Below are positions 1 through 64,000 of a stretch of DNA of 64,000 nucleotides, in pieces. Below the pieces are notes generated by a model. That model did not search any database and had not been told where the DNA came from. It worked only from the letters and a program-made list of their open reading frames with translations. The stretch comes from Pseudomonadales bacterium. Lineage in GTDB: Bacteria > Pseudomonadota > Gammaproteobacteria > Pseudomonadales > Ketobacteraceae. Every line of letters begins with the position of its first letter. Within the stretch, counting starts at the first letter, position 1. The DNA is taken from positions 62,001 through 126,000 of the forward strand of contig NZXG01000040.1 in NCBI GenBank assembly GCA_002701845.1. Direction: 5' to 3'. A program made the position numbers and the translations under genes.

Positions 1-2
1 TG

Positions 3-218
3 CTGCTGCATTGCCTGGCCATAGAGCATTATCTGGAGCGGGGCCTGGACGATTACGACTTTCTCGGGGGGGAAGCCCGTTATAAGGGCTCCCTGGGTCA
101 GCGGCGGGAGCCATTGCAGCTGGTGAGCCTGCAGCGGCCACGGCTGACACTACGCCTGGAGCAGCTGGGCCGCCGGCTCAAGCACTGGAAATTCCGGACC
201 AAACCGGCCGGAATCTGA
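3..218 (+). CDS. C-terminal end of a GNAT/CelD-like acyltransferase (partial)
   Basis: An open frame enters from the left edge and ends at a TGA at 216-218, giving the last 71 residues. The text DYDFLGGEARYKGSL followed by a leucine- and arginine-rich helix resembles the C-terminus of GNAT-fold CelD/BcsL-like proteins often encoded beside xrtA in exopolysaccharide loci. The next gene starts 21 bases downstream on the same strand, so it probably belongs to the same transcript. The catalytic part is outside the window, so the exact acyl group and target cannot be read. Confidence 0.6.
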   Translation: MLHCLAIEHYLERGLDDYDFLGGEARYKGSLGQRREPLQLVSLQRPRLTLRLEQLGRRLKHWKFRTKPAGI

Positions 219-239
219 AGATTGGGGGCAATAACGGAT

Positions 240-1757
240 ATGGATAATCAACGGACGGCCCGCGGGCTGGCGGGGGCCGTTCTGATCTGGCTGCTGCTCT
301 GGGCGGTGGTGTTCTTCGATTCGCTGCGCAGTGCCGCCAGTGTCTGGCTGGTGAATGATACCTTCAACCACTGTTTTCTGGTGCTGCCGGCGGTGCTCTA
401 TGCCCTGTGGCAGGAGCGGGGCGGCATTCTGCAGCGGTCCCCTGGGTACTCGCTTATCGGGCTGCTGGGGGTGCTTGGGGTGATGGTGGTATACGCCCTG
501 GGCCAGGCCGCCTATATCGAATTGCTGCAGCATCTGGCCGTGTTCGGCTTACTGCCGGCGATGGCTCTGTTTCTGTTTGGCTGGCGGGTGGCGCTCACCG
601 TATGGACGCCATTGCTGTTTGTCATGTTCAGTGTGCCGGTGGGCGAGGAATTGATGCCGCAGTTCCAGGCGGTCACCGCCGATATGGCGGTGGCCATGCT
701 CAAGGTCATTGGGGTGCCGGTGCACCGCAACGGGCTGTATATCTCGGTGCCCAACGGTGATTTCGTGGTGGCGGAAGCCTGCTCCGGGGTGCGCTTCTTC
801 ATCGCCTGCGTGGTGATTGGCTGCGCCTATGCCTATTTGAGTTTTGTCACCTGGTGGCGCTCGGCCCTGTTTGTGGTATTCGCCATCGTTCTGCCCATTG
901 TTGCCAACGGTATCCGGGCTTTCGGTATCATATACATCGGTCATGCCACGGAAATGGAGCATGCCGCCGGGGCCGATCACCTGATTTACGGCTGGTTCTT
1001 TTTTGCCATCGTGGTGGTGGTGTTGATCCTGGTGGGGCACTGGTTCTCGGACGGCCAGCGCCGCTGGCGTAATACGGTCACAGAGGTGGATGCCCGCTGG
1101 CTGGGCCGGCGTCGACCACTGTTGCTGGCGGCGGCCCTGCTGCCCCTGGTGCTGGCCCTGGGGGTCAAGGCCCTGGTGGGGCAGCAGGGCAATGTACAGT
1201 TCCACCTGGAGCCGGCCGGGCTGGATCCGGTGTCGGAGCAGCGGGCCGGTGAATTGCCCTGGACTCCCCGCCTCACCGGTGCGGATCGTTACCGGGTGGG
1301 GCGCGACCCGGTTTTTGCGGTGCAGCAATATCAGGCTATATACTTTACCACTGAGCCGGGGCGGGAACTGTTGAGCTACGCCCAGCGGGTGTTTGATCTG
1401 GAGCGCTGGAGCCTGAAAAGCCAGTACAGTCAGCCGGTGGCGGGCCTGGGCACAGTGACCGTCAGCCACCTCACTGCCCTGTCCGGGCGGCAGCGGTTGC
1501 TGGCCCACTGGTATGTGGTGCCCGGGCTGGTGAGCAGCCGTGGCCCCGTGATCAAACTGCAGCAGGCGGTGAACGGGTTGCTGCTGCGCTCCTCCGGGGG
1601 CGCCCTGGTGGCGGTAAGCCTGTCGTTCCGGGGTGATCCGGAACCGGCCCGGGAGCGCCTGGCCGAGGTATTGAACGCCCGGGCGGCGGCCCTCAGCCGG
1701 CCCCGGTCAAGTGCCGGTGACTGCACCGAATTGAATGATGGGATGTGTCAGGAGTAA
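240..1757 (+). CDS. xrtA: Exosortase A with fused EpsI-like C-terminal domain
   Basis: This is a polytopic inner-membrane transpeptidase-like protein of the exosortase (EpsH) family, expected to cleave and transfer proteins that carry a PEP-CTERM tail. The N-terminal ~270 residues are hydrophobic with about eight membrane segments. The expected Cys-Arg-His residues are visible: C181 in EACSGVRFF, R226 in NGIRAFG, and a histidine at 247 in ADHLIYGW (235 is an alternative). Residues ~300-490 form a soluble EpsI-like domain, the usual layout of XrtA. I chose the ATG at 240; an in-frame TTG at 222 would add six residues. It is followed after 3 bases by an XrtA-type deacetylase, which supports the assignment. 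Its likely substrate is the PEP-CTERM protein at 14643. Confidence 0.93.
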   Translation: MDNQRTARGLAGAVLIWLLLWAVVFFDSLRSAASVWLVNDTFNHCFLVLPAVLYALWQERGGILQRSPGYSLIGLLGVLGVMVVYALGQAAYIELLQHLAVFGLLPAMALFLFGWRVALTVWTPLLFVMFSVPVGEELMPQFQAVTADMAVAMLKVIGVPVHRNGLYISVPNGDFVVAEACSGVRFFIACVVIGCAYAYLSFVTWWRSALFVVFAIVLPIVANGIRAFGIIYIGHATEMEHAAGADHLIYGWFFFAIVVVVLILVGHWFSDGQRRWRNTVTEVDARWLGRRRPLLLAAALLPLVLALGVKALVGQQGNVQFHLEPAGLDPVSEQRAGELPWTPRLTGADRYRVGRDPVFAVQQYQAIYFTTEPGRELLSYAQRVFDLERWSLKSQYSQPVAGLGTVTVSHLTALSGRQRLLAHWYVVPGLVSSRGPVIKLQQAVNGLLLRSSGGALVAVSLSFRGDPEPARERLAEVLNARAAALSRPRSSAGDCTELNDGMCQE

Positions 1758-1760
1758 CCC

Positions 1761-2585
1761 ATGCAGCATGCGATGACCATTGATGTGGAAGACTATTTCC
1801 AGGTATCGGCGTTTGAAAACCTGGTGCGCCCGGAGCAATGGGATGCCATGGCCCCCCGGGTGGAGGCCAATACCGATCGCCTGCTGCAGCTGTTCGCGGA
1901 TCATGACACCAAAGCCACTTTCTTTACCCTGGGCTGGGTGGCGGAACGGTTTCCGCAACTGGTGCGGCGTATTGTGGAGCAGGGTCATGAGCTGGCCAGC
2001 CACGGTACCATGCACCAGCGGGCCAGTGGCCAGAACCGGGAACAATTCCAGCAGGATGTGGGTGGCGCCAAGCGGTTACTGGAGGATCTGTCCGGGCAAC
2101 CGGTGTTGGGTTATCGCGCTCCCAGCTTCTCATTTACCAAGCAAAACCTGTGGGTCTACGACGTGCTGGCGGAGGAAGGCTACGTCTACAGTTCCAGTGT
2201 TTATCCAGTGGTACACGATCATTACGGCATTCCCGATGCGCCGCGCTTCCGTTACCAGACGCCGGCCGGGGTTGATGAAATTCCCCTTAGTACCTTACCG
2301 TTGATGGGCAGGAACATGCCCATTTCCGGCGGCGGTTATTTCCGTCTTTATCCCTATCTGTTCACCCGCTGGGCGGTAAGCCGGTTTATGCAGCGCGAAC
2401 AACAGCCTTATATTTTTTACCTGCATCCCTGGGAAGTAGATCCCGAGCAGCCCCGGATGGAAGGGGCCTCCGCCAAGAGCCGGTTCCGCCATTATCTGAA
2501 TCTGAAGCGGGTGGAATCCCGCTTGGGGCAGTTGCTGACGGACTTTGAATGGGGTTCCCTGGCGCGCCTGTATCAGTATCAGTGA
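1761..2585 (+). CDS. XrtA-associated polysaccharide deacetylase (NodB fold, DUF3473)
   Basis: This 274-residue carbohydrate esterase-4 type enzyme probably removes N-acetyl groups from the exopolysaccharide. Visible NodB motifs are TIDVEDYF near the N-terminus, the metal-binding HELASHGTMH (SHGxxH), and the RAPSFS strand. The C-terminal YLHPWEVDPEQPR is typical of the XrtA/PEP-CTERM deacetylase subfamily. There is no signal peptide, as is usual for this subfamily. An AGGAG at 1750-1754 lies six bases before the ATG and inside the end of xrtA, so the two are probably translated from one message. It converges on the gene ending at 2592, six bases away. Confidence 0.9.
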   Translation: MQHAMTIDVEDYFQVSAFENLVRPEQWDAMAPRVEANTDRLLQLFADHDTKATFFTLGWVAERFPQLVRRIVEQGHELASHGTMHQRASGQNREQFQQDVGGAKRLLEDLSGQPVLGYRAPSFSFTKQNLWVYDVLAEEGYVYSSSVYPVVHDHYGIPDAPRFRYQTPAGVDEIPLSTLPLMGRNMPISGGGYFRLYPYLFTRWAVSRFMQREQQPYIFYLHPWEVDPEQPRMEGASAKSRFRHYLNLKRVESRLGQLLTDFEWGSLARLYQYQ

Positions 2586-2591
2586 TTGCGG

Positions 2592-3185
2592 TCAGGCCTC
2601 GGGCCGGCGGCTTTTGATGACCTTGGCCGGGTTGCCGGCCACAATGGCGTAATCCTCCACGTCGGAAATCACCACCGCGCCCGCCGCCACCACGCATTTT
2701 TTTCCCACGTTGGCCATCACCAGGGCGCCGTTGCCGATCCAGCTGTCTTCACCGATGGTCACCTTGTCAAAACGGCCGCCCTGCTCGCGAATCGGGGTGT
2801 CCAGATCCTCAAAATTGTGCTGGCCCTTGCCACTCATAATGTGCACCCCGCTGCCCAGCAAACAGTTGGCTTCAATCCGGCAGCGGCCGATATTGCACTG
2901 GGGGCCGATGTAAACGCCCTGGTGAATTTCCGTGTCCCGCTGGGACAGCAGCACCCCAAACCCCACCAGAGCGTCGGTGCTGCAATGGGTGATCATATAG
3001 CGCAAAGCACACTTGCGCAGATAGTTGCCGAACTGGCCCGGGAACAGGCTCAGTAACTGGCTGTAACCGGCCAGCAGCCGGTCCGGATCTGCCACCGGTG
3101 CCAGCAGCCGATAGCTTAAGAACAGCGGGCTGGCCAGTACCGTAAAGCCTAATATCAGGGCCTGTTTCACTCGCTTGCGCAGCAT
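2592..3185 (-). CDS. Left-handed beta-helix (hexapeptide) acyltransferase
   Basis: This 197-residue protein resembles CatB/WcaF-type O-acetyltransferases that decorate surface polysaccharides. The N-terminal ~40 residues are hydrophobic and may touch the membrane. From about residue 85 hexapeptide-like turns appear (IGPQCNIG, IEANCLLGSG, IGEDSWIGNGALV, VVAAGAVV), ending in the standard IVAGNPAKVIK. Its ATG overlaps the TGA of the upstream glycosyltransferase by one base, so the two are almost certainly translationally coupled. The acyl donor and acceptor sugar cannot be read from the sequence. Confidence 0.85.
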   Translation of the reverse strand: MLRKRVKQALILGFTVLASPLFLSYRLLAPVADPDRLLAGYSQLLSLFPGQFGNYLRKCALRYMITHCSTDALVGFGVLLSQRDTEIHQGVYIGPQCNIGRCRIEANCLLGSGVHIMSGKGQHNFEDLDTPIREQGGRFDKVTIGEDSWIGNGALVMANVGKKCVVAAGAVVISDVEDYAIVAGNPAKVIKSRRPEA

Positions 3186-4408
3186 CAGTGAGCCTCGTGC
3201 ACGGTGGGGCGATGGAGCAGGGGTTCAAAATCCTTGAGTTTGCTGTCCCAGGAAAAATGTTCCTGAATCAGCCGCGTGGCATTATGCCCCAGGCGCTGTG
3301 CCTGTTGGGGGTGATCCACCACCCACTGCAACTGGCGGATTAAATCTTCCAGCGTGTCTGCCACCAGTACCTGTTCCCCGGGCTCACAATCTATACCCTC
3401 GCAACCCATGGGGGTGGTGATGGTGGGCAGGCCACAGGCAAAGGCCTGCAACACCTTGTTCTGAACGCCCCGGGCCAGCCGGAACGGGGCCACAAACACA
3501 TGGGCCTGATCATAGTAAGGCTGGATGTCCTCCACGAATCCGGTCACTTCAACCCCGGGGTAGCGTTGCAGCGCCTGAATCCGGGGCGAGGGATTCATGC
3601 CCGCAATGCACAACCGGGCCTCGGGGTGGGCCTGTCTAATCCGTTCCCAGGCCCCTTCCACCAGCCACAGCATGGCGTCCTCGTTCGGCAGGTAATCCAT
3701 CACTCCGGTGAACAACAGCAACGGGCCGGCTTCGGGTTTTGGCCCGGCGGCGGGCTTGAAGGCATCAGTGTCAATGCCGTTGGCGATAACCCGCAGTTTG
3801 CCCAGATCGGGGTTGCAACGCAGAAACAAATCCACTTCCGCCCGGGAGATAAACAGACAGGCATCGAAATGTTTGTGAATACGCTGCTCCAGGTGGGCGA
3901 TCAGTCGCGCTTCGCGCCGGTAAATCAGGCTCATGGGAAATGATTTCAGCGCGGCGTACTGGCGCCACTTGTCCGAATCCAGATCCATAAAATCCATCAC
4001 CAGGGTGGGCCGGTGGGGGTCCTGCAGCACCGTGGCGGAGGAGCGGAAAACATAAGCCGCCATACTGGAACTGGTGCAGACGATGGCGTCCACTGCCTGC
4101 TGCTGCAGATAGCGGTCAATATTCCGCTGCAGGGCTTTGCTGTAAAAATGACTAACACTCAATGCCTCACCCTGCAACAGGGCCAGCAGCAGCGCCTGAC
4201 GCCCGGGGGCGGGAGCCTCCAGCACCTGTTCACAGTAGCCATCCGCCAGCGCCTTCAGGTTGCGCTGATCCGCCGCGTCGGTCACCGGCGCCGCCACCAC
4301 CAGCTGGTGTCCGAGTCGATGCAGATACTCGATCTGATGAAAAGTGCGAATACGCTCTCCCTTGTTGGGGGGGAAAGGCGTACGGTGACACAGGTAGAGA
4401 ATTCTCAT
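3185..4408 (-). CDS. XrtA-associated glycosyltransferase, TIGR03087-like (GT4 fold)
   Basis: This 407-residue GT-B protein begins MRILYLCHRTPFPPNKGERI, the signature opening of the PEP-CTERM/XrtA glycosyltransferase family often called stp1. The C-terminal half has the GT4 donor-binding features (LLFTGVMDYLPNEDAM, VEVTGFVEDI, VFVAPFRLARGVQNKVLQAF). It is expected to act on the cytoplasmic face during repeat-unit assembly. It is the first gene of a two-gene minus-strand unit with the acyltransferase and is divergent from the RIFT-barrel gene at 4645 across 236 bases. The sugar specificity is unknown. Confidence 0.88.
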   Translation of the reverse strand: MRILYLCHRTPFPPNKGERIRTFHQIEYLHRLGHQLVVAAPVTDAADQRNLKALADGYCEQVLEAPAPGRQALLLALLQGEALSVSHFYSKALQRNIDRYLQQQAVDAIVCTSSSMAAYVFRSSATVLQDPHRPTLVMDFMDLDSDKWRQYAALKSFPMSLIYRREARLIAHLEQRIHKHFDACLFISRAEVDLFLRCNPDLGKLRVIANGIDTDAFKPAAGPKPEAGPLLLFTGVMDYLPNEDAMLWLVEGAWERIRQAHPEARLCIAGMNPSPRIQALQRYPGVEVTGFVEDIQPYYDQAHVFVAPFRLARGVQNKVLQAFACGLPTITTPMGCEGIDCEPGEQVLVADTLEDLIRQLQWVVDHPQQAQRLGHNATRLIQEHFSWDSKLKDFEPLLHRPTVHEAH

Positions 4409-4644
4409 TATGGTCAGGCTGTGTTTTGAGAGGCTTGTTAGTGTGCCAACATCGTCGATACATTAAAAGTCCCGCGGAAGTGTCATTATTGCCGCTCAAA
4501 TGCCTGCTAGAATCGGTATACTGGCACCCTGCAATGGCATGAGGCCGGTGGCAAGGGTTGGGGTCACCGTTGCGTTGCCGGTCACTGCCGCAGGCCGCAC
4601 ACCATTCAGCTGCCACTTTTTTCATTGGGGAATCCACAGCGTTC
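4409..4644. other. Divergent intergenic region
   Basis: These 236 bases separate the minus-strand glycosyltransferase from the plus-strand seven-gene run and should hold both promoters. A TATACT hexamer at 4517-4522 could be a plus-strand -10, but no good -35 sits at the right distance. No small gene or repeat was recognised. Confidence 0.4.
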
Positions 4645-7269
4645 ATGAAACTTGTCGATATCATCGTTCGAGAGCAGGCCGGAATTGATCGCTATGAACA
4701 ACCGATCCGCTTCGGCGTACCGGTAGCGGCCGGCGAGCTGCCCCATGGGGCGCTGCTCTGGGTGCGGGATGGTGATGAGGTGCTGCCGGTGGATACCCGG
4801 GCCACGCAATACTGGCCCGATGGCAGCGTGCGCTGGTGTCTGCTGGATGTCGCGCTGAACCTGGCGGCGAAACAGGAGAAGCGCCTTACCCTGACTGTGG
4901 CGGAGCCACCTGCCGCGGCCAGCCGGATTCGGGTGGAAGAGGCCACTGCCGGGGTGTTCAGGGTAATCACCGATGCCGGCGTCATGGTGGTGGACAGCCA
5001 GCTTTTCCAGCTCGAACTGGGCACTGGCGCCGTGCTGCGCGGGCCCCGCTTGACCCTGCCAGTCCCCGCGGACCCGGCGGGTGAAGCGCTGACGGTGACC
5101 CCCTGTGTCGAACAGGCATCCTGGGATGCGCGGGCCTCCCAGGTTAGTGTGCGGTTGCAGCTCAGCGGTCGCTACAACACGGCGGACGGGGTTGAGCTGT
5201 GCCGCTTTGAAGCGGAACTGATGTTCGGTGCCGACGGCCGCTCGCTGCACTGGGCATTCACCCTGCATAATCCCAGAGCCGCCACTCACCCCGGTGGACT
5301 GTGGGACCTGGGTGACCCGGCCTCGCTGAATTTCACCAGCCTGGTGTTACCCCTGGCCCATTCCGGATCAGGGCAGATACAGCTGGCCGCGGATGCCCCC
5401 TGGCTGCCCGTAACCAGGGATCTTAACCTGTACCAGGCCTCCAGCGGCGGGGCGCACTGGAATCATCGCAATCATGTGGATGCCAGTGGTCAGGTACGGT
5501 TACCGTTCCAGGGCTACCGCCTGGCCCTTGATGGGCGCGACGACAGTGGTACCCGGGCGGACCCGGTGCTGCTGTTTGACGACGGTCTGATGCTGTATCC
5601 GGAGCGCTTCTGGCAGAACTTCCCGAAGGCGGTGCGTATGGACGGGGGCGGGGCGGAGTTTGCCTTATGGCCTGATTGCGCTGATTATCACCATGAGCTG
5701 CAACCGGGGGAGCGCAAGACCCATCGCCTGCGGTTGCAGCTGGGGGCCGATCCGTCCTGGAGCCAGGTCCTGCGTTGTCCCCCCCAGGTGGTCATTCCAG
5801 CGGAGTATATTGCCGCAAGCCGGGCCCTCAATCATTTCAGTGGCAAGCCGGAGCCGGTGGCGCGATTGATTGACACCGGCCTGGATCAGCACCAGGGGTT
5901 TCTCGCCAAGCGGGAGCTGATCGATGAGTACGGCTGGCGCAACTTCGGTGACATCTTTGCCGATCATGAAAGTCTCTATCTGCCGCCGGGCGAGATGTTT
6001 ATCTCTCACTATAATAATCAATACGATCCAATTTACGGCTTTATCCGCCAGTATTTGCTTAGCGGTGACCCGCGCTGGTGGCAGTTGGCGGAGGAATTGG
6101 CCTGGCATGTCATCGATATCGATATTTACAGCACGCAGGAAGACCGGGTGGAGTACAACGGTGGCCTGTTCTGGCACACCGATCATTATGTGGATGCCTT
6201 CACCGCCAGCCACCGCACCTATTCGCGGCATCAACAAGCGAATGGCGAAGCCATGACTCAGGGTGGGGGCCCGGGGGCGGAACACTGTTATACCCATGGC
6301 CTGATGCTGTACCACTGCCTCACCGGCAATGCCAGGGCGCGGGAAGCCGTGCTGCAATTGACCCACTGGATCACCCATTTTTACGAGGGCAGCGGCACGG
6401 TTCTGGAAACGGTGCTGGACATCCGCAGCCGGATACTGCCCCGGGTCCGCCATGCCGCCGACCCCGGGCGCATACTCGATCACCGCTATCCACTGAATCG
6501 TGGTGTGGGCAACTACATAATGGCATTGCTGGACAGCCTGGCGCTGACCAATGACCGGCGCTATCTGCAGCAGGCGGAAACGGTCATCAGCGGCACCTTC
6601 AGCCCGGAGGATGATATTGCGGACCGGCAGTTGGACGCGGTGGAGGAAACCTGGTTTTACAGCATTTTTTTGCAGGCGGTTACCCGTTACCTGGAGATCA
6701 AGGTTTTATATCAGGAGCAGTCCACGCCAGCCTATCAATTCGCACTGCGTGGCTTTATGAAGTACGCGCTGTGGATGTGTGAGCACGAACAACCCTACCT
6801 GCAGCGGCCGGATATCCTGGATTACCCGAACGACACCTGGGCGGCCCAGGATCTGCGCAAGGCCTTTCTGCTGGCCTATGCCGCCGGCTATTGCGACGAT
6901 CCAACCCAACGCCAGCGGCTGCAACAACGGGCGGATGAGTTTTACTATTATGTGGTGGATACCCTGGGGCAAAGCGATACTCTGCATTACGCTCGGATTC
7001 AGGCCATTCTGATGCAGAATGAGGGAGCCTGGGGTTACTGGCGCCAGCAGCAGCCCCGCCCCGCGGACACCGCCACCATGGAGTTTAAGGAGCGCGCGCC
7101 CTATCAATCCCGCCACCGGATTCTGCTGGCGGCGTTGCGGCAACTGATGCGCCAGATGTTGCGATTTTCCCTGCGTCGGGAACTGACCTGGCTGGGACAC
7201 CGTCATGGGGGGATCGCCAGGTTGCAACGCCGGCTCTACCACCGCGGCACCGGCAAAGGGGTTGGTTGA
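4645..7269 (+). CDS. RIFT-barrel / exo-rhamnogalacturonan-lyase-like (YetA/PcRGLX family) protein
   Basis: This 874-residue protein has an N-terminal region resembling the PcRGLX/YetA RIFT barrel (RFGVPVAAGELPHGALLW, TQYWPDGSVRWCLLDV), a middle beta region, and from about residue 400 a helical toroid-like domain with conserved aromatic and histidine segments (GGLFWHTDHYVDAFTASHRT, GGGPGAEHCYTHGL). Characterised relatives are exo-acting rhamnogalacturonan lyases; activity here is inference. No signal peptide is visible from the ATG at 4645 or from an upstream in-frame TTG at 4558, which is odd for a polysaccharide lyase. It leads a tightly packed run with glycosyltransferases and its stop overlaps the next start, so a role in polymer turnover or quality control is plausible. 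Confidence 0.7.
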   Translation: MKLVDIIVREQAGIDRYEQPIRFGVPVAAGELPHGALLWVRDGDEVLPVDTRATQYWPDGSVRWCLLDVALNLAAKQEKRLTLTVAEPPAAASRIRVEEATAGVFRVITDAGVMVVDSQLFQLELGTGAVLRGPRLTLPVPADPAGEALTVTPCVEQASWDARASQVSVRLQLSGRYNTADGVELCRFEAELMFGADGRSLHWAFTLHNPRAATHPGGLWDLGDPASLNFTSLVLPLAHSGSGQIQLAADAPWLPVTRDLNLYQASSGGAHWNHRNHVDASGQVRLPFQGYRLALDGRDDSGTRADPVLLFDDGLMLYPERFWQNFPKAVRMDGGGAEFALWPDCADYHHELQPGERKTHRLRLQLGADPSWSQVLRCPPQVVIPAEYIAASRALNHFSGKPEPVARLIDTGLDQHQGFLAKRELIDEYGWRNFGDIFADHESLYLPPGEMFISHYNNQYDPIYGFIRQYLLSGDPRWWQLAEELAWHVIDIDIYSTQEDRVEYNGGLFWHTDHYVDAFTASHRTYSRHQQANGEAMTQGGGPGAEHCYTHGLMLYHCLTGNARAREAVLQLTHWITHFYEGSGTVLETVLDIRSRILPRVRHAADPGRILDHRYPLNRGVGNYIMALLDSLALTNDRRYLQQAETVISGTFSPEDDIADRQLDAVEETWFYSIFLQAVTRYLEIKVLYQEQSTPAYQFALRGFMKYALWMCEHEQPYLQRPDILDYPNDTWAAQDLRKAFLLAYAAGYCDDPTQRQRLQQRADEFYYYVVDTLGQSDTLHYARIQAILMQNEGAWGYWRQQQPRPADTATMEFKERAPYQSRHRILLAALRQLMRQMLRFSLRRELTWLGHRHGGIARLQRRLYHRGTGKGVG

Positions 7270-8222
7270 TGACGGTTCTGGTGTCGTTCATTATCCCCCA
7301 CAAGGGCCGGGAGACCATGCTGGCCCGGACGCTGCAGTCCATTGCCGCCCAGGATTTTGATCCCGCGCAAGTGGAAGTGATTCTGGTCACCCAGAACGAA
7401 AAGTTGCGGCCCGATACCTGTCCGGACCCGGCATTGCTTCCCGTGGTGACCCTGCACCGGCCGCCCTCCGATACCATTTCCGCGTTGCGCAATCACGGGG
7501 CGCGTCAGGCCCGGGGAGAGTATCTGGCCTTTCTGGATGCGGACGTGCAGCTGTCGCCCAATTGGATCACGGCCATGCTGCAGTCGTTACAGGCGGACGG
7601 CAACCGGGTGCTGGTGAGCGCCGTGCAGCAGTGCGCTGCGGATGCACCACCCCTGGAACAGCTGCGCACCCTTATGAGTAACGCCGCCACCGATTGCAAT
7701 GTGCGGTTTCTGCCGGGCCGCAATCTGTTTTTGCGGGCCCGCACCTTTGCCAGGGTGGGCGGGTTTCCGGAGCATCTGGTCACCTGCGAGGACTACTATT
7801 TTACCGATCAGGTCCACGACCTGGGGGATCTTTACTACACCTCCGCCGCCAGCTATGTACATCTGGGCGAAGACAAAGAATACCGGGAGATGTTCAAGAA
7901 AGAGATCTGGCGCGGGCAGTCCAACCTGCAATCTATTCGGGGCCGCAGGATACCCCTCAGTGAATGGCCCAGCTTTCTGGTGCCGGTATGGATACTGTTA
8001 TTCGCGCTGGTCACGCTGTTGGCCCTGGTGCTGGGGCGCGGCACGGTCGCGGTTATGGCGCTGCTGTTATTGCTGTTGCCGATCCTGTTGTACAGCCTGC
8101 GGCTGAAGCGGCTGGCCGGAAACCGGGTGGGCTGGTGGCCGATCCTGAAGTTTTATCTGCTTTATTTTCCTGCCCGGATCATAGGTACTTATTATGGTCT
8201 TTGGGCTGTGGTCAGAATATAG
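7269..8222 (+). CDS. GT2 glycosyltransferase with C-terminal membrane segments
   Basis: This 317-residue protein has a GT-A fold. It begins with the GT2 strand VLVSFIIPHKGRETMLARTL, and YLAFLDADVQLSPNW supplies the DxD-like metal site. Residues ~235-275 are strongly hydrophobic (VPVWILLFALVTLLALVLG and the following stretch), consistent with an inner-membrane anchor. The ATG at 7269 overlaps the TGA of the preceding gene (7267-7269). It probably adds one sugar to a lipid-linked intermediate at the cytoplasmic face; donor and linkage are not readable. Confidence 0.85.
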   Translation: MTVLVSFIIPHKGRETMLARTLQSIAAQDFDPAQVEVILVTQNEKLRPDTCPDPALLPVVTLHRPPSDTISALRNHGARQARGEYLAFLDADVQLSPNWITAMLQSLQADGNRVLVSAVQQCAADAPPLEQLRTLMSNAATDCNVRFLPGRNLFLRARTFARVGGFPEHLVTCEDYYFTDQVHDLGDLYYTSAASYVHLGEDKEYREMFKKEIWRGQSNLQSIRGRRIPLSEWPSFLVPVWILLFALVTLLALVLGRGTVAVMALLLLLLPILLYSLRLKRLAGNRVGWWPILKFYLLYFPARIIGTYYGLWAVVRI

Positions 8223-8234
8223 GTTAAGTTGCCC

Positions 8235-9356
8235 ATGGCTGAAACAATCAAAGTGCTCCAGCTTATCTGTCCCACCGGCTTCTATGGGGCCGAGCGTTGG
8301 ATTCTGACCCTGGCCAAAAATCTGGATCCCACCCTGGTGCAATGCGATCTGGCAGTGACCGTGGAACCGGGCATGGCCGAACTGGAAGTGGAAAAGCAGT
8401 ACCGCAACCATGGCGGTACCACCCACCAGTTACCCATGGCGGGACGCTTCGATGTGGGGGTGATCGGTCAGTTGCGCACACTGATTCGGGAGCAGGGCTA
8501 CCAGATTATTCACACCCACGGCTACAAGTCGGATATTCTCGGCCTGATTGCCGCGCGGCTCACCGGTATCACCGCCATTGCCACTCCGCACGGGTTTGAA
8601 AATGCCGATGACTGGAAACTGAGGGCTTATATCGGTTTGGGTAACCAGTTCCTGAAGTGGTTTGATCGGGTGGTGCCCCTGTCCAAACAATTGTGCGAGG
8701 ACGTGGCTGCGATTGGAGTCAAACCCCGTAAAGTGCTTTATATCCAGAACGGGGTGGATCTGGAGGAAGTGGAAACCGTGCGCGACAGCAGTGATGTGGC
8801 CCCCAAAACCGGCAAGCGGGTGGGATTCATCGGGCAGATGATCAGTCGCAAGAATCTGCACGACCTGCTGGCGGTGTTTGATACGCTGGCGCAACGGCAT
8901 CCGGACCTGGAGTTGAAACTGTTGGGGGACGGCGATCAGCGGCCCGAGCTGGAAGCCTATGCCAAGACCCTGAAATCCAGCGACCGCATTGAATTTCTGG
9001 GGTTTCGGGATGACCGTCTGCTGTGGCTGAAAAGCTTTGACCTGTTTGCCATGACCTCCTCCCTGGAGGGCATCCCCCGGTGCCTGATGGAAACCATGGC
9101 CATGGGGGTTCCGGTGGCCGCCTATGACATTCCCGGCATCGACCAACTGGTGCATCACCCGCAAACCGGCCTGTTGGCGCCCTTCGGCGATCAGCAGCAA
9201 CTGGCGGCACACTGGGAGGCTTTATTGTATGATGAGGAACAGGCGGCAAAGGTCAGGCAGGCGGCCCGCGCTTATGTGATGGATCACTTCTCCGGCCGGC
9301 GCATGGCGGAGGAGTACCGGTGTCTGTTTCAGGAAGTGGTGCAGCACGGAGGTTGA
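8235..9356 (+). CDS. GT4 glycosyltransferase
   Basis: This 373-residue GT-B enzyme has an N-terminal acceptor domain (VLQLICPTGFYGAERWILTL, IIHTHGYKSDILG) and a C-terminal donor domain (VGFIGQMISRKNLHDLL, LKLLGDGDQRPELE, TSSLEGIPRCLMETMAMGVP). The E-x7-E element of retaining GT4 enzymes is present in the last segment. The ATG at 8235 is preferred over an in-frame TTG six bases upstream. It sits 12 bases after the GT2 gene and overlaps the ribosome-binding area of the next gene, so it is co-transcribed with the assembly run. Confidence 0.87.
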   Translation: MAETIKVLQLICPTGFYGAERWILTLAKNLDPTLVQCDLAVTVEPGMAELEVEKQYRNHGGTTHQLPMAGRFDVGVIGQLRTLIREQGYQIIHTHGYKSDILGLIAARLTGITAIATPHGFENADDWKLRAYIGLGNQFLKWFDRVVPLSKQLCEDVAAIGVKPRKVLYIQNGVDLEEVETVRDSSDVAPKTGKRVGFIGQMISRKNLHDLLAVFDTLAQRHPDLELKLLGDGDQRPELEAYAKTLKSSDRIEFLGFRDDRLLWLKSFDLFAMTSSLEGIPRCLMETMAMGVPVAAYDIPGIDQLVHHPQTGLLAPFGDQQQLAAHWEALLYDEEQAAKVRQAARAYVMDHFSGRRMAEEYRCLFQEVVQHGG

Positions 9357-9361
9357 GCGTT

Positions 9362-10351
9362 TTGACGGTACCGAATTCCGGCAAGGTTTTGTTTGTGCTG
9401 TCCGTGGATACGGAAGAGGAATTCGATTGGGAGGGGGCGTTTCCCCAGCGGGATTGTTGCGTGGACAACATCAACTATTTACCGGAGTTTCATCAACACT
9501 GTGAAACGCTGGGGGTGCGGCCCACCTATCTGGTGGATTACCCGGTGGCCACCACCGCGGCCTCGGCCACCATTTTGCGCGCCATTCTCAGCACCGGCAG
9601 CGCCGAGGTGGGTGCCCATTTACATCCCTGGTGCACGCCGCCCATCGAGGGGGAAAATACCGAGCGGGAATCCCATGTAATCAACCTGCCAGCGACGCTG
9701 GTGCGTAGCAAGCTGGCCACCCTGGTGACGGCTATTGAGGACAATTTACAGGTGCGGCCCAAAGTGTTTCGCACCGGGCGTTGGGGAATTGACGCCAAGG
9801 TCATGGAAATACTGCTGGAGTTCGGGTTTGAAGTGGACTCCAGCGTCTACCCCTATTATGAGAACCAGTACTTCTCCTGTATGGATGCCTGTGACGTGCC
9901 CTACTGGCCCGATCTGGGTTACCCCAATCGCCCCGGCCAACAACGGCGGATTTACGAATTGCCCATTACGTCCGGCTTCAACCGTCCCGGCTTCCCGTTT
10001 TGGGCGGGATTGCACCGGGCGTTTTCCTCCATCATCGTGCGCAAGGCGCGGCTGGTGGGTCTGGCCTGGCATACCCGACTGTTTCGCAAACTGTTTCTGA
10101 GCCCGGAGCTGACCGCGGTGGACGACATGTTGCGATTGGTGGATGCCGCCGTGGCCTCCGGCAATCCGGCGATCCATATGTTCCTGCACAGCTCCACCCT
10201 GCTGGAGGAACGGGGCGAATACAACCGGCATAAAATCGGTCGGGCGGAGTTGTACCAGAGTATCCGGGCCGTGGTGGAGCACCTGCAGGCGCGGGTGGAT
10301 GTGGAGTTTTGCACCATCTCGGAAGCCGCGCAGCGGTTGCAGAGTCGGTAG
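9362..10351 (+). CDS. Polysaccharide deacetylase-like protein
   Basis: This is a 329-residue NodB-fold protein. The opening KVLFVLSVDTEEEFDWEG gives the first catalytic Asp, and GAHLHPWCTPP is the metal-binding HxxH-like turn (H-L-H). FRTGRWGID takes the place of the usual RxP motif. A GGAGG at 9348-9352 is nine bases before TTG 9362, which decides the start; the longer frame from GTG 9320 would run through the end of the upstream gene. Two deacetylases in one locus suggest two amino-sugar targets, or a deacetylase and a non-catalytic relative. The second is less canonical than the one at 1761. Confidence 0.75.
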   Translation: MTVPNSGKVLFVLSVDTEEEFDWEGAFPQRDCCVDNINYLPEFHQHCETLGVRPTYLVDYPVATTAASATILRAILSTGSAEVGAHLHPWCTPPIEGENTERESHVINLPATLVRSKLATLVTAIEDNLQVRPKVFRTGRWGIDAKVMEILLEFGFEVDSSVYPYYENQYFSCMDACDVPYWPDLGYPNRPGQQRRIYELPITSGFNRPGFPFWAGLHRAFSSIIVRKARLVGLAWHTRLFRKLFLSPELTAVDDMLRLVDAAVASGNPAIHMFLHSSTLLEERGEYNRHKIGRAELYQSIRAVVEHLQARVDVEFCTISEAAQRLQSR

Positions 10352-10367
10352 CGGCGGGAGTATTAGC

Positions 10368-11405
10368 GTGCTGCAGATAGAACAGATCAGCCTGGACAAT
10401 TCAAAAGACTGGGATGCCTATGTGCATGGCCACCCCACTGCCTCGCCCTATCATCTGATGGCCTGGGGCCAGGCAGTCCAGCGCGCCTATGGTCATGAAG
10501 CGGTGTATCTGGCGGCGAAAGAGAAGGGCCAAATCTGTGGCGTATTGCCCTTGGTGTCCATGCGCGTGCCGCTGTTGGGGGCACAATTCTGTTCCCTGCC
10601 GTTTTGCGACCTGGGTGGCGTGCTGGCGGATTCCGATGCTGCCCGTCAGGCCCTGATCACCCGCGCCGGCGAACTGATGGCGGCCCGTGGTATCCGTCAC
10701 ACGGCGTTGCGTCACAGTGAGCGGGAGACTCAGCCGGACGCCGCCGCAGGCAGTAAAGTGCGGATGCTGTTGCCGCTGCAGTCCTCGGCGGATGAGCAGT
10801 TCCAGCAGTTCAAGTCCAAACTGCGCAGTCAGGTACGTAAAGCGGGCAAAAATGGCGTGGCGTTTACTGAAGGCAGTACCCCCGCCCGCCGCCAGCAGTT
10901 TTACCAGGTAATGCAGGTGAATATGCATCAACTGGGCTCACCGGTGCACTCCCGCCGGTGGTTCGATGCGGTGCTGGATGCCTATGGCGACCAGGCCCGC
11001 CTGGGATTGGTGGAGTTTGAAGGCCAGACCGTGGGTGGCGCTATTATTCTGTTGTGTGGCGCTACCGTTACCGTACCCTGGGCGTCCACCCTGCCGCAAT
11101 TCAATCGGCTGTCCCCCAATATGCTGCTGTACTGGGGGCTGTTGTCGCTGGCGGCCAATAGCGGCTATAAGACCTTCGACTTTGGCCGTTCCACCGTGGG
11201 CGAAGGCACTTACCGATTCAAGAAACAGTGGGGTGCGGAGCCGGTACCCCTGCAATGGGAACAGTTAACCGCCGACGGTCTGGCGCCGATCCCGGGTTCC
11301 GAAGGTGGTGGAATGCGGGACAAGGTGGCCACGGCCTGGCAGAAGCTGCCACCGGCCGTGGTTAACTGGCTGGGGCCAATATTACGGCGGTATATCAGCT
11401 TGTAG
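10368..11405 (+). CDS. FemAB-like GNAT protein of XrtA/PEP-CTERM loci
   Basis: This 345-residue protein has the double-GNAT look of the FemAB family associated with XrtA systems (TIGR03019-like). Typical segments are SPYHLMAWGQAVQRAYGHE near the N-terminus, the central LKSKLRSQVRKAGKNGV-type helix, and the C-terminal YKTFDFGRSTVGEGTYRFK. Family members are presumed to transfer an aminoacyl or acyl group, but the substrate in these loci is not established. The start is taken as GTG 10368 because GGGAG at 10356-10360 lies at good spacing; the open frame continues upstream only as an overlap with the preceding gene. Confidence 0.85.
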   Translation: MLQIEQISLDNSKDWDAYVHGHPTASPYHLMAWGQAVQRAYGHEAVYLAAKEKGQICGVLPLVSMRVPLLGAQFCSLPFCDLGGVLADSDAARQALITRAGELMAARGIRHTALRHSERETQPDAAAGSKVRMLLPLQSSADEQFQQFKSKLRSQVRKAGKNGVAFTEGSTPARRQQFYQVMQVNMHQLGSPVHSRRWFDAVLDAYGDQARLGLVEFEGQTVGGAIILLCGATVTVPWASTLPQFNRLSPNMLLYWGLLSLAANSGYKTFDFGRSTVGEGTYRFKKQWGAEPVPLQWEQLTADGLAPIPGSEGGGMRDKVATAWQKLPPAVVNWLGPILRRYISL

Positions 11406-11422
11406 AATATGAGTGGCGAACT

Positions 11423-13351
11423 ATGTGCGGAATAGCGGGGTTTACCCGATTCAAAACCGGCCGGGGCGATCAGGCATTGCTCCAGCAAATGGGCCAGGTG
11501 ATTCTTCATCGCGGCCCGGATGCCGGTGGTGAATATCTGGATGATGAGGTGGGCCTGTGCCATCGTCGCCTGAGCATCATTGATCTTTCCGCCGCTGGCA
11601 ACCAGCCCATGCATTCCGTGGACGGCAAGCTGGTTATTGTGTTCAACGGCGAGATCTACAACTTCCAGCCGCTACGGCAGGAATTACTGGCGCAGGGCTA
11701 TGCATTCGCATCCCGCACCGACACCGAAGTACTCATGGCCCTGTACCAGCGTGACGGCGCCGACATGGTCACCAAGATCAACGGCATGTTCGCCTTTGCC
11801 ATCTGGGACCGGGAGCAGCGGACTCTGTTTCTGGCCCGGGACCGGCTGGGTAAGAAGCCCTTGTATTATTATCCCAGCGACGATGGGGTGGTGTTTGGGT
11901 CTGAATTGAAATCCCTGATGCAGATGCCTGGCGTGCCACGCCGTATCCGCGCCGATGCCGTCTACGACTTTTTCGCTTATCAGTATGTGCCGGACCCCAA
12001 AACCATTTTTGAGGATATTTACAAACTGGAGCCGGGGCACACACTGACGGTGACGCCGGAGGGTATAACCCGTCAGCAATACTGGAACCTGTCTTTTCAG
12101 CATCCAATAGCCCTGGACACCGGTACCGGGGCGAAGGGCAACCCCGCCCGGAGTGAGACGCAGATTGCCGATGAACTGCTGAACCTGATCCGGGATGCGG
12201 TGGCCAGTCGCATGATCAGTGATGTTCCCTTGGGCGCATTTCTCAGTGGCGGCGTGGATTCCAGCGGCGTGGTGGGTTTGATGGCCCAGTCCAGCCCCAA
12301 GCCGGTGACCACCTGCTCCATTGGCTTTGATTCGCAAGAGTTTGATGAAGTGGATTTCGCCCGGGAGATCGCCCGCCAGTTTAAAACCGATCATCATGAA
12401 TTCACCGTCAGGGAAAACGTACCGGCCAATCTGGAGCGGATCGCGGCTTTCTTCGACGAACCCTTTGCCGACCCCTCCCTGGTACCCACCTATTTCGTCT
12501 CGCAACTGGCGCGTCAGCAGGTGACCGTGGCCCTGGCGGGGGATGGCGGTGACGAAGACTTTGCCGGCTACGCCAAGTACGCGGTGGACGCCATGGAAAA
12601 TCGCCTGCGTAACCGGGTGCCCGGCTTTGTGCGGCATAAGATCATGCCTGCCCTGGCACGGCTGTTGGCCGGCGCGGGCAATCCGTTATTGCGCAAGGCC
12701 CATACTCTTTGCACCACTCTGAGCCGGGATCCGGCCTACGGTTTCTTCCTCACCAATTCCTTTTTTCGTCAGCACCTCTGGGATGATCTGGTTACCGACT
12801 CTTTCAGCGCCCGGCTGAAAGACTATCATCCCGCCGATATCACCCTGCGCCATTATCAGGAGGCCCCCGCGGAGGACCATCTGTCCCGCATTCTTTACAC
12901 CGATTTTAAAACCTATCTGCCGGGCGATATTCTGGTGAAGGTGGACCGGATGAGTATGGCCAACTCCCTGGAGGTACGGGCGCCGCTGCTGGACTATCAG
13001 GTAGTGGAGTACGCGGCGAAAATTCCCTCGGCCCTGAAGCTGAACAACGGCGATAAGAAATATATTCTCAAACGGGCCTTCAGCAAACTGTTAAGCCACG
13101 ACACGCTTTATCGCAAGAAGATGGGGTTCTCGGTGCCGCTGGCGGATTGGCTGCGCCATGAAATCAAAGATCAGGCGGAAGACTGGCTGTTCAACTCGCC
13201 GGCGGGGGTGCGGGATTACTTCAAGCTGAACCGTTTGCGGCAAATCTGGGATCAGCACCAGTCCGGTCAGCAGGATTACAGCAGCGAACTCTGGAGCATG
13301 GTGATGTTTCAGTTGTGGTTCAATCGCTACGGGGTGGAGCCCTCCCCATGA
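11423..13351 (+). CDS. XrtA-associated asparagine synthetase-like amidotransferase
   Basis: This 642-residue protein has the class II glutamine amidotransferase domain with catalytic Cys2 (MCGIAGFTRF) and the RGPDAGGEY and RRLSIIDL motifs. It continues with an AsnB-like ATP-pyrophosphatase domain with the P-loop LSGGVDSSGVVG near residue 270. It matches the TIGR03108-type amidotransferase of exosortase A loci, which may amidate a uronic acid or other carboxylate in the exopolysaccharide rather than make free asparagine. It starts 17 bases after the FemAB-like gene, and its stop overlaps the next ATG. Full length, with no missing motif seen. Confidence 0.92.
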   Translation: MCGIAGFTRFKTGRGDQALLQQMGQVILHRGPDAGGEYLDDEVGLCHRRLSIIDLSAAGNQPMHSVDGKLVIVFNGEIYNFQPLRQELLAQGYAFASRTDTEVLMALYQRDGADMVTKINGMFAFAIWDREQRTLFLARDRLGKKPLYYYPSDDGVVFGSELKSLMQMPGVPRRIRADAVYDFFAYQYVPDPKTIFEDIYKLEPGHTLTVTPEGITRQQYWNLSFQHPIALDTGTGAKGNPARSETQIADELLNLIRDAVASRMISDVPLGAFLSGGVDSSGVVGLMAQSSPKPVTTCSIGFDSQEFDEVDFAREIARQFKTDHHEFTVRENVPANLERIAAFFDEPFADPSLVPTYFVSQLARQQVTVALAGDGGDEDFAGYAKYAVDAMENRLRNRVPGFVRHKIMPALARLLAGAGNPLLRKAHTLCTTLSRDPAYGFFLTNSFFRQHLWDDLVTDSFSARLKDYHPADITLRHYQEAPAEDHLSRILYTDFKTYLPGDILVKVDRMSMANSLEVRAPLLDYQVVEYAAKIPSALKLNNGDKKYILKRAFSKLLSHDTLYRKKMGFSVPLADWLRHEIKDQAEDWLFNSPAGVRDYFKLNRLRQIWDQHQSGQQDYSSELWSMVMFQLWFNRYGVEPSP

Positions 13352-14454
13352 GCGTGCGAAAAATTCTCCATGTTACTTACGATATGAACATTGGCGGCAC
13401 CGAACAGGTGATCAGAAACCTGGTGCTGGGGCTGGATCGCAACCGGTTTGAATCCAGCATCCTCTGTATTGATGGTGACATCGGCCCCTGGGGCCGGGAA
13501 CTGCAACAGCAGGGAATCGAGCACTACTGTTTTCAGCGTCAGCCGGGATTCGATTTGAATCTTATCCGCCAGATCCGGCAGTTGGTACGCAGCGGAGGGT
13601 TCCACCTGATCCATGCTCATCAGTATTCCCCCTACACCTACGGCTGGTTCGGCAGTGTCTTTACCGGGGTACCGATCATCTTCACCGAGCACGGCCGGTT
13701 CTATCCCGACTTCGGCACCCGCAAGCGCAAACTGATCAACCCCCTCCTGCAGACGCGAACCGCCGCCATCACCGCCATCTCCGAAGCCACCAAACAGGCA
13801 TTGGTGGTGCATGAAAACTTTAGCCAGGCAAAGATCCAGGTCATCTATAACGGTATCGCCGACAGCCGCTGTGACCGGGAACCGGAACTGGCGGAATCCC
13901 TGGGCCTGAGCCCGGCCAATGTGGTACTGGGCACTATCTCCCGGCTGGACCCCATCAAGAACCAGCCCATGATGATCCGGGCTTTTGCCCAGTGTCTGCA
14001 ACAGCATCCCCAGCTGCGCCTGCTGATTGTGGGGGATGGCCCCCAGCGCGAGGAGTTGCAGGCGCTGGTGGAAGAGCTGGATGTCAGTGACGCGGTGATC
14101 TTTACCGGTTTCCAGCCCAACCCCCAACGCTATCTGGCACTGATGGATGTGTTTTTGCTGCCTTCGTTCAGTGAGGGCACTTCAATGACCCTGTTGGAGG
14201 CCATGTGTTTTGGTATCCCAACGGTGGCCACTGCCGTGGGTGGCACCCCGGAAATTATCCAGGATGGCGTGTCGGGGATTCTGACACCCAATGCTGATCA
14301 GATTGCGCTCACTCAGGCCCTTGAAAAGATCGTGACGGAAAAGGCCTTACGGCAGGCATTGGGCAACCGTGCCCGCGAGGAATACGAAACCCGGTTTACC
14401 ACAGCCTGTATGACGGAGGGGTTTGAAGCGCTCTATACCCGCGTGCTGAAGTGA
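13348..14454 (+). CDS. GT4 glycosyltransferase
   Basis: This 368-residue GT-B enzyme opens with ILHVTYDMNIGGTEQVIRN, the GGxE acceptor-loop type of GT4, and has the C-terminal donor site (LGTISRLDPIKNQPMMIRAF, LLIVGDGPQREEL, PSFSEGTSMTLLEAMCFGIP). The ATG at 13348 overlaps the TGA of the amidotransferase gene (ATGA), so it is translationally coupled and closes the seven-gene run. It occupies the place where XrtA loci often carry a second dedicated glycosyltransferase (stp2), but the sequence alone does not let me assign that subfamily. Confidence 0.86.
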   Translation: MSVRKILHVTYDMNIGGTEQVIRNLVLGLDRNRFESSILCIDGDIGPWGRELQQQGIEHYCFQRQPGFDLNLIRQIRQLVRSGGFHLIHAHQYSPYTYGWFGSVFTGVPIIFTEHGRFYPDFGTRKRKLINPLLQTRTAAITAISEATKQALVVHENFSQAKIQVIYNGIADSRCDREPELAESLGLSPANVVLGTISRLDPIKNQPMMIRAFAQCLQQHPQLRLLIVGDGPQREELQALVEELDVSDAVIFTGFQPNPQRYLALMDVFLLPSFSEGTSMTLLEAMCFGIPTVATAVGGTPEIIQDGVSGILTPNADQIALTQALEKIVTEKALRQALGNRAREEYETRFTTACMTEGFEALYTRVLK

Positions 14455-14471
14455 AACCAGGCGGGGTCTGT

Positions 14472-14521
14472 GGCATTGCGGTAAACAGGGTGTCGAATAA
14501 TTTAACATTCAACGCAATGCC
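14472..14521. repeat. 9-bp inverted repeat upstream of the PEP-CTERM promoter
   Basis: GGCATTGCG at 14472-14480 is matched by its exact reverse complement CGCAATGCC at 14513-14521, with a 32-base spacer that contains a smaller GAAT/ATTC pair. It lies 49-98 bases upstream of the sigma-54-like element. It could be an enhancer site for an activator such as PrsR, or a weak transcription end for the preceding operon. There is no T tract, which argues against a classical terminator. Confidence 0.45.
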
Positions 14522-14569
14522 CTAATTCGGTTTGTGTGATAAATTCATGAAATCAAAGTAATTTTCTCT

Positions 14570-14586
14570 CTGGAATAACTATTGCT
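14570..14586 (+). promoter_or_regulatory. Sigma-54-like (-24/-12) promoter of the PEP-CTERM gene
   Basis: The string CTGGAATAACTATTGCT has GG and GC separated by exactly ten bases and a full TTGCT at -12. The -24 half keeps CTGG and one A of the consensus TGGCAC. A start would fall near 14597, giving about a 46-base leader before the ATG at 14643. PEP-CTERM genes in other proteobacteria are known to be driven by RpoN with the PrsK/PrsR two-component system, which supports the call. Those regulators are not in the window. Confidence 0.6.
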
Positions 14587-14642
14587 TTAAAAACAGAATA
14601 ATCATAATTCGAATAGTTATAGGCGTGAAAAGGATTCTTTGT

Positions 14643-15365
14643 ATGACACGTTTATCCAGGGATAGCTCCCAAAAGGGTTTGGTTTTGCGTTTGGTTGTGG
14701 GTTTGACCCTGTTGCTGGGGTTTGCCCAAATGTCCCACGCGGTGTTTATCAGTATGGACAGCGAGTATGGTGCTGGTTCAATCACGCTGGACACCGATAC
14801 TGGGTTGGAATGGATTGATCCTTATCTGCCAATTGTCCTTGGGGGGCCTAGTGCAACTTCGCCTATCGTAAAAAATACTTACCATGATGTTCTGGTAGAA
14901 ATACAGGATGGCGGTTTTTTTGATGGTTTCAGGTTTGCTAAATATGATGAAATTCAGACGTTGCTCTATTCTTCAGCAGGGTTTGATCCGTTGACCTCCT
15001 CCGGCAGCAGTTTTGGTTCAGAGAGCGATATGATAGCAGCTGCTCATTTGTTGTCTTTTTTTGATTCTACACAAGGAAGTGGTGACCCATCTTCTGGAAG
15101 TTACATGCGTATTTTAGATGCTATATATGACAGTGGAGATCCCGACAATCCTGAGGGTGTTGCGATATTTACAGGTAGGCATGGTGATCAGTTGACCTAT
15201 GGTTCAATTTACCATTATGGAACGCCATTATCTCTAAGCGGAAACCCGGAACCTTATGGCTTCTGGCTGGTACGTGACTCAAGTATAAAAGTTTCTGAGC
15301 CTTCCACGTTGCTATTGATTATAGGCAGTTTGTGTTTGCTTGGGTTTTCTAGAAAGTACAGCTAA
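14643..15365 (+). CDS. PEP-CTERM sorting-domain protein (probable XrtA substrate)
   Basis: This 240-residue exported protein has a signal peptide (hydrophobic LRLVVGLTLLLGFA, likely cut after SHA near residue 33). A middle domain follows with TDTGLEWIDPYLP, GFRFAKYDEIQTLL and YGFWLVRDS, a common DUF1566-like layout among PEP-CTERM proteins. The C-terminal tail is SEPSTLLLIIGSLCLLGF followed by SRKYS: a short motif, one membrane helix and a basic end. The motif reads SEP instead of PEP. AGGA nine bases before ATG 14643 decides the start over GTG 14625. It is monocistronic, AT-richer than its left neighbours, and the only PEP-CTERM protein in the window. Confidence 0.88.
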   Translation: MTRLSRDSSQKGLVLRLVVGLTLLLGFAQMSHAVFISMDSEYGAGSITLDTDTGLEWIDPYLPIVLGGPSATSPIVKNTYHDVLVEIQDGGFFDGFRFAKYDEIQTLLYSSAGFDPLTSSGSSFGSESDMIAAAHLLSFFDSTQGSGDPSSGSYMRILDAIYDSGDPDNPEGVAIFTGRHGDQLTYGSIYHYGTPLSLSGNPEPYGFWLVRDSSIKVSEPSTLLLIIGSLCLLGFSRKYS

Positions 15366-15477
15366 ATATTTTGAGTTTTTCCGATAGCGAGGAGTCGCGA
15401 GCTTATTTCTTCCTTTTTTGTTCTAACCCAGAAGTGTGTACTGAAGGACTTTAATTTAACCAGCCTGACGTTAGACA
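15366..15477. other. Convergent spacer with weak hairpin and T-rich stretch
   Basis: GCGA at 15387-15390 pairs with TCGC at 15395-15398, and a T-rich stretch follows about ten bases later. This could be a weak terminator for the PEP-CTERM gene. The stem is only four base pairs, so the call is tentative. Confidence 0.25.
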
Positions 15478-17052
15478 TTACTCAATCAAGCCGGAAGATA
15501 ACGAAATGCTTTTCATGGAGTCCGGCAGAGCGGCATCATTGCGTAAAACAACCAGTTCAATTTCCTGATCGGATCGATAAAAGCTGCCACTGTAGGCCAG
15601 TGAAACCTGCGATAGCCCGGTAAGTCGTTTCACGGCAGCGTCTTCCTGCTCCGACAGATTCCCAGGCTCCACGAAAATGTAGCGAACCCGGTAATCGTTT
15701 AGCGTAGCCAGCACGTTGTCGGGATTTTGGAACAAGTCATCGCCCTGCAATATGTAGTGATTACGCTGCTGGTCTTTAACCCGGATCAGATAAACAAATA
15801 TTTGCCGATAACTGCCGAAATAAGCGAAGTTCCCATCAGTCTTTGACACATCAAAATTTTTCACAATATCCGCAGCGCCTTTTATGCTGTGGATTTTTGT
15901 GTCCGTGAGGTGGGTGATAGAAAGCCCGGAACAGGCCAGGAGAACAACAGGCGCAAACCGTTGGCTTCGGTTGCGCAGCAGTTTAAACACATCCCAGATT
16001 ACGGTGGTGGTCAGTATCACAATTGGGATGGCAATCAAACTCAAAAAGCGCTCAGACTTATTGTCGAAAAACGAAAATATCAGATAAAAAGCCCCTATCC
16101 AGGTCAGATAAAGAGCGTTCTTTTTTAAAGCATCCCTGCTGCTGATAGCAAAGACCAAAGCCACAACGAAGAGTAGCGTCAATACCGGGTTCAGAAAATC
16201 TGTCAGTGCGGCGGGATAGTATAACCAGCTTTCCACAGACCAGCGCCCTGGGCCCGCATAGTCGCTCATGATGAGCTGGGTGTTACTGCCTACGGACTGC
16301 GCAAGATTCGCTTTGCCGTATACCAGTGTAAATACAAGGAGTGGTGCGGTAATGACAGTGAAGCTCAGTAAGGCGAACCAAGGGCCCAACTGTTTAAGGT
16401 GTCCCCGATGATTGGTTACCATATCGATGGCGACGGCAATTAGAAGGATAAAAGCAGTTTGTTTTGTATACAGTGCTGCTGAGGCGAAAACCGCGAACAA
16501 TTGCCATTTCCAAAAAGCTCTGTGGGTGGTTTTGGTAACCTGCAAGTAAACGCTTAATGCCAATGCCATCATTGCCAGCGTCGGGATCTCGCGCATAATA
16601 GAATTGAAATACGGATAAAGTCCGGGTAGTGTTATCAGTAACAACGAGCCAAAGAAAGCATGAATATATTGGGTGGTTTGTTTCAGGAGATAGAAGCAAG
16701 ATAAAGCGAGTACCACTCCGAAAAACAGTACGGAAATTTGGGCGGTCAGTAGCGATATACCCCCGACCGTGAAAAACAAGCCCTCCACGAATGGAAAGAG
16801 CGGGGGCCAGAAGATAAAACCAAGTGCTGGATATTGTTTGTAGTAATCGATGGGGTAGTTCTTCAGGTTCGTAAACGGGAGATCGTAAAAAAAGTCACGA
16901 AAAAAAACGCCATCCATTAAATTGTGTGCCTCATCCAAACCGCCAATATGGGGGTTCAGTAGGCTCAAGCTGGACACGGCGAGAACACTAACCAAGCATG
17001 CGAGAAACACACTTAACCGTCCGACGAGGTTGCGTAAATGATGTTCCGCCAT
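15478..17052 (-). CDS. Polytopic GT-C-like (ArnT/PMT-type) membrane protein
   Basis: This 524-residue protein has around ten or more hydrophobic helices. The first large extracytoplasmic loop carries an acidic pair in GGLDEAHNLMDGVFF and then WPPLFPFVEGLFF, the layout of polyprenyl-phosphate-dependent GT-C glycosyltransferases. The C-terminal ~130 residues look like a periplasmic soluble domain. It could transfer a sugar to a polysaccharide, lipid or protein on the periplasmic side. The start at 17052 is chosen because GGGGAG lies about ten bases upstream on the minus strand; a TTG 18 bases further would add six residues. It is transcribed alone, opposite to both neighbours. Confidence 0.65.
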   Translation of the reverse strand: MAEHHLRNLVGRLSVFLACLVSVLAVSSLSLLNPHIGGLDEAHNLMDGVFFRDFFYDLPFTNLKNYPIDYYKQYPALGFIFWPPLFPFVEGLFFTVGGISLLTAQISVLFFGVVLALSCFYLLKQTTQYIHAFFGSLLLITLPGLYPYFNSIMREIPTLAMMALALSVYLQVTKTTHRAFWKWQLFAVFASAALYTKQTAFILLIAVAIDMVTNHRGHLKQLGPWFALLSFTVITAPLLVFTLVYGKANLAQSVGSNTQLIMSDYAGPGRWSVESWLYYPAALTDFLNPVLTLLFVVALVFAISSRDALKKNALYLTWIGAFYLIFSFFDNKSERFLSLIAIPIVILTTTVIWDVFKLLRNRSQRFAPVVLLACSGLSITHLTDTKIHSIKGAADIVKNFDVSKTDGNFAYFGSYRQIFVYLIRVKDQQRNHYILQGDDLFQNPDNVLATLNDYRVRYIFVEPGNLSEQEDAAVKRLTGLSQVSLAYSGSFYRSDQEIELVVLRNDAALPDSMKSISLSSGLIE

Positions 17053-17270
17053 GAAACTGATTCTCCCCAAGCAATCTGCACCGAAGAAATGGGTGCATTA
17101 CATTCGCATGAATCCCGCTGCAGCTGGGACAAGTTTGCCACCCCAAGTGTGCCGCCTTTATGCAATAAGTTGCAATAAATGCGGTGATAGGAAGCCACTT
17201 CTTAGTTTTAAGATACTATACAATGTAACTGTTTTCAGGTGGGAGAAACTTTTTCAAGCCTGCTATTGGG

Positions 17271-17286
17271 TGGGGTGATTCTTGCT
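17271..17286 (+). promoter_or_regulatory. Possible second sigma-54-like promoter
   Basis: TGGGGTGATTCTTGCT has GG (17272-17273) and GC (17284-17285) ten bases apart with a complete CTTGCT at -12. The -24 half keeps TGG and a G but not CAC. A start near 17297 would give a leader of about 48 bases before the ATG at 17345, close to the geometry at the PEP-CTERM gene. This is weaker than the 14570 element. Confidence 0.35.
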
Positions 17287-17344
17287 GCCATATACAGTAA
17301 ACAGTGAACGGATATGGGTTTTGATAGTTTGATGTTCAGGAGTC

Positions 17345-18826
17345 ATGTTTGTCGTGAACAGAGTTGAACCCTTTAGTCGGTGGAAAATGACACTGTGGCA
17401 GCAAGTGATGTTGCTGACGGTAACTTACGCTTTTTCGCGCGCTCTGCTTTTTTTGATGTCCGATATTTCTTTTGATCTTTCCGGCCTTGAGCATTTTTGG
17501 CAACTGCTGGATTTGCGTCTTTTGGAACGCGATTTATTATCTTCACTGTTTTATCTTCACAGCCAGCCGCCAATATTTAATTTGTTTACCGGTTTGGTTC
17601 TAAAACTTTTCCCCGAATCTTATCCTATCGTGTTTCAGTTCACCTTTTATGGCCTGAGCCTGCTGGCATATTGGGCGTTGTACAGGGCGATAGTGTGCCT
17701 GCAGTTATCAACAGTTAAAGCCTATTTGCTTGCTACCCTGTTTATGCTGCTGCCCTCAACTCTGCTGTATGAGAATTGGTTTTCTTACACATGGCTGGTC
17801 AGCTGTTTTTTGGGTTATTCAGCCTATATGCTGATAAAGTTCCAGATCACCGGAAGAATATACTTTTTAATGGTTTTTTTCGCTTTGCTGGTCGTTGTCT
17901 GTTGGACGAGATCGCTGTTCCATCTGGTATATGTGGTTGCTATTTCAATCCTGGTTCTGATCTTCGCCGGCAAAACGCAACGTTTGAAGATACTGTCATT
18001 AGCCCTGGTAGCGACCGTTTTAGTCGGGGCGCTGTACGTAAAGAACTTGGTGGTTTTTGACTTCTTTGGCGCCAGTAGTTGGGCGGGAATGAGCTTCTGG
18101 AAAATGACAAAATGTCAAAGTGAAGCGTTCTCAAGCCATCAAAAGCAGTTAGCGGAGATTGAAAACTTTTCGCCAATGGGATCTTACGAATTCGCTTTTG
18201 AGAGCGGATGGTTGAATAAGCCTGAGCTGGACCACCCGGCACTTAATCAAATTTACAAGTCCAGCGGGCACGTTAATATGAATCACCAGGGATATATTCC
18301 GGTGGCGGATGCTTACGGCCGGATATCGGTGATATGCCTGAAAGAAAACCCAACGGCATACCTGATTCGAACAATAGGGGCCTGGGGTGTATTTTCCAAG
18401 CCCTCCTGGGAGTATTTTTTTCTGGAAGCCCGGCGAGAAAAGATTCAGTTATATTTGGATGTGGTGACTCTTCAGAGCCTCCGGTTTTTCATTGAGAATC
18501 GCGTGTTGGGATTGCCGCGGCTCTTCGATTTTCCTTTGACGAGTCTGCTATTGATCCCGCTAACCTACGCGCTCATTACCGTGGTATATATTATCGGTTT
18601 GTTTCAAGTGCTCAGAGGTAAGCGGCCAAAGGAAAGTATGCTGCTTGATACTTTCCTGGTGGCCACGATGTGGTACGTTGGGGTGATTGGCAATTCTCTG
18701 GAATACGGAGAGAATAATCGATTCAGAGTGTGTGCCGGATTCCTTATTTATCTGGCGGCCATTCATTCACTCTTCAAGCTGCGTCATGGAATTGCCAAAC
18801 TCCAACAACGACGAAGCAAAAGTTAA
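17345..18826 (+). CDS. Polytopic membrane protein, GT-C/GT39-like
   Basis: This 493-residue protein has about ten to twelve hydrophobic helices. After the first helix come a loop with aspartates and glutamates (LLDLRLLERDLLSS) and FYLHSQPPIFNLFTGLVLKL, which recalls the HSQPPxFNL segment of dolichyl-phosphate-mannosyltransferase-like proteins. A periplasmic-type loop at ~225-340 contains few cysteines. The ATG at 17345 follows CAGGAG with good spacing. It is convergent with the secreted protein gene, overlapping it by four bases at the 3' end. A role as a periplasmic glycosyltransferase in the same pathway is inference. Confidence 0.55.
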   Translation: MFVVNRVEPFSRWKMTLWQQVMLLTVTYAFSRALLFLMSDISFDLSGLEHFWQLLDLRLLERDLLSSLFYLHSQPPIFNLFTGLVLKLFPESYPIVFQFTFYGLSLLAYWALYRAIVCLQLSTVKAYLLATLFMLLPSTLLYENWFSYTWLVSCFLGYSAYMLIKFQITGRIYFLMVFFALLVVVCWTRSLFHLVYVVAISILVLIFAGKTQRLKILSLALVATVLVGALYVKNLVVFDFFGASSWAGMSFWKMTKCQSEAFSSHQKQLAEIENFSPMGSYEFAFESGWLNKPELDHPALNQIYKSSGHVNMNHQGYIPVADAYGRISVICLKENPTAYLIRTIGAWGVFSKPSWEYFFLEARREKIQLYLDVVTLQSLRFFIENRVLGLPRLFDFPLTSLLLIPLTYALITVVYIIGLFQVLRGKRPKESMLLDTFLVATMWYVGVIGNSLEYGENNRFRVCAGFLIYLAAIHSLFKLRHGIAKLQQRRSKS

Positions 18827-20151
18827 GGTTTCTTTACGTCTATCTGAGACGGCGGAGCCGGGGGGGCTGCTGTAGCTGAGCCGCCGCCGCCAATGTTAAT
18901 TTTGTACGCCAGCACCGCCGGCAGTCCGCCAGCTTCCCCATTTTTGAAGTTCAGATAGACCATGTTGGTGGCGGGATCAAAGGCGCCGCCAATCATTTCG
19001 CGAAAACCGAGCGGCGTGTTGATTTTGCCATAGGCATAGGGCCTGACATCATAACGGGCCATTTCCCCGTTTTTCACTTTCACCAGGTCATTCACATCCC
19101 ACGCCCAATAGAAATTGTGCATATCGGATGCTTTGTAAGGGCAGTGGCCATAGCAGGTAAAACCAGTATCCTGGGTGATTTTGTAACCCAGGCCACTGTC
19201 GATGCCACCGGTGTTGCCAAAGGTCAAATAAGTACGGGTACCCGGAATAATAAATCCAATTTCTGCGCTGGAAACGTGGGTCCAAAGATCATTATTGCCC
19301 GTTCTGTTATATAAATAGTCATCAATATTAACATTCAAGTTGCTAGACCCGAGAGCATAGTCGAATGGGAAGTCTAGCAAAGGCGTTAGAGCAATATAGC
19401 TGGGTGAAGCGTTCGCAAGCCAGGGGCTTGTGGGGTCGAAAGCAAATGCGGAAGGACCAACACTATTGCGTGTAATGATGGGTTTGCCAGCACCATCGCC
19501 AGCGATGTAGGTCCCACCTAATCGGGACTGCCACTCCGAGGGGATGGGGGTGATCCAGCCAGTGGCATGTGCAGCTGCGGAAAAGCTGTGGAAACCGGAA
19601 ACTCCGGAGCCAGCCAGATCCGCGGCATTTTTTAACGCCAGGGTCGTATGCGAAACACCGCCACCGGCATCGTAGTACATATAGCCACTTACCAATAGCT
19701 GGCCACCTACGTACCCCATGCCTCCAATTCGGTCGACGCCCTGAGGGTTGCCAGTTGGCGCTCTGTTGATAACCTTGCTGAAGCTTTGAACAAATGGCGC
19801 CCGCTTAAAGTCCCCCGGGTTGCTGCTTTTCACCAATTCGGGGATTCTGAACTCGGCGATAGCCTGCTGGTAGGTGTGACCAACAGCAAATAGAGTGGTG
19901 CCGTCCGCACCTATTGCAATCGGGCCTTCCGCGTAGGCAATTTCGGAGGCTCCGTTAATGCCTAATTGAAACTTGAATCCGCCTGCATACTCCAGGTCAC
20001 TGGCCTGGAATAGCGGGAGTTCGCTGGGTGCGGTGGCGGCGATTGATGGGGCTGAGAAAAGCAAAGAAGTCATAACCCAAGACGCCACTACGGCGGCTTT
20101 CCCGCGAGGCGCGAATCGGGTGACGAATTTGGGGGCTGTCAAAGATGGCAT
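18823..20151 (-). CDS. Secreted protein of unrecognised family
   Basis: This 442-residue protein has a signal peptide in its first ~40 residues (basic start, VVASWVMTSLLFSAPSIA then AT). The mature part contains repeated glycine- and aromatic-rich strands (LEYAGGFKF, EGPIAIGADGTTLFAVGHT, RIGGMGYVGGQLLVSGYMYYD, SYIALTPLLDFPFDY), which suggest a beta-propeller-like fold. FTCYGHCPYK is its only cysteine pair. The C-terminus is a proline/alanine-rich tail ending in KKP. I do not recognise a catalytic motif. It lies between a GT-C protein and a GT4, so it may act on or bind the exported polymer. Confidence 0.6.
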   Translation of the reverse strand: MPSLTAPKFVTRFAPRGKAAVVASWVMTSLLFSAPSIAATAPSELPLFQASDLEYAGGFKFQLGINGASEIAYAEGPIAIGADGTTLFAVGHTYQQAIAEFRIPELVKSSNPGDFKRAPFVQSFSKVINRAPTGNPQGVDRIGGMGYVGGQLLVSGYMYYDAGGGVSHTTLALKNAADLAGSGVSGFHSFSAAAHATGWITPIPSEWQSRLGGTYIAGDGAGKPIITRNSVGPSAFAFDPTSPWLANASPSYIALTPLLDFPFDYALGSSNLNVNIDDYLYNRTGNNDLWTHVSSAEIGFIIPGTRTYLTFGNTGGIDSGLGYKITQDTGFTCYGHCPYKASDMHNFYWAWDVNDLVKVKNGEMARYDVRPYAYGKINTPLGFREMIGGAFDPATNMVYLNFKNGEAGGLPAVLAYKINIGGGGSATAAPPAPPSQIDVKKP

Positions 20152-20597
20152 GCTTATTGCTCCATGCTGCTGGGTAGACCTATCATGGATTGGATCATAG
20201 TCAATTCCAACGGGGCTTCCAAATGGAAACTACCGGAAAATACTTCAAGCGGGAGCATGTTCACACTATTATCTTGATCTGTCACCAGACTATGAAAAAC
20301 CCCCGGATTCACCCGCTGTTGAGGCAGTCGGGACGCCGGTAATCGGTTTCCTTTCATTGATTATAGATGCTAAGAGTGCACCGGGGTGCGACTTTCGGTA
20401 AAGTGGTTCGGGTCGGTATTGTTGGGGAGCAGCTATCAGTGGACAACTGCGTCCGGTTTTAATACACGACTGCCTTGTTAAATAAAATTATTCAATAAGT
20501 TTCAGGGCTGGGATAGCGCTAGCTTATTGTTTTCCTGCGGGCGCGGTTTACGGTCTGGGTGTGCCCCGATTTCAACTGGAGATCTGGAGTAAGTGAC
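20152..20597. other. Divergent intergenic region, 446 bases
   Basis: This separates the secreted-protein gene from the GT4. It is AT-rich around 20460-20500 (TTGTTA then AATAAAATTATT), which could hold a plus-strand promoter. A string CTGGGATAGCGCTAGCT at 20508-20524 has the ten-base GG-GC spacing of sigma-54 sites but a poor -12 half. No convincing small gene was found; a 67-codon minus-strand frame at 20154-20357 has no ribosome-binding site. Confidence 0.4.
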
Positions 20598-21707
20598 TTG
20601 ATTAACGTCGGATTTACAGAAGCCCATGGTATGGCCGCGGAACAGGCCAGCAACCCGCCGCGCAATATCAGTTACTCTTTTCTCGATACCGTCCGGTTTG
20701 GCTCTCCGATATTCAAAAGTCCCATCAAAGGATATATGAGTAAGTATGACGTTAGTGGCTGCGACATTATCGAATCTGTTATCAGTCCGGTAATTACTCA
20801 AAAACCTTGGGTTTATTCCTTGGCCTGTTATGAAGAGGCGCTGGCCTTTAGTTACTTTGGACTGCCGTCACCTAAGCAAATTAGGATGCCATTCATCGAA
20901 TGGCTGCTCGCCCGGGAAAATTGTAAAAAACTGGTGTTTTGGAGTCAGGCGGGCCTTAACACCATGAGCACCTATGGCGGAGTGTCTAACCCAGTCATCA
21001 AGGCGAAAGCCGAAGTGGTATACCCGGCCATTCGGGAAATAGAGCCGAACCGAGCCAAGGCCTCCGGAGACACCGTAAATATTCTGTTCAGCGGTGACTT
21101 TTTCAGGAAAGGCGGCATTAACGTGCTCGACGCCTTCGAGCGAATCCAGAGCAGGTCGGGAAAGGTTAAACTAAAGCTCTGCTCAGACGAGAGGATCGAC
21201 TTCAACACCGGGGATGAGACCCTACGCCGGGAAACTCTGCTGCGCATCGAAAAAAACCCCGATATATCAATGGGTAGAGTTCCCAGGGAGGTAATGTTAT
21301 CGGAGGTGCTACCGGCCACTGATATCTATCTTTTACCCACCTATAATGAGGCGTTCGGCTTCGCCATCCTGGAAGCCATGGCCTACGGGATTCCGGTTAT
21401 TTCCACCAATACCATGGCGATACCGGAAATCGTTACCGACCAGGAATCCGGGTTTCTGATCGACGTCAGCCAATATGACACGGAGCAGATGTTCAAGGGC
21501 TATTCGGTGGGTCGTTTGCCGGAGGACTTCAGAAATCATGTCACCAATGGGCTAAGCCAAGCCCTGGAACAGTTGCTTGACTCTCCGGCAAAGCGCCAAC
21601 AGATGGGCGAAGCGGGAGTGGAGGTGAGCAGAACCAGATTCTCATTCAAGACCCGCAACCAGCAGATGGGGCGAATCTACGAAGAGGCTATTGGCGCCTC
21701 TGGGTAA
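20598..21707 (+). CDS. GT4 glycosyltransferase
   Basis: This 369-residue GT-B protein has an unusual N-terminal domain (VGFTEAHGMAAEQASNPPRN, YSFLDTVRFGSPIF) and a standard C-terminal GT4 domain: VNILFSGDFFRKGGINVLDAF, then TDIYLLPTYNEAFGFAILEA with the E-x7-E element. The start is uncertain: TTG 20598 has GGAG about eight bases upstream, while GTG 20559 gives 13 more residues without a clear ribosome-binding site. It stands alone on the plus strand. Acceptor and donor cannot be told. Confidence 0.8.
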   Translation: MINVGFTEAHGMAAEQASNPPRNISYSFLDTVRFGSPIFKSPIKGYMSKYDVSGCDIIESVISPVITQKPWVYSLACYEEALAFSYFGLPSPKQIRMPFIEWLLARENCKKLVFWSQAGLNTMSTYGGVSNPVIKAKAEVVYPAIREIEPNRAKASGDTVNILFSGDFFRKGGINVLDAFERIQSRSGKVKLKLCSDERIDFNTGDETLRRETLLRIEKNPDISMGRVPREVMLSEVLPATDIYLLPTYNEAFGFAILEAMAYGIPVISTNTMAIPEIVTDQESGFLIDVSQYDTEQMFKGYSVGRLPEDFRNHVTNGLSQALEQLLDSPAKRQQMGEAGVEVSRTRFSFKTRNQQMGRIYEEAIGASG

Positions 21708-21940
21708 ATAATAACCAGGTGGCGGCTTTCGAAGCGGGCAGCAAAAGCAGGTATCCCGACTGCTTTGATCAGCTGTTCCAGGCGGCGATCGGGCTGCCTG
21801 TCACCTAAAAGCAGAGTCGGATCACAAACTGTAAATTTATCCTGAATGTGAGTCGGTTTATTGGACGTGAATCATAGCCAATACTGAGGCATCACTTATA
21901 ATTTGCGGTATTCAACAAAAGCATATAAAGGAGCGGCTCA
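21708..21940 (+). promoter_or_regulatory. Promoter region of the beta-helix gene
   Basis: A perfect TATAAT lies at 21897-21902, 38 bases before the ATG at 21941, and AAGGAG precedes the start codon. No good -35 hexamer sits 16-18 bases upstream. AAAGCAG at 21744-21750 pairs with CTGCTTT at 21760-21766; the hairpin has no T tract and may be chance. Confidence 0.4.
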
Positions 21941-23230
21941 ATGAAGCTTCCTGTTTGTGGGTTTCTCGCCCTTCTCATACCGGGTTTAGCGTTGGCAATG
22001 GAACCCTGCCTGCAAAGGGACTCTTTACCGCAACCCTCCGGCCCCATTATCGAAGTGGCATCCACGTCCGAACTGAACAGCGCAGTCGCGAATCTGAGCC
22101 CGGGCGACACCATCCGGCTGCAGCCAGGGACCTATCCGTTGTCTTCAACGCTGTATCTGCGAAAAAACAATGTGACTCTGTTTGGCGCCGGCGAGGATTG
22201 TGGCGACGTGGTGTTATCCGGTAACGGCATGGACAACGCCAACCACGGTAATGTTGTTCACGGCATCTGGTCAGACGCGCAAAACCTTACCATCATGAAT
22301 CTGACAATTCGTGACATCTATGAGCATGGCATAGTATTTAACTCGGGTGCGCAAGCGCCCCTTATCAGTAGCGTTGCCATTATCAATACCGGGACCCAAT
22401 TTATTAAGGCGAATCCCACCGGGTACAGCGTTGGTGTTGATGATGGGGTCGTTGAGAACTCCTTGTTTTGGTACGACAATGGTCCCGCCAAGACGGATCA
22501 TGGGGCTGGTGTGGGCTACTTCAATGGTATCGATGTGCACGGAGGCAGTAACTGGCGAATCAGCAACAACCGGTTTGAGAATTTTCATACACCGGATTCG
22601 GCTGTTAACCTCTGGAACCCCGCGATTCTGATGTGGAACGGTGCGTCGAACACGATTGCTGAAAACAATGTTTTTATAGACGTGGATCGTGCCATTGCAT
22701 TCGGCCTGGTGGATCGTTCCGAGGGCTTTGATCACCAGGGGGGGATTATCCGTAATAACATGATTTATAATCGACCTGGTTTGTTCTCGGCTAACAGAAA
22801 ATATAACTCTGACGCAGCCATCCTGGTGTGGAATTCGCCCAATACTGCTGTTGCACACAACACGATTCTTACCAGCGGCAACCTGAATAAGTCCATTGAA
22901 ATGCGGTTTAACAGCTCAGGAACGACTGTCGTAAATAATCTGCTTGATGCTCCCATTGGAGTGCGAAATGGCGGGACTTACAACGAAGCCGGCAACTTTG
23001 ACGGTGCTGATGCAGCAATGTTTGTTGACCCTCAGTCAGGCAATTTGCGGCTCAAAGAAGGGGCGCAGGAAGCAAGAGACCGAGTTGATTATAGCAGCTA
23101 TGCCCCAGAGGATATTGATGGCACCAGTAGGTCGGGGAATAACAATGTAGATGTCGGTGCGCACGAATTTGTCGGTACTGCACCTCCCATGCCTCCCAGT
23201 GATGTGCGCGCCATTGAAAGTAATGGTTGA
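21941..23230 (+). CDS. Secreted right-handed parallel beta-helix protein (polysaccharide lyase/epimerase-like)
   Basis: This 429-residue protein starts with a signal peptide (MKLPVCGFLALLIPGLALA). The mature part has the opening typical of pectate-lyase-fold proteins (ELNSAVANLSPGDTIRLQPG, TLYLRKNNVTLFGAG). Many coil repeats follow with asparagine ladders (ISNNRFENF, IAENNVFIDV, IRNNMIYN, VAHNTIL, VVNNLLDA). The last part (YSSYAPEDIDGTSR and VDVGAHEF) matches the C-terminal cap seen in many secreted beta-helix proteins. Alginate epimerases, chondroitinase B and pectate lyases share this fold. I cannot assign the active site, so lyase, epimerase or binding protein are all possible. It is monocistronic with an AAGGAG ribosome-binding site. 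Confidence 0.75.
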   Translation: MKLPVCGFLALLIPGLALAMEPCLQRDSLPQPSGPIIEVASTSELNSAVANLSPGDTIRLQPGTYPLSSTLYLRKNNVTLFGAGEDCGDVVLSGNGMDNANHGNVVHGIWSDAQNLTIMNLTIRDIYEHGIVFNSGAQAPLISSVAIINTGTQFIKANPTGYSVGVDDGVVENSLFWYDNGPAKTDHGAGVGYFNGIDVHGGSNWRISNNRFENFHTPDSAVNLWNPAILMWNGASNTIAENNVFIDVDRAIAFGLVDRSEGFDHQGGIIRNNMIYNRPGLFSANRKYNSDAAILVWNSPNTAVAHNTILTSGNLNKSIEMRFNSSGTTVVNNLLDAPIGVRNGGTYNEAGNFDGADAAMFVDPQSGNLRLKEGAQEARDRVDYSSYAPEDIDGTSRSGNNNVDVGAHEFVGTAPPMPPSDVRAIESNG

Positions 23231-23279
23231 TCTATAGTTCGCGAACTGAAGTCGTAAGATGGCTGAATCTTTCTGTCAT

Positions 23280-24284
23280 CTACTCGGCTTCAGCTCCCGG
23301 CTTTTTACCTAACACTGGAAAAATAACGCTCGCTATACTGAGTTTGGCAAGTTCCCGCCACTGCGGCAATGTGGTTCCGTATCGGAAGCTCTCCCTAAGG
23401 TGGTGGAATGACTTTTTTAGTTCATTACGGGAGCGATAAGCGTAGCTCAGATAGACGTGATTGCTGATCAGTTCCTTCTCTAGAATTTCTCGAGTGTTGG
23501 GTCGGGTACCGTATTGCTTCATGTAATGAGTGAAGTAGGCGATATGGTCCAGCGACATGTTGAGGAAGTTGTCAGCCCGGTTACTGGTAAGGCTCTGGGC
23601 ATGACGATGCCAGACACTGGTTTTTTCCGTAGAATAAGCAAATTTGGCGTTGCCCTTGATAACCAGGCTTACTGCGTAGTCCCTGTCACCAGAGCGTAGA
23701 ATTTCTTCATTGAAGCGTACCTCAGCGGTTGTCTGGCTCCTTATAATCATTGCCTGTAAATGAAGAAACGACTCCTCAATCAGAGCATTTGCCATATCGG
23801 ACTCAACGAGATAATAGCCACTACCCAGCTCCCGACTATCCAATTGCTTTGGATAACGCTTTATGGAGTACCAGTCACCCATATCCTGATTGGTTTCCAA
23901 CTCCACGATATCGAAGTTATAAAACACCACATCAGCTTCGGCGTGGTTGAGGAGAAAGTCTATACCCTTTTGGAGGTGATCCGGATACCAAAGATCATCG
24001 GCGTCCAGGAAGGCGATGAAGTTGCCTGTTGCATGGTCGAGTCCGGTATTCCGGGCCCCCGAAGGCCCTTTCGTATGGCGGTTGGAAAGCAACTTAACAC
24101 ATGGGCTTTGACCGGCGATTTCCGCTACTATTTGTCGGGTCTGGTCTTCGGAACCATCGTCTATTACAAGTACTTGCAACCGATCTGCGTACTTGGTTTG
24201 GTTCAGGATGCTGTCTAAAGCAGCGCCAATGTGGTCCTCAGCATTGTAGGCAGGTAACACTACGGAAATGGTAGGCTCAGTCAT
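23280..24284 (-). CDS. GT2 glycosyltransferase
   Basis: This 334-residue GT-A enzyme opens with ISVVLPAYNAEDHIGAALDS and has the nucleotide-binding VLVIDDGSEDQTRQIV and the metal-binding FIAFLDADDLWYPDHL. There is no membrane segment. It is convergent with the beta-helix gene and divergent from the next GT2 across 193 bases. It probably adds a sugar of the repeat unit in the cytoplasm; specificity is unknown. Confidence 0.87.
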   Translation of the reverse strand: MTEPTISVVLPAYNAEDHIGAALDSILNQTKYADRLQVLVIDDGSEDQTRQIVAEIAGQSPCVKLLSNRHTKGPSGARNTGLDHATGNFIAFLDADDLWYPDHLQKGIDFLLNHAEADVVFYNFDIVELETNQDMGDWYSIKRYPKQLDSRELGSGYYLVESDMANALIEESFLHLQAMIIRSQTTAEVRFNEEILRSGDRDYAVSLVIKGNAKFAYSTEKTSVWHRHAQSLTSNRADNFLNMSLDHIAYFTHYMKQYGTRPNTREILEKELISNHVYLSYAYRSRNELKKSFHHLRESFRYGTTLPQWRELAKLSIASVIFPVLGKKPGAEAE

Positions 24285-24477
24285 TGATGGGTCGCGCTTA
24301 TAGTGGCAGAAAGGTCCGTATAACGCCTGAAATCAAGGAGTTAATCCTAGCTAGTATAGAGTCTATGGGAAACTGAAGGCAAGGGTCGTTCCGGGCCTGG
24401 GGGCGCAATTGGTACCCGGCAAGGCGGGTGATATACTTGCCCGGATTTTGTTCGCTATTAGCGTTCGGGGTGAATAG

Positions 24478-25551
24478 ATGTCTGAAGGAAGTGAGGGTTC
24501 CCCAGGCGCGAAGCAGCCGAGGGTGACGGTGCTGATGTCGGTATATAACGGTGAAGCCTTTCTCTTGGCCTCCGTCCAATCAGTATTGGAGCAAACATTT
24601 GGGGATTTCGAGTTTCTGGTGATTGATGATGGGTCAACAGATGACAGCCTGGAAATTCTGCAGGGTATCCAGGATGGTCGCTTGCGTATTGTCAGGAATG
24701 AAGAAAATTTGGGGCTGATTCGGAGCTTGAACAAAGGAATAAATCTGGCAAGAGGTGAATATATTGCGAGGCATGATTGCGACGATTTAATGGCGACAGA
24801 GCGGTTGCACCATCAAGTGAGTTACCTGGATAGTCATTCCGATGTGGTGTTGGTCGGTACTTGGATGCAGCTAATTGATGCAAGAGATCAGCCTATTGAG
24901 CCCTGGTGTAATCCGCAGTCCGATGTGGAGATCAGGTGGGCGTCATTATTCAACGCGGCAGTGAGCCATCCTTCCTCCATGTATCGCACTGAATTGGCAC
25001 GGGCGCTGGGTGGTTACGCGGCTGAAAGTGTTCATGCGGAAGATTTTGATTTGTGGTCGCGAATGGCTGAGCATGGAGCCGTAGCAAATATTCCACTGAT
25101 TCTGGAATTCTATCGGATCCATGGTGAATCGGTATCGAAAAAGCATGAAGTTAAACAACTGCAGACCCGCTATGTAATTGCCAGTCGTAACATCCATCGG
25201 GTGATGGGTGATATAAGCTTTGAGCCCGCGCTGATGGAGTTGATCATTCAGACCAGGATGCCAGTGGACAGCTATGAATTAAAGCAAATGGTCTTGGGTT
25301 ATCAGAGCTTGGCGCAGGCTTTTTTTGTCAAGCACAATGTTAGGGAAATGCTTCAAAAGAAAATAAGAATGGACATCGTCGAGCGCCTTTCCTCTGCTTT
25401 TCAGCATGTAAGCTGGCAATCCAGAATTGAAGTTCTATTATCCTGTTGGACCAGCTTTCCAATGGATTTTTGGCTGCGGGGCAGGTTCTTGTCCCTGGTC
25501 TTCAATGATCAGTTCAAGCGAAATATCGCCCGACTGCTGGGTAAAGCGTGA
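24478..25551 (+). CDS. GT2 glycosyltransferase
   Basis: This 357-residue GT-A protein has VTVLMSVYNGEAFLLASVQS, FLVIDDGSTDDSLEIL and YIARHDCDDLMATERL (the DxD-type site reads DCDD). The middle keeps the GGYAAESVHAEDFDLWSRM helix typical of GT2 acceptor regions. The upstream gap has a TATACT-like string near 24432-24437. The ribosome-binding site is weak (GGGGTGA). It is followed 87 bases later by the polymerase gene and may share its transcript. Confidence 0.86.
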   Translation: MSEGSEGSPGAKQPRVTVLMSVYNGEAFLLASVQSVLEQTFGDFEFLVIDDGSTDDSLEILQGIQDGRLRIVRNEENLGLIRSLNKGINLARGEYIARHDCDDLMATERLHHQVSYLDSHSDVVLVGTWMQLIDARDQPIEPWCNPQSDVEIRWASLFNAAVSHPSSMYRTELARALGGYAAESVHAEDFDLWSRMAEHGAVANIPLILEFYRIHGESVSKKHEVKQLQTRYVIASRNIHRVMGDISFEPALMELIIQTRMPVDSYELKQMVLGYQSLAQAFFVKHNVREMLQKKIRMDIVERLSSAFQHVSWQSRIEVLLSCWTSFPMDFWLRGRFLSLVFNDQFKRNIARLLGKA

Positions 25552-25638
25552 CCGGCTGTGAAATCCGTTTTATTGCGTTTTGAAGCCTGAACCTTCAAGG
25601 GCTGTACGCACGGCAACTTAGCCAAAAGAGAGCAACTC

Positions 25639-26988
25639 ATGTTGAATCTGCTACTTTTTGTGACCACCTATATTAGCGGATTTTTGCTGGCTGTATTACA
25701 CAACCCGATTTGGGCTTTTCTGCTATATCAAGTTGTTTATTTCATGAACCCCTTGAATCGATGGTGGAGTGGGCCGTTGCCCGGGCTCAGCTATTCCATG
25801 TTTACGGTATTGCTGATGTTTGCAGTATTTGTAATAGAATATAAGCAGCACGCAAAGAACAAACTGCTAAAAGCTCCCCAGTTTAAATGGATGTATCTCA
25901 TCGCAGTTGGATACATCGTAGCTCAGGCTTATGCCTCTTTACCCGCTTTAAATCAGGAAGCAGCGACGAACTACATTAAGATGGTCATTATACTGTCAGT
26001 GGCGTATAAGCTTGTGGACACTGACATGAAACTGAGTGGTATTCTCTGGGCGTACATTGCCGGCGCCGGATATCTGGGGTTTTTAATATATCAGACCGGG
26101 CGTAATGCCGCCGGGCGAGTAGAGGGTGTGGGCACAGTGGATGCCCCGGATGCTAATGGCATTGCTGCCGCCATAGCGCCGTCATTGGTTTTGGCTTTGT
26201 ACTACTTCTGGATTAGCAAGAAGCTCTGGGCTCGAGGGTTGATCGTGTTGGCCGGAGCATTTATTGGTAATGCGATCGTGTTAATAAACAGTCGCGCTTC
26301 GTTTATTGCGGTGATAATTGGTGTGGGTTATTTCCTTCTTTATATGTTTTTCTCAAAGCATCAGCGAGACAAGCAGAAAGCCTCCGCCGTTATGGTAGTG
26401 TTACTTGGGTTGCTTGCTGCCTCGGTAGTCATCGATGAAACTGCCATAAATCGTTTCTTTTCCATCAAAGAACAGCAGCTGACTGAAGAGCAGGAGACCG
26501 GTGCAACGCGGGTATTCTTCTGGTTGGCTGCCATGGAAATGGTAAAAGACCATCCATTGGGTGCGGGTGCATTTGGCTTTGAGGCCCACGCGCCTGATTA
26601 TCTACCGCGGGATATGGACACAGGTGGCAGTCGAAACCGAAGTGTTCATTCCTCCTGGTTTGAGGCGCTCACAGATTTGGGGTTTCCTGGTATTTTCTTC
26701 CTGATCATGATGATAAAAGCCTGTTTTTGGTCTACCAGGAGAGCGAAGCGAGCGGTAGTGTCCAGGCAGGAGTACAACCAATATTATAAGGTGGTTGCTA
26801 TCGAGGCTGCTTTTATTACTTTTATTGTGGCGATGTCGTTTATGAATCGGTTTCGAGCGGAAATTCTTTATTGGTGCGTGTTGTTCACGGCCTGCGCCTA
26901 CAATATTTACGTGCTTAAGTACCAAAATCAGAGCATTCCAAAAAAACGACGCCCTTTATTGCGCACCGCAGATCACGCCACGGAATAA
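25639..26988 (+). CDS. O-antigen ligase/polymerase family membrane protein (Wzy/WaaL-type)
   Basis: This 449-residue protein has about ten to twelve hydrophobic helices. Its N-terminus (IWAFLLYQVVYFMNPLNRW) resembles the opening of the exosortase-A-associated putative O-glycosylation ligase family (TIGR03097). The large periplasmic loop between the late helices contains FLAAMEMVKDHPLGAGAFGF and SVHSSWFEALTDLGFPG, the Wzy_C/O-antigen-ligase signature. It may polymerise repeat units or transfer them to a carrier, lipid or protein. The 600 bases that follow have no gene. AGAGAG precedes the ATG at suitable distance. Confidence 0.82.
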   Translation: MLNLLLFVTTYISGFLLAVLHNPIWAFLLYQVVYFMNPLNRWWSGPLPGLSYSMFTVLLMFAVFVIEYKQHAKNKLLKAPQFKWMYLIAVGYIVAQAYASLPALNQEAATNYIKMVIILSVAYKLVDTDMKLSGILWAYIAGAGYLGFLIYQTGRNAAGRVEGVGTVDAPDANGIAAAIAPSLVLALYYFWISKKLWARGLIVLAGAFIGNAIVLINSRASFIAVIIGVGYFLLYMFFSKHQRDKQKASAVMVVLLGLLAASVVIDETAINRFFSIKEQQLTEEQETGATRVFFWLAAMEMVKDHPLGAGAFGFEAHAPDYLPRDMDTGGSRNRSVHSSWFEALTDLGFPGIFFLIMMIKACFWSTRRAKRAVVSRQEYNQYYKVVAIEAAFITFIVAMSFMNRFRAEILYWCVLFTACAYNIYVLKYQNQSIPKKRRPLLRTADHATE

Positions 26989-27588
26989 CAGGGTCGGATC
27001 CAGGGTAGATATTTGTCCAGGTGCCATGATGTGGGCGCGAGGCTGCAGATCTGATTACAAAGCGCAATTGGTTAGTCACTTACGAGCTAAAAATCACTGT
27101 ATGTTCGGTCAAAGTACCCGAAAAGTTGTAAAAGTGTTAAGGATGTAGTTTTAGTGTCGGCATTTGTTGGCATAAGCGGCTGAACGGCTAGGCAATAACC
27201 GGAGTAATGTTATACTCACGGCTTAGATATTTGGGGCTTTTTGTAACCCTGCAGGGGTCGTTTCGCTAAGCTTTTAAAGGGCTTTTTGTGTAAGCTTGCT
27301 TGACGCTAGGGCCTGTCAGGGCCTCGGCAGTGGCAGCATCCCAGCGATATAAAGATGACCTCATCCAGATTTTCCGCATGATTTATTGAGCATAGAGTCA
27401 TACCCGGTCACTGACAGGCAGCGTCATAATCATTTGGTTTGAATAAATAGCCGTTATCCTGATTAAAAAAGCGAAGGCTCAAAGGGGTTGAGCGTTGAAG
27501 GTTTTTGTAAAATCCCATGTGACTCGGGTTGGGGTGGTGTGGATGCGCCCGCGAAATGGTTCATAAAATTGACATAAAGTAGAAAGTT
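26989..27588. other. 600-base intergenic region without a recognised gene
   Basis: This is the longest gene-free stretch in the window. A TATACT hexamer lies near 27209-27214 without a good -35. HindIII-like AAGCTT strings near 27269 and 27291 flank a T-rich patch, and the related strings CCTGTCAGGG (near 27313) and CTGACAGGCA (near 27412) lie about 100 bases apart. No terminator with T tract and no coding frame of useful length was found. It could be the leader and promoter of the flippase gene or hold a small RNA, but nothing in it decides this. Confidence 0.35.
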
Positions 27589-29058
27589 ATGAGCAAAGTA
27601 AACACGGCTGTAATCTTCTCGGCATTGGGGCAATATGCCACTCAGATTATCAGCTTTGTCACCATTGTTTTTCTCGCAAGGATTCTGACTCCCGCCGAGA
27701 TCGGTATGTTTGCCATCGCAGGGTCCACCATTATGATTGCCGGAGAACTAAGGACTTTCGGGATCACTCAGTATCTGGTGCGGGAAAAAGAATTAACCCG
27801 GGAAAAAACTCAGGCTGTTTTAGGGCTGGCCGTGGGTATTTCCTGGTTCCTGGGGTTGATCGTCGTAGTTGCCGCACCCTTCGTAGCAGACTTTTATGCA
27901 GAACCCGCTTTGAAGTGGTTGTTATGGATACTGAGCGTGACATTCTTTGTGAGTCCATTTACCAGTATCGCGGGCGGCCTGTGGACCCGGGAGTTAAACT
28001 TTCGGCCGATTTTCATTCGTAATCTGATCAGCGCCGGCGTGAATGGGGGAGCATCCATTTCTTTGGTGTTAATGGGTTACAGCTACTACGGCCTTGCCGT
28101 TGGTGCCATCCTCGCACTGCTATCAGAATTGATTGTAACGATTATCTATAACCCCAAAAATGGCGCCTGGATACCGAAATTCCACCGGGTCCCCGGATTG
28201 TTGCAAGTGGGCTTTTATATAAGCCTGACCGGTATGTTTTCCAGGTTTTCAGAAGGGATACCCGATCTGGTTATCGGCCGTTTCAGCTCCACTGCCAGTG
28301 TTGGCTTGTTCTCCAGGGGGCTGGGCGCCATTTTATTCATTAAACGCTTGCTGGTGCAGGCAGTTGGCCCAGTGGTTTTGCCTCATTTGTCTGAAGTTCG
28401 CAGGAGCGGGGGCTCAGTGGCGGGTGCTTATCTTAAGGCGATCAATTTGCTGGTAGTGGTGCTGTGGCCGGTGATGGCGGTTGCCAGTGCCGCCGCCTAT
28501 CCAATGATCCGGCTTTTGTTTGGTGATCAATGGGATGCCTCCATACCACTGACTTCGATTTTGGCGCTTTGGGCCATGCTGACCTATGCTCATTATTTTG
28601 GCAACGCGGCGCTGATAGCGGTTGATCATGAGAAGCTGATGTTCCAGATCGGACTTGTCTGTTGTGGTATTTTGCTCATTGCGGTGGCGGCCGGCGCTGC
28701 CACATTGTCATTGGAAAATGTAGCCTGGGCAATGGTTATCGCGGGGCTGTTTGAGGCGGTTGTCTATGTCTGGGCTCTGGCCAAGGCGATTGATTTGAAA
28801 GTGAAAGATTTATTTCAGACGCTGACTCCAAATCTGTTCATCGCGTTCTGCTGTTGGGCTGTGACCAAGCTGCTGGATTATATGGTGGTTTTCGAAGAGC
28901 AGTCCGCCTGGTTTTCCATTGCGGTGATTGCTCCAACTCTGGTAGTGACCTGGTTGGGTCTGTTAATTCTGATGAAACATCCTGCAGTCGATGTGTTGGT
29001 GAGTATGATGCCCGGTGTGGCAGCAAAAATAGGGCTGAAGTCCAATACTCCAACGTAA
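27589..29058 (+). CDS. Wzx-type polysaccharide flippase (MOP superfamily), first copy
   Basis: This 489-residue protein has about fourteen hydrophobic helices, beginning VIFSALGQYATQIISFVTIV and FLARILTPAEIGMFAIAG. SSTASVGLFSRGLGAILFIK and LPHLSEVRRSGG are internal landmarks shared with the second flippase at 40698. Family members move undecaprenol-linked repeat units across the inner membrane. The ATG at 27589 has a poor ribosome-binding site. Its presence with a Wzy/ligase-type protein points to Wzx/Wzy-like assembly. It is 136 bases upstream of the cysteine-module gene. Confidence 0.87.
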   Translation: MSKVNTAVIFSALGQYATQIISFVTIVFLARILTPAEIGMFAIAGSTIMIAGELRTFGITQYLVREKELTREKTQAVLGLAVGISWFLGLIVVVAAPFVADFYAEPALKWLLWILSVTFFVSPFTSIAGGLWTRELNFRPIFIRNLISAGVNGGASISLVLMGYSYYGLAVGAILALLSELIVTIIYNPKNGAWIPKFHRVPGLLQVGFYISLTGMFSRFSEGIPDLVIGRFSSTASVGLFSRGLGAILFIKRLLVQAVGPVVLPHLSEVRRSGGSVAGAYLKAINLLVVVLWPVMAVASAAAYPMIRLLFGDQWDASIPLTSILALWAMLTYAHYFGNAALIAVDHEKLMFQIGLVCCGILLIAVAAGAATLSLENVAWAMVIAGLFEAVVYVWALAKAIDLKVKDLFQTLTPNLFIAFCCWAVTKLLDYMVVFEEQSAWFSIAVIAPTLVVTWLGLLILMKHPAVDVLVSMMPGVAAKIGLKSNTPT

Positions 29059-29194
29059 GTCAGGCCAGATTTATAGGGGCTCGGAAGAATTGAATAAGGG
29101 CCACAGTTGGAACGGTCTGCTGCAGGCACGGCCATGAATAATGCATATTTCGTTGCTGACACATTCACGAGAATAGAATTTGAGGAAACTAATC

Positions 29195-30226
29195 ATGCCT
29201 CGTAGCCAGTTATCAAAGGAAACCAGTTTGGGTCTCAAGGCCGGTGATTGGGTAACCGTTCGCTCCAAGGAAGAGATTCTAGCTACCCTGGATAGTCGTG
29301 GCAGAATGGATGATATGCCTTTTCAGCCTGAGATGTGGGAATTTTGCGGGAAAAGGCTGAAGGTTGCGAAAACCGCTCACAAAACCTGCGATACCACTGT
29401 ACATAACACAGGGGGCAGGAAAATATATGACGCCGTTCACCTGGAGGGTGCCCGCTGTGATGGCGGCCTGCACGATGGGTGCCAGGCGGATTGCGTGTTC
29501 TTCTGGAAAGAGGCCTGGCTGAAGCGGGAGCAGGGTGCAAATCCTTCAATTCCTTCCACTGCAAATCCTTGTACGGAGGAACAGGTAATGCAAGCCCGTT
29601 TCACTGAGGACAGTACTGAGGATGACCCTACATGGGTATGTCAGACGACAGCCATTTATGATTTCAGCGAATTTCTGCCCTGGTGGGACATTCGCCAGTA
29701 CTTTAAGGATGTGGCTAGTCGAAACCATAGTTTCTGGCATATTTTCAAATTGATCCTGCGCCAGGGCTATCGGAAGTTTATATATATTGGGCCGGGTTAC
29801 CGATTGAAGATCGACCTCTACAACAAGTGGCAGAAGTTAACGAATGGCGAGCCTCTGCCCATGATTGCTGGGAAAATTGAAAGTGGTGGAAAAACCCCCA
29901 CCGAAGTTTTGAATTTACAGCCAGGCGATCTTGTTGAAGTGAAATCGGTGGATGAGATCGAGGAAACAATTACCCAGGATGGATTCAATCGCGGCATGCG
30001 TTACGACCTGGAGATGAACAAATACACCGGAAAACGATATCGGGTACAGGACCGGGTAACAAAGCTGATTCACGAAAAAACCGGCAAAATGGTGACTATG
30101 AAATCCCCCTGTATTAAGTTGGAAAACGTGTATTGCCGGGCTGAATGTACGGAAAAACGGCTTGGTTGCCCCCGGGCTTCCAATACCTACTGGCGGGAAA
30201 TCTGGCTCAAAAAAGTGGACGAATGA
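29195..30226 (+). CDS. Protein with two diverged cysteine-rich modules, function unknown
   Basis: This 343-residue soluble protein has no signal peptide. Residues ~17-110 and ~244-339 are two copies of one module. Each starts GDxVxVxSxxEI, has an M-x4-GKRxxV-type core, and ends in W(K/R)Ex WLK (WKEAWLK and WREIWLK). Module 1 has cysteines at 51, 65, 88, 96 and 100 plus His62 and His82; module 2 keeps cysteines at 306, 314, 318 and 325. The 133-residue linker holds FLPWWDIRQYFKDVASRNHS and IYIGPGYRLKIDL. The cysteine/histidine pattern suggests metal or iron-sulfur binding. I recall similar single-module uncharacterised proteins but no assigned function. GAGGA upstream fixes ATG 29195. Its TGA overlaps the ATG of the alginate-lyase-like gene. 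Confidence 0.7.
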   Translation: MPRSQLSKETSLGLKAGDWVTVRSKEEILATLDSRGRMDDMPFQPEMWEFCGKRLKVAKTAHKTCDTTVHNTGGRKIYDAVHLEGARCDGGLHDGCQADCVFFWKEAWLKREQGANPSIPSTANPCTEEQVMQARFTEDSTEDDPTWVCQTTAIYDFSEFLPWWDIRQYFKDVASRNHSFWHIFKLILRQGYRKFIYIGPGYRLKIDLYNKWQKLTNGEPLPMIAGKIESGGKTPTEVLNLQPGDLVEVKSVDEIEETITQDGFNRGMRYDLEMNKYTGKRYRVQDRVTKLIHEKTGKMVTMKSPCIKLENVYCRAECTEKRLGCPRASNTYWREIWLKKVDE

Positions 30227-31389
30227 GCTGGATTGCCTCCCTGCCTGCACGGGTTTTTGTGCTGGGACTCGTCCTCTGTGCTCCCAGCGTCTTCGGAAAG
30301 ATGACCAGCGGACCCAACATTTTGCTTGCAGCGGATGAAATCTCGGCTCTAGCGGAGTCGGTACAAAAAAGTAATGAGGCTGCAGCAATGCTGCGCGCGA
30401 TGCGTGAGGATGCTGACAGGTACTTGGCAGCTCCTCCGCCCACCGTGGTGAGTAACGGGGGGCAGGGGGACGAACACGGATACTATACAGAGCTGCCCTA
30501 CTGCGGTTGGTTTAATTTCTGGGGGCTGTGGGGTGATTCCTGCCGGGATGGCGAAATCAATCCGGATGCGGATCGTGAGGATTACAATCAGGCGCGGCGG
30601 ATGGCCCGGGAAACGGTGGTGTTGGCATTGACCTTTCGCTTGCTGGGTGAAGCGGATTACGGCCATGCCGCGGCCCGCAATATCCGGGTTTGGACGATTG
30701 ATTCCGACAAGTATCTGAGGCCCCAGTTTACAACCTCCCAGTCTTATATTGAGCTTTGCGTCACACAGATTGCCACTATCTATGCCATCAGTCTGCTGTG
30801 GGAGACGGATTTATTCTCCGCCACGGAGCGTGGCGCCATTGAATCCTGGGTGGCTCAGTGGGGCAACTCCATAGAATCCTGGCAGCGGAGCAATAATTTT
30901 GAGGACTGGCGCATTGCCATGCGTTTGGCAATCTATGGTTTTACCGGCAATGCAAACAAGCGGCACATCGCAGTCAGTGATTTTAAGCGGCGGATTAAAG
31001 AAGTGGTGGGTGATCAGGGGGAGTTGCTGCAGGAACTGAACAGGACCAAATCCCTTGAGTATTCGCTGTTTGCGTTGAATGCCATGGCCCACTCAGCAGA
31101 GATTGCCCGGCATCAGGGAATCGATTTATACAATTACACCGATGAACGTGGTGTGGGCCTGAAAAAAATCTTTGATTACCATCTGCCTTTCGCTATGGAA
31201 AAGCGCTCCACGCAGTGGCCGTTTCCTCAGAGTCAGGATATTGCGGCCAGCGACGTGGCGGTTTATGAGTTGGCGTTCAGTCGTTATGGGGATCCGGATT
31301 ATCTGGACTTAATACAGCGGTGGGGCCGGCCGCTAATTGAAATCCGTACTTTTCAGTACATCAGCCTAAGTCATGGTTCCCCGTATTAA
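30223..31389 (+). CDS. Secreted alginate-lyase-family protein (PL5-like toroid), catalytic His not conserved
   Basis: This 388-residue protein has a signal peptide (MSWIASLPARVFVLGLVLCA, cut near FG-K). It then has a helical alpha/alpha toroid typical of alginate lyases: DYNQARRMARETVVLALTFR, GHAAARNIRVWTID, TSQSYIELCVTQIATIYAIS, then SNNFEDWRIAMRLAIYGF. In characterised PL5 enzymes the equivalent motif is NNH, with the His catalytic. Here it is N224-N225-F226, so activity may be lost or different. WNLG-type C-terminal pieces appear as SLEYSLFALNAM and FDYHLPFA. The ATG overlaps the stop of the cysteine-module gene, so the pair is coupled. It converges with the PIG-L gene. Confidence 0.78.
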   Translation: MSWIASLPARVFVLGLVLCAPSVFGKMTSGPNILLAADEISALAESVQKSNEAAAMLRAMREDADRYLAAPPPTVVSNGGQGDEHGYYTELPYCGWFNFWGLWGDSCRDGEINPDADREDYNQARRMARETVVLALTFRLLGEADYGHAAARNIRVWTIDSDKYLRPQFTTSQSYIELCVTQIATIYAISLLWETDLFSATERGAIESWVAQWGNSIESWQRSNNFEDWRIAMRLAIYGFTGNANKRHIAVSDFKRRIKEVVGDQGELLQELNRTKSLEYSLFALNAMAHSAEIARHQGIDLYNYTDERGVGLKKIFDYHLPFAMEKRSTQWPFPQSQDIAASDVAVYELAFSRYGDPDYLDLIQRWGRPLIEIRTFQYISLSHGSPY

Positions 31390-31412
31390 CGGTGAGCAGA
31401 GTGGGCAATGGT

Positions 31413-32075
31413 TCAGACTGATACGATCATTTTCCGCGTATAAAAACCCTCTGCAAACCGGCTCTCCGAATTACATTCCATACCCCTGATGCGCATTATT
31501 GAGGTAAACAAGTCGTCGGTAAACCAGCGCTTGGTTTGCTGGCTGTTATAGGTTTGCTGCAGTTTTTGCACTTTTTCCTTTACCCGCGGTTCGCTGACAG
31601 GGAAAAAGGTGTTCGGGATTCCCAGATCTCCATCCCACTTGGGAATCTCATATTCGAAAATCAGGTGATTGCGAAAGGTGTTCCAGGTCAGCTCACAAAC
31701 CGCACGATGATCCTGGTGCAGGTCTTGGCGATAATGGGTGAAGATGACATCCGGCGTGGCGATTGACTTTTTTAGCTCTTCGAACTTCTCTTTCACCGCT
31801 GTGCCGGAGTAGGGGAGAAAGCCGTCTCTGAAGTCAAATATTCTCAAGTCCAGCCGCGCGGCGTCCCCGGCAAAGGCTTCGGCGCCGGCGGTGGCCTCTG
31901 CTTTACGCTGGGCGTTGGAGCTGAACACCACCCAGGTGATCTCAATATCCGGGTTGGCAGCGAGCAATTCCAGAATGGTGCCGCCACAGCCGATTTCGAT
32001 ATCATCACAGTGAGCACCCAGGCAGAGTACCTGCTTTTTTTGTTTGCCGTCTTGGAAGAGCTTGGGTTGCAGCAT
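31413..32075 (-). CDS. PIG-L family deacetylase
   Basis: This 220-residue LmbE/PIG-L enzyme probably removes an N-acetyl or similar acyl group from a sugar. The zinc motif reads GAHCDDIEIGCGGT (AHxDDxE), and the later HYRQDLHQDHRAV gives the second metal-binding histidines. I start it at 32075, four bases after the stop of the upstream nucleotidyltransferase on the same strand; a longer in-frame start would overlap that gene by ~55 bases. It is the last gene of a four-gene minus-strand operon for an activated sugar. Confidence 0.85.
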   Translation of the reverse strand: MLQPKLFQDGKQKKQVLCLGAHCDDIEIGCGGTILELLAANPDIEITWVVFSSNAQRKAEATAGAEAFAGDAARLDLRIFDFRDGFLPYSGTAVKEKFEELKKSIATPDVIFTHYRQDLHQDHRAVCELTWNTFRNHLIFEYEIPKWDGDLGIPNTFFPVSEPRVKEKVQKLQQTYNSQQTKRWFTDDLFTSIMRIRGMECNSESRFAEGFYTRKMIVSV

Positions 32076-32079
32076 GAGA

Positions 32080-32862
32080 TCAGGTCTCATCCCACACGGC
32101 CCAGGGGCATTCGCCACTGGTGAACAGCTCATCAAAGTTCTGCTTGTCTTTGAAGGTGTCCATACACTTCCAGAAACCTTCGTACTGATACGCCATTAAT
32201 TGATTTTCCGCGATTAATCGCTCGAAAGGCTCGTGTACCAGTTCCTCGCCATCTTTGATGTAATCGAAGATACGTTTCTTGAAAATAAAGAAGCCACCAT
32301 TGACCGTCAGCCCGGTATTGGTCGTGTCCTGAATGCTCTGCACGCTGCCGTCGTCATTCAGACGGACATAGTGAAAGGTCTGCTGGGGTTTGACGCACAG
32401 GAAACAGGCGATCTTGTCGCTGGCTTTGAAGAAATCCAGCATCTTGTCCAGGGGGGCATCGGACAAACCATCGGCATAGTTGGCCATAAACAGATCGTCG
32501 GGCGCCAGGTCATCCAGGTATTTCTCCACCGCCCGCAGCCGCATGCCGATGTTGGAGTTGAGGCCGGTATCGGCGAAGGTGATTTTCCAGTCGTGGATAT
32601 CGGTTTTGATCAATTCGGTTTTGCCGCTTTCCAGAACAAAGTCATTGGACAGGCATTCATTGTAATTAATGAAATAGTCCTTGATGACGTGAGCGTTATG
32701 CCCCAGACACAGGATAAATTCCTTATGACCGAAGTGGGCGTAGTATTTCATCAGGTTCCAGACGATGGGCCGATGTCCGATGGGAACCATGGGCTTGGGA
32801 GTGTTCTCGGAATACTCCCGCAAGCGCATACCCAATCCACCACAAAAAAGTACGACTCTCAT
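32080..32862 (-). CDS. Glucose-1-phosphate cytidylyltransferase-like sugar nucleotidyltransferase
   Basis: This 260-residue enzyme has the N-terminal nucleotide site FCGGLGMRLREYSENTPKPM (Met where Thr/Ser is common) and RPIVWNLMKYYAHFGHKEFI, very like RfbF-type glucose-1-phosphate cytidylyltransferases. GLSDAPLDKMLDFF and NGGFFIFKKRIFDYI follow as in that family, and FWKCMDTFKDK is the C-terminal signature. It would make a CDP-sugar, the entry step for many 3,6-dideoxy and branched-chain sugars. Expression is with the SAF-oxidoreductase (23 bases upstream) and PIG-L genes. Confidence 0.85.
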   Translation of the reverse strand: MRVVLFCGGLGMRLREYSENTPKPMVPIGHRPIVWNLMKYYAHFGHKEFILCLGHNAHVIKDYFINYNECLSNDFVLESGKTELIKTDIHDWKITFADTGLNSNIGMRLRAVEKYLDDLAPDDLFMANYADGLSDAPLDKMLDFFKASDKIACFLCVKPQQTFHYVRLNDDGSVQSIQDTTNTGLTVNGGFFIFKKRIFDYIKDGEELVHEPFERLIAENQLMAYQYEGFWKCMDTFKDKQNFDELFTSGECPWAVWDET

Positions 32863-32884
32863 TATTCGTTCGCCCCTGTTTGAT

Positions 32885-34174
32885 TCATTGAAAAAATGTT
32901 CGGATCATGTCCTGCCGTAAGCGGTCGATCTGTCGCCCGGGTGGCAGTTCAACATCGGCATAGGTAATCGGTGTGTCTTTGGTGACGTCGCGTTTCAGCC
33001 GGCAGTCGACGCTGACCCCCATGGGCAGCAGGCCGGCGTGCATGGCGGTTTCAAAATTTTCCAGTTCGGCGAAGGCGCAATAGCCGCCGATACCATCCAG
33101 GGTTTCCCCGGCTTTCAGGTCTTTTTTTGCGATCGTGACCGCATCGGCGTAAGGCCGGCCTACTGGCGTAACCGCGGCATCGTGCAGCAAGACGGCGCGG
33201 CAAACGGTAATGGGAATTTCGAGCTGAGGCAGGTGGAAGGGGGTATAAAACACATAAAACGGGCCCTCACCCATCTTCAGGTATTTCAAGTAATCCCGGG
33301 TCATGGGCTGCTCAGTATGGGCAATCACAAAAGCGCCGGTACTGGGCGCCGCACCCACCAGAAAGTCCACGATGCCCTCCCCGGGGATGAAACTGCCGGC
33401 GGGGAAATGGGCCAGGCATTCCCGTACGTCGTCGCAGCGGACACCGTGCATGCCCCGTACTCTAACACCAAAACCCAGCGAATTTGCAGTAACCGCCAGC
33501 TCCATGGAAAGTTTGGTCCCATCCACGAAGGAGGTGACCATCTCGGGCTTCTGATTGAAGTGCTGGCGGGCAAACGCGGCCTGGGTGGCCGGGGTGCGGT
33601 AGGGATCGTAAAAGCCTTTGAGGTTACCAGCCCCAACCACCTCCAGCCCCATGGTGCGAACGTGACGGGCCAGGTTGGTGGCTACACCCGGCTCGTCGCC
33701 GTCGGTGTTGGTGAAGATCACTCCGCGATCATCCGCCAGCCTTTTTAACAGCGGGCCCACCGTGGCATCCACCTCGCAGTTGGCGGCGACGATGTGTTTG
33801 CCAGCGGCGATGGCCTGGAGCGCGATGTCCGCGCCGTAAGCCACATCGCCGGTGGCTTCGATCACCGCTTCGATTTCCGGGCACGCAAAAGCCACCGCCG
33901 GATCGCTTGTAACGCAGTAGTGCCTATCCCCAATGGCGCTGGATAGTTGCTCTGGCTCATGGATGGTTTTGTAGTGAGCCACACCGGCGGTCTCCAGTGC
34001 GCTGGCCGCGTGCTCCAGGGTCCGGTTGACGATCACGGCAAGCTGGATGGCGGGAAATGAGTTGATAATGTGAGACGCAATATGCCGGGCACTGAAGCCC
34101 GCCCCGATCAGCGCAATGCGGATGGGGCCGCAGTCTGCGACCCTTTTTTCAATGGCTTTGTCTACGATGATCAT
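32885..34174 (-). CDS. Homoserine-dehydrogenase-like NAD(P) oxidoreductase with C-terminal SAF domain
   Basis: This 429-residue protein has a Rossmann motif IALIGAGFSARHIASHI near residue 19, VIEATGDVAYGADIALQAIA and GKHIVAANCEVDAT, then a middle domain (GDEPGVATNLARHVRTMG, GAGNLKGFYDPYRTPATQA). A C-terminal SAF-like region follows (TIAKKDLKAGETLDGIGGYC, GLLPMGVSVDCRLKRDV). Proteins of this layout are often encoded in nucleotide-sugar clusters with a cytidylyltransferase and a C-methyltransferase. The exact reaction is not established to my knowledge; oxidation or reduction of a sugar intermediate is inference. It sits 22 bases after the SDR gene stop. Confidence 0.8.
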   Translation of the reverse strand: MIIVDKAIEKRVADCGPIRIALIGAGFSARHIASHIINSFPAIQLAVIVNRTLEHAASALETAGVAHYKTIHEPEQLSSAIGDRHYCVTSDPAVAFACPEIEAVIEATGDVAYGADIALQAIAAGKHIVAANCEVDATVGPLLKRLADDRGVIFTNTDGDEPGVATNLARHVRTMGLEVVGAGNLKGFYDPYRTPATQAAFARQHFNQKPEMVTSFVDGTKLSMELAVTANSLGFGVRVRGMHGVRCDDVRECLAHFPAGSFIPGEGIVDFLVGAAPSTGAFVIAHTEQPMTRDYLKYLKMGEGPFYVFYTPFHLPQLEIPITVCRAVLLHDAAVTPVGRPYADAVTIAKKDLKAGETLDGIGGYCAFAELENFETAMHAGLLPMGVSVDCRLKRDVTKDTPITYADVELPPGRQIDRLRQDMIRTFFQ

Positions 34175-34196
34175 GCGTCTTCCAGCTGGCTGGCCG

Positions 34197-35222
34197 TTAA
34201 ATCTGCCAGTGCAGGTTGGTGTCCAGCTTGCCTTCCTCGATCAGGTGCTTGATATGGGCAATGCGCATGTACTTTATGCCTTCATAATCGTCCCGGTTGA
34301 GGCCGAATTTTTTGTAAGACTCATAGCACTGTTCCACACCCATTTTGGCGGTCCACTTGGTTTCAAAATCCGGGAACACACGGTGGATCTTGTCAAAGTT
34401 AACCCGGTAACAGCGGGTGTCGGGCCCCGCACCCTCGGCAATTTCAATCTCACAGTTTGGCACCACTTCTTTTACGAAGCGGGCCAGGTCGATCATCTGA
34501 TAGTTTTCAGAATTACTGCCCACGTTCACCGCCAGGTTGTGAATCACCTCCCGCTCGGCCTTCAGGGCGCAGATCACCGCCTGGGAGATATCTTCGATAT
34601 GCGCCAGCGGCCGCCAGGGGGTACCGTCGCTTTTCAGCAGGATGGTGCCGGTGGTGTAGGCCCAGGCCACCAGGTTGTTGATCACCAGGTCGAAGCGCAT
34701 CCGGGGGGACACTCCGTATGCCGTTGCGTTGCGCAGAAACACCGGGCTGAAGTTGTCATCCGCCATGGGGCTCACGTCCCGCTCCACATAAACCTTGGAC
34801 TTGGCGTAGGGGGTCACCGGATTAAAGTCAGCGGTTTCATCCAGCACGTCATCGCCGGCCTTGCCATACATGCTGCAGGAGGAAGCGAACAGGAACCGGC
34901 GCACGCCCACTTCTTTGGCCATCTCGGCGATCCGCACGGAGGCTTTATAGTTGATATCGTAGGTCAGGTCGGCGTTGATATTGCCCAGAGGGTCATTGGA
35001 CAGCGCTGCCAGGTGGACAACGGCGTCAAAGCCTTTCAGATCGTCCTTGGTGACATCCCGCACATCTTTCTCAATGGTGGGTACCTCCACCATGCCATCA
35101 CCATAGGTGCAGTAGCGATACAGGTCGGAATCCAGGCCGGTGACCTCGAATCCTTCTTGCAACAACATAGGCACCATAACAGTGCCGATAAAACCCTTAT
35201 GCCCCGTGACCAAGACCTTCAT
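34197..35222 (-). CDS. NAD-dependent epimerase/dehydratase (extended SDR)
   Basis: This 341-residue extended short-chain dehydrogenase has the NAD site VLVTGHKGFIGTVMVPML (GxxGxxG), the VVHLAALSNDPLG strand, ASSCSMYG with the catalytic Ser and the YAKSK tetrad, and RNATAYGVSPRMR plus HIEDISQAV in the sugar-binding half. It is the first gene of the minus-strand sugar operon. It could be the 4,6-dehydratase or an epimerase/reductase of the pathway; the sequence does not decide. AGGAGT seven bases upstream and a promoter at 35254-35281 support the start. Confidence 0.87.
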   Translation of the reverse strand: MKVLVTGHKGFIGTVMVPMLLQEGFEVTGLDSDLYRYCTYGDGMVEVPTIEKDVRDVTKDDLKGFDAVVHLAALSNDPLGNINADLTYDINYKASVRIAEMAKEVGVRRFLFASSCSMYGKAGDDVLDETADFNPVTPYAKSKVYVERDVSPMADDNFSPVFLRNATAYGVSPRMRFDLVINNLVAWAYTTGTILLKSDGTPWRPLAHIEDISQAVICALKAEREVIHNLAVNVGSNSENYQMIDLARFVKEVVPNCEIEIAEGAGPDTRCYRVNFDKIHRVFPDFETKWTAKMGVEQCYESYKKFGLNRDDYEGIKYMRIAHIKHLIEEGKLDTNLHWQI

Positions 35223-35562
35223 GCGGTACTCCTGATTAAAAAAGATACAATTTATTCTAGTTTGAGTGCCGGTTTATACAATGAAACCAAGGCAGTTTAA
35301 TGTCTGCCGGCGCACTATTGTAATGAGAATCCAAAGCCATGATGATAGGTGGTTTGGTTAATTTTTTACACCAAATTCGTTATTTTGGTAATAAGCCGGG
35401 CCCAATGAAAAGTAGCCTCGTGTCCGATTAACGATTCTGCAAACGGTGGCCATGACAGGCGCTTTAACGTCATCGTTTTGCCAACCCTAAGTGGCTTAGT
35501 GCCGCATCCAGATGCCCGCCAGAATTCCCGTTTCGCCGCTGCGCTATCGAGGACGGTGATCC
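35223..35562. other. Intergenic region, 340 bases
   Basis: This separates two minus-strand genes and contains the promoter at 35254-35281. ACCAAA at 35370-35375 pairs with TTTGGT at 35384-35389, but no T tract follows on the minus strand. No small gene was recognised. Confidence 0.4.
35254..35281 (-). promoter_or_regulatory. Sigma-70-like promoter of the sugar operon
   Basis: Read on the minus strand, TTGTAT (35281-35276) and TAGAAT (35259-35254) are 16 bases apart. The -10 matches five of six consensus bases and the -35 three of six. The predicted start is about 25 bases before the ATG of the SDR gene. Confidence 0.45.
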
Positions 35563-36444
35563 TTACTGTTGCAGAAAGGCCATGAATTCCTTGCCCAGCT
35601 GCTGCCGGTTCCAGTTCATTCTCCGCAGCAGCAGGCTCGCAATGCGCTGTTTCTGTTGCCAGGAAATGGGGGCCCGAAACGCCGCCTTGAAGTACTCATA
35701 AAAAGATCGCCACAACGGCAGGATCATCTTCTTCTTTGATGGATCCCAGAACACCACCTGTTTCTCATCATCATGGCGATCGGCGCTGTTGCTCTCCGGG
35801 TGCATGCGCCGGTTGAACAGATATTCCTGCACCTCGAAGAACTTGCCATACAGGCAGAGTTCCCCCACCAGATTCAGGTCGGAAGAGGTGTAGGCCCCCA
35901 TTAGCGCGGTATGCGACAGGGGCTCCCGCCGGATCAGGCCATACATCACGTTCTGGTAACCGATGCTGTCCAGCAGTGCCTGCAGCCGCGCCACCGGTTC
36001 ATCCTGCATCAAATGCAGCTTGTCATCATAATGCTCGAGAAAAACGCCGTTTTCATCGATGATATTGGTCTTGCAGTAGGCCAGCACCACATCCGGTTGC
36101 TCATCCAGTACTTCAATACAGCGCTCGATGAGGGTGGGCTCGATGGGATCGTCGCCATTCTGCCAGCGGAAATACTCGGACGAGGCAGGGGTGAAACAAC
36201 GCTCGTAATTACCCGGTGCGCCCACATTAACCTCATTCTTGATGTACTTGATGCGCGAATCCCGGGCGACGTAATCCTTGCAAATTTCCTGGGTGCGATC
36301 GGTGGAGGCGTTGTCCGAAATATAGAGAATGAAGTCCTCATAGGTCTGGGCGAGTACCGTCTGCAGGGTATGCTCCAGATACCTTTCAGCGTTGTACAGC
36401 GGCATCCCAATACTGACTCGAGGTGTCGGTGATGTTGTTGTCAT
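35563..36444 (-). CDS. GT2 glycosyltransferase
   Basis: This 293-residue GT-A enzyme has VSIGMPLYNAERYLEHTLQT, FILYISDNASTDRTQEIC and YFRWQNGDDPIEPTLIERC as the nucleotide and metal sites. It has no membrane helices. It is on the same strand as the sugar operon but separated from it by 340 bases with a separate promoter, so it may be a distinct transcript. It could use the sugar made by the neighbouring operon, which is inference from position only. Confidence 0.86.
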   Translation of the reverse strand: MTTTSPTPRVSIGMPLYNAERYLEHTLQTVLAQTYEDFILYISDNASTDRTQEICKDYVARDSRIKYIKNEVNVGAPGNYERCFTPASSEYFRWQNGDDPIEPTLIERCIEVLDEQPDVVLAYCKTNIIDENGVFLEHYDDKLHLMQDEPVARLQALLDSIGYQNVMYGLIRREPLSHTALMGAYTSSDLNLVGELCLYGKFFEVQEYLFNRRMHPESNSADRHDDEKQVVFWDPSKKKMILPLWRSFYEYFKAAFRAPISWQQKQRIASLLLRRMNWNRQQLGKEFMAFLQQ

Positions 36445-36857
36445 AGGCTAAAAGCTTCAGATGGCCCCAAAATGATGCAAATGCGATTACGCCAAGTGAT
36501 ACCCGGTTTCCGGCAACCAGTATCAGCTAATGGTTAGCTTAGCTCAAGCCCCGCGCGCTGAGAACCTGGAGCCGGTCCGGGAAACAATAAACCCGCAGTC
36601 GTTCACGCAACCACCCAATTATTTACAATTTGAATCTGCATCAGTGCTTGAGACCGGCTCGGTAAAAACAGCTATAATCAGGCAGTATTTGGTTGGGGCT
36701 CATTGGGGCGTGAGGCATGTGGTAACGGCCTCCACAGCGGGCTTCAGCCGGCACTTGTAAGCTACATTTACAGGCTGCCGTTACATTGATACATATTACG
36801 TATTACATATAGTCACCTGTTATTCACTTATCCATACAATTACTACGAGCCGCTGCT
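36445..36857. other. Divergent intergenic region, 413 bases
   Basis: This holds the plus-strand promoter at 36786-36813 for the methyltransferase gene and must hold the minus-strand promoter for the GT2. The section 36770-36850 is AT-rich. No coding frame with a ribosome-binding site was seen. Confidence 0.4.
36786..36813 (+). promoter_or_regulatory. Sigma-70-like promoter of the C-methyltransferase gene
   Basis: TTGATA (36786-36791) and TATAGT (36808-36813) are separated by 16 bases. Four of six and five of six bases match consensus. A start near 36820 leaves a leader of about 38 bases before ATG 36858. A small TACGTA palindrome lies in the spacer. Confidence 0.55.
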
Positions 36858-38120
36858 ATGAAAGACGCCATTGCACCCAAGCCCCATGGTCAGAAATCAG
36901 GATGCCGGTACTGCGGTGCCCCCCTGCAACACACGTTGGTGGATCTGGGTATGTCGCCGCTGTGTCAGACGCACATTACACCTGAGCAACTCAATCACAT
37001 GGAGCCGTTCTACCCGTTGCATGCCTACGTGTGTGATCAGTGCTGGCTGGTGCAGTTGGAAGAGTTTGTGGCGCCGGGGGATATCTTTTCCGAGTATGCC
37101 TACTTTTCTTCATTTTCCGACAGCTGGGTGGATCATGCCCGGCGTTACGCGGAAAAGATGATAGACCGCTTTGGCTTGAACGAGTCCAGTCAGGTCGTCG
37201 AAATTGCCAGTAATGACGGCTACCTGCTGCAACATTTTGTGCGGCGCAGTGTGCCGGTGCTGGGCATTGAGCCCGCAGCCAATATTGCCAAGGTGGCTAA
37301 CGAAAAAGGCGTCCGCTCCATTGTTCGCTTTCACGGCCGGGAGACCGCCAAAGAGGTGACTGAAACCTATGGCCAGGCGGACCTGTTGCTGGGGAATAAC
37401 GTGCTCGCCCATGTGCCGGATCTGAACGATTTCGTAGCCGGAATGAAGGCCCTGTTGAAACCGGACGGGGTGATCACCATGGAGTTCCCCCATCTGTATC
37501 GACTGATGGAAGAGAATCAGTTTGACACCATTTACCACGAACACTTTTCCTATTTTTCATTTATCGCGGTGCAGCAGGTGTTTGCGGGCCATGGCCTGCA
37601 GATTTTTGATGTGGAGGAGCTGCCCACCCACGGGGGCTCACTGCGCATCTATGCCCAACATGCCGGATTCGAGCGTCCGGTATCCGCAGCCGTTACTGAG
37701 TTGCGCGAGCGGGAATTAAAAGAGGGCTATGACACCCTGGAGCGTTACGCCAATTTCAAAAACCAGGTGGAGGAAACCAAGCGCAAACTGCTGGCGTTTC
37801 TTATCGAGGCGAAGAATCAGGGCAAAAAGATCGTGGGCTATGGGGCGCCCGGCAAGGGCAATACACTGCTTAACTATTGCGGTATTCGCACGGATTTTCT
37901 GGACTTTACCGTGGACCGTAATGATTACAAGCAGAATAAATTTACCCCGGGCACCCATATCCCCATTCTTGACCCGGAAGCCATTCGTGAAGCCCGGCCG
38001 GATTATATTCTGATTCTGCCCTGGAACCTGAAAGAGGAAATCGCCAGTCAGGTGGCTTATACCCGGGAGTGGGGCTGTAAATGCGTGGTGCCGATCCCCG
38101 AAGTTACAGTGCTGGATTGA
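36858..38120 (+). CDS. Sugar C-methyltransferase (TylCIII/NovU-type)
   Basis: This 420-residue SAM-dependent enzyme has the full three-part layout. The N-terminal zinc-binding region has CRYCGAPL and CDQCWLVQL. The central Rossmann methyltransferase has VVEIASNDGYLLQHF and LLGNNVLAHVPDL, with the YHEHFSYFS segment found in sugar 3-C-methyltransferases. The C-terminal part is GYGAPGKGNTLLNY (Methyltransf_14). It probably places a methyl branch on a 4-keto-deoxy sugar nucleotide. With the cytidylyltransferase, SDR and SAF protein it implies a branched-chain sugar in the polymer. It converges with the VCBS gene, 13 bases apart. Confidence 0.88.
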   Translation: MKDAIAPKPHGQKSGCRYCGAPLQHTLVDLGMSPLCQTHITPEQLNHMEPFYPLHAYVCDQCWLVQLEEFVAPGDIFSEYAYFSSFSDSWVDHARRYAEKMIDRFGLNESSQVVEIASNDGYLLQHFVRRSVPVLGIEPAANIAKVANEKGVRSIVRFHGRETAKEVTETYGQADLLLGNNVLAHVPDLNDFVAGMKALLKPDGVITMEFPHLYRLMEENQFDTIYHEHFSYFSFIAVQQVFAGHGLQIFDVEELPTHGGSLRIYAQHAGFERPVSAAVTELRERELKEGYDTLERYANFKNQVEETKRKLLAFLIEAKNQGKKIVGYGAPGKGNTLLNYCGIRTDFLDFTVDRNDYKQNKFTPGTHIPILDPEAIREARPDYILILPWNLKEEIASQVAYTREWGCKCVVPIPEVTVLD

Positions 38121-38133
38121 GTGTGGAGCGCGG

Positions 38134-40464
38134 TTAGCGGGGTTGCCCCGGGTTTTCGTACAGCAGCACCCGGTGGTGACTCCAGCCGATGGAGACGATG
38201 TCGTTGTCGCCATCGTTATCGATATCCACGCTGAGCGCGCCGTCGTGATGTTCGTCCCCCTGATAGACCAGGTGTGGGGCCCATTGGTCGCCACCGGTGT
38301 TCTCCAGCCAGAACAAACGGGCGGCGTCCGCTGCTTTCAGATTGTGTTCTCCCACCACGATATCCTGATCGAGATCAGCGTCGATATCGGCCACTCCGAG
38401 ACTCATGGGTCCGATGAGCTGCCGGCTGACGGTATGCTCCCGCCAGCTATCCGGCGGGGTATCCGTTGCTTCATACCAGGCCAGTAATCCCGGTTCGCTG
38501 ATGGCCTGATAACCCACCACCACATCCATCCGGCCATCGCCATTGATATCGGCCACCTCATTGCGATCGGGATCCAGATGATTGTGGATAACGGTGTGCC
38601 GCTGCCAGCGGTTGGTGGTCCGCTCCTGGTGTAGCCACTGCGTGCCCAGCAGGATGTCCTGAAGTCCATCCTCATCCAGATCGGTGATGCTGAGGTCCTC
38701 GGCCTGGGAAAATTCCGACAGTTGTTTCAGCTTCCAGGTACCGGTGGCCGGGTCGCGGGGAATGATCAATGCCTCCAGTGGCATGGCGGGATCATGCCAG
38801 GATAGTACCAGCTTGTTATCGTCACTTTGGCCACGGCGAGCGGGCAACAGGCCGGCGCCCTGGAGAAAATCCCCGCTGCTGGATTCGATATTTGAGTGTA
38901 ATTTGAAGTGGCCGTGGCCGTCGTTTTCCCCCCAGACAAAGCCGGTGATCCGGCGGTAGGGGTCGCGGTCGCTGAGTCCCAGTTTGAACAGGGCCCGGTC
39001 CACCAGGGTGGGTAAGGTCGGCAGGTCGCGCCAGTCCGTGGCCACAAAATCCAGGTCGCCGTCCCGATCCAGATCCTCAATCACGGCCACGTTGCCTGCC
39101 CGGTTGCCCAGGGCATGCCGCTGCCAGACTTGCAAGGGGGGCTCCGGCTGCTGATACCAGTATCCGCCGGTAACGATATCCTTGCGGGAATCTCCGTTGA
39201 GGTCCGCGGCGTAAACAAATAACGCCTTATCGGGGCGCTGGTGGTCGATGACGTGGCGCTGCCATAGTTGTTGGTCGGAGGCCTGATTCAGCCACACCCT
39301 TACGGGATAATCTGCCTCCGGCTCTTCGACCTGCCAGTTAACCCCCACCAGATCCACGTCCAGGTCGTTATCCAGATCGCCGGCCTGCAGGCTGTGGCCG
39401 CCTACCGTGGATATAACGTGTTTTTGCCAGGGTTGTCCCGTCTGGTTTTCGTACCACTTCACCTCGTCCGGGTCGGCGCCCTGGTGCATTTGCGCGGTAA
39501 GCACGTCCATATCCCCGTCCCGATCCACATCCGCCGCCGCGATAAAGTGATAGACCGCTTCCACATCGTTGTCTATCACGTGCTGCTTCCAATCTTTACT
39601 GTCACCATGGGGCGCCTCAAACCAGGCAATCCGGTAACGCTGTCCGGCTTCCTCGGCGGGGCTCAGCACCACATCCGGCTGCTGGTCACCGTTGAAATCC
39701 GCGACGCTGATATAGACATCGGGCCATTCCCAGTCCGTGGCATATGAGTGTGCTTTCCAGTTCGGTTCCGGTGTGCCGCAGAATGGGTTCTCCAGCCAGA
39801 CGGCGTTCACCACGATATCCGAACATCCGTCCCCATTCATGTCCGCCATGGCCAACCCCTCGCCCTGGGGTGCTGGCACTGGTTGCGGCAACCAGCGGCC
39901 TTCAGGCTGTTGCAGCCAGAGATCCACATAATCCCCGGAGTCGTGGCCAAACAGCCGCTGATCCCGGGCAATGACATCCGCCAGCCCATTCCCATCGATA
40001 TCGGCCACTTCCACATCATGGTAACGTTTGTCCGTGACCTGGTGGGCAACCCAATCCGGATTGCGCAGCCAGAAGATCCCCTCATCGGCAGTGATCAGCA
40101 CGTCCTGTCTACCGTCTTGATCCATATCCGCCACCGCCAGATCCGTGCGGATGTGAAAATCCTCGCTGATCAGATGCTTTTCCCAGGTGGGGCTTTGGTA
40201 CCAAACCAGTGTGCCACCCCGGGGATAGGGTTTGAGGCCCAGTTTATTCCAGACTTTTTGCATAAAGCCGGGTTTCACGGAGAGGTGGCCACCCACCACA
40301 ATGTCCGGACGACCGTCGCCGTTAATGTCGCCGAGAGTTTTGCCCCAGGGGGCAAGGGGCCCCTGGGGATCGATGACAGTTTCATGAAAGCTGCCGTTGG
40401 CATTACAGAATAAAGGTGAAGCGAACAAAAGTGCTGCGAGGAAAGCGATTCGACAGGTGTTCAT
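38134..40464 (-). CDS. Secreted FG-GAP/VCBS-repeat beta-propeller protein
   Basis: This 776-residue protein has a signal peptide (MNTCRIAFLAALLFASPLFC, cut near NA). About thirteen calcium-binding DxDxDG-like loops follow, for example GDINGDGRPDIVVG, ADMDQDGRQDVLI, EDLDRDGDLDFVA, ADINGDGRMDVVVG and VDIDNDGDNDIVS. Between them WYQSP, WLENP and WQRHVI strands alternate, as in integrin-alpha/VCBS propellers. It is probably exported and may bind calcium and polysaccharide. No catalytic motif was found. The start at 40464 is chosen because it begins the signal peptide; an upstream in-frame start would add a 30-residue polar leader. Confidence 0.82.
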   Translation of the reverse strand: MNTCRIAFLAALLFASPLFCNANGSFHETVIDPQGPLAPWGKTLGDINGDGRPDIVVGGHLSVKPGFMQKVWNKLGLKPYPRGGTLVWYQSPTWEKHLISEDFHIRTDLAVADMDQDGRQDVLITADEGIFWLRNPDWVAHQVTDKRYHDVEVADIDGNGLADVIARDQRLFGHDSGDYVDLWLQQPEGRWLPQPVPAPQGEGLAMADMNGDGCSDIVVNAVWLENPFCGTPEPNWKAHSYATDWEWPDVYISVADFNGDQQPDVVLSPAEEAGQRYRIAWFEAPHGDSKDWKQHVIDNDVEAVYHFIAAADVDRDGDMDVLTAQMHQGADPDEVKWYENQTGQPWQKHVISTVGGHSLQAGDLDNDLDVDLVGVNWQVEEPEADYPVRVWLNQASDQQLWQRHVIDHQRPDKALFVYAADLNGDSRKDIVTGGYWYQQPEPPLQVWQRHALGNRAGNVAVIEDLDRDGDLDFVATDWRDLPTLPTLVDRALFKLGLSDRDPYRRITGFVWGENDGHGHFKLHSNIESSSGDFLQGAGLLPARRGQSDDNKLVLSWHDPAMPLEALIIPRDPATGTWKLKQLSEFSQAEDLSITDLDEDGLQDILLGTQWLHQERTTNRWQRHTVIHNHLDPDRNEVADINGDGRMDVVVGYQAISEPGLLAWYEATDTPPDSWREHTVSRQLIGPMSLGVADIDADLDQDIVVGEHNLKAADAARLFWLENTGGDQWAPHLVYQGDEHHDGALSVDIDNDGDNDIVSIGWSHHRVLLYENPGQPR

Positions 40465-40580
40465 AGCGCAATTCCCGGAAGTCGCTGGAACAGGCGACAG
40501 TTTACTATCGTTCGTGTTGCAATTCATCTTGCTTTGCGCCGGCCGGGGTGCCACTCTTGCGTCTCGCCGCTCTGGTCTGC

Positions 40581-40639
40581 AGTGGCTATTGGTTAATAGT
40601 GGCTTTGGTTAATAGTGGCTTTGGTCCAAAGTGGCGCTG
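40581..40639 (+). repeat. Degenerate 16-base tandem repeat
   Basis: Three units starting AGTGGCT (40581, 40598 and 40614; 17, 16 and 16 bases long) and a truncated fourth at 40630 lie in tandem. The first two share GGTTAAT at their ends. They sit 60-120 bases upstream of the flippase ATG, in the divergent region with the VCBS gene. Replication slippage or a repeated operator are both possible. Confidence 0.7.
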
Positions 40640-40697
40640 AGCAAAAGGCAGTAAGAGTTTTTCTGCCGGCACCCATCCAGCAAAAGTACCACAATTC

Positions 40698-42146
40698 ATG
40701 TCATTAGTTCGTAAAGCTGTGTTTCTTTCAGCACTGAATCAATACGCGGTGCAGGCAATCAGTATAGTAACCACTGCGGTGATCTCCCGCTTGCTGGCCC
40801 CGGAAGAGGTCGGCGTGTTTGCCGTGGCGGTTTCTATCTGTTTTCTGGCCTCATCGATTCGCTCTTTCGGAGTGGGCGAATACGTTGTGCGGGAAAAAAC
40901 CCTCGACAAACAGTCGATGAAACCCGTGCTGGGTGTGATGCTGACCATGTCCTGGGGGCTGGGGCTGCTGTTGATGGCGGCTGCGCCTTTTATCGCCAGA
41001 TTTTATGCACAGCCGGAATTGACCTATGTCCTCTGGATCATCGTCGGGCAGTTCTTTCTGGCGCCTTATATCAGTGTGCCTTATGCCTTGTTGGCGCGGG
41101 AACTGTCCTTTGATCTGATTATGAGGGTGGACCTGATGGGTAGCCTGGTCAGATCACTGGTGTCCATGGCGCTGGCGTATCAGGGCTTCAGTTACTATTC
41201 ACTGGCCTGGGGGGTGCTGTGCGGGGTATTGACTCAGTTCCTGATTATTTCCCTGATCAGACCCCAGCTTATGCCCTGGATGCCGTCCCTCCATGGCATT
41301 GGCAGAATTGCCCGGGCCGGCGTTTCCATCACCCTCAGTAAAACACTGGAGAGCTCTTCGGAAAACAGCAGCGATCTGATTCTGGGCCGCCTGGCGAATA
41401 TGAACGATGTGGGTATTTTCTCCAGGGGGCTGGGGTTAATACTGTTTTTGCAGAATCTGCTGGTGAAGGCGGTGAGCCCGGTGGCTTTGCCCCACCTGGC
41501 CCAGGTCAAACGGGAGGGGGGCGCAGTGGGGGAGGCATATCTGCAAGCCGTGTCTCTGGTGGGCGCCTTTGCCCTGCCGTTGTTCGCGGTGGTCAACATC
41601 GCGGATTATTCCATGATACATGCCCTGTTCGGTGACCAATGGGATCAGTCGGTGCAGATTGCATCGGCACTGACCTTTTGGGCCATGTTTCAGGCGCTGC
41701 ATTGTTTTATGCGTCAGGCACTGCTGACCGCGGGTAAGGAGCGCTGGGTGTTGATGTATGAAGTGGTGTCTTTTGTCAGCAAGGCGGCGCTAATCGTGCT
41801 GTTAATTCCGCGGGGTTTGGAGTCCGTGGCCTGGGGTATTGTGATCTCCGGCGCCATTGATTTCGCGATGGCGTCGCTGTTGATTTATCTGGCCTATGGC
41901 ATCACTCCTTTACAGGTGCTGCAGCGCATGGGGTCCAATATCCTGGTGGCGCTGTTGTGCTGGACCGTGCTTAAAGCGTCCACGGTGTATCTGGATCTGC
42001 ATGCCATGAACCCATGGCTGGCATTGCTGGTGATTGGTGCGATGATGGTGCCGGTGTGGCTGGTGGGCATTCATATTACCAGGAGCCCGGCCCGAAGCCT
42101 GGTGTTTGAATTGCTGGGGAAATGGAAACGACCGGGGCGGCCTTGA
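40698..42146 (+). CDS. Wzx-type polysaccharide flippase, second copy
   Basis: This 482-residue MOP-superfamily protein has about fourteen helices. It is clearly paralogous to the flippase at 27589: both have NQYA/GQYA at the start, IFSRGLG/LFSRGLG, LPHLAQVKREGG/LPHLSEVRRSGG and FGDQWD. Codon usage looks more GC-rich than in the first copy. Two flippases in one locus suggest two lipid-linked products or a replaced older gene. Its stop codon lies in the loop of an 11-bp hairpin (42132-42159). Confidence 0.87.
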   Translation: MSLVRKAVFLSALNQYAVQAISIVTTAVISRLLAPEEVGVFAVAVSICFLASSIRSFGVGEYVVREKTLDKQSMKPVLGVMLTMSWGLGLLLMAAAPFIARFYAQPELTYVLWIIVGQFFLAPYISVPYALLARELSFDLIMRVDLMGSLVRSLVSMALAYQGFSYYSLAWGVLCGVLTQFLIISLIRPQLMPWMPSLHGIGRIARAGVSITLSKTLESSSENSSDLILGRLANMNDVGIFSRGLGLILFLQNLLVKAVSPVALPHLAQVKREGGAVGEAYLQAVSLVGAFALPLFAVVNIADYSMIHALFGDQWDQSVQIASALTFWAMFQALHCFMRQALLTAGKERWVLMYEVVSFVSKAALIVLLIPRGLESVAWGIVISGAIDFAMASLLIYLAYGITPLQVLQRMGSNILVALLCWTVLKASTVYLDLHAMNPWLALLVIGAMMVPVWLVGIHITRSPARSLVFELLGKWKRPGRP

Positions 42147-42159
42147 TCGGCCGCCCCGG
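42132..42159. terminator. Probable bidirectional terminator hairpin
   Basis: CCGGGGCGGCC at 42132-42142 is matched exactly by GGCCGCCCCGG at 42149-42159 with a six-base loop holding the flippase stop codon. It lies between convergent genes. Neither side has a strong T tract, so termination strength is uncertain, but the 11-bp GC stem is very stable. Confidence 0.55.
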
Positions 42160-42168
42160 CAGACAGGG

Positions 42169-44919
42169 TTAGTTTACCGTGATCTGGTAGGCGCTGGACT
42201 TGTCACTTTCCAGACCGGTGGTATCCACTGTGCTCACACTGATCAAATACACGCCCGGAGCCAGCTCGATGATGGCTTCGGTGGTAGTGCCGGAGGTGGT
42301 TTCTTTCAGCTCGAACGTGCTGGCATCCGCCGCCCGGGCATATACCTTATATCCCTGAATATCCAGCGGATCCAGAATGGAGCCGTCTGCCCGGCTGTCC
42401 GGCGCCTGCCAGGTAATCAGCAGAGTGCGGGCCTCGATGTCCATCACCGTCAGGCTGGCGCTCTGGGAAATCGCTTCCGAGCCGGCGTTACTGACCACAC
42501 AGTGGTAATCGCCCTCATCAGCCGCCGCCACCGAGTTGATCACCAGGGCGCCCGGGTCGGAGCCGGTCAGCCACAGGGCGCCATTGTGATAGCAGGCATA
42601 CTGCAGGGGCCCATTGCCGCTGGCGGCGATATCCAGCACAAAGCTGTCACCCACGCTGAGCATCTGGCTGGCGGGCTGCTTGGTGATGCGCACCTTCTCC
42701 AGCACCGACACAGTCACGGCGTTACAGGCGACGGAATTGACTCCGTTGGCCACCACGCAGCGGTATTGGCCGGCCTGCTCCAGGGTCAGGGGGTTAAGGG
42801 TGAGGGTGCTGGTGTCCGTGGCTACCTCGGTGTCGTTGAAGTACCAGGTAACCCGGGTGTCGCTGCCACCGTTATGGGCCACGCTCAGAGTCACGGATTC
42901 GTCCTCGTAGGCGGTGGCGCCGCTGGGCTGACTGGTGATGGCCACACGGCCATTGATGCTGATGCTGAAACTGTTGCAGTCGGCGCTGCTGTGGTCGTTC
43001 CAGACCCGGCAGCTGTATGTGCCGGCATCACTCGCCGCCAGTTCGCTGAAGCTGAGGGTTGCACTGTTAACCCCCAGGCTTTGCCCGTCTTTGCGCCACT
43101 CGTAGTTCAGGTTGTCGCCGCTGGCCTCCAGCCGCAGGCTCAGGCTGGCGCCTTCGTCGGCCTGGGTGTTACCGGGCTGGCTGGTGATGCGCACCCCATC
43201 GCTGACGCTCACCGTCACCGGATTACAGGTGACGCTGCTGATGTCGTTGCTGACCTGGCAGGTGTACTGCCCCGCCTGTTCCGGGTTGATATTGTTAAGG
43301 GCGAGGCTGGCACCGGAACCCACCACGGAGCCGTTAAACAGCCATTCGATGCTGGGTTCGGGATCGCCGGTGGCCACCACGCTGAGGGTGACGCTGCCGC
43401 CTTCATAGGTGGATTGAGCGCTGGGTTGTGTGGTAATGGCCACCGGACTTTGCACGGTAAGGCGGAAACTGTCACAGCGGGCGCTGCCGCCGGCGTTGTA
43501 GGCGCGACAGCCGTAGTTGCCCTCATCCAGTTCCCGCACCGAGGCGAAACTGAGGCTACTACCGGTGCCGGGGATTACCTGGCCGTCTTTGGTCCATTCG
43601 TATTGCAGATTGTCACCCTCGGCACTGAGGCTGAAGCTGACACTGTCACCGGCTTCAACGGTCTGACTGCTGGGGGAGCGGGTGATACGCACGGATTCCA
43701 GCACGGTGACGGTGGCGCTCTGACTGGCGGCGCTGGATACCGAGTTGCCAATGACACAGCGATAACGGCCCGCCACCGCAGCGGACACATCGGTAAACCG
43801 CAGGGTATTGGCGCTGGGGGCCCCCAGGTTTTGCCAGCCGCTGCCGGTCCATTTTTGCCAGGTGAAACTGATGGGGCCATCGCCACTGGTGCCGATCACC
43901 AGCTCTCCGCTCTGACCGGCATAGAGGCTGATGTCACCGGGCTGCACGGTGACGCTGACCGGGCCCCGTACCGACAATTGCGCCGCGCTGGAGCGGGCGG
44001 TCAGGTTATCCTGGTTGCTGACTATCGCATAGTACAGACTGGCGTCGGCGGCACCGACGTTCTGCACCACCAGTTGGGGGCTGCGCGCACCCTGGAACTT
44101 GCCGTTGTCGCTCAAGGCGCTGCCGGCCTTGAACCACTGATAGGCCAGATTGCCATGCCCGCTGGCGGCCACCTGGAAACTCACCGTGTCACCGGCGCTC
44201 ACCAGTTGGCTTTCGGGATTGGCGGTGATCACCACCGGTGACTTGAGGTTGATACGACTGGTGCGGGAAACCTTCTGGCCGCCGCCGTTTTTCACCTTGA
44301 CCCGGTATTGCTTGCGGGTGCTGGTGCTGACGTTGTCCACCACCAGGGTGTCACCGGTGGCGTCCAGGGTGGTCCAGCCGGTAAGGCCGCGGCTTTCCCA
44401 CTGATATTCCAGTTCGTCACCGCTGGCGCCGACGCTGAAACGGGCGGTGCCCCCCGGATACACCGCCACATCGGCGGGCTCTTTGGTGATTTCCGGCAGA
44501 CCGTTCACCAGTAGCTGTGCCGCTGCGCTGACGGACTCGGTGGGGTTGCTGATTTCCACTTTGTAGGTACCGGCGTCGCTGGCGGCGGCAATGGTAAAGC
44601 TGAGGCTGGGGGCGGTGGCGCCGGGTATGGCCACATTATTGTGGTACCACTGATAGCTGAGGCTGGCTTCACTGCTGGCGGTCACCGCAAACGTGGCGGT
44701 CTGGCCAGGATAGCCCAGCAGGTCGGCGGGGGCTGCATTGATCTGAATGGGCTGGAATTCGGGCTCTTCCGGCTCGGCCCGTTGCGGGGCTTCGGCCGCC
44801 ACGCTGGTGTCAGGATCGCTGCTGTCGGACGCATACAGCTTGTCCAGCTCCTTACACGCGTTCACCATCGGCAGCGACACCGCCAATAGCACCCCCAATA
44901 GCGCTCGTTTTGTCAGCAT
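42169..44919 (-). CDS. Lipoprotein with nine Ig-like domains and a C-terminal FN3-like domain
   Basis: This 916-residue lipoprotein has the signal peptide MLTKRALLGVLLAVSLPM with lipobox VNAC, so it is anchored in a membrane. A 40-residue acidic linker is followed by nine Ig-like modules of 80-95 residues (each with a YxW core and an AGxY strand) and a C-terminal FN3-like domain (IQGYKVYARAADAS, YLISVSTVDTTGLES). In modules 5-8 the cysteines sit as C-x9-11-C in adjacent strands (for example TCQVSNDISSVTC) rather than in the usual B/F positions. Module 9 has YACYHNG where others have YxWYxxG. It is divergent from a smaller relative at 45329. Probably an adhesin or matrix-binding protein, by inference. 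Confidence 0.85.
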   Translation of the reverse strand: MLTKRALLGVLLAVSLPMVNACKELDKLYASDSSDPDTSVAAEAPQRAEPEEPEFQPIQINAAPADLLGYPGQTATFAVTASSEASLSYQWYHNNVAIPGATAPSLSFTIAAASDAGTYKVEISNPTESVSAAAQLLVNGLPEITKEPADVAVYPGGTARFSVGASGDELEYQWESRGLTGWTTLDATGDTLVVDNVSTSTRKQYRVKVKNGGGQKVSRTSRINLKSPVVITANPESQLVSAGDTVSFQVAASGHGNLAYQWFKAGSALSDNGKFQGARSPQLVVQNVGAADASLYYAIVSNQDNLTARSSAAQLSVRGPVSVTVQPGDISLYAGQSGELVIGTSGDGPISFTWQKWTGSGWQNLGAPSANTLRFTDVSAAVAGRYRCVIGNSVSSAASQSATVTVLESVRITRSPSSQTVEAGDSVSFSLSAEGDNLQYEWTKDGQVIPGTGSSLSFASVRELDEGNYGCRAYNAGGSARCDSFRLTVQSPVAITTQPSAQSTYEGGSVTLSVVATGDPEPSIEWLFNGSVVGSGASLALNNINPEQAGQYTCQVSNDISSVTCNPVTVSVSDGVRITSQPGNTQADEGASLSLRLEASGDNLNYEWRKDGQSLGVNSATLSFSELAASDAGTYSCRVWNDHSSADCNSFSISINGRVAITSQPSGATAYEDESVTLSVAHNGGSDTRVTWYFNDTEVATDTSTLTLNPLTLEQAGQYRCVVANGVNSVACNAVTVSVLEKVRITKQPASQMLSVGDSFVLDIAASGNGPLQYACYHNGALWLTGSDPGALVINSVAAADEGDYHCVVSNAGSEAISQSASLTVMDIEARTLLITWQAPDSRADGSILDPLDIQGYKVYARAADASTFELKETTSGTTTEAIIELAPGVYLISVSTVDTTGLESDKSSAYQITVN

Positions 44920-45328
44920 GTTTGGATCTCTAAGCCAGTGCAGATCGATTAACAACTACACAGAAATTTTTATTCGAGGACGAATCTTCCCAAATTCCCG
45001 GGAAATAAGAGGTGAAAGGTATCACAAAGTTTGTGACAAAGTGCCGGATTTATAGACTAATCACTAAAAAGTGTCTGTTATTTAATCAATTCCCCGGTGG
45101 AACCCGTTTCTCAACTAGGGGCTTTGCCCGCCACTCCTCAAGCCGGGGTCCGCCAACCGTGAAAAGGCCACCGAACGCACGCCGCCAGCGTGAAACTAAA
45201 CACAGTTTTTTACATTGAATTGACATCTGTGCAGGGCCTGTGAACTGGCCCACACGCGCTTTGCCAGGGCTGATCTAGGCTTCCGCTTGTAACCCGATTG
45301 GTTTCGTTTTTTGCAGGTAATGTATACG
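44920..45328. other. Divergent intergenic region of the Ig-lipoprotein pair, 409 bases
   Basis: This holds the 15-bp palindrome at 45022-45036, a TTCCCGGGAA palindrome near 44994-45003 and a TTGACA at 45220-45225 with no clear -10 partner. A shared regulatory region for the two lipoprotein genes is likely. No gene was recognised in it. Confidence 0.4.
45022..45036. promoter_or_regulatory. 15-bp palindrome, possible operator
   Basis: TCACAAAGTTTGTGA is a perfect palindrome with a central G. It lies about 100 bases from the minus-strand start and about 290 from the plus-strand start. The arms TCACA/TGTGA are in the reverse order to a CRP site, so CRP is not implied. The binding protein is unknown. 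Confidence 0.4.
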
Positions 45329-46315
45329 ATGTCAGTTTCAATATTTCCCAATGGTCTGGTGTTCAACAAGGTTTTCGCGGCGTTGATCATGGCGTTCACC
45401 CTGGTACTGACCGGCTGTGGAGCTGGCAGTGAAACCAGCGAATCCCAAGCGCAAACGGACGTGGAGCCCACCACGGGTGGCGAGGAAACCGGCGATGCCG
45501 GTAACGACGAGGAACCGGTGGAAGAAGAACCGGCGGAAACCTTCGTGCTTAACCTGCTGTCTCAGCCCACCAGCGCCACCATCACTGAAGGCGAGTCCCA
45601 TACTTTCAGTGTCAGCGTGGAACACGATCACCCCATCACAGTGGTGTGGTTCCGCAATGGCACAGTGGTACAGAGTTCCGCCAGCACCGCTTTCACCGCC
45701 ACCGCCGCCGGCACCTATGATTGCTCGGTGACGGATGGCAACAGCACCCTGTACTGCAGTGACTTCTCCCTCACCGTGGAGGAAGCACCCTATGTCACCA
45801 TCACCGGCCAGCCGGCCAACCAGATGGTGAACGAAGGGGTGAACGTGTCGTTGTCGGTAGCCGCCGACGGCAATGGCAGCCTGACTTATCAGTGGTACTT
45901 CAACGGCAGCCCGGTATCCGGCGCCACTGGCAGCACGTTGTCACTAAATAACATCACCGTGGAACAGGGTGGTGCCTATCATGTGGTGGTGAGCAACGCC
46001 GGTGAAACCGCCACCTCCCGCACCGCCACCGTGGATGTGTCCGCGAATCTGGCCTCGGCGCTGATCAGCTGGAGCCGGCCCCTGAAACGGGCGGATGACA
46101 CCGATCTGGCGGCGTCTGAAATCCAGGGGTATGAGATTTATCACGGGGCCAGCGCCGGTGGGGAAATGACCCCGGTGGATTCCGTCAGCGCCGACGAGTT
46201 GGAGTACACCGTCACTGGACTGGAGCAGGGCACCCATTATTTCTCACTGGTGACCGTGGATACCAGCGGCATGAAGAGCAATCTGTCCGCCCCGGTGAGC
46301 GTGACCATCAACTGA
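45329..46315 (+). CDS. Lipoprotein with two Ig-like domains and a C-terminal FN3-like domain
   Basis: This 328-residue lipoprotein has the hydrophobic FAALIMAFTLVL and lipobox LTGC at about residue 30, then a 40-residue acidic linker. The first Ig-like module has C-x10-C in adjacent strands (YDCSVTDGNSTLYC), the same unusual placement as modules 5-8 of the 916-residue partner. The second Ig module has no cysteine. The C-terminal FN3-like domain (EIQGYEIYHGASAGG, YFSLVTVDTSGMKS) is related to the partner's. ATG 45329 is preferred because AGGT lies ten bases upstream; ATG 45320 is also possible. Ends at a strong terminator. Confidence 0.82.
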   Translation: MSVSIFPNGLVFNKVFAALIMAFTLVLTGCGAGSETSESQAQTDVEPTTGGEETGDAGNDEEPVEEEPAETFVLNLLSQPTSATITEGESHTFSVSVEHDHPITVVWFRNGTVVQSSASTAFTATAAGTYDCSVTDGNSTLYCSDFSLTVEEAPYVTITGQPANQMVNEGVNVSLSVAADGNGSLTYQWYFNGSPVSGATGSTLSLNNITVEQGGAYHVVVSNAGETATSRTATVDVSANLASALISWSRPLKRADDTDLAASEIQGYEIYHGASAGGEMTPVDSVSADELEYTVTGLEQGTHYFSLVTVDTSGMKSNLSAPVSVTIN

Positions 46316-46354
46316 TCCCGGCCATTCTCCTCAGCGGGTCTCCGCGGCAACAAC

Positions 46355-46380
46355 AACGGGCTTCGGCCCGTTTTTCTTTT
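46355..46380 (+). terminator. Rho-independent terminator
   Basis: AACGGGC (46355-46361), loop TTCG, GCCCGTT (46366-46372), followed by a run of T with one C. This is a classical terminator for the Ig-lipoprotein gene. Read on the other strand the A-rich side gives no T tract, so it is mainly plus-strand. Confidence 0.85.
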
Positions 46381-46401
46381 TGCACTGATTCTGTTTCACG
46401 G

Positions 46402-47508
46402 TTACGGCAGCCGGTCCTCCAGGGCCGCGGCCACATAATCCGCCACCGCCAGGGAAGCGGTGAGGCCGGGGGATTCCATGCCGAACAGATTGATCAGGCC
46501 CGCCAGGGGCTGGTCGATGAGAAAATCCCGGGCCGGCTCGCCGGGGCCCGCCAGCTTGGGGCGGATACCGGCGTAGGCTGGGGTCAGCCGGCCGGGGTCC
46601 AGTTGCGGATAATAATGCCATATGGCCCGGGCGAATGAATCGCGCCGACCGTCATCCATTCGATAGTCCAGCGCATCCAGATACAGGGTATCCGGGCCGA
46701 ACCGTACACTGCCGCCCAGATCCAGGGTGGCGTGTATCCCCAATCCGGCGGTGTTGGCTTCCGGCATGGGATAAATCAGGTGGGAGAACGGCGCCCGCCC
46801 CTGCAGGGCAAAATAGTGGCCTTTGCAATAGTGCAGCTCCGGCACCGCCTCCGGGGCCAGTCCGCGCATCCGCCGGGCCACCCGGGTGGCATGCAGGCCG
46901 GCGCTGTTGATCAGGCCCCGACAGTGGAATTCATAGGGCTCGCCGCCACTGCTGACCCGTACCGCGAACCCTTCACCCCGGGGTTCGCTGCCTTCGAAGC
47001 CGGTACTGAGACTGAGCAGCCCGCCGTGAGCCTCGAATTCACCCGCCAGAGTGTCCATCAGCTCATGGGCACTGATGATACCGGTACTGGGGGACAACAG
47101 GGCCTGCTGTGCCGCCACCTGGGGTTCCAGGGCCCGCAGCTGGCGTTGATCCATCCATTGCAGATCGCTGACGCCATTGGCTTCGGCCTTGGCCTGCAGG
47201 GCTTCCAGTTCCCCGGTCTGGTCGCTGCCCGCCACGATCAGTTTGCCCAGGCGCCGGTGGCTGATGCCATTGCGTTGGCAATAGTCATACAGCGCCTCAC
47301 GCCCGGCCACGCACAGGCGGGCTTTCAGAGAACCGGTGGGGTAGTAGATACCGGCGTGGATCACTTCACTGTTGCGGCTGCTGGTTTCGGTGCCGTAGTG
47401 GTGATTGCGCTCCAGCAACAACACGCTGGCGCCGGTGTGAGCCAGACGCCGGCCAATGGCCAGGCCGATCACGCCGGCGCCGATGATGCAGAAATCGAAC
47501 TGATCCAT
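46402..47508 (-). CDS. FAD-dependent oxidoreductase, L-2-hydroxyglutarate dehydrogenase-like
   Basis: This 368-residue DAO-family protein begins MDQFDFCIIGAGVIGLAIGR with the FAD-binding GxGxxG. RNSEVIHAGIYYPTGSLKAR is the hallmark segment of the LhgO/L2HGDH family. The C-terminal part has HYYPQLDPGRLTPAYAGIRPKL and the closing FGMESPGLTASLAVADYV. It would oxidise L-2-hydroxyglutarate to 2-oxoglutarate or a related alpha-hydroxy acid, passing electrons to the membrane chain. The start at 47508 is the one with the FAD motif at the N-terminus. It follows epmA by only 7 bases on the same strand, so it is probably co-transcribed. Confidence 0.85.
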   Translation of the reverse strand: MDQFDFCIIGAGVIGLAIGRRLAHTGASVLLLERNHHYGTETSSRNSEVIHAGIYYPTGSLKARLCVAGREALYDYCQRNGISHRRLGKLIVAGSDQTGELEALQAKAEANGVSDLQWMDQRQLRALEPQVAAQQALLSPSTGIISAHELMDTLAGEFEAHGGLLSLSTGFEGSEPRGEGFAVRVSSGGEPYEFHCRGLINSAGLHATRVARRMRGLAPEAVPELHYCKGHYFALQGRAPFSHLIYPMPEANTAGLGIHATLDLGGSVRFGPDTLYLDALDYRMDDGRRDSFARAIWHYYPQLDPGRLTPAYAGIRPKLAGPGEPARDFLIDQPLAGLINLFGMESPGLTASLAVADYVAAALEDRLP

Positions 47509-47515
47509 GGTGGTT

Positions 47516-48475
47516 TCACGCCTGTGCCGTGGGGAAGCTAAGTACATCCTGGATCCGGTCCACACCCAGCAGTACCATCAATAAACGGTCCACCCCCAAG
47601 GCCACACCGGCGGCTTCCGGGAAGCCGTTTTGCAGGGCGCCGACCAGGCTGCGGGGCAGGGGTACCGGTTCCAGCCCCTGGCGCTGGCGGTAGTCCAGAT
47701 CGGCGCTAAAGCGGGCGGCCTGTTCGGCGGCATCCACCAGTTCCTGATAGCCATTGGCGATCTCCAGCCCGGCGATGTAGAGTTCGGCCCGCCGCGCCAC
47801 CGGGTTGCCGTCCCGGTCCTGCTCGATACAGGCCAGACTGGCCCGGCCGGCGGGAAAATCGGTAATAAAGCAGCCGGCCGGTGGCAGATTGGGCTCCACC
47901 AGATGACTCATCAGCAGGTCCAGCAGGCCGTCCCGGTCCAGGTCCGAAAAATCCCCGTTGATGCGGGCGTTGGCCAGCCGCAGCAGGGTGTCCCGGGAAC
48001 TGCGGTGAGGATCCAGGCCCAGGAACTCCCGGCATACTTCCCCGTAGCGAAAGCGGGGAAAGGCACTCAGCTCGCGGCCGAAAGCCGCCGCCGCATCCAG
48101 TACCAGGGCCTCTACCTCCGTCATCAGCTGGTCCAGGGTCCAGTCCGGCCGGTACCATTCCAGCACAGTGAACTCGGGATTGTGGTGCCGGCCGGCGGCT
48201 TCCCGCCGAAATGCTTTGCCCAGTTGGTAGATGGGCCCGCAACCCGCCGCCAGCAACCGTTTCATGCAGAATTCCGGGGAGGTCTGCAGGTAATAACGGC
48301 GGCCATCGGCGTCGCATTGCCAGCTTTGCAGGTGGGGGTCGGTGGCGGTAGTGGCGCACAGCAGCGGGGTTTCCACTTCCAGTACATCGCGCCGGGCAAA
48401 GAAATCCCGGATCAGGCGGTTAAGCCTGGCGCGGGCGGTAATGTGGCTGAGGGGTGCGCTGGGTTGCCAGGTCAT
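47516..48475 (-). CDS. epmA: EF-P--(R)-beta-lysine ligase EpmA (GenX/PoxA)
   Basis: This 319-residue class II lysyl-tRNA-synthetase-like enzyme lacks the tRNA anticodon domain, the diagnostic size and layout of EpmA. Class II motifs are visible: FFARRDVLEVETPLL (motif 1), YLQTSPEFCMKRLLAAG and IYQLGKAFRREAAGRHHNPE (motif 2), and VALGVDRLLMVLLG (motif 3). It attaches beta-lysine to the conserved lysine of EF-P. It lies directly downstream of efp on the same strand, with the beta-lysine-forming enzyme EpmB encoded divergently beyond efp. Confidence 0.93.
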   Translation of the reverse strand: MTWQPSAPLSHITARARLNRLIRDFFARRDVLEVETPLLCATTATDPHLQSWQCDADGRRYYLQTSPEFCMKRLLAAGCGPIYQLGKAFRREAAGRHHNPEFTVLEWYRPDWTLDQLMTEVEALVLDAAAAFGRELSAFPRFRYGEVCREFLGLDPHRSSRDTLLRLANARINGDFSDLDRDGLLDLLMSHLVEPNLPPAGCFITDFPAGRASLACIEQDRDGNPVARRAELYIAGLEIANGYQELVDAAEQAARFSADLDYRQRQGLEPVPLPRSLVGALQNGFPEAAGVALGVDRLLMVLLGVDRIQDVLSFPTAQA

Positions 48476-48501
48476 GGGGTTACCACAAGGCGTTACCGGG
48501 A

Positions 48502-48520
48502 GCCCGACCGGGAGTCGGGC
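48502..48520 (-). terminator. Hairpin between efp and epmA
   Basis: GCCCGAC at 48502-48508 pairs with GTCGGGC at 48514-48520 with a five-base loop. No T tract follows on the minus strand, so it may be an attenuator or RNA-stability element that lowers epmA expression relative to efp. Confidence 0.35.
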
Positions 48521-48529
48521 CCGGCGGTA

Positions 48530-49093
48530 TCAGGCGCGGGACACGTAATCGCCGGTGCGGGTGTCCACCTTGATCACTTCCCCCTGGTTAACGAACAGGG
48601 GCACGCGCACCACGGCGCCGGTGGACAGGGTGGCGGGCTTGGAGCCGCCGTTGGCGGTATCCCCCTTCAGCCCTGGATCGGTCTCGATGATTTCCAGCTC
48701 CACGAAATTCGGTGCCGTTACCGCCAGCGGGGTGCCGTTCCACAGGGTCACGGTGCACACGTCCTCTTCTTTCAGCCATTTGGCGGCTTCACCCACTGCC
48801 GTGGCGTCCGCGGCCTGCTGCTCGAACGTCTGCTGGTCCATGAAATGCCAGAACTCGCCATCGTTGTAGAGGTATTGCAGCTCCACATCCATGATGTCGG
48901 CGCCTTCCACACTATCGCCGGACTTGAAGGTGCGTTCCCAGGTCTTGCCGGTTTTCAGGTTGCGCAGCTTGACGCGGTTGAAGGCCTGACCTTTGCCGGG
49001 TTTCACCACTTCGTTTTCGACGATGGAGCAGGGATCTCCATCCAACATCACTTTAAGACCCAAGCGGAATTCGTTGGTAGAATAGTTGGCCAT
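48530..49093 (-). CDS. efp: Elongation factor P
   Basis: This 187-residue protein has three beta-barrel domains. The N-terminal KOW-like domain carries [17 protein letters not shown], where K34 is the residue beta-lysylated by EpmA. The C-terminal OB domains include [17 protein letters not shown] and [23 protein letters not shown], the closing signature of EF-P. It relieves ribosome stalling at polyproline motifs. It is divergent from epmB over 66 bases and upstream of epmA, a complete modification set. Confidence 0.97.
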
Positions 49094-49126
49094 TAATCAA
49101 CACCTGTATTCTTGAAATTTGCAGTA

Positions 49127-49150
49127 CCCATATCGGGACCCATATCGGGA
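49127..49150 (+). repeat. 12-base tandem duplication in the efp-epmB divergent region
   Basis: CCCATATCGGGA occurs twice back to back (49127-49138 and 49139-49150), each copy itself partly palindromic. It lies just upstream of the epmB start and may be part of the shared promoter region. Confidence 0.7.
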
Positions 49151-49159
49151 AAGGCGCTA

Positions 49160-50179
49160 ATGATAACTCGATCCGCTCCAACTTGGCATACCGAAGACTG
49201 GCAAATTCTGTTGTCCGGCAGCGTGCGGGAGCCAGAGGCGCTATGGCGCCGCCTGCAGTTACCCCCGGCGCTGTTGCCGGCGGCCTGGCGGGGGCATCAG
49301 GCATTTCCCGTGAGAGTACCGGAGCCCTATCTGGAAAAAATCCGACCCGGCGTGCTGGACGATCCCCTGCTGCGACAGGTGTTGCCGGTGGCGGAGGAGA
49401 CCCGGCAGACAGACGGGTTTGTGGCGGACCCCCTGCAGGAGCGACAATCCCGGCCCCGGCCCGGGCTGCTGCACAAGTATCAGAGCCGGGTGCTGCTGGT
49501 GCTCAGCGGCGCCTGCGCGGTGAACTGCCGGTACTGTTTCCGGCGGCACTTTCCGTACGGGGATAATCGCTTATCCAGCGGGGATTTTGCTTCCATCAGC
49601 GCCTATCTCCAGAATCATCCGGAAGTGAACGAGGTGATTCTCAGCGGCGGCGACCCCCTGGTGGTGAGCAATGCCCGTCTGCGGCGGCTGCTGGACATTC
49701 TCGATGGTATTCCCAGTCTGCGGCGACTGCGGATTCACACCCGGCTGCCGGTGGTGATTCCCCAGCGGGTGGATGCGGGGCTGCTGGCGGCCCTGGAACG
49801 GACACGGCTGGCGGTGGTGCTGGTGACCCACAGCAATCACCCCCGGGAACTGGATCCGCGTTTTGGCCAGGCCATGGGCCAGTTGCGGGAGCGGGGGGTG
49901 CATCTGCTGAATCAGGCGGTACTGCTGCGGGGGGTGAATGACAGCGCGGACACGCTGGTGGATCACTCGGAGGCGCTGTTCCAGCATGGGGTCATGCCTT
50001 ATTACCTGCATCTGCTGGATCCGGTGGCGGGCGCCCATCATTTTGACGTGCCCGAAGCCCAGGCGCGACCGCTGATGGCGGCCCTGCACCGGCGTCTGCC
50101 GGGGTTCCTGATACCCCGCTTAGTGAGAGAGGTTCCAGGAAAAGCCGGCAAGACCCTGATAGATTTGCACTTATCCTGA
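49160..50179 (+). CDS. epmB: EF-P beta-lysylation protein EpmB (lysine 2,3-aminomutase family)
   Basis: This 339-residue radical-SAM, PLP-dependent enzyme turns (S)-alpha-lysine into (R)-beta-lysine for EF-P modification. The [4Fe-4S] motif is visible in LSGACAVNCRYCFRRHFPYG (CxxxCxxC), followed by VILSGGDPLVVSN and RLRIHTRLPVVIPQRV. The C-terminal FDVPEAQARPLM and PGFLIPRLVREVPGK are as in the family, without the long extension of clostridial aminomutases. GGAAAGG precedes ATG 49160; a longer in-frame start at 49112 would encode the 12-base duplication. Confidence 0.94.
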   Translation: MITRSAPTWHTEDWQILLSGSVREPEALWRRLQLPPALLPAAWRGHQAFPVRVPEPYLEKIRPGVLDDPLLRQVLPVAEETRQTDGFVADPLQERQSRPRPGLLHKYQSRVLLVLSGACAVNCRYCFRRHFPYGDNRLSSGDFASISAYLQNHPEVNEVILSGGDPLVVSNARLRRLLDILDGIPSLRRLRIHTRLPVVIPQRVDAGLLAALERTRLAVVLVTHSNHPRELDPRFGQAMGQLRERGVHLLNQAVLLRGVNDSADTLVDHSEALFQHGVMPYYLHLLDPVAGAHHFDVPEAQARPLMAALHRRLPGFLIPRLVREVPGKAGKTLIDLHLS

Positions 50180-50325
50180 GCCCGGTGAGAGGCGGAATGG
50201 TTGCGCAACCTGGGTAAAGTCTGCCTATACTTACTAGCAACGGGCCTACTCCCCGCAGACAGCGGGCACCACCCGGGCGCCATCGGCCTCTACACCGGTT
50301 CGCAGTGATTACACGGGAATATTGC

Positions 50326-52179
50326 ATGTCTAACCCAGCCGAGCATTTGAGCCTGAAGCTGCCGCCTCACGATCTGGAGGTGCTGTCGTTCAGTGCTCCC
50401 ACCCCCAAAAAGGTCCAGGCCTGGGTGGATGGTTTGCCGAAGATGAACGTGGGGGAGAGTGCCAAGCGCCTGTACAACGCGGTACAGGAATTGAATCGCC
50501 TGAAGACCGATTCCGAAACCCGGTTTCAGCTGATGGAAATCATGCGCGGGCCCATTCACTTTATCTGTGAGAGCCTGGGCAAGCACTTTATGAACAAGTC
50601 GGTGGTGCTGCCCCCCAAAGAGGCCAAGATCGCGGCGCTGGCCCAGGCCCTGCAAAATCATCTTGCCACCGGCTATAAAGCCGTCACCATGCAGCTGCTG
50701 CCCCGGGTTCGCAATATGGACAAGGAGGCGAAAAAGCTGTGCCAGCGGGCCATTCACCGGGCCATTGCGGAGCAGAGCCATGTGCTGTTACGCAGTTTTC
50801 AATTGTATTATCCCGCCCCGGGGGGCCTGTGGCGGGAAATGCATCTGCTGTATCTGATTGCCCAGCGCTTTTCCATGCTGGAACAGGAGACCGCCGACCC
50901 GGAAGACGCCGGCTGGGAATCCAGCATTGAGGATCTCTATTGTCGCGCCCTGTTACTGGCCACCGCCAAACCCAATCAGTTGCGGCAGCAGCAGATCCAA
51001 CAGGTCTATGATGCCACCCGTCACTGGTGCCGGTTTGCCGAGATTTCCGATGATAAGTCCGTCACCGGGTTGTTTGTGATTGATGTAATGACGGACGTGC
51101 CGCCGATCTATCAGTCGCTGATGCGACGCACCGCACTGCCCCACAATATTCGCTATTTCGACGCCTCCGCGGTGTCCGATCATCTGCGGGTGCTGCTGCA
51201 ACTGCCGGCGGGGCAGGCCCATCCGGAGCCGGCTTTCGTGGTGCCCGAGCGGTTTCCCGCGGAGCTTACCCGGATTCTGATTCAGGCCTGGGGCGTACTC
51301 ACCGAGCGGGCCTTTACCCGGATTGAGGAGCAGGGGAGTCTGACGTTAAGCATCGGCCTCAGCGCCACCCATTACTTTGTTTCCGGCAAAGTCGACTTTA
51401 ATCGCATGGTCAGCGGTGGCAGCGACAAAGTGCTGGATCCGGAACTGAATAATCCGTTTCTGCAGCATGGCCCCGGGGGCCGGCGCCGGGATGCCTACGA
51501 GCATAACGACGTCTGGGGTTTGAACGTGGACACCAGCAGATTGCAGTTGGACAAGAACAAAGTGCTGGATGAAATGGAGGACTACGCCCGCCAGCAGCAG
51601 GCCGGCGCCAAGGACAAGTATCCCCAGTATCGTTGTGACATTATCAATACAAGTCCGGGTGGCTTTTGTCTTAACTGGCGCCAGGATGTACCGTTACAGG
51701 TGCGTACCGGGGAAATCGTCGGCATTCTGGAGGACGACAAGGCCCACTGGAGCATCGGGGTGATCCGTTGGGTCAAACAGTTCAAGGACCAGGGGGTGCG
51801 GATGGGGGTGGAATTGATAGCGCCCAAGGCCGAAGCCTGTGGCACTCAGGTCATTCACAAAAAAGGGGGCGCGTCGGAATACATGCGCACTCTGATGTTG
51901 CCCGAACTGAAAGCCATCGGTCAGCCCGCCACGTTGATTACCCCCAACATTGCCTTCCATGTGGGTTATAAAGTGAATATCAACGAGGGGGGCCTGGTGT
52001 CCAAGGGACAGTTGATAAAACAGGTGACCTCCACTGCCAGCTTCAGCCAGTTTCAGTTTAAAATGCTGGTGCCGGCAGCGGGTCGGGATGCGCCAGAGGA
52101 TGCTGCAGCCCCGGCGCCGACAACGCAGGATAAAGATACCCAGGACGACGATTTCGACTCGCTCTGGTCAAGCCTGTAA
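50326..52179 (+). CDS. PilZ-domain protein, probable c-di-GMP receptor
   Basis: This is a 617-residue cytoplasmic protein. The N-terminal ~400 residues are helical and unrecognised (VQAWVDGLPKMNVGESAKRL, RNMDKEAKKLCQRAIHRAI). The C-terminal part, from about residue 440, is PilZ-like: YRCDIINTSPGGFCLNW has the (D/N)xSxxG motif, then LQVRTGEIVGILED, WSIGVIRWVKQF and VRMGVELI. The upstream RxxxR arginines are not obvious, so c-di-GMP binding is not certain. It directly precedes fimX, 112 bases apart, which suggests a shared role in pilus or surface regulation. GGGA nine bases before ATG 50326 decides the start. Confidence 0.8.
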   Translation: MSNPAEHLSLKLPPHDLEVLSFSAPTPKKVQAWVDGLPKMNVGESAKRLYNAVQELNRLKTDSETRFQLMEIMRGPIHFICESLGKHFMNKSVVLPPKEAKIAALAQALQNHLATGYKAVTMQLLPRVRNMDKEAKKLCQRAIHRAIAEQSHVLLRSFQLYYPAPGGLWREMHLLYLIAQRFSMLEQETADPEDAGWESSIEDLYCRALLLATAKPNQLRQQQIQQVYDATRHWCRFAEISDDKSVTGLFVIDVMTDVPPIYQSLMRRTALPHNIRYFDASAVSDHLRVLLQLPAGQAHPEPAFVVPERFPAELTRILIQAWGVLTERAFTRIEEQGSLTLSIGLSATHYFVSGKVDFNRMVSGGSDKVLDPELNNPFLQHGPGGRRRDAYEHNDVWGLNVDTSRLQLDKNKVLDEMEDYARQQQAGAKDKYPQYRCDIINTSPGGFCLNWRQDVPLQVRTGEIVGILEDDKAHWSIGVIRWVKQFKDQGVRMGVELIAPKAEACGTQVIHKKGGASEYMRTLMLPELKAIGQPATLITPNIAFHVGYKVNINEGGLVSKGQLIKQVTSTASFSQFQFKMLVPAAGRDAPEDAAAPAPTTQDKDTQDDDFDSLWSSL

Positions 52180-52291
52180 CATGGCGGGGGGATAACCGGC
52201 GCAGGGCCCACCGCCCGGGCGCGGCCCAAATCGGACAGAACCGCTTCCAGCCAAGGTGTGCCCGCAAGGGCCCAGTTGAATTACGGATTGC

Positions 52292-54370
52292 ATGACTAAA
52301 AAAGCTGAGACCATAAAGTTACTGATTCTCCATGAATCCCCCGACGATGCGGAACAGCTGATGAACCTGATCCGCAACTCCGGCCGTGCCACCCGTGGGC
52401 AAATGATAGAAAGTACCGAGCAACTGGCGGAGGCCCTGGCGGCCGGTGCCTGGGATCTGATGTTGCTGCGGCCGGAGGCCGGTGGCGTGTTTGCCATGGA
52501 GTGCCTGAAGGAAGTCAAAAAGCAGGCCAAAGACATCCCCGCCATTTTGCTGCTGGAAGAGTACGACGCCGAGGAAGTGGTGGAAGGCCTGCGGGAAGGC
52601 TATGAGGACGTGGTGCAGAAAGATGATCACGATCGTCTGTTGCTGGTGATCCAGCGGGAGTTGCGTAATTTGGGGGAACGGCGGGCCCGGCGCGCGGCGG
52701 AACTGCACCTGCGGGAGGCGGAAAAGCGCTGTGCCGTACTGCTGGACAGCTCCCGGGACGCCATCACCTATATCACCGACGGTATGCACACCTACGCCAA
52801 TGAAGCTTATCTGGAATTATTCGGCTACGAGGATGCGGAAGACCTGGAGGGCATGCCCATCATGGACATGGTGGCGGCCAAGGATCACGAGGAGTTTAAA
52901 AACTTTCTGCGGGCTTACAGTGCCGGTGAGAGTGAGAGCAATGAATTTCTCTGTCATGGTCTGTGTACCGATGGCACCGAAATTCAGGCGCGGATGATTT
53001 TTTCCAACGCCACCTACGATGGCGAGCCCTGCACCCAGATTCTGATCCGCACCAACCAGGCCGATGCCGAGTTGCAGGAACGGTTGAAGGAAATCAGCAG
53101 CCAGGATCTGCTCACCGGACTGTATAACCGCGCTTACTTCACCCAGGAACTGGAAAGCATTATGCAGTGGGCGGTGACTCACAGCAAAACCGCCACCCTG
53201 GCTTACGTGCAACTGGATAACTTTGCTTCGGTGCAGTCGGATATCGGTATTGCCGGTGCCGATATGGTGCTGGCGGATGTGGCCACTCTGCTACGGGAGC
53301 TGATGCCCGCCGGCGCGGTCCTGGCCCGCTTTGGCGATGAAATCTTTACCGCGCTGATCCGGGAGCACTCCCTGGAGCAGGGCCGTGCCCTGGCGGAAAA
53401 AGTCCGCGCCGCTGTCGAAGATCATATGTCCGAGGTGCAGGACCGTACGGTGCAGGTCACCGCCAGTATTGGCCTGACGCTGATCAGTGAAAACACCGAC
53501 GACGCCGAGGAAATCGTAACCCGCGCCCATCAGGCCAGCGAGCAGGTGCGGGAGGAAAATCCCCTGGGTAACGGGGTGGCGGTATTCGATCCGGCATCGG
53601 TGCAAAAGGTGGATCCGTCCGATACCGGCGCCATTGTGCAGGACGCCATCGATCGCGGCCTGTTCAAGCTGTTGTTCCAGCCGGTGATTGATCTGCGTGG
53701 GGGCAGTGGTGAACTGTACGAAGTGTTCCTGCGCATGCTGGACGACGACGGCAACGAAGTGTCCCCCAATGAATTTCTGGCGGCTGCATCGCAGCAGGAC
53801 CTGGGAGAGAAAATCGACCGGTGGGTGATTCTGCAGTCCATCAAACTGTTGTCCGAGCATCGTGCCAACGGCAACGACACCCGGCTGATTATCAACGTCA
53901 CCGGCGAATCACTGAAGGATCACACCTTGCTGCCCTGGCTGAGCGTGGCGCTCAAAGCCGCCCGCATGCCCAGCGATGCCATTGTGTTCCAGTTCAGCGA
54001 AAGCGATGCCACCACCTATCTGAAACAGGCCAAGGAATTCAGCCGCGGACTGAAGGAGCTGCATTGCAAGGTATCCATCTCCCGCTTCGGTTGTGCGCTG
54101 AATCCCTTTAACACCCTGAAGCATGTGGAGGTGGATTATCTGAAAGTGGACGGCTCCTTTATGAAAGACATCAACAGCGATGAAAGCAAGGAGGCGTTGA
54201 AGGAAATGGTGGCCGCCGCCCATGCCCAGGGTAAGCTCACCATCGCTCCGTTTGTGGAAAGCGCCGCGATTCTGTCCATCCTCTGGCAGATCGGTGTCAA
54301 CTATATTCAGGGCTACTACCTGCAGGCCCCCACCGAGGAGATGAATTACGACTTCTCCAGCGATGAGTAA
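52292..54370 (+). CDS. fimX: FimX-type regulator: degenerate REC-PAS-GGDEF-EAL
   Basis: This 692-residue protein has almost the exact length of Pseudomonas FimX. Layout: REC-like ~8-125 (the phospho-acceptor position reads LMLLRPEAG, with no Asp), PAS ~140-255, GGDEF ~265-420 (RFGDEIF instead of GGDEF), EAL ~440-685 (YEVFLRM instead of ExLxR). Both catalytic signatures are degenerate, as in FimX, which binds c-di-GMP in its EAL domain and promotes type IV pilus assembly at one pole. It is probably a c-di-GMP effector and not an active cyclase or phosphodiesterase. No pilus genes are in the window. Confidence 0.85.
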   Translation: MTKKAETIKLLILHESPDDAEQLMNLIRNSGRATRGQMIESTEQLAEALAAGAWDLMLLRPEAGGVFAMECLKEVKKQAKDIPAILLLEEYDAEEVVEGLREGYEDVVQKDDHDRLLLVIQRELRNLGERRARRAAELHLREAEKRCAVLLDSSRDAITYITDGMHTYANEAYLELFGYEDAEDLEGMPIMDMVAAKDHEEFKNFLRAYSAGESESNEFLCHGLCTDGTEIQARMIFSNATYDGEPCTQILIRTNQADAELQERLKEISSQDLLTGLYNRAYFTQELESIMQWAVTHSKTATLAYVQLDNFASVQSDIGIAGADMVLADVATLLRELMPAGAVLARFGDEIFTALIREHSLEQGRALAEKVRAAVEDHMSEVQDRTVQVTASIGLTLISENTDDAEEIVTRAHQASEQVREENPLGNGVAVFDPASVQKVDPSDTGAIVQDAIDRGLFKLLFQPVIDLRGGSGELYEVFLRMLDDDGNEVSPNEFLAAASQQDLGEKIDRWVILQSIKLLSEHRANGNDTRLIINVTGESLKDHTLLPWLSVALKAARMPSDAIVFQFSESDATTYLKQAKEFSRGLKELHCKVSISRFGCALNPFNTLKHVEVDYLKVDGSFMKDINSDESKEALKEMVAAAHAQGKLTIAPFVESAAILSILWQIGVNYIQGYYLQAPTEEMNYDFSSDE

Positions 54371-54521
54371 GCGGTGGTCCGGTGGATCGGGTCAGTTTGC
54401 AATCAGCCGCTGATGCAAATATAACCTGGCCTGCCTCTTGCCTGAATTTCACTGCCCGCTGAATGTGACGGAAATCCCATCATAGCAAATCCGCTTAGGA
54501 CCTTATCAAACTAGAAGTGTC

Positions 54522-54527
54522 TATAAT
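54522..54527 (+). promoter_or_regulatory. Consensus -10 element before the 357-residue protein gene
   Basis: A perfect TATAAT lies 107 bases before ATG 54635. No good -35 is present at 16-18 bases (TTATCA lies only 13 bases away), so it may be an extended or activator-dependent promoter. Confidence 0.4.
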
Positions 54528-54634
54528 TGGAGAGATGGAATAACGGTTGCCCGGTTCCACGGCCAGTGACGGCCAGCGGCAGCCTCCACAGCTCGCCCCA
54601 CGTATCTGCGTTTGCTCATCTGAGGACTACGGCC

Positions 54635-55708
54635 ATGGAAGAAGCCCGTAACATCAAGTCGACCCTGTACCCTCTGGCACGGGATCTGCGCACCCTGAAA
54701 ACCTGTGTCGCCAATATCCATAATATTTTACAGGCGGAGCCGGAACCTTTTGCCCCGGCGGCTCCCCCGGGCCTGGCGGCGTTACGTAACACCCTGCGAC
54801 AGTTGAGCCGTTCCCTGCGCCTGCTGCAGCAGTGCAACGAGACCGCCGTGGCGGAAAGCGCGCAGGCGGAAAAGCTGGCGCAACGGGCCATGACCCTGGT
54901 GTTGCGGCCGGCGGCACGCTTGCATGATGGCAGCCTCCGGCAGCGTCAGCCGCTGGAGCGGGCCATTAATATGGCGGGCAGGCTGAATGGCTATCTCAAC
55001 CCGCTGTTTGTGTTCACCGTGAGTGTGGCGCCGGTGGTGCAACTGATGCTGCGTGACCTGGAGGCACTGGACCAGCGCCTGGCACGGCTGAAAAAAGCCA
55101 TCAACCGGGCCAGTGATGAAGAGTTGACCCGGGGGCTGCCGCCCCGGGTGGAGGAGCAGTTGGCAATACTGGCTCCACGCCTGAAGAATCTGCAGCGGGA
55201 GCTGGCCGACATCGGTTATCAGATGGGGTTGCTGATGGGCCGCATGAACCGTCTCGCGGAATTGAGTGCCCGGCTGGAACCGGTATTGCGGATAGCCCTT
55301 ACCCTGGATCGTGCGGTGGAAGAGGTGGCGCCGGCCATGGTCAGTCTGCAGCGGCTGAGCAGAGCCCTGACCTCGGTGGAGGCCCGTTACGACCGGGAGA
55401 GTTCGCTGACCATGCAGGTGAACGCCGCGCTGGAGGCGCTGGATCTGCCCATGGACATCCTGCTGCAGCTGGAATCGCGGCTGCTGCACGCGGTGGAGGA
55501 TTACGTCAACCCCACACTGCCCGCGCTGCAGGATCTCACCGACTATGTGAAACTGGCGCTGCCACGATCCTGGGAGCTGAACTCCCTGGAAGGTGCGCTG
55601 CTGACCCAGCACACCCGATTTGATATGACCCTGAAAACCACCGCCCCCCTGTTCGATGGGTTTGACCGGGCCCTGCATCTGTTGCCGCGCACCAGCCACG
55701 TGGCCTGA
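54635..55708 (+). CDS. Helical coiled-coil protein of unknown function
   Basis: This 357-residue soluble protein is almost entirely alpha-helical, with regular leucine and arginine heptads (LRNTLRQLSRSLRLLQQCNE, LAILAPRLKNLQRELADIGY, LLMGRMNRLAELSARLEPVL). There is no signal peptide, membrane segment or catalytic motif. GAGGA eight bases before ATG 54635 decides the start; the open frame continues upstream without a ribosome-binding site. It is followed 69 bases later by another unknown gene. I do not recognise the family. Confidence 0.65.
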   Translation: MEEARNIKSTLYPLARDLRTLKTCVANIHNILQAEPEPFAPAAPPGLAALRNTLRQLSRSLRLLQQCNETAVAESAQAEKLAQRAMTLVLRPAARLHDGSLRQRQPLERAINMAGRLNGYLNPLFVFTVSVAPVVQLMLRDLEALDQRLARLKKAINRASDEELTRGLPPRVEEQLAILAPRLKNLQRELADIGYQMGLLMGRMNRLAELSARLEPVLRIALTLDRAVEEVAPAMVSLQRLSRALTSVEARYDRESSLTMQVNAALEALDLPMDILLQLESRLLHAVEDYVNPTLPALQDLTDYVKLALPRSWELNSLEGALLTQHTRFDMTLKTTAPLFDGFDRALHLLPRTSHVA

Positions 55709-55777
55709 GGCCATCAACGGCATTGGCTGGGGCTCGCTTGGCGCCTACAATAGCGCCTGAATTGACTAACAGGGCCG

Positions 55778-56095
55778 ATGCCAATGGAGCTGACGGAACA
55801 ACTGATCGGGGATGCCTCCCCTTATATCGCCAACCTGGTGTACGACATCGATGTGCGGATGGTATTTATGGAACTGGTGGACGCTCCGGAATCCCAGCGC
55901 CTGGTACGGCGCATTGTGTTTCCCGGGGTGGATTCCTTTCATGAGACCAACCTGCTGAATCAGCCCGATGACGAGGCCATGGACGACGTGGTCAGCATCC
56001 AGCGGCTGGACACCCACCGGGTGATTCTGACCACCTACAAAAAAGAAATTCTGCTGCACTTGAGCGAAGAGCCATTTACCGAAACCATCGAGTGA
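55778..56095 (+). CDS. Small conserved-looking protein of unknown function
   Basis: This 105-residue acidic protein has alternating hydrophobic strands (YIANLVYDIDVRMVFMELVD, RRIVFPGVDSF, VVSIQRLDTHRVILTTYKK), which suggest a small beta-sheet domain. There is no signal peptide or cysteine. ATG 55784, two codons inside, is an alternative start. It lies between the coiled-coil gene and psd, with which it converges across 19 bases. The family is unrecognised. Confidence 0.55.
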   Translation: MPMELTEQLIGDASPYIANLVYDIDVRMVFMELVDAPESQRLVRRIVFPGVDSFHETNLLNQPDDEAMDDVVSIQRLDTHRVILTTYKKEILLHLSEEPFTETIE

Positions 56096-56114
56096 CACCC
56101 AGGCCAGCCACGGC

Positions 56115-56978
56115 TCAGGTGGCCAGGGTGGCCAGCTGCTCCCCCATGCACAGGCGGGAGCCCGGCCGCAGCGCCGGCTGCCAACGCACCCGGTCGGGGC
56201 CGAACAGGACGATCACCGTGGATCCCAGCCGAAACCGTCCCATTTCCTCGCCCCGGTCCAGCGCCACCGCCTGTTGCCGCGGCCGGTAGTCGACGTATTG
56301 CAGGCGTCGCCGGGGTGGGGCGACGATCCCGGCCCACACGGTTTCGATACTCGCCACCACCATGGCCCCCACCAGCACCACGGCCATGGGCCCCAGTTCG
56401 GTGTCAAAAAACGCCACCACCCGCTCATTGCGGGCAAACAGGCCCGGCACATGGCCGGCGGTGAGCTGATTGACGGAGAACAGGCGGCCCGGCACGTAAA
56501 CCATTTCCCGCAGGGTGCCGGCGCAGGGCATATGCACCCGGTGATAATCACGGGGGGCCAGATACACCGTGGCGAACTGGCCGTTGCGAAACGGCGCGGC
56601 GCGGTCACTGTCTCCCCCCAGTAGCTGGGTGAGGCTGTAGTCATGGCCTTTGGCCTGGAAAATCCGGTCCTCCGCAATGGCCCCCAGTTGACTCATGGTG
56701 CCGTCGGCGGGGCAGGCGATGCCCTGGTCGGTGATGGGACGCACCTCCGGCTTCAGGGGCCGGGTGAAGAACTCGTTAAAGCTGGCATAGTTGTCCGGAT
56801 TCTCTTCCAGCGCCAGGCTCATATCGATGCCGTACCGGCGCAGGAAGAAGCGGATGAACGCGTTTTTAACCAGCGGCCAGCGGGATTCCGCCAGCAGTCC
56901 GATGGCGCGGGATAACAGGTGCTGGGGGACCGCGTATTGCGGCAGTACCTGCAGGCGTTCAAGGGCGGGTTCGGTCAT
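56115..56978 (-). CDS. psd: Phosphatidylserine decarboxylase
   Basis: This 287-residue pyruvoyl enzyme makes phosphatidylethanolamine at the inner membrane. The self-cleavage site LGST is present in [15 protein letters not shown], where the serine becomes the pyruvoyl group. Other family segments are [36 protein letters not shown] and [24 protein letters not shown] precedes the start on the minus strand. It is separated by 71 bases from the upstream sulfurtransferase gene on the same strand. Confidence 0.95.
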
Positions 56979-57049
56979 GGGGTTACCTTAAACAATAATC
57001 CGGAAAAATAGCGGGATGGTGGCATCACCAAGTCGCGGGTCAGGCGCGA

Positions 57050-57886
57050 TTATGAGCCGTCCGGCGCCCCGGTTGCAACGGGGGTGGCGGGATCATTGCC
57101 CCATTCCGACCAGGATCCGGGGTAGGCCTGAATCTGCTCAAACCCCAGAATTTTCCCCAGCAGATAGGTGAATGCCGAGCGATGATGGCTCTGGCAATGG
57201 GTCACAATATGCTTGTCGGCGGTGATCCCCAGATCCGCCAGTTCATTGCGCACCTGATCCAGATCCCGCAGCCGTAGGTGATGGTGGCGGTCCATGGCCC
57301 GGGTCCACTCGTAGTTCACAGCGCCGGGGATATGGCCGTTTTTCCGGGCCCCGGGACGCAGGCCCAGATACTCCTCCGGGGAGCGGGCATCCCAGATTAC
57401 GAAATTCGGTAGTTCCAGCCGTTGCAGGATTTCTTCCTTACTGATCATGGGTTGGGGGTGGTAATGGGCGGTGTAGTCCCGGGGGGTGGGTACCACCACC
57501 CCCTGCTCCAGCGGGCGCTGTTCCGCCGCCCAGGCGTGCAGGCCCCCGTTCAGATAAGAGTAATGACGATGGCCCAGTACATCCAGGGTCCAGATCAGGC
57601 GTCCGGCCCAGCCCCCACCTTCATCGTCGTAGGCCACTACGTGGGTGTCCGGAGTCAGCCCCAGGGCGGAAAACACCCGGGACAAACTGGACTCCGGCGG
57701 CAGCTTGCCGGGGCCGGGCAGGGTGCCGCTGAGCAAATGCTGAAACGGCAGATAAACCGCCCCGGGGAGATGGGCGCTGGCGTATTGTTCGGGTCGGCAC
57801 AGGTCCACCAGCAGCAGGCCCGGTGCCCCCAGGTGGGGCTCCAGTTCTGCCGGCTCCAGCAGCAGTGGCAGGTCCGGGGGATTCAT
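57050..57886 (-). CDS. Two-domain rhodanese sulfurtransferase
   Basis: This 278-residue SseA-like protein has two rhodanese domains. The N-terminal one is inactive-type (LLVDLCRPEQYASAHLPGAV, THVVAYDDEGGGWAGR, no Cys at the active loop). The C-terminal one has the catalytic Cys in VTHCQSHHRSAFTYLL and WDARSPEEYLGL. It transfers sulfane sulfur from thiosulfate or mercaptopyruvate to an acceptor. AAGGAGG is well placed upstream. It precedes psd, an arrangement seen in several gammaproteobacteria. Confidence 0.88.
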   Translation of the reverse strand: MNPPDLPLLLEPAELEPHLGAPGLLLVDLCRPEQYASAHLPGAVYLPFQHLLSGTLPGPGKLPPESSLSRVFSALGLTPDTHVVAYDDEGGGWAGRLIWTLDVLGHRHYSYLNGGLHAWAAEQRPLEQGVVVPTPRDYTAHYHPQPMISKEEILQRLELPNFVIWDARSPEEYLGLRPGARKNGHIPGAVNYEWTRAMDRHHHLRLRDLDQVRNELADLGITADKHIVTHCQSHHRSAFTYLLGKILGFEQIQAYPGSWSEWGNDPATPVATGAPDGS

Positions 57887-58349
57887 ACTGCGTTGACCTC
57901 CTTATGCCCGGGCGGCGTTCCCCTTGCTGGACGAAAAAATGGTTCCAGCAGAGATTACCCATTTAGGGTGAACGGGCCCCAGTAATTCACCCAATGGTAA
58001 CACTTTCCTGCGCCGCATTGTGGCAGTATGGGGACAGACGCCGGGGCACCAGCGTCGGGATGCGCCAAGATAAAGCAGGCCCTGACGGGTTGCGGTCTTT
58101 ATAGGTTTGTAAAGACCGCTCCGGCCCGTGAAAATGGAGATAATTGCACGGTGCGTGGCAGTATTTACACAGCCGGGCCGGCAAATTGTGGGAAGTCCTG
58201 GCGATTGCTGCCATTTTAGTCAGTCTGGTCTGTATATTGCTAAAGGAATACACTACGATCGGGTGGAACCGGCATTGGGGTGCCTAATTGGGTTTTCATT
58301 TCGGTCGGTCTTCCATCTGGTCCGCTATCTCTTGTACGGAGGGAATAAC
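57887..58349. other. Divergent intergenic region, 463 bases
   Basis: This lies between the sulfurtransferase and the alkaline-phosphatase-superfamily gene. It holds the strong inverted repeat at 58092-58119. A TATATT string near 58232 could be a plus-strand -10. The downstream open frame extends back to 58128 but without a ribosome-binding site. Confidence 0.4.
58092..58119. repeat. 10-bp inverted repeat with nested outer arms
   Basis: GCGGTCTTTA at 58092-58101 and TAAAGACCGC at 58110-58119 are exact reverse complements with an eight-base loop. Outside them ACGGG (58085-58089) and CCCGT (58125-58129) can pair as well. No T tract follows, so it may be an operator or a folded leader RNA and not a terminator. 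Confidence 0.55.
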
Positions 58350-59948
58350 ATGTCGGATTCCCGTGTGTTCCTATTGGGGTTTGATGCAGCCGATAAAGAT
58401 CTTGTGGAGCAGTGGGCCCGGGAGGGCGCACTGCCCAACTTCCAGCGCTTACTGAAGCAGTCACTGTACGGTGATGTCGAACTGCCCCGGGGTCTGGAGG
58501 CGGGCTCGGTCTGGCCCACGTTTTATTTCGGGCTGCGACCGGACAAAAACGGGCAGTACGATGGCGCCCGCTTGTTCGACCCGGCCATCTACGATCACCG
58601 CTCCTATCAACCGGACACCGACGCGCTGCCACCCCTCTGGACCCGCCTCAGTGAGTGTGGCAAGCGATGTGTGGTGATTGACGCGCCTTACAATTACCCG
58701 GTGGACAGCATCAATGGCCTGAAAGTGGTGGACCGGGCCGGTCATGTACCGGCCGGTAGCGGTAATTTCCTGCATCTGCGTACCCATCCGCCGGAACTGG
58801 CGGAGACCATCCTGTCCCGTTACGGAGCGGACCCGGCGGGAGGGCGCTCCAGTGACTTTTTCCCGGTGGATACGGTGGATGCGGTGCGGGAATTTGTTGA
58901 TATTTATACCCGGCGTATCCACAGCAAGGTGGATATGATGCTGGATTTCTGGCAGCAGGAACCCTGGGATTTCTTCATGTCCGTGTTTACCGAGGCCCAT
59001 TGCGCCGGGCATCGCTGCTGGCATCTGCACGATCCGACCCATCCCCAACACGATGCGGAACTGGTGCAGGCGGTGGGCAACCCGCTGAAAACCATTTACC
59101 AGGCCCTGGACCAGGCGGTGGGGCGGGTATTGCAGGCGGTGGCCAGCGACACCCGGGTGATTCTTTACCTGAGCCACGGCATGGGCCCCCGCGCCAGTGG
59201 GACCCGGGTGCTGGATCGGGTGCTGGCACGGATGGACAATCAAGCCGTCAGCAGCCGTTCCGGCTGGTTGATGGACCTGGCGCGGCGCACCTGGCGGTTG
59301 ATGCCCGAACAGATGCGCAAACCGTTTCAGAAACTGCGCGACAATGTCACCAATGATGGATTCCAGCCTAATCGGGCCGGTCGTCGTTTCTTCGAGGTTT
59401 ATGCCAATGACCGCAGTGCCGGGATTCGTATCAATCTGCAGGGGCGGGAGGCCCAGGGCGTGGTGGCCCCGGAGCAGTATGACCGGCTGTGCGAGGAGTT
59501 GGTGGAAGAGATGTATCGGCTCACCAATCCGGAATCCGGTCAACCGGTGGTGCGGGAGGTGATTCGAACCCGGGATTATTATCAGGGCCCGCAGCGGGAT
59601 CGCCTGCCGGATCTGCTGGTGACCTGGAACCGCAGTCACCCCATTAATTTCATCGAGTCCCCCCGGGTGGGTATCGTGGATACCAAGGGCATTGATATGC
59701 GCACCCGTACCGGTGACCATCGTATTCGCGGGCGGTTCTTTGCCCTGGCGCCGGACTGGCCGGCGCAAAAACTGAATCGGACCGTCAAAACCGAGGATTT
59801 TGTGCCCACCATTAGCCGCCTGCTGGGGGTGCCGGCGGGGGCAACCGATGGCCAGGAAATTCTGCATCTGGTGGCCGGACCCCTGGGCGGCGCCAACAAT
59901 GAAGAACAGCCGGCGCGAATCACACCACGGGCCAGTGGTCTGGCATGA
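58350..59948 (+). CDS. Alkaline phosphatase superfamily protein (phosphodiesterase/nucleotide pyrophosphatase type)
   Basis: This 532-residue protein has the type I phosphodiesterase layout: VFLLGFDAADKDLVEQWARE with the first metal Asp, the nucleophile region AGSVWPTFYFGLRPDKNG, and VILYLSHGMGPRASG with the later metal His. There is no signal peptide or membrane segment, so it is probably cytoplasmic. GGAGGGA six bases before ATG 58350 decides the start. Its TGA overlaps the ATG of the GT2 gene (ATGA), so the two are translationally coupled and may share a substrate, for example a nucleotide sugar or phosphoglycolipid. The reaction is unknown. Confidence 0.8.
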   Translation: MSDSRVFLLGFDAADKDLVEQWAREGALPNFQRLLKQSLYGDVELPRGLEAGSVWPTFYFGLRPDKNGQYDGARLFDPAIYDHRSYQPDTDALPPLWTRLSECGKRCVVIDAPYNYPVDSINGLKVVDRAGHVPAGSGNFLHLRTHPPELAETILSRYGADPAGGRSSDFFPVDTVDAVREFVDIYTRRIHSKVDMMLDFWQQEPWDFFMSVFTEAHCAGHRCWHLHDPTHPQHDAELVQAVGNPLKTIYQALDQAVGRVLQAVASDTRVILYLSHGMGPRASGTRVLDRVLARMDNQAVSSRSGWLMDLARRTWRLMPEQMRKPFQKLRDNVTNDGFQPNRAGRRFFEVYANDRSAGIRINLQGREAQGVVAPEQYDRLCEELVEEMYRLTNPESGQPVVREVIRTRDYYQGPQRDRLPDLLVTWNRSHPINFIESPRVGIVDTKGIDMRTRTGDHRIRGRFFALAPDWPAQKLNRTVKTEDFVPTISRLLGVPAGATDGQEILHLVAGPLGGANNEEQPARITPRASGLA

Positions 59949-60940
59949 ATGCGCCCCTGGTATCGGTAATCATCCCCCTCTATAACGCCGAGCATTACAT
60001 CGAGCAGGCGGTGCGTTCGGTATTGGCTCAGACCCTGGCCGCCCTCGAGGTGGTGGTGGTGGACGATCATTCCACCGATGGCAGCCTGCGGCGGGTACAG
60101 GCCCTGGCGGCGGAGGATGCCCGGGTACGCTGGCTGCAGACTCCCGCCAATGGCGGTCCCGGGCGGGCCCGCAACCTGGGCATGGACGCCGCCCGGGGCG
60201 AATGGATCAGTATGTTGGATGCCGATGACTGGTATGATGCCGGGCGCCTGCAACAACTGCTGGACGCGGCCCGGCAACTGGGTCTGGCCATTGCCGCGGA
60301 CAACCAGCGGTTTATCACCGATGCCGCCGGTGGTCACCAGGCGCTGTTGACGCCGGCGGATGAACCCTCCCCGCAACGGCTGGGGGTGGAGGACTATCTG
60401 GAGGGGGACCGCATTCATCGCACCTCCCGCAACCTGGGGCTACTGAAACCCATGATCCGGCGGGATCTGTTGCAGCAGCATGGTATCCGCTATGACGATG
60501 AGCGTCGCCGCACCATCGGCGAGGATTTTTATTTCCTCCTGGAGTGTATGAGCCATGGCGGGGGGCTGGCCTATGTGTCCCGGCCGCTGTACAACTACCG
60601 TACCTATGATCCCAATATGCTGACCAAACAGCTGGATCTGGAAAGTTATCATGCCTGGCGCGAGATGCACGGCCGCTATGAACAGCTGTTCGATCCCGGA
60701 CAACAGGCCAGGGCCAGCCGTTTGATGCAGCAGCGGGGCCGCGATATTGAGCAGCATATTCAGTTTCGGCGGCTGGTGGAGCCGTTGAAACGGGGGCGGT
60801 TGGGGGAGTTTGTGCGGGTGACTGTGACCAATCCTAAAAGCATTCTGCTGTTGCTGCGTAATCTGTTGGAGGACCCGGCGGCGCTGTTACTGACGGCCCG
60901 TTATCTGTTTCGCAGTATCCGCCATCGGCTGGGCACCTGA
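59945..60940 (+). CDS. GT2 glycosyltransferase
   Basis: This 331-residue GT-A enzyme has VSVIIPLYNAEHYIEQAVRS, VVVVDDHSTDGSLRRV and WISMLDADDWYDAGRLQQL with the DxDD metal site. The C-terminal ~60 residues are amphipathic and basic, with no clear transmembrane helix. It overlaps the stop of the alkaline-phosphatase-superfamily gene by four bases. It is about 20 kb from the polysaccharide locus, so it may serve a different glycoconjugate. Confidence 0.86.
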   Translation: MNAPLVSVIIPLYNAEHYIEQAVRSVLAQTLAALEVVVVDDHSTDGSLRRVQALAAEDARVRWLQTPANGGPGRARNLGMDAARGEWISMLDADDWYDAGRLQQLLDAARQLGLAIAADNQRFITDAAGGHQALLTPADEPSPQRLGVEDYLEGDRIHRTSRNLGLLKPMIRRDLLQQHGIRYDDERRRTIGEDFYFLLECMSHGGGLAYVSRPLYNYRTYDPNMLTKQLDLESYHAWREMHGRYEQLFDPGQQARASRLMQQRGRDIEQHIQFRRLVEPLKRGRLGEFVRVTVTNPKSILLLLRNLLEDPAALLLTARYLFRSIRHRLGT

Positions 60941-60975
60941 GGGCCCTTTCCGACTTCGTATTTCGGGCCAAGATT

Positions 60976-61242
60976 TCAGAAGGTGTAAGGGTTTTGCTGG
61001 GGCACCGGTTGCGCTTGGCTGGGATTGACCTTGGCTTTGCCGGCCGTGGTCTGCTCCGCAGCCGGCACGTTGCGAATCAGACTGAATCCCCCTTGCAGCG
61101 CAACCTGGCGCCCCAGGTTATGGGGCGCCTGTAACGTTGCTGACGGCGATGGCCTGGTGGTTTCCTGCAACTGGGCCTGAATATAGCCGGCCCCCAGCAG
61201 CAGCATCGCCAGCAGGAGGAAAACACGGTCCATGTTATTCAT
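60976..61242 (-). CDS. Small exported protein of unknown function
   Basis: This 88-residue protein has an N-terminal signal-like segment (VFLLLAMLLLGAGYIQAQ). The mature part is short, polar and rich in Gln and Pro, and ends QQNPYTF. The start overlaps the stop of the upstream two-helix protein gene by eight bases, so it is translationally linked. A second in-frame ATG lies nine bases inside. No family was recognised. Confidence 0.5.
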   Translation of the reverse strand: MNNMDRVFLLLAMLLLGAGYIQAQLQETTRPSPSATLQAPHNLGRQVALQGGFSLIRNVPAAEQTTAGKAKVNPSQAQPVPQQNPYTF

Positions 61243-61672
61243 GCTGAGGTTCCCGGTTGGATTCGCTGTTCAAAGCCGATATCAGCAGCCGGGTGCTGGC
61301 GTCCGGTTGGGACTGCGACAGATAACCGGCCACCAGACACAGGGCCAGGGTTTCCTCCGGTTGCTGACCCGAGAGCCTGGGCATCGGCAGTGGTGGTCGG
61401 CTGGCTTCCCTGCCGGCTGATGTCCGGCTGAATTGATGGCCGCTACCACCACCGGAGTGCTGCAGCCGGTAAATCATGGCGGCCAATATCAATATTTGTA
61501 CCAGGGCTGTCCCCAGGGCTGCGTACAGGGGCACCAGCCATTGGCTTAGCGTCAGGTAGACACAAAACGACAGGGACAGACACAGGCACACGAACAGTGC
61601 GCTGGCAAATAATATGGCCAGCAGCGCTTTGCTGATTTTGTGCGCCAGTTGTGAAAACCAATCGCTGATCAT
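61235..61672 (-). CDS. Two-helix inner-membrane protein of unknown function
   Basis: This 145-residue protein has two adjacent hydrophobic helices (ALLAILFASALFVCLCLSLS at ~17-37 and LVPLYAALGTALVQILILAA at ~46-66) and a polar C-terminal half that is probably cytoplasmic. Its layout recalls the small membrane proteins found downstream of DUF883/YqjD genes (YqjE-type). It is in one operon with the DUF883 gene (19 bases upstream) and the small exported protein. Confidence 0.55.
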   Translation of the reverse strand: MISDWFSQLAHKISKALLAILFASALFVCLCLSLSFCVYLTLSQWLVPLYAALGTALVQILILAAMIYRLQHSGGGSGHQFSRTSAGREASRPPLPMPRLSGQQPEETLALCLVAGYLSQSQPDASTRLLISALNSESNREPQHE

Positions 61673-61691
61673 GCCTGGTGACCTCCCGAGC

Positions 61692-61991
61692 CTAGCGGCG
61701 GTTAAACAGGCCGCTCACTAGCGCGCCGATCAGAAACGCGCCCAACAGAAACAGCCAGGGTCGCTCTTCGAAAGATTCCCGGGTTCTGTCAGACAGTTCA
61801 TCGGCTTTGCTCTGAGCCTGACCCAGGCGCCGGTTGAAGGCGTGGGTGACCGAATCCTTGCGCTGTTCGGTGACTTCGCCGGCACGTTCCTTGAGGGCGG
61901 AGACCAGCGCGCTCACATCCTGTTTCAGAGCGGAAATGTCATTGGTTAAATTCTGATAATCCTGTTCCACTTTCTTGCTTGCATCTGACAT
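61692..61991 (-). CDS. DUF883 (ElaB/YqjD-family) protein
   Basis: This 99-residue protein has a long N-terminal amphipathic helix (DYQNLTNDISALKQDVSALV, KADELSDRTRESFEERPW) and one C-terminal membrane helix (LFLLGAFLIGALVSGLF) ending NRR. This is the standard ElaB/YqjD/YgaM layout: tail-anchored inner-membrane proteins reported to bind ribosomes in stationary phase. AAGGAGA precedes the start. First gene of a three-gene minus-strand operon. Confidence 0.85.
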   Translation of the reverse strand: MSDASKKVEQDYQNLTNDISALKQDVSALVSALKERAGEVTEQRKDSVTHAFNRRLGQAQSKADELSDRTRESFEERPWLFLLGAFLIGALVSGLFNRR

Positions 61992-62287
61992 GGCGTGTCT
62001 CCTTGAGTGTTGGCAGTTTCACGGTAGCGTCCGCGCCACCTGTTCGGGGTAATTGCAAACTCTATGCCCGGGGCTGCTACCCGCGGGCAGCCGAATATCC
62101 GTCATCTTCAGGGGTTGACCAAGCCTGCCACAGTGTCAGTTTTTCAAAAGCGCCCAAGGGCCGCTGTAATTATTACAAGCTGCCGTTGCCCCACACTTCA
62201 CCGCTCACGGCCGCTTTGTCCCCCGGCATGGACCGGCATCACAATTGCTTATATCATCAACGTTTCAGCGTGCCAGGCGAATTAAAA

Positions 62288-63448
62288 GTGAAGCAGCAAC
62301 CCGATACTTCCCCCGCTCCCCGGGGCTGGTCCAAGATCAATCAGGTCTGGCTGCCCAGTACGGCTTATCTGCTGGTCATCATGGTGGCGGGGACCCATCT
62401 GCTGGTGTTCGCCAAATCGGTGCTGGGTCCGATCCTGTTCGGTTTTTATCTGAGCGCATTGCTATACCCGCCCATGCGGGCGCTGCAGCGGTTGTATCTG
62501 CCCAAGATGCTGGCGGCGCTGGTTCCCCTGGTGGTAGTGTTCGGCGCCTTGACCGTGGCTTTGCTTTACGCCTATGAGCCTTTTATGAAACAGGTGGCCA
62601 GGACGCCGGAAATTATCGATCGCCTGCAGAGCCATATTGATCCCATCAAGGAAGCCCTGTCGGAAGTGGACCGCAAAACCACCGAAGTGGAAAAAATGGT
62701 TGAAAAAACCATGCAGCAGTCCGGACAGAAAATGCAGACGGTGGTGGTCAACCAGGATCAGGAATCCTGGCGCGACCTGTTGTTCGAGCAGTTCTCCGGC
62801 TTTATCTGGTTTATGTCCGTCACCTTTATGCTGTGTTATTTCTTTCTGGTGGGCGGCGACATTCTTACCCGCAATCTGGCTTACACCTTCACCCAGCGCC
62901 GGCATCAGCATAAGGTACTGGTGCTGGCCCGCAACATGCGGGATCACGTGGCCCAGTATCTGGGGGTGACCCTGTGCGTGAATCTGCTGTACGGTTTGGC
63001 GCTGGGTGCCATGTTGTGGTATTTCGGCGTGGAGTTTGCCCTGGCCTGGGGGCTGGTGCTGGGGTTGTTGCGCTACATTCCTTTTGTGGGCAATCTGGTG
63101 GGGCTGGCCCTGGTGCTGGTGTCCGTGGCCACCGTGCAGTTTGATCCCACCAGCCTGTTGGTGGCGGCCGGTATCGTGCTGGGTCTGATGTTTGTTACCG
63201 GGAATTTTATCGATCCCATGGTGCACGCCAGCCGGTTTGAACTGAATCCGATTTTTCTGTTCATTGCGATTATTTTCTGGAGCTGGATCTGGGGGTTCGC
63301 CGGCCTGTTTATCGCCATCCCCACGCTGCTGGTGTTTGCGGTCTTCTGTGGACACGTGGACAGCCTGGGACGCTTTTACTCCATCCTCTGCCTCAATGAT
63401 CAACACAACGGCCGGATTCCGGACAGCCGGGAGCCTGCAGACTCCTGA
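62288..63448 (+). CDS. AI-2E family transporter (PerM/UPF0118)
   Basis: This 386-residue polytopic protein has the usual AI-2E family layout: two early helices (PSTAYLLVIMVAGTHLLVFA, VLGPILFGFYLSALLYPP), a central soluble segment rich in Glu and Lys (~110-170), then six helices with GLRYIPF-type text (LLRYIPFVGNLVGLALVL) and the closing FAGLFIAIPTLLV. The family moves small molecules or ions and is not proved to carry autoinducer-2 in general. GTG 62288 is chosen because the frame before it lacks a helix and a better start; an ATG ~60 bases upstream is possible. Confidence 0.82.
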   Translation: MKQQPDTSPAPRGWSKINQVWLPSTAYLLVIMVAGTHLLVFAKSVLGPILFGFYLSALLYPPMRALQRLYLPKMLAALVPLVVVFGALTVALLYAYEPFMKQVARTPEIIDRLQSHIDPIKEALSEVDRKTTEVEKMVEKTMQQSGQKMQTVVVNQDQESWRDLLFEQFSGFIWFMSVTFMLCYFFLVGGDILTRNLAYTFTQRRHQHKVLVLARNMRDHVAQYLGVTLCVNLLYGLALGAMLWYFGVEFALAWGLVLGLLRYIPFVGNLVGLALVLVSVATVQFDPTSLLVAAGIVLGLMFVTGNFIDPMVHASRFELNPIFLFIAIIFWSWIWGFAGLFIAIPTLLVFAVFCGHVDSLGRFYSILCLNDQHNGRIPDSREPADS

Positions 63449-63487
63449 TCCCGGCAGCCGGCTTTGCCTCCGAGAACAGGTCTTCCC

Positions 63488-64000
63488 TCAGGTTGCCGGG
63501 CGTTGCGCCAGGTCTCCCCCGCGGGCCAGCAGGTGGCGGCCACAGGTGCCACAGCTGGTTTTGAAAATGTGGTATTCCACCTCTGAAAGCCCGGCGGGAT
63601 CCGCCACCCCCTTATCGGCATAGAACATGGCAAAGGGGCCATGGGGGCCAAACACCGACATCACCAGAAACTGACGGCTTTGACAGGCCTGGCGGAAATT
63701 GCCGGGCACCAGCCCGGCCCGGGGCGCCGGCCGGTCCGGGGCCACCCAGAGGGCGGCCGGTTGTTGCATCAGCCGGCTGAACAGATTGCTGGGCTGCAGG
63801 GCGATGCGACATTTGCGCAATCCGGGGGCGTCGTCGCAGCCCCGGCTGTAATAGGTTTCCAGCCGGCTTTGATCCGCCGTCATGGTGGCCACCAGCACCC
63901 GTTGCAGGGGCGTGCAGTCCGCCAGCATGTCCACTACCCCGCGCAGGGATTCGTATTCCGTGGTGAAACTGTCGGGGTGTTGCAGCAGGCGCTGTAGGAA
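63488..64000 (-). CDS. C-terminal part of a probable HDOD-domain protein (partial)
   Basis: A minus-strand frame is open to the right edge and ends at 63488, giving ~170 residues. It begins FLQRLLQHPDSFTTEYESLR and continues with VATMTADQSRLETYYSRGC and FLVMSVFGPHGPFAMFYADK, which resembles the GAF-like tail of HDOD signalling proteins. KTSCGTCGRHLLARGGD near the end has C-x2-C. The catalytic or HDOD part lies outside the window, so the family call is tentative. Confidence 0.5.
   Translation of the reverse strand, partial: FLQRLLQHPDSFTTEYESLRGVVDMLADCTPLQRVLVATMTADQSRLETYYSRGCDDAPGLRKCRIALQPSNLFSRLMQQPAALWVAPDRPAPRAGLVPGNFRQACQSRQFLVMSVFGPHGPFAMFYADKGVADPAGLSEVEYHIFKTSCGTCGRHLLARGGDLAQRPAT

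Follow-up and report, generated by a model that had tools for sequence, protein, structure and literature searches.

A two-module cysteine-containing protein family associated with a sugar cassette and its apparent exclusion of an aminotransferase-like gene

The window (the whole stretch of DNA analysed here, 64,000 nucleotides from contig NZXG01000040.1 of a Pseudomonadales bacterium) contains at 29195..30226 on the forward strand the gene of a two-module, cysteine-containing protein of 343 aa, which is called P0001 here. The gene starts with the ATG at 29195. A GAGGA element lies eight bases 5' of this ATG, and the alignment with the homolog in locus L002 begins at the methionine equivalent to it. 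The divergence between these two genes is 0.28, 0.20 and 0.64 at the three codon positions, so the reading frame fits a coding gene under selection. A scan for promoters and terminators gave a result no better than shuffled sequences.

Module 1 (residues 11-111; 29225..29527, + strand) and module 2 (residues 238-341; 29906..30217, +) are both predicted SH3-like barrels, and a middle region (residues 112-237; 29528..29905, +) lies between them. The two modules are homologous along their whole length. Their local alignment score is 105, while 2000 shuffles gave a mean of 26.6 (sd 4.5, maximum 53); BLASTP aligns them at an E-value of 7e-12, and hhalign at 3.3e-27 with 8+8 sequences and 1.7e-27 with 18+18 sequences. 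The modules share 29% identity in P0001 and, averaged over the family, about 30%. A previous sequence-only reading of this DNA had described two related modules aligning over their full length, with five cysteines in the first and four in the second, and both the alignment and the counts are borne out. The limits it gave (about 17-110 and 244-339) are slightly short, and those stated above should be used. In a FastTree phylogeny of 40 modules, one branch (length 1.54, support 1.0) parts the 20 first modules from the 20 second modules; the rooted check, False for module 1 and True for module 2, describes this same branch from its two sides. Because a single branch separates the two kinds of module, their duplication is older than the spread of the family. 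No relative with a single module was seen: wherever a genome or plasmid record had module 1, module 2 was there too.

Searches of Pfam, NCBIfam and PADLOC with 20 members and of PHROGs with four proteins returned zero significant matches, in line with the earlier statement that no function is known for the protein. Weak hits were regarded as chance, namely AbrB (0.017 in 4 of 20 members), DPBB_PEX6 (0.017 in 3 of 20), Molydop_binding (0.0058 in 2 of 20), TIGR03366 (0.0022), benB (0.0085) and Cas4d (0.0044), the last three in one member of 20 each, and a PHROG match at 0.011 in one of the four proteins. A viral origin was also considered and rejected, with no relative in the viral contigs searched. 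In the literature searched, no description was found of a P0001-like protein, of its module end motif WKEAWLK, or of the cassette and cluster described below.

The family is rare. P0001 is present in three of the 299 genomes sampled from the phylum, the window's own among them, and a second draw of 398 genomes from this phylum gave two carriers, both already in the first draw. Among 57 relatives scanned, only the window's own genome has the gene (0 of 56 others). A scan of a genome collection yielded 14 loci with 41-66% identity, mainly beta- and gammaproteobacteria by record title, the others being in records titled Gemmatimonadaceae, Fibrobacteres and Acidobacteria. P0001 is also on plasmids, in records from Mesorhizobium (4), Bosea and Nonomuraea, and the family reaches Actinomycetota. 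This rarity and patchiness suggests gene transfer. On a conjugative Bosea plasmid (L016), the P0001 homolog at 9338-10369 lies beside a Wzx gene with no cassette in the stretch, and the P0001-flippase pair may travel as a unit.

A MOP-family flippase (Wzx-like; 27589..29058, +) adjoins P0001 in the window, and the fetched stretch includes a Wzx homolog at 14 of the 20 P0001 loci, one of which is the window. Downstream, an alginate-lyase-family protein with a signal-peptide-like start is encoded at 30223..31389 (+); its gene overlaps that of P0001 by four bases, ATGA, which hold both its ATG (30223) and the TGA of P0001. A sugar cassette follows, and most of its genes recur beside P0001: a PIG-L deacetylase (31413..32135, -; 17 of 20 loci), a sugar nucleotidyltransferase (32080..32862, -; 16 of 20), an SDR sugar epimerase/dehydratase (34197..35222, -; 15 of 20), a family 2 glycosyltransferase (35563..36444, -; some GT2 in 15 of 20) and a C-methyltransferase with Methyltransf_13 and Methyltransf_14 domains (36858..38120, +; 15 of 20). 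The nucleotidyltransferase of the window is nearest to the glucose-1-phosphate cytidylyltransferase model, yet under its cut-off. Many of these loci are covered to 8 kb on either side only; the cassette is absent from the covered stretch in L002 (a 7 kb contig), L011 and L016, and L010 has two cassette genes.

The sequence-only reading had coupled P0001 to the secreted lyase and placed both in polymer handling. The coupling turns out to be specific to the window, which is the only one of the 20 loci with a lyase homolog, and a general functional unit of P0001 and alginate lyase was rejected on this ground. Polymer handling itself is supported by the flippase, polymerase/ligase-like and glycosyltransferase genes here and by the sugar-nucleotide cassette near most relatives. 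Two Streptomyces cassettes with an aminotransferase (see below), L092 (971-4467) and L101, also have an alginate-lyase-family gene, annotated in L092 and present as an 88% homolog in L101; the L092 cassette contains a beta-helix gene too, as does the window.

Other genes of the window deserve mention. Exosortase A is encoded at 222-1757 (+) with a score over the cut-off and an XrtA-type amidotransferase at 11423-13351 (+) with a score below it, and the polysaccharide region therefore seems to belong to an exosortase/PEP-CTERM locus. An FG-GAP repeat protein (38134-40554, -) has homologs close to the cassettes of L012 and L013 (40-43% identity), and a second flippase-like gene (40698-42146, +) shares one ORF cluster with the first flippase.

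Fourteen of the 20 P0001 loci also contain DUF4910. In order to compare, 16 of 25 DUF4910 genomes were used as controls without P0001, leaving out G287 (which has P0001), one 3 kb contig and seven more. At these 16 loci PIG-L was found once, the nucleotidyltransferase and the SDR protein twice each and the C-methyltransferase three times. From this scarcity, the association of P0001 is with this particular cassette and not with DUF4910 generally; one control, L070, has the full cassette without P0001. Of 299 genomes of the phylum, 4 have the cassette PIG-L, and P0001 is in three of these four and nowhere else (Fisher p 9e-7, with the two 299-genome searches, run at equal settings, taken as one draw). 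We read P0001 as a component of this sugar cassette. DUF4910 itself has no match in the whole genome of the window. Between the nucleotidyltransferase and SDR genes, the window has instead a DRL/SAF-domain oxidoreductase (32885..34174, -), found there in one of the 20 loci, the window, at the position that DUF4910 occupies in L004 and L012. The oxidoreductase may be a second case of gene displacement in this pathway.

The cysteines of P0001 are at positions 51, 65, 88, 96 and 100 in module 1, 126 and 149 in the middle region, and 306, 314, 318 and 325 in module 2. In module 1, C51, C65, H82, C88, C96 and C100 are found in all 20 homologs, with the spacing C88-x7-C96-x3-C100. Equally invariant (20 of 20) are C149, Q150, T152, Q168, Y169 and N177 in the middle region and N265-R266-G267, C314, C325 and W337 in module 2. 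Other cysteines of module 2 vary: C306 is present in 16 and C318 in 13 of 20 homologs, and position 278 is cysteine in nine. The sole cysteines that are both equivalent between the modules and invariant are C88/C314 and C96/C325. The invariant set of cysteine and histidine makes a metal site plausible. In the predicted strand order, C51 precedes strand 54-60 and C88 follows the next strand (80-83), a topology in which C51, C88, C96 and C100 could meet; several of the cysteine-bearing loops of the model have a pLDDT of 45-70. The middle region, with two predicted helices (180-197 and 199-215), is more than a plain linker. A transmembrane nature of this region was considered and set aside: over 19 residues its hydropathy peaks at 0.35 in P0001 and at 1.98 in L014, which is not clearly membrane-spanning.

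AlphaFold2 models had a mean pLDDT of 77.9 and a pTM of 0.59 for the whole protein (15 sequences), and 77.2 and 0.72 for module 1 alone. With these models Foldseek found no match at or below 1e-3 among solved structures. For the whole model its best row was nitrile hydratase beta (E 3.3e-3), and module 1 alone came closest to a Mind bomb repeat structure (E 1.2e-2); among BFVD models the best E-value was 1.9e-3 and the named rows were generic SH3-like proteins. A second aligner superposed the Mind bomb repeat on module 1 with Z 7.1 (rmsd 2.4 over 71 residues), where a Z below 8 may reflect no more than a common arrangement, and on module 2 with Z 6.5 (rmsd 2.2 over 69 residues). Ribosomal barrels came next for module 1 at Z about 6. 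Nitrile hydratase beta reached Z 5.1-5.3 (at Z 5.3, rmsd 2.9 over 74 residues), on a level with barrels of PsaE and ribosomal proteins. These fold searches hardly probe the helical middle region. We read both modules as predicted SH3-like barrels without nearer kinship.

Most of the cassettes without P0001 contain a different protein. By tblastn, none of the 20 P0001 loci has a gene for a PLP-dependent aminotransferase-like protein of model NF004856, whereas 15 of the 16 cassettes that lack P0001 do. Twenty-four plasmid records have the cassette PIG-L and no P0001; in 9 of the 15 that were fetched the gene is annotated as 'glutamate-1-semialdehyde 2,1-aminomutase', and the other six are unannotated there. 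Against NF004856 (cut-off 486) three of these proteins reach 696-755 bits, and against hemL (cut-off 527) 219-230 bits. In the whole genomes that carry P0001 (G000, G139, G287 and G609), the best NF004856 matches have 31-34% identity and short partial ones at most 38%. Two of three cassette genomes without P0001 hold a copy of the aminotransferase, at 67% identity in G071 and 63% in G577, and the third, G627, which is fragmented into 230 contigs, has neither gene. Neither gene was found in the cassette of Indioceanicola (L094/L139) either, even over 49 kb.

Clustering of ORFs gave the same picture. P0001 occurs in 18 of the 19 stretches of the first set and in none of the 18 of the second, whereas the aminotransferase is absent from all 19 of the first and present in 15 of the 18; the zero of P0001 follows from the choice of the second set, while the zero of the aminotransferase in the first set was not chosen. 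L002 and L016 were left out, two of the 18 stretches come from one genome (G577), and the P0001 stretch missed by clustering is that of G609, where the gene sits on another stretch that was fetched by itself. Other families split as well, with rfbC in 4 of 19 vs 15 of 18 stretches and a pyruvyltransferase in 0 of 19 vs 9 of 18, so that P0001 and the aminotransferase form the cleanest split and not the sole one. Lineage is a confounder here, as the loci without P0001 are mostly from Alphaproteobacteria and Actinomycetota and the P0001 loci mostly from beta- and gammaproteobacteria. The uncorrected Fisher p of 4e-8 for the exclusion ignores relatedness and is not to be leaned on.

A tree of PIG-L and nucleotidyltransferase was considered for 35 cassettes, 17 with P0001, 16 with the aminotransferase and two with neither; it omits L002, L011 and L016 (no PIG-L or nucleotidyltransferase in the stretch), L010 (no nucleotidyltransferase) and the second or partial copies L135 and L137-L140. 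Its starred branches force at least four changes between P0001 and the aminotransferase. For example, L070 (genome G071), which has the aminotransferase, and the P0001-bearing Mesorhizobium L017 are sisters at a support of 100/97; the cassette proteins of the two are 81-89% identical and rfbC is present in both. Within Actinomycetota, four cassettes with the aminotransferase form a group with L018, which has P0001. Over four independent pairs, the aminotransferase goes opposite to P0001 in 3.4 in average and the same way in none, and the sign test gives a median p of 0.25, with too few pairs to reach 0.05. The exclusion is not significant once corrected for descent.

Compared with the earlier reading, the conserved partner genes and the apparent exclusion of the aminotransferase are new. 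P0001 most likely stands in for the aminotransferase-like step or offers an alternative to it, and from the exclusion we infer that the two proteins have interchangeable roles. The reading we prefer, tentatively and at somewhat less than an even chance, is that P0001 is a cytosolic tailoring protein of a C-methylated-sugar cassette, probably metal-binding, which replaces the NF004856 step. P0001 would then be a soluble protein, presumably located in the cytosol, with two SH3-like barrels and a conserved middle region, and it would fill the place that the PLP-dependent protein has in sister cassettes. The product of the cassette would be a nucleotide-activated sugar with a C-methyl group, destined for a surface polysaccharide. 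C51, C88, C96 and C100 of module 1, together with the module 2 cysteines, probably bind a metal, zinc being the likeliest, and P0001 might act on the activated sugar, or assemble the enzymes acting on it, ahead of the glycosyltransferase and the flippase. A bolder form, in which P0001 is a new two-barrel metalloenzyme that performs the amino-sugar step of the PLP aminotransferase, with a chemistry unprecedented for the fold and by repeated non-orthologous gene displacement, seems to us improbable; we know of no precedent for an SH3-like protein with amino-transfer chemistry.

The main rival is that P0001 is a scaffold or adaptor, whose barrels gather the cassette enzymes or the flippase and whose cysteines hold structural zinc, with no chemistry of its own. 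It is a serious candidate, if on balance an unlikely one. The peptide-binding Mind bomb repeats are among the nearest folds of both modules (Z 7.1 and 6.5), PsaE, a small accessory subunit, is also close, and Wzx accompanies P0001 at most loci and adjoins it even without the cassette on the Bosea plasmid. However, exclusion of an aminotransferase is unexpected for a scaffold, and the invariant polar residues of the middle region resemble a site. Less probable still is that P0001 and the aminotransferase mark two types of polymer which share a precursor sugar, P0001 adding or recognising a different group. The parallel splits of rfbC and pyruvyltransferase would agree with this, as would the differing contexts, with exosortase A in the window and an autokinase with response regulators in Shinella and relatives. 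In the nearest pair, L017 and L070, however, the cassettes are 81-89% identical and rfbC is in both, and the switches occur in both Alphaproteobacteria and Actinomycetota.

P0001 might also be an iron-sulfur or redox protein, perhaps one that carries electrons to the cassette; the sequence-only reading had suggested a metal or Fe-S site. In favour of this are the five invariant cysteines of module 1 with their spacing and the likeness to nitrile hydratase beta and PsaE, whose barrels play an accessory part to proteins of metal binding or electron transfer. We consider the idea quite doubtful, and the least probable of the explanations named here, as the cysteines of module 2 shift by lineage, rather like those of a structural site, and the cassette families identified include no obvious electron-transfer partner. 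With these results, a family that spans several phyla gains a defined set of partners and a testable role. If the swap is true, the fold must have an activity that was not suspected, or else the 'aminotransferase' of the cassette does something besides what its name says.

Among known systems, the Mind bomb SH3 repeat (PF18346, SH3_15) has SH3-like repeats, which the predicted P0001 modules may resemble in fold. Membership in PF18346 was rejected, since the best E-value is 0.02, in 2 of 20 members, and is not significant; the window genome (G000) gave no match at E 0.01 and none of 140 genomes was over the curated cut-off. To our knowledge, Mind bomb repeats do not carry the cysteine set of P0001. 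The C-terminal domain of nitrile hydratase beta (PF02211) may have its SH3-like barrel in common with the P0001 model. A kinship by sequence was rejected here too, as hhalign against 20 fetched domains gave a probability of 1.9-3.7% (local mode), and PF02211 is absent from the Pfam matches of the 20 members (E 0.5) and from G000.

The NF004856 proteins (PRK06209; 'glutamate-1-semialdehyde 2,1-aminomutase'-like PLP proteins) belong to the same cassette as P0001 and to an unrelated protein class. They have an FGKA-type lysine motif, which we take to be that of class III, whereas the P0001 members match no such model.

Another of the closest known systems is that of the DUF4910 (CA_C2195-like) cassettes, which in the available text of PMC4000134 are proposed to make a modified carbohydrate. 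As described there, a nucleotidyltransferase, an epimerase/dehydratase, a glycosyltransferase, a SAM methylase and sometimes an exporter surround an unexplained protein. The nucleotidyltransferase, epimerase, methylase and glycosyltransferase also lie together in the window at 31413-38120, and each is found in 15-16 of the 20 P0001 loci. The window differs in having the DRL/SAF oxidoreductase and no DUF4910, unlike 14 of the 20 loci, and a P0001-like protein goes unmentioned in that part of the paper. P0001 also offers a handle on the unexplained DUF4910 sugar pathway.
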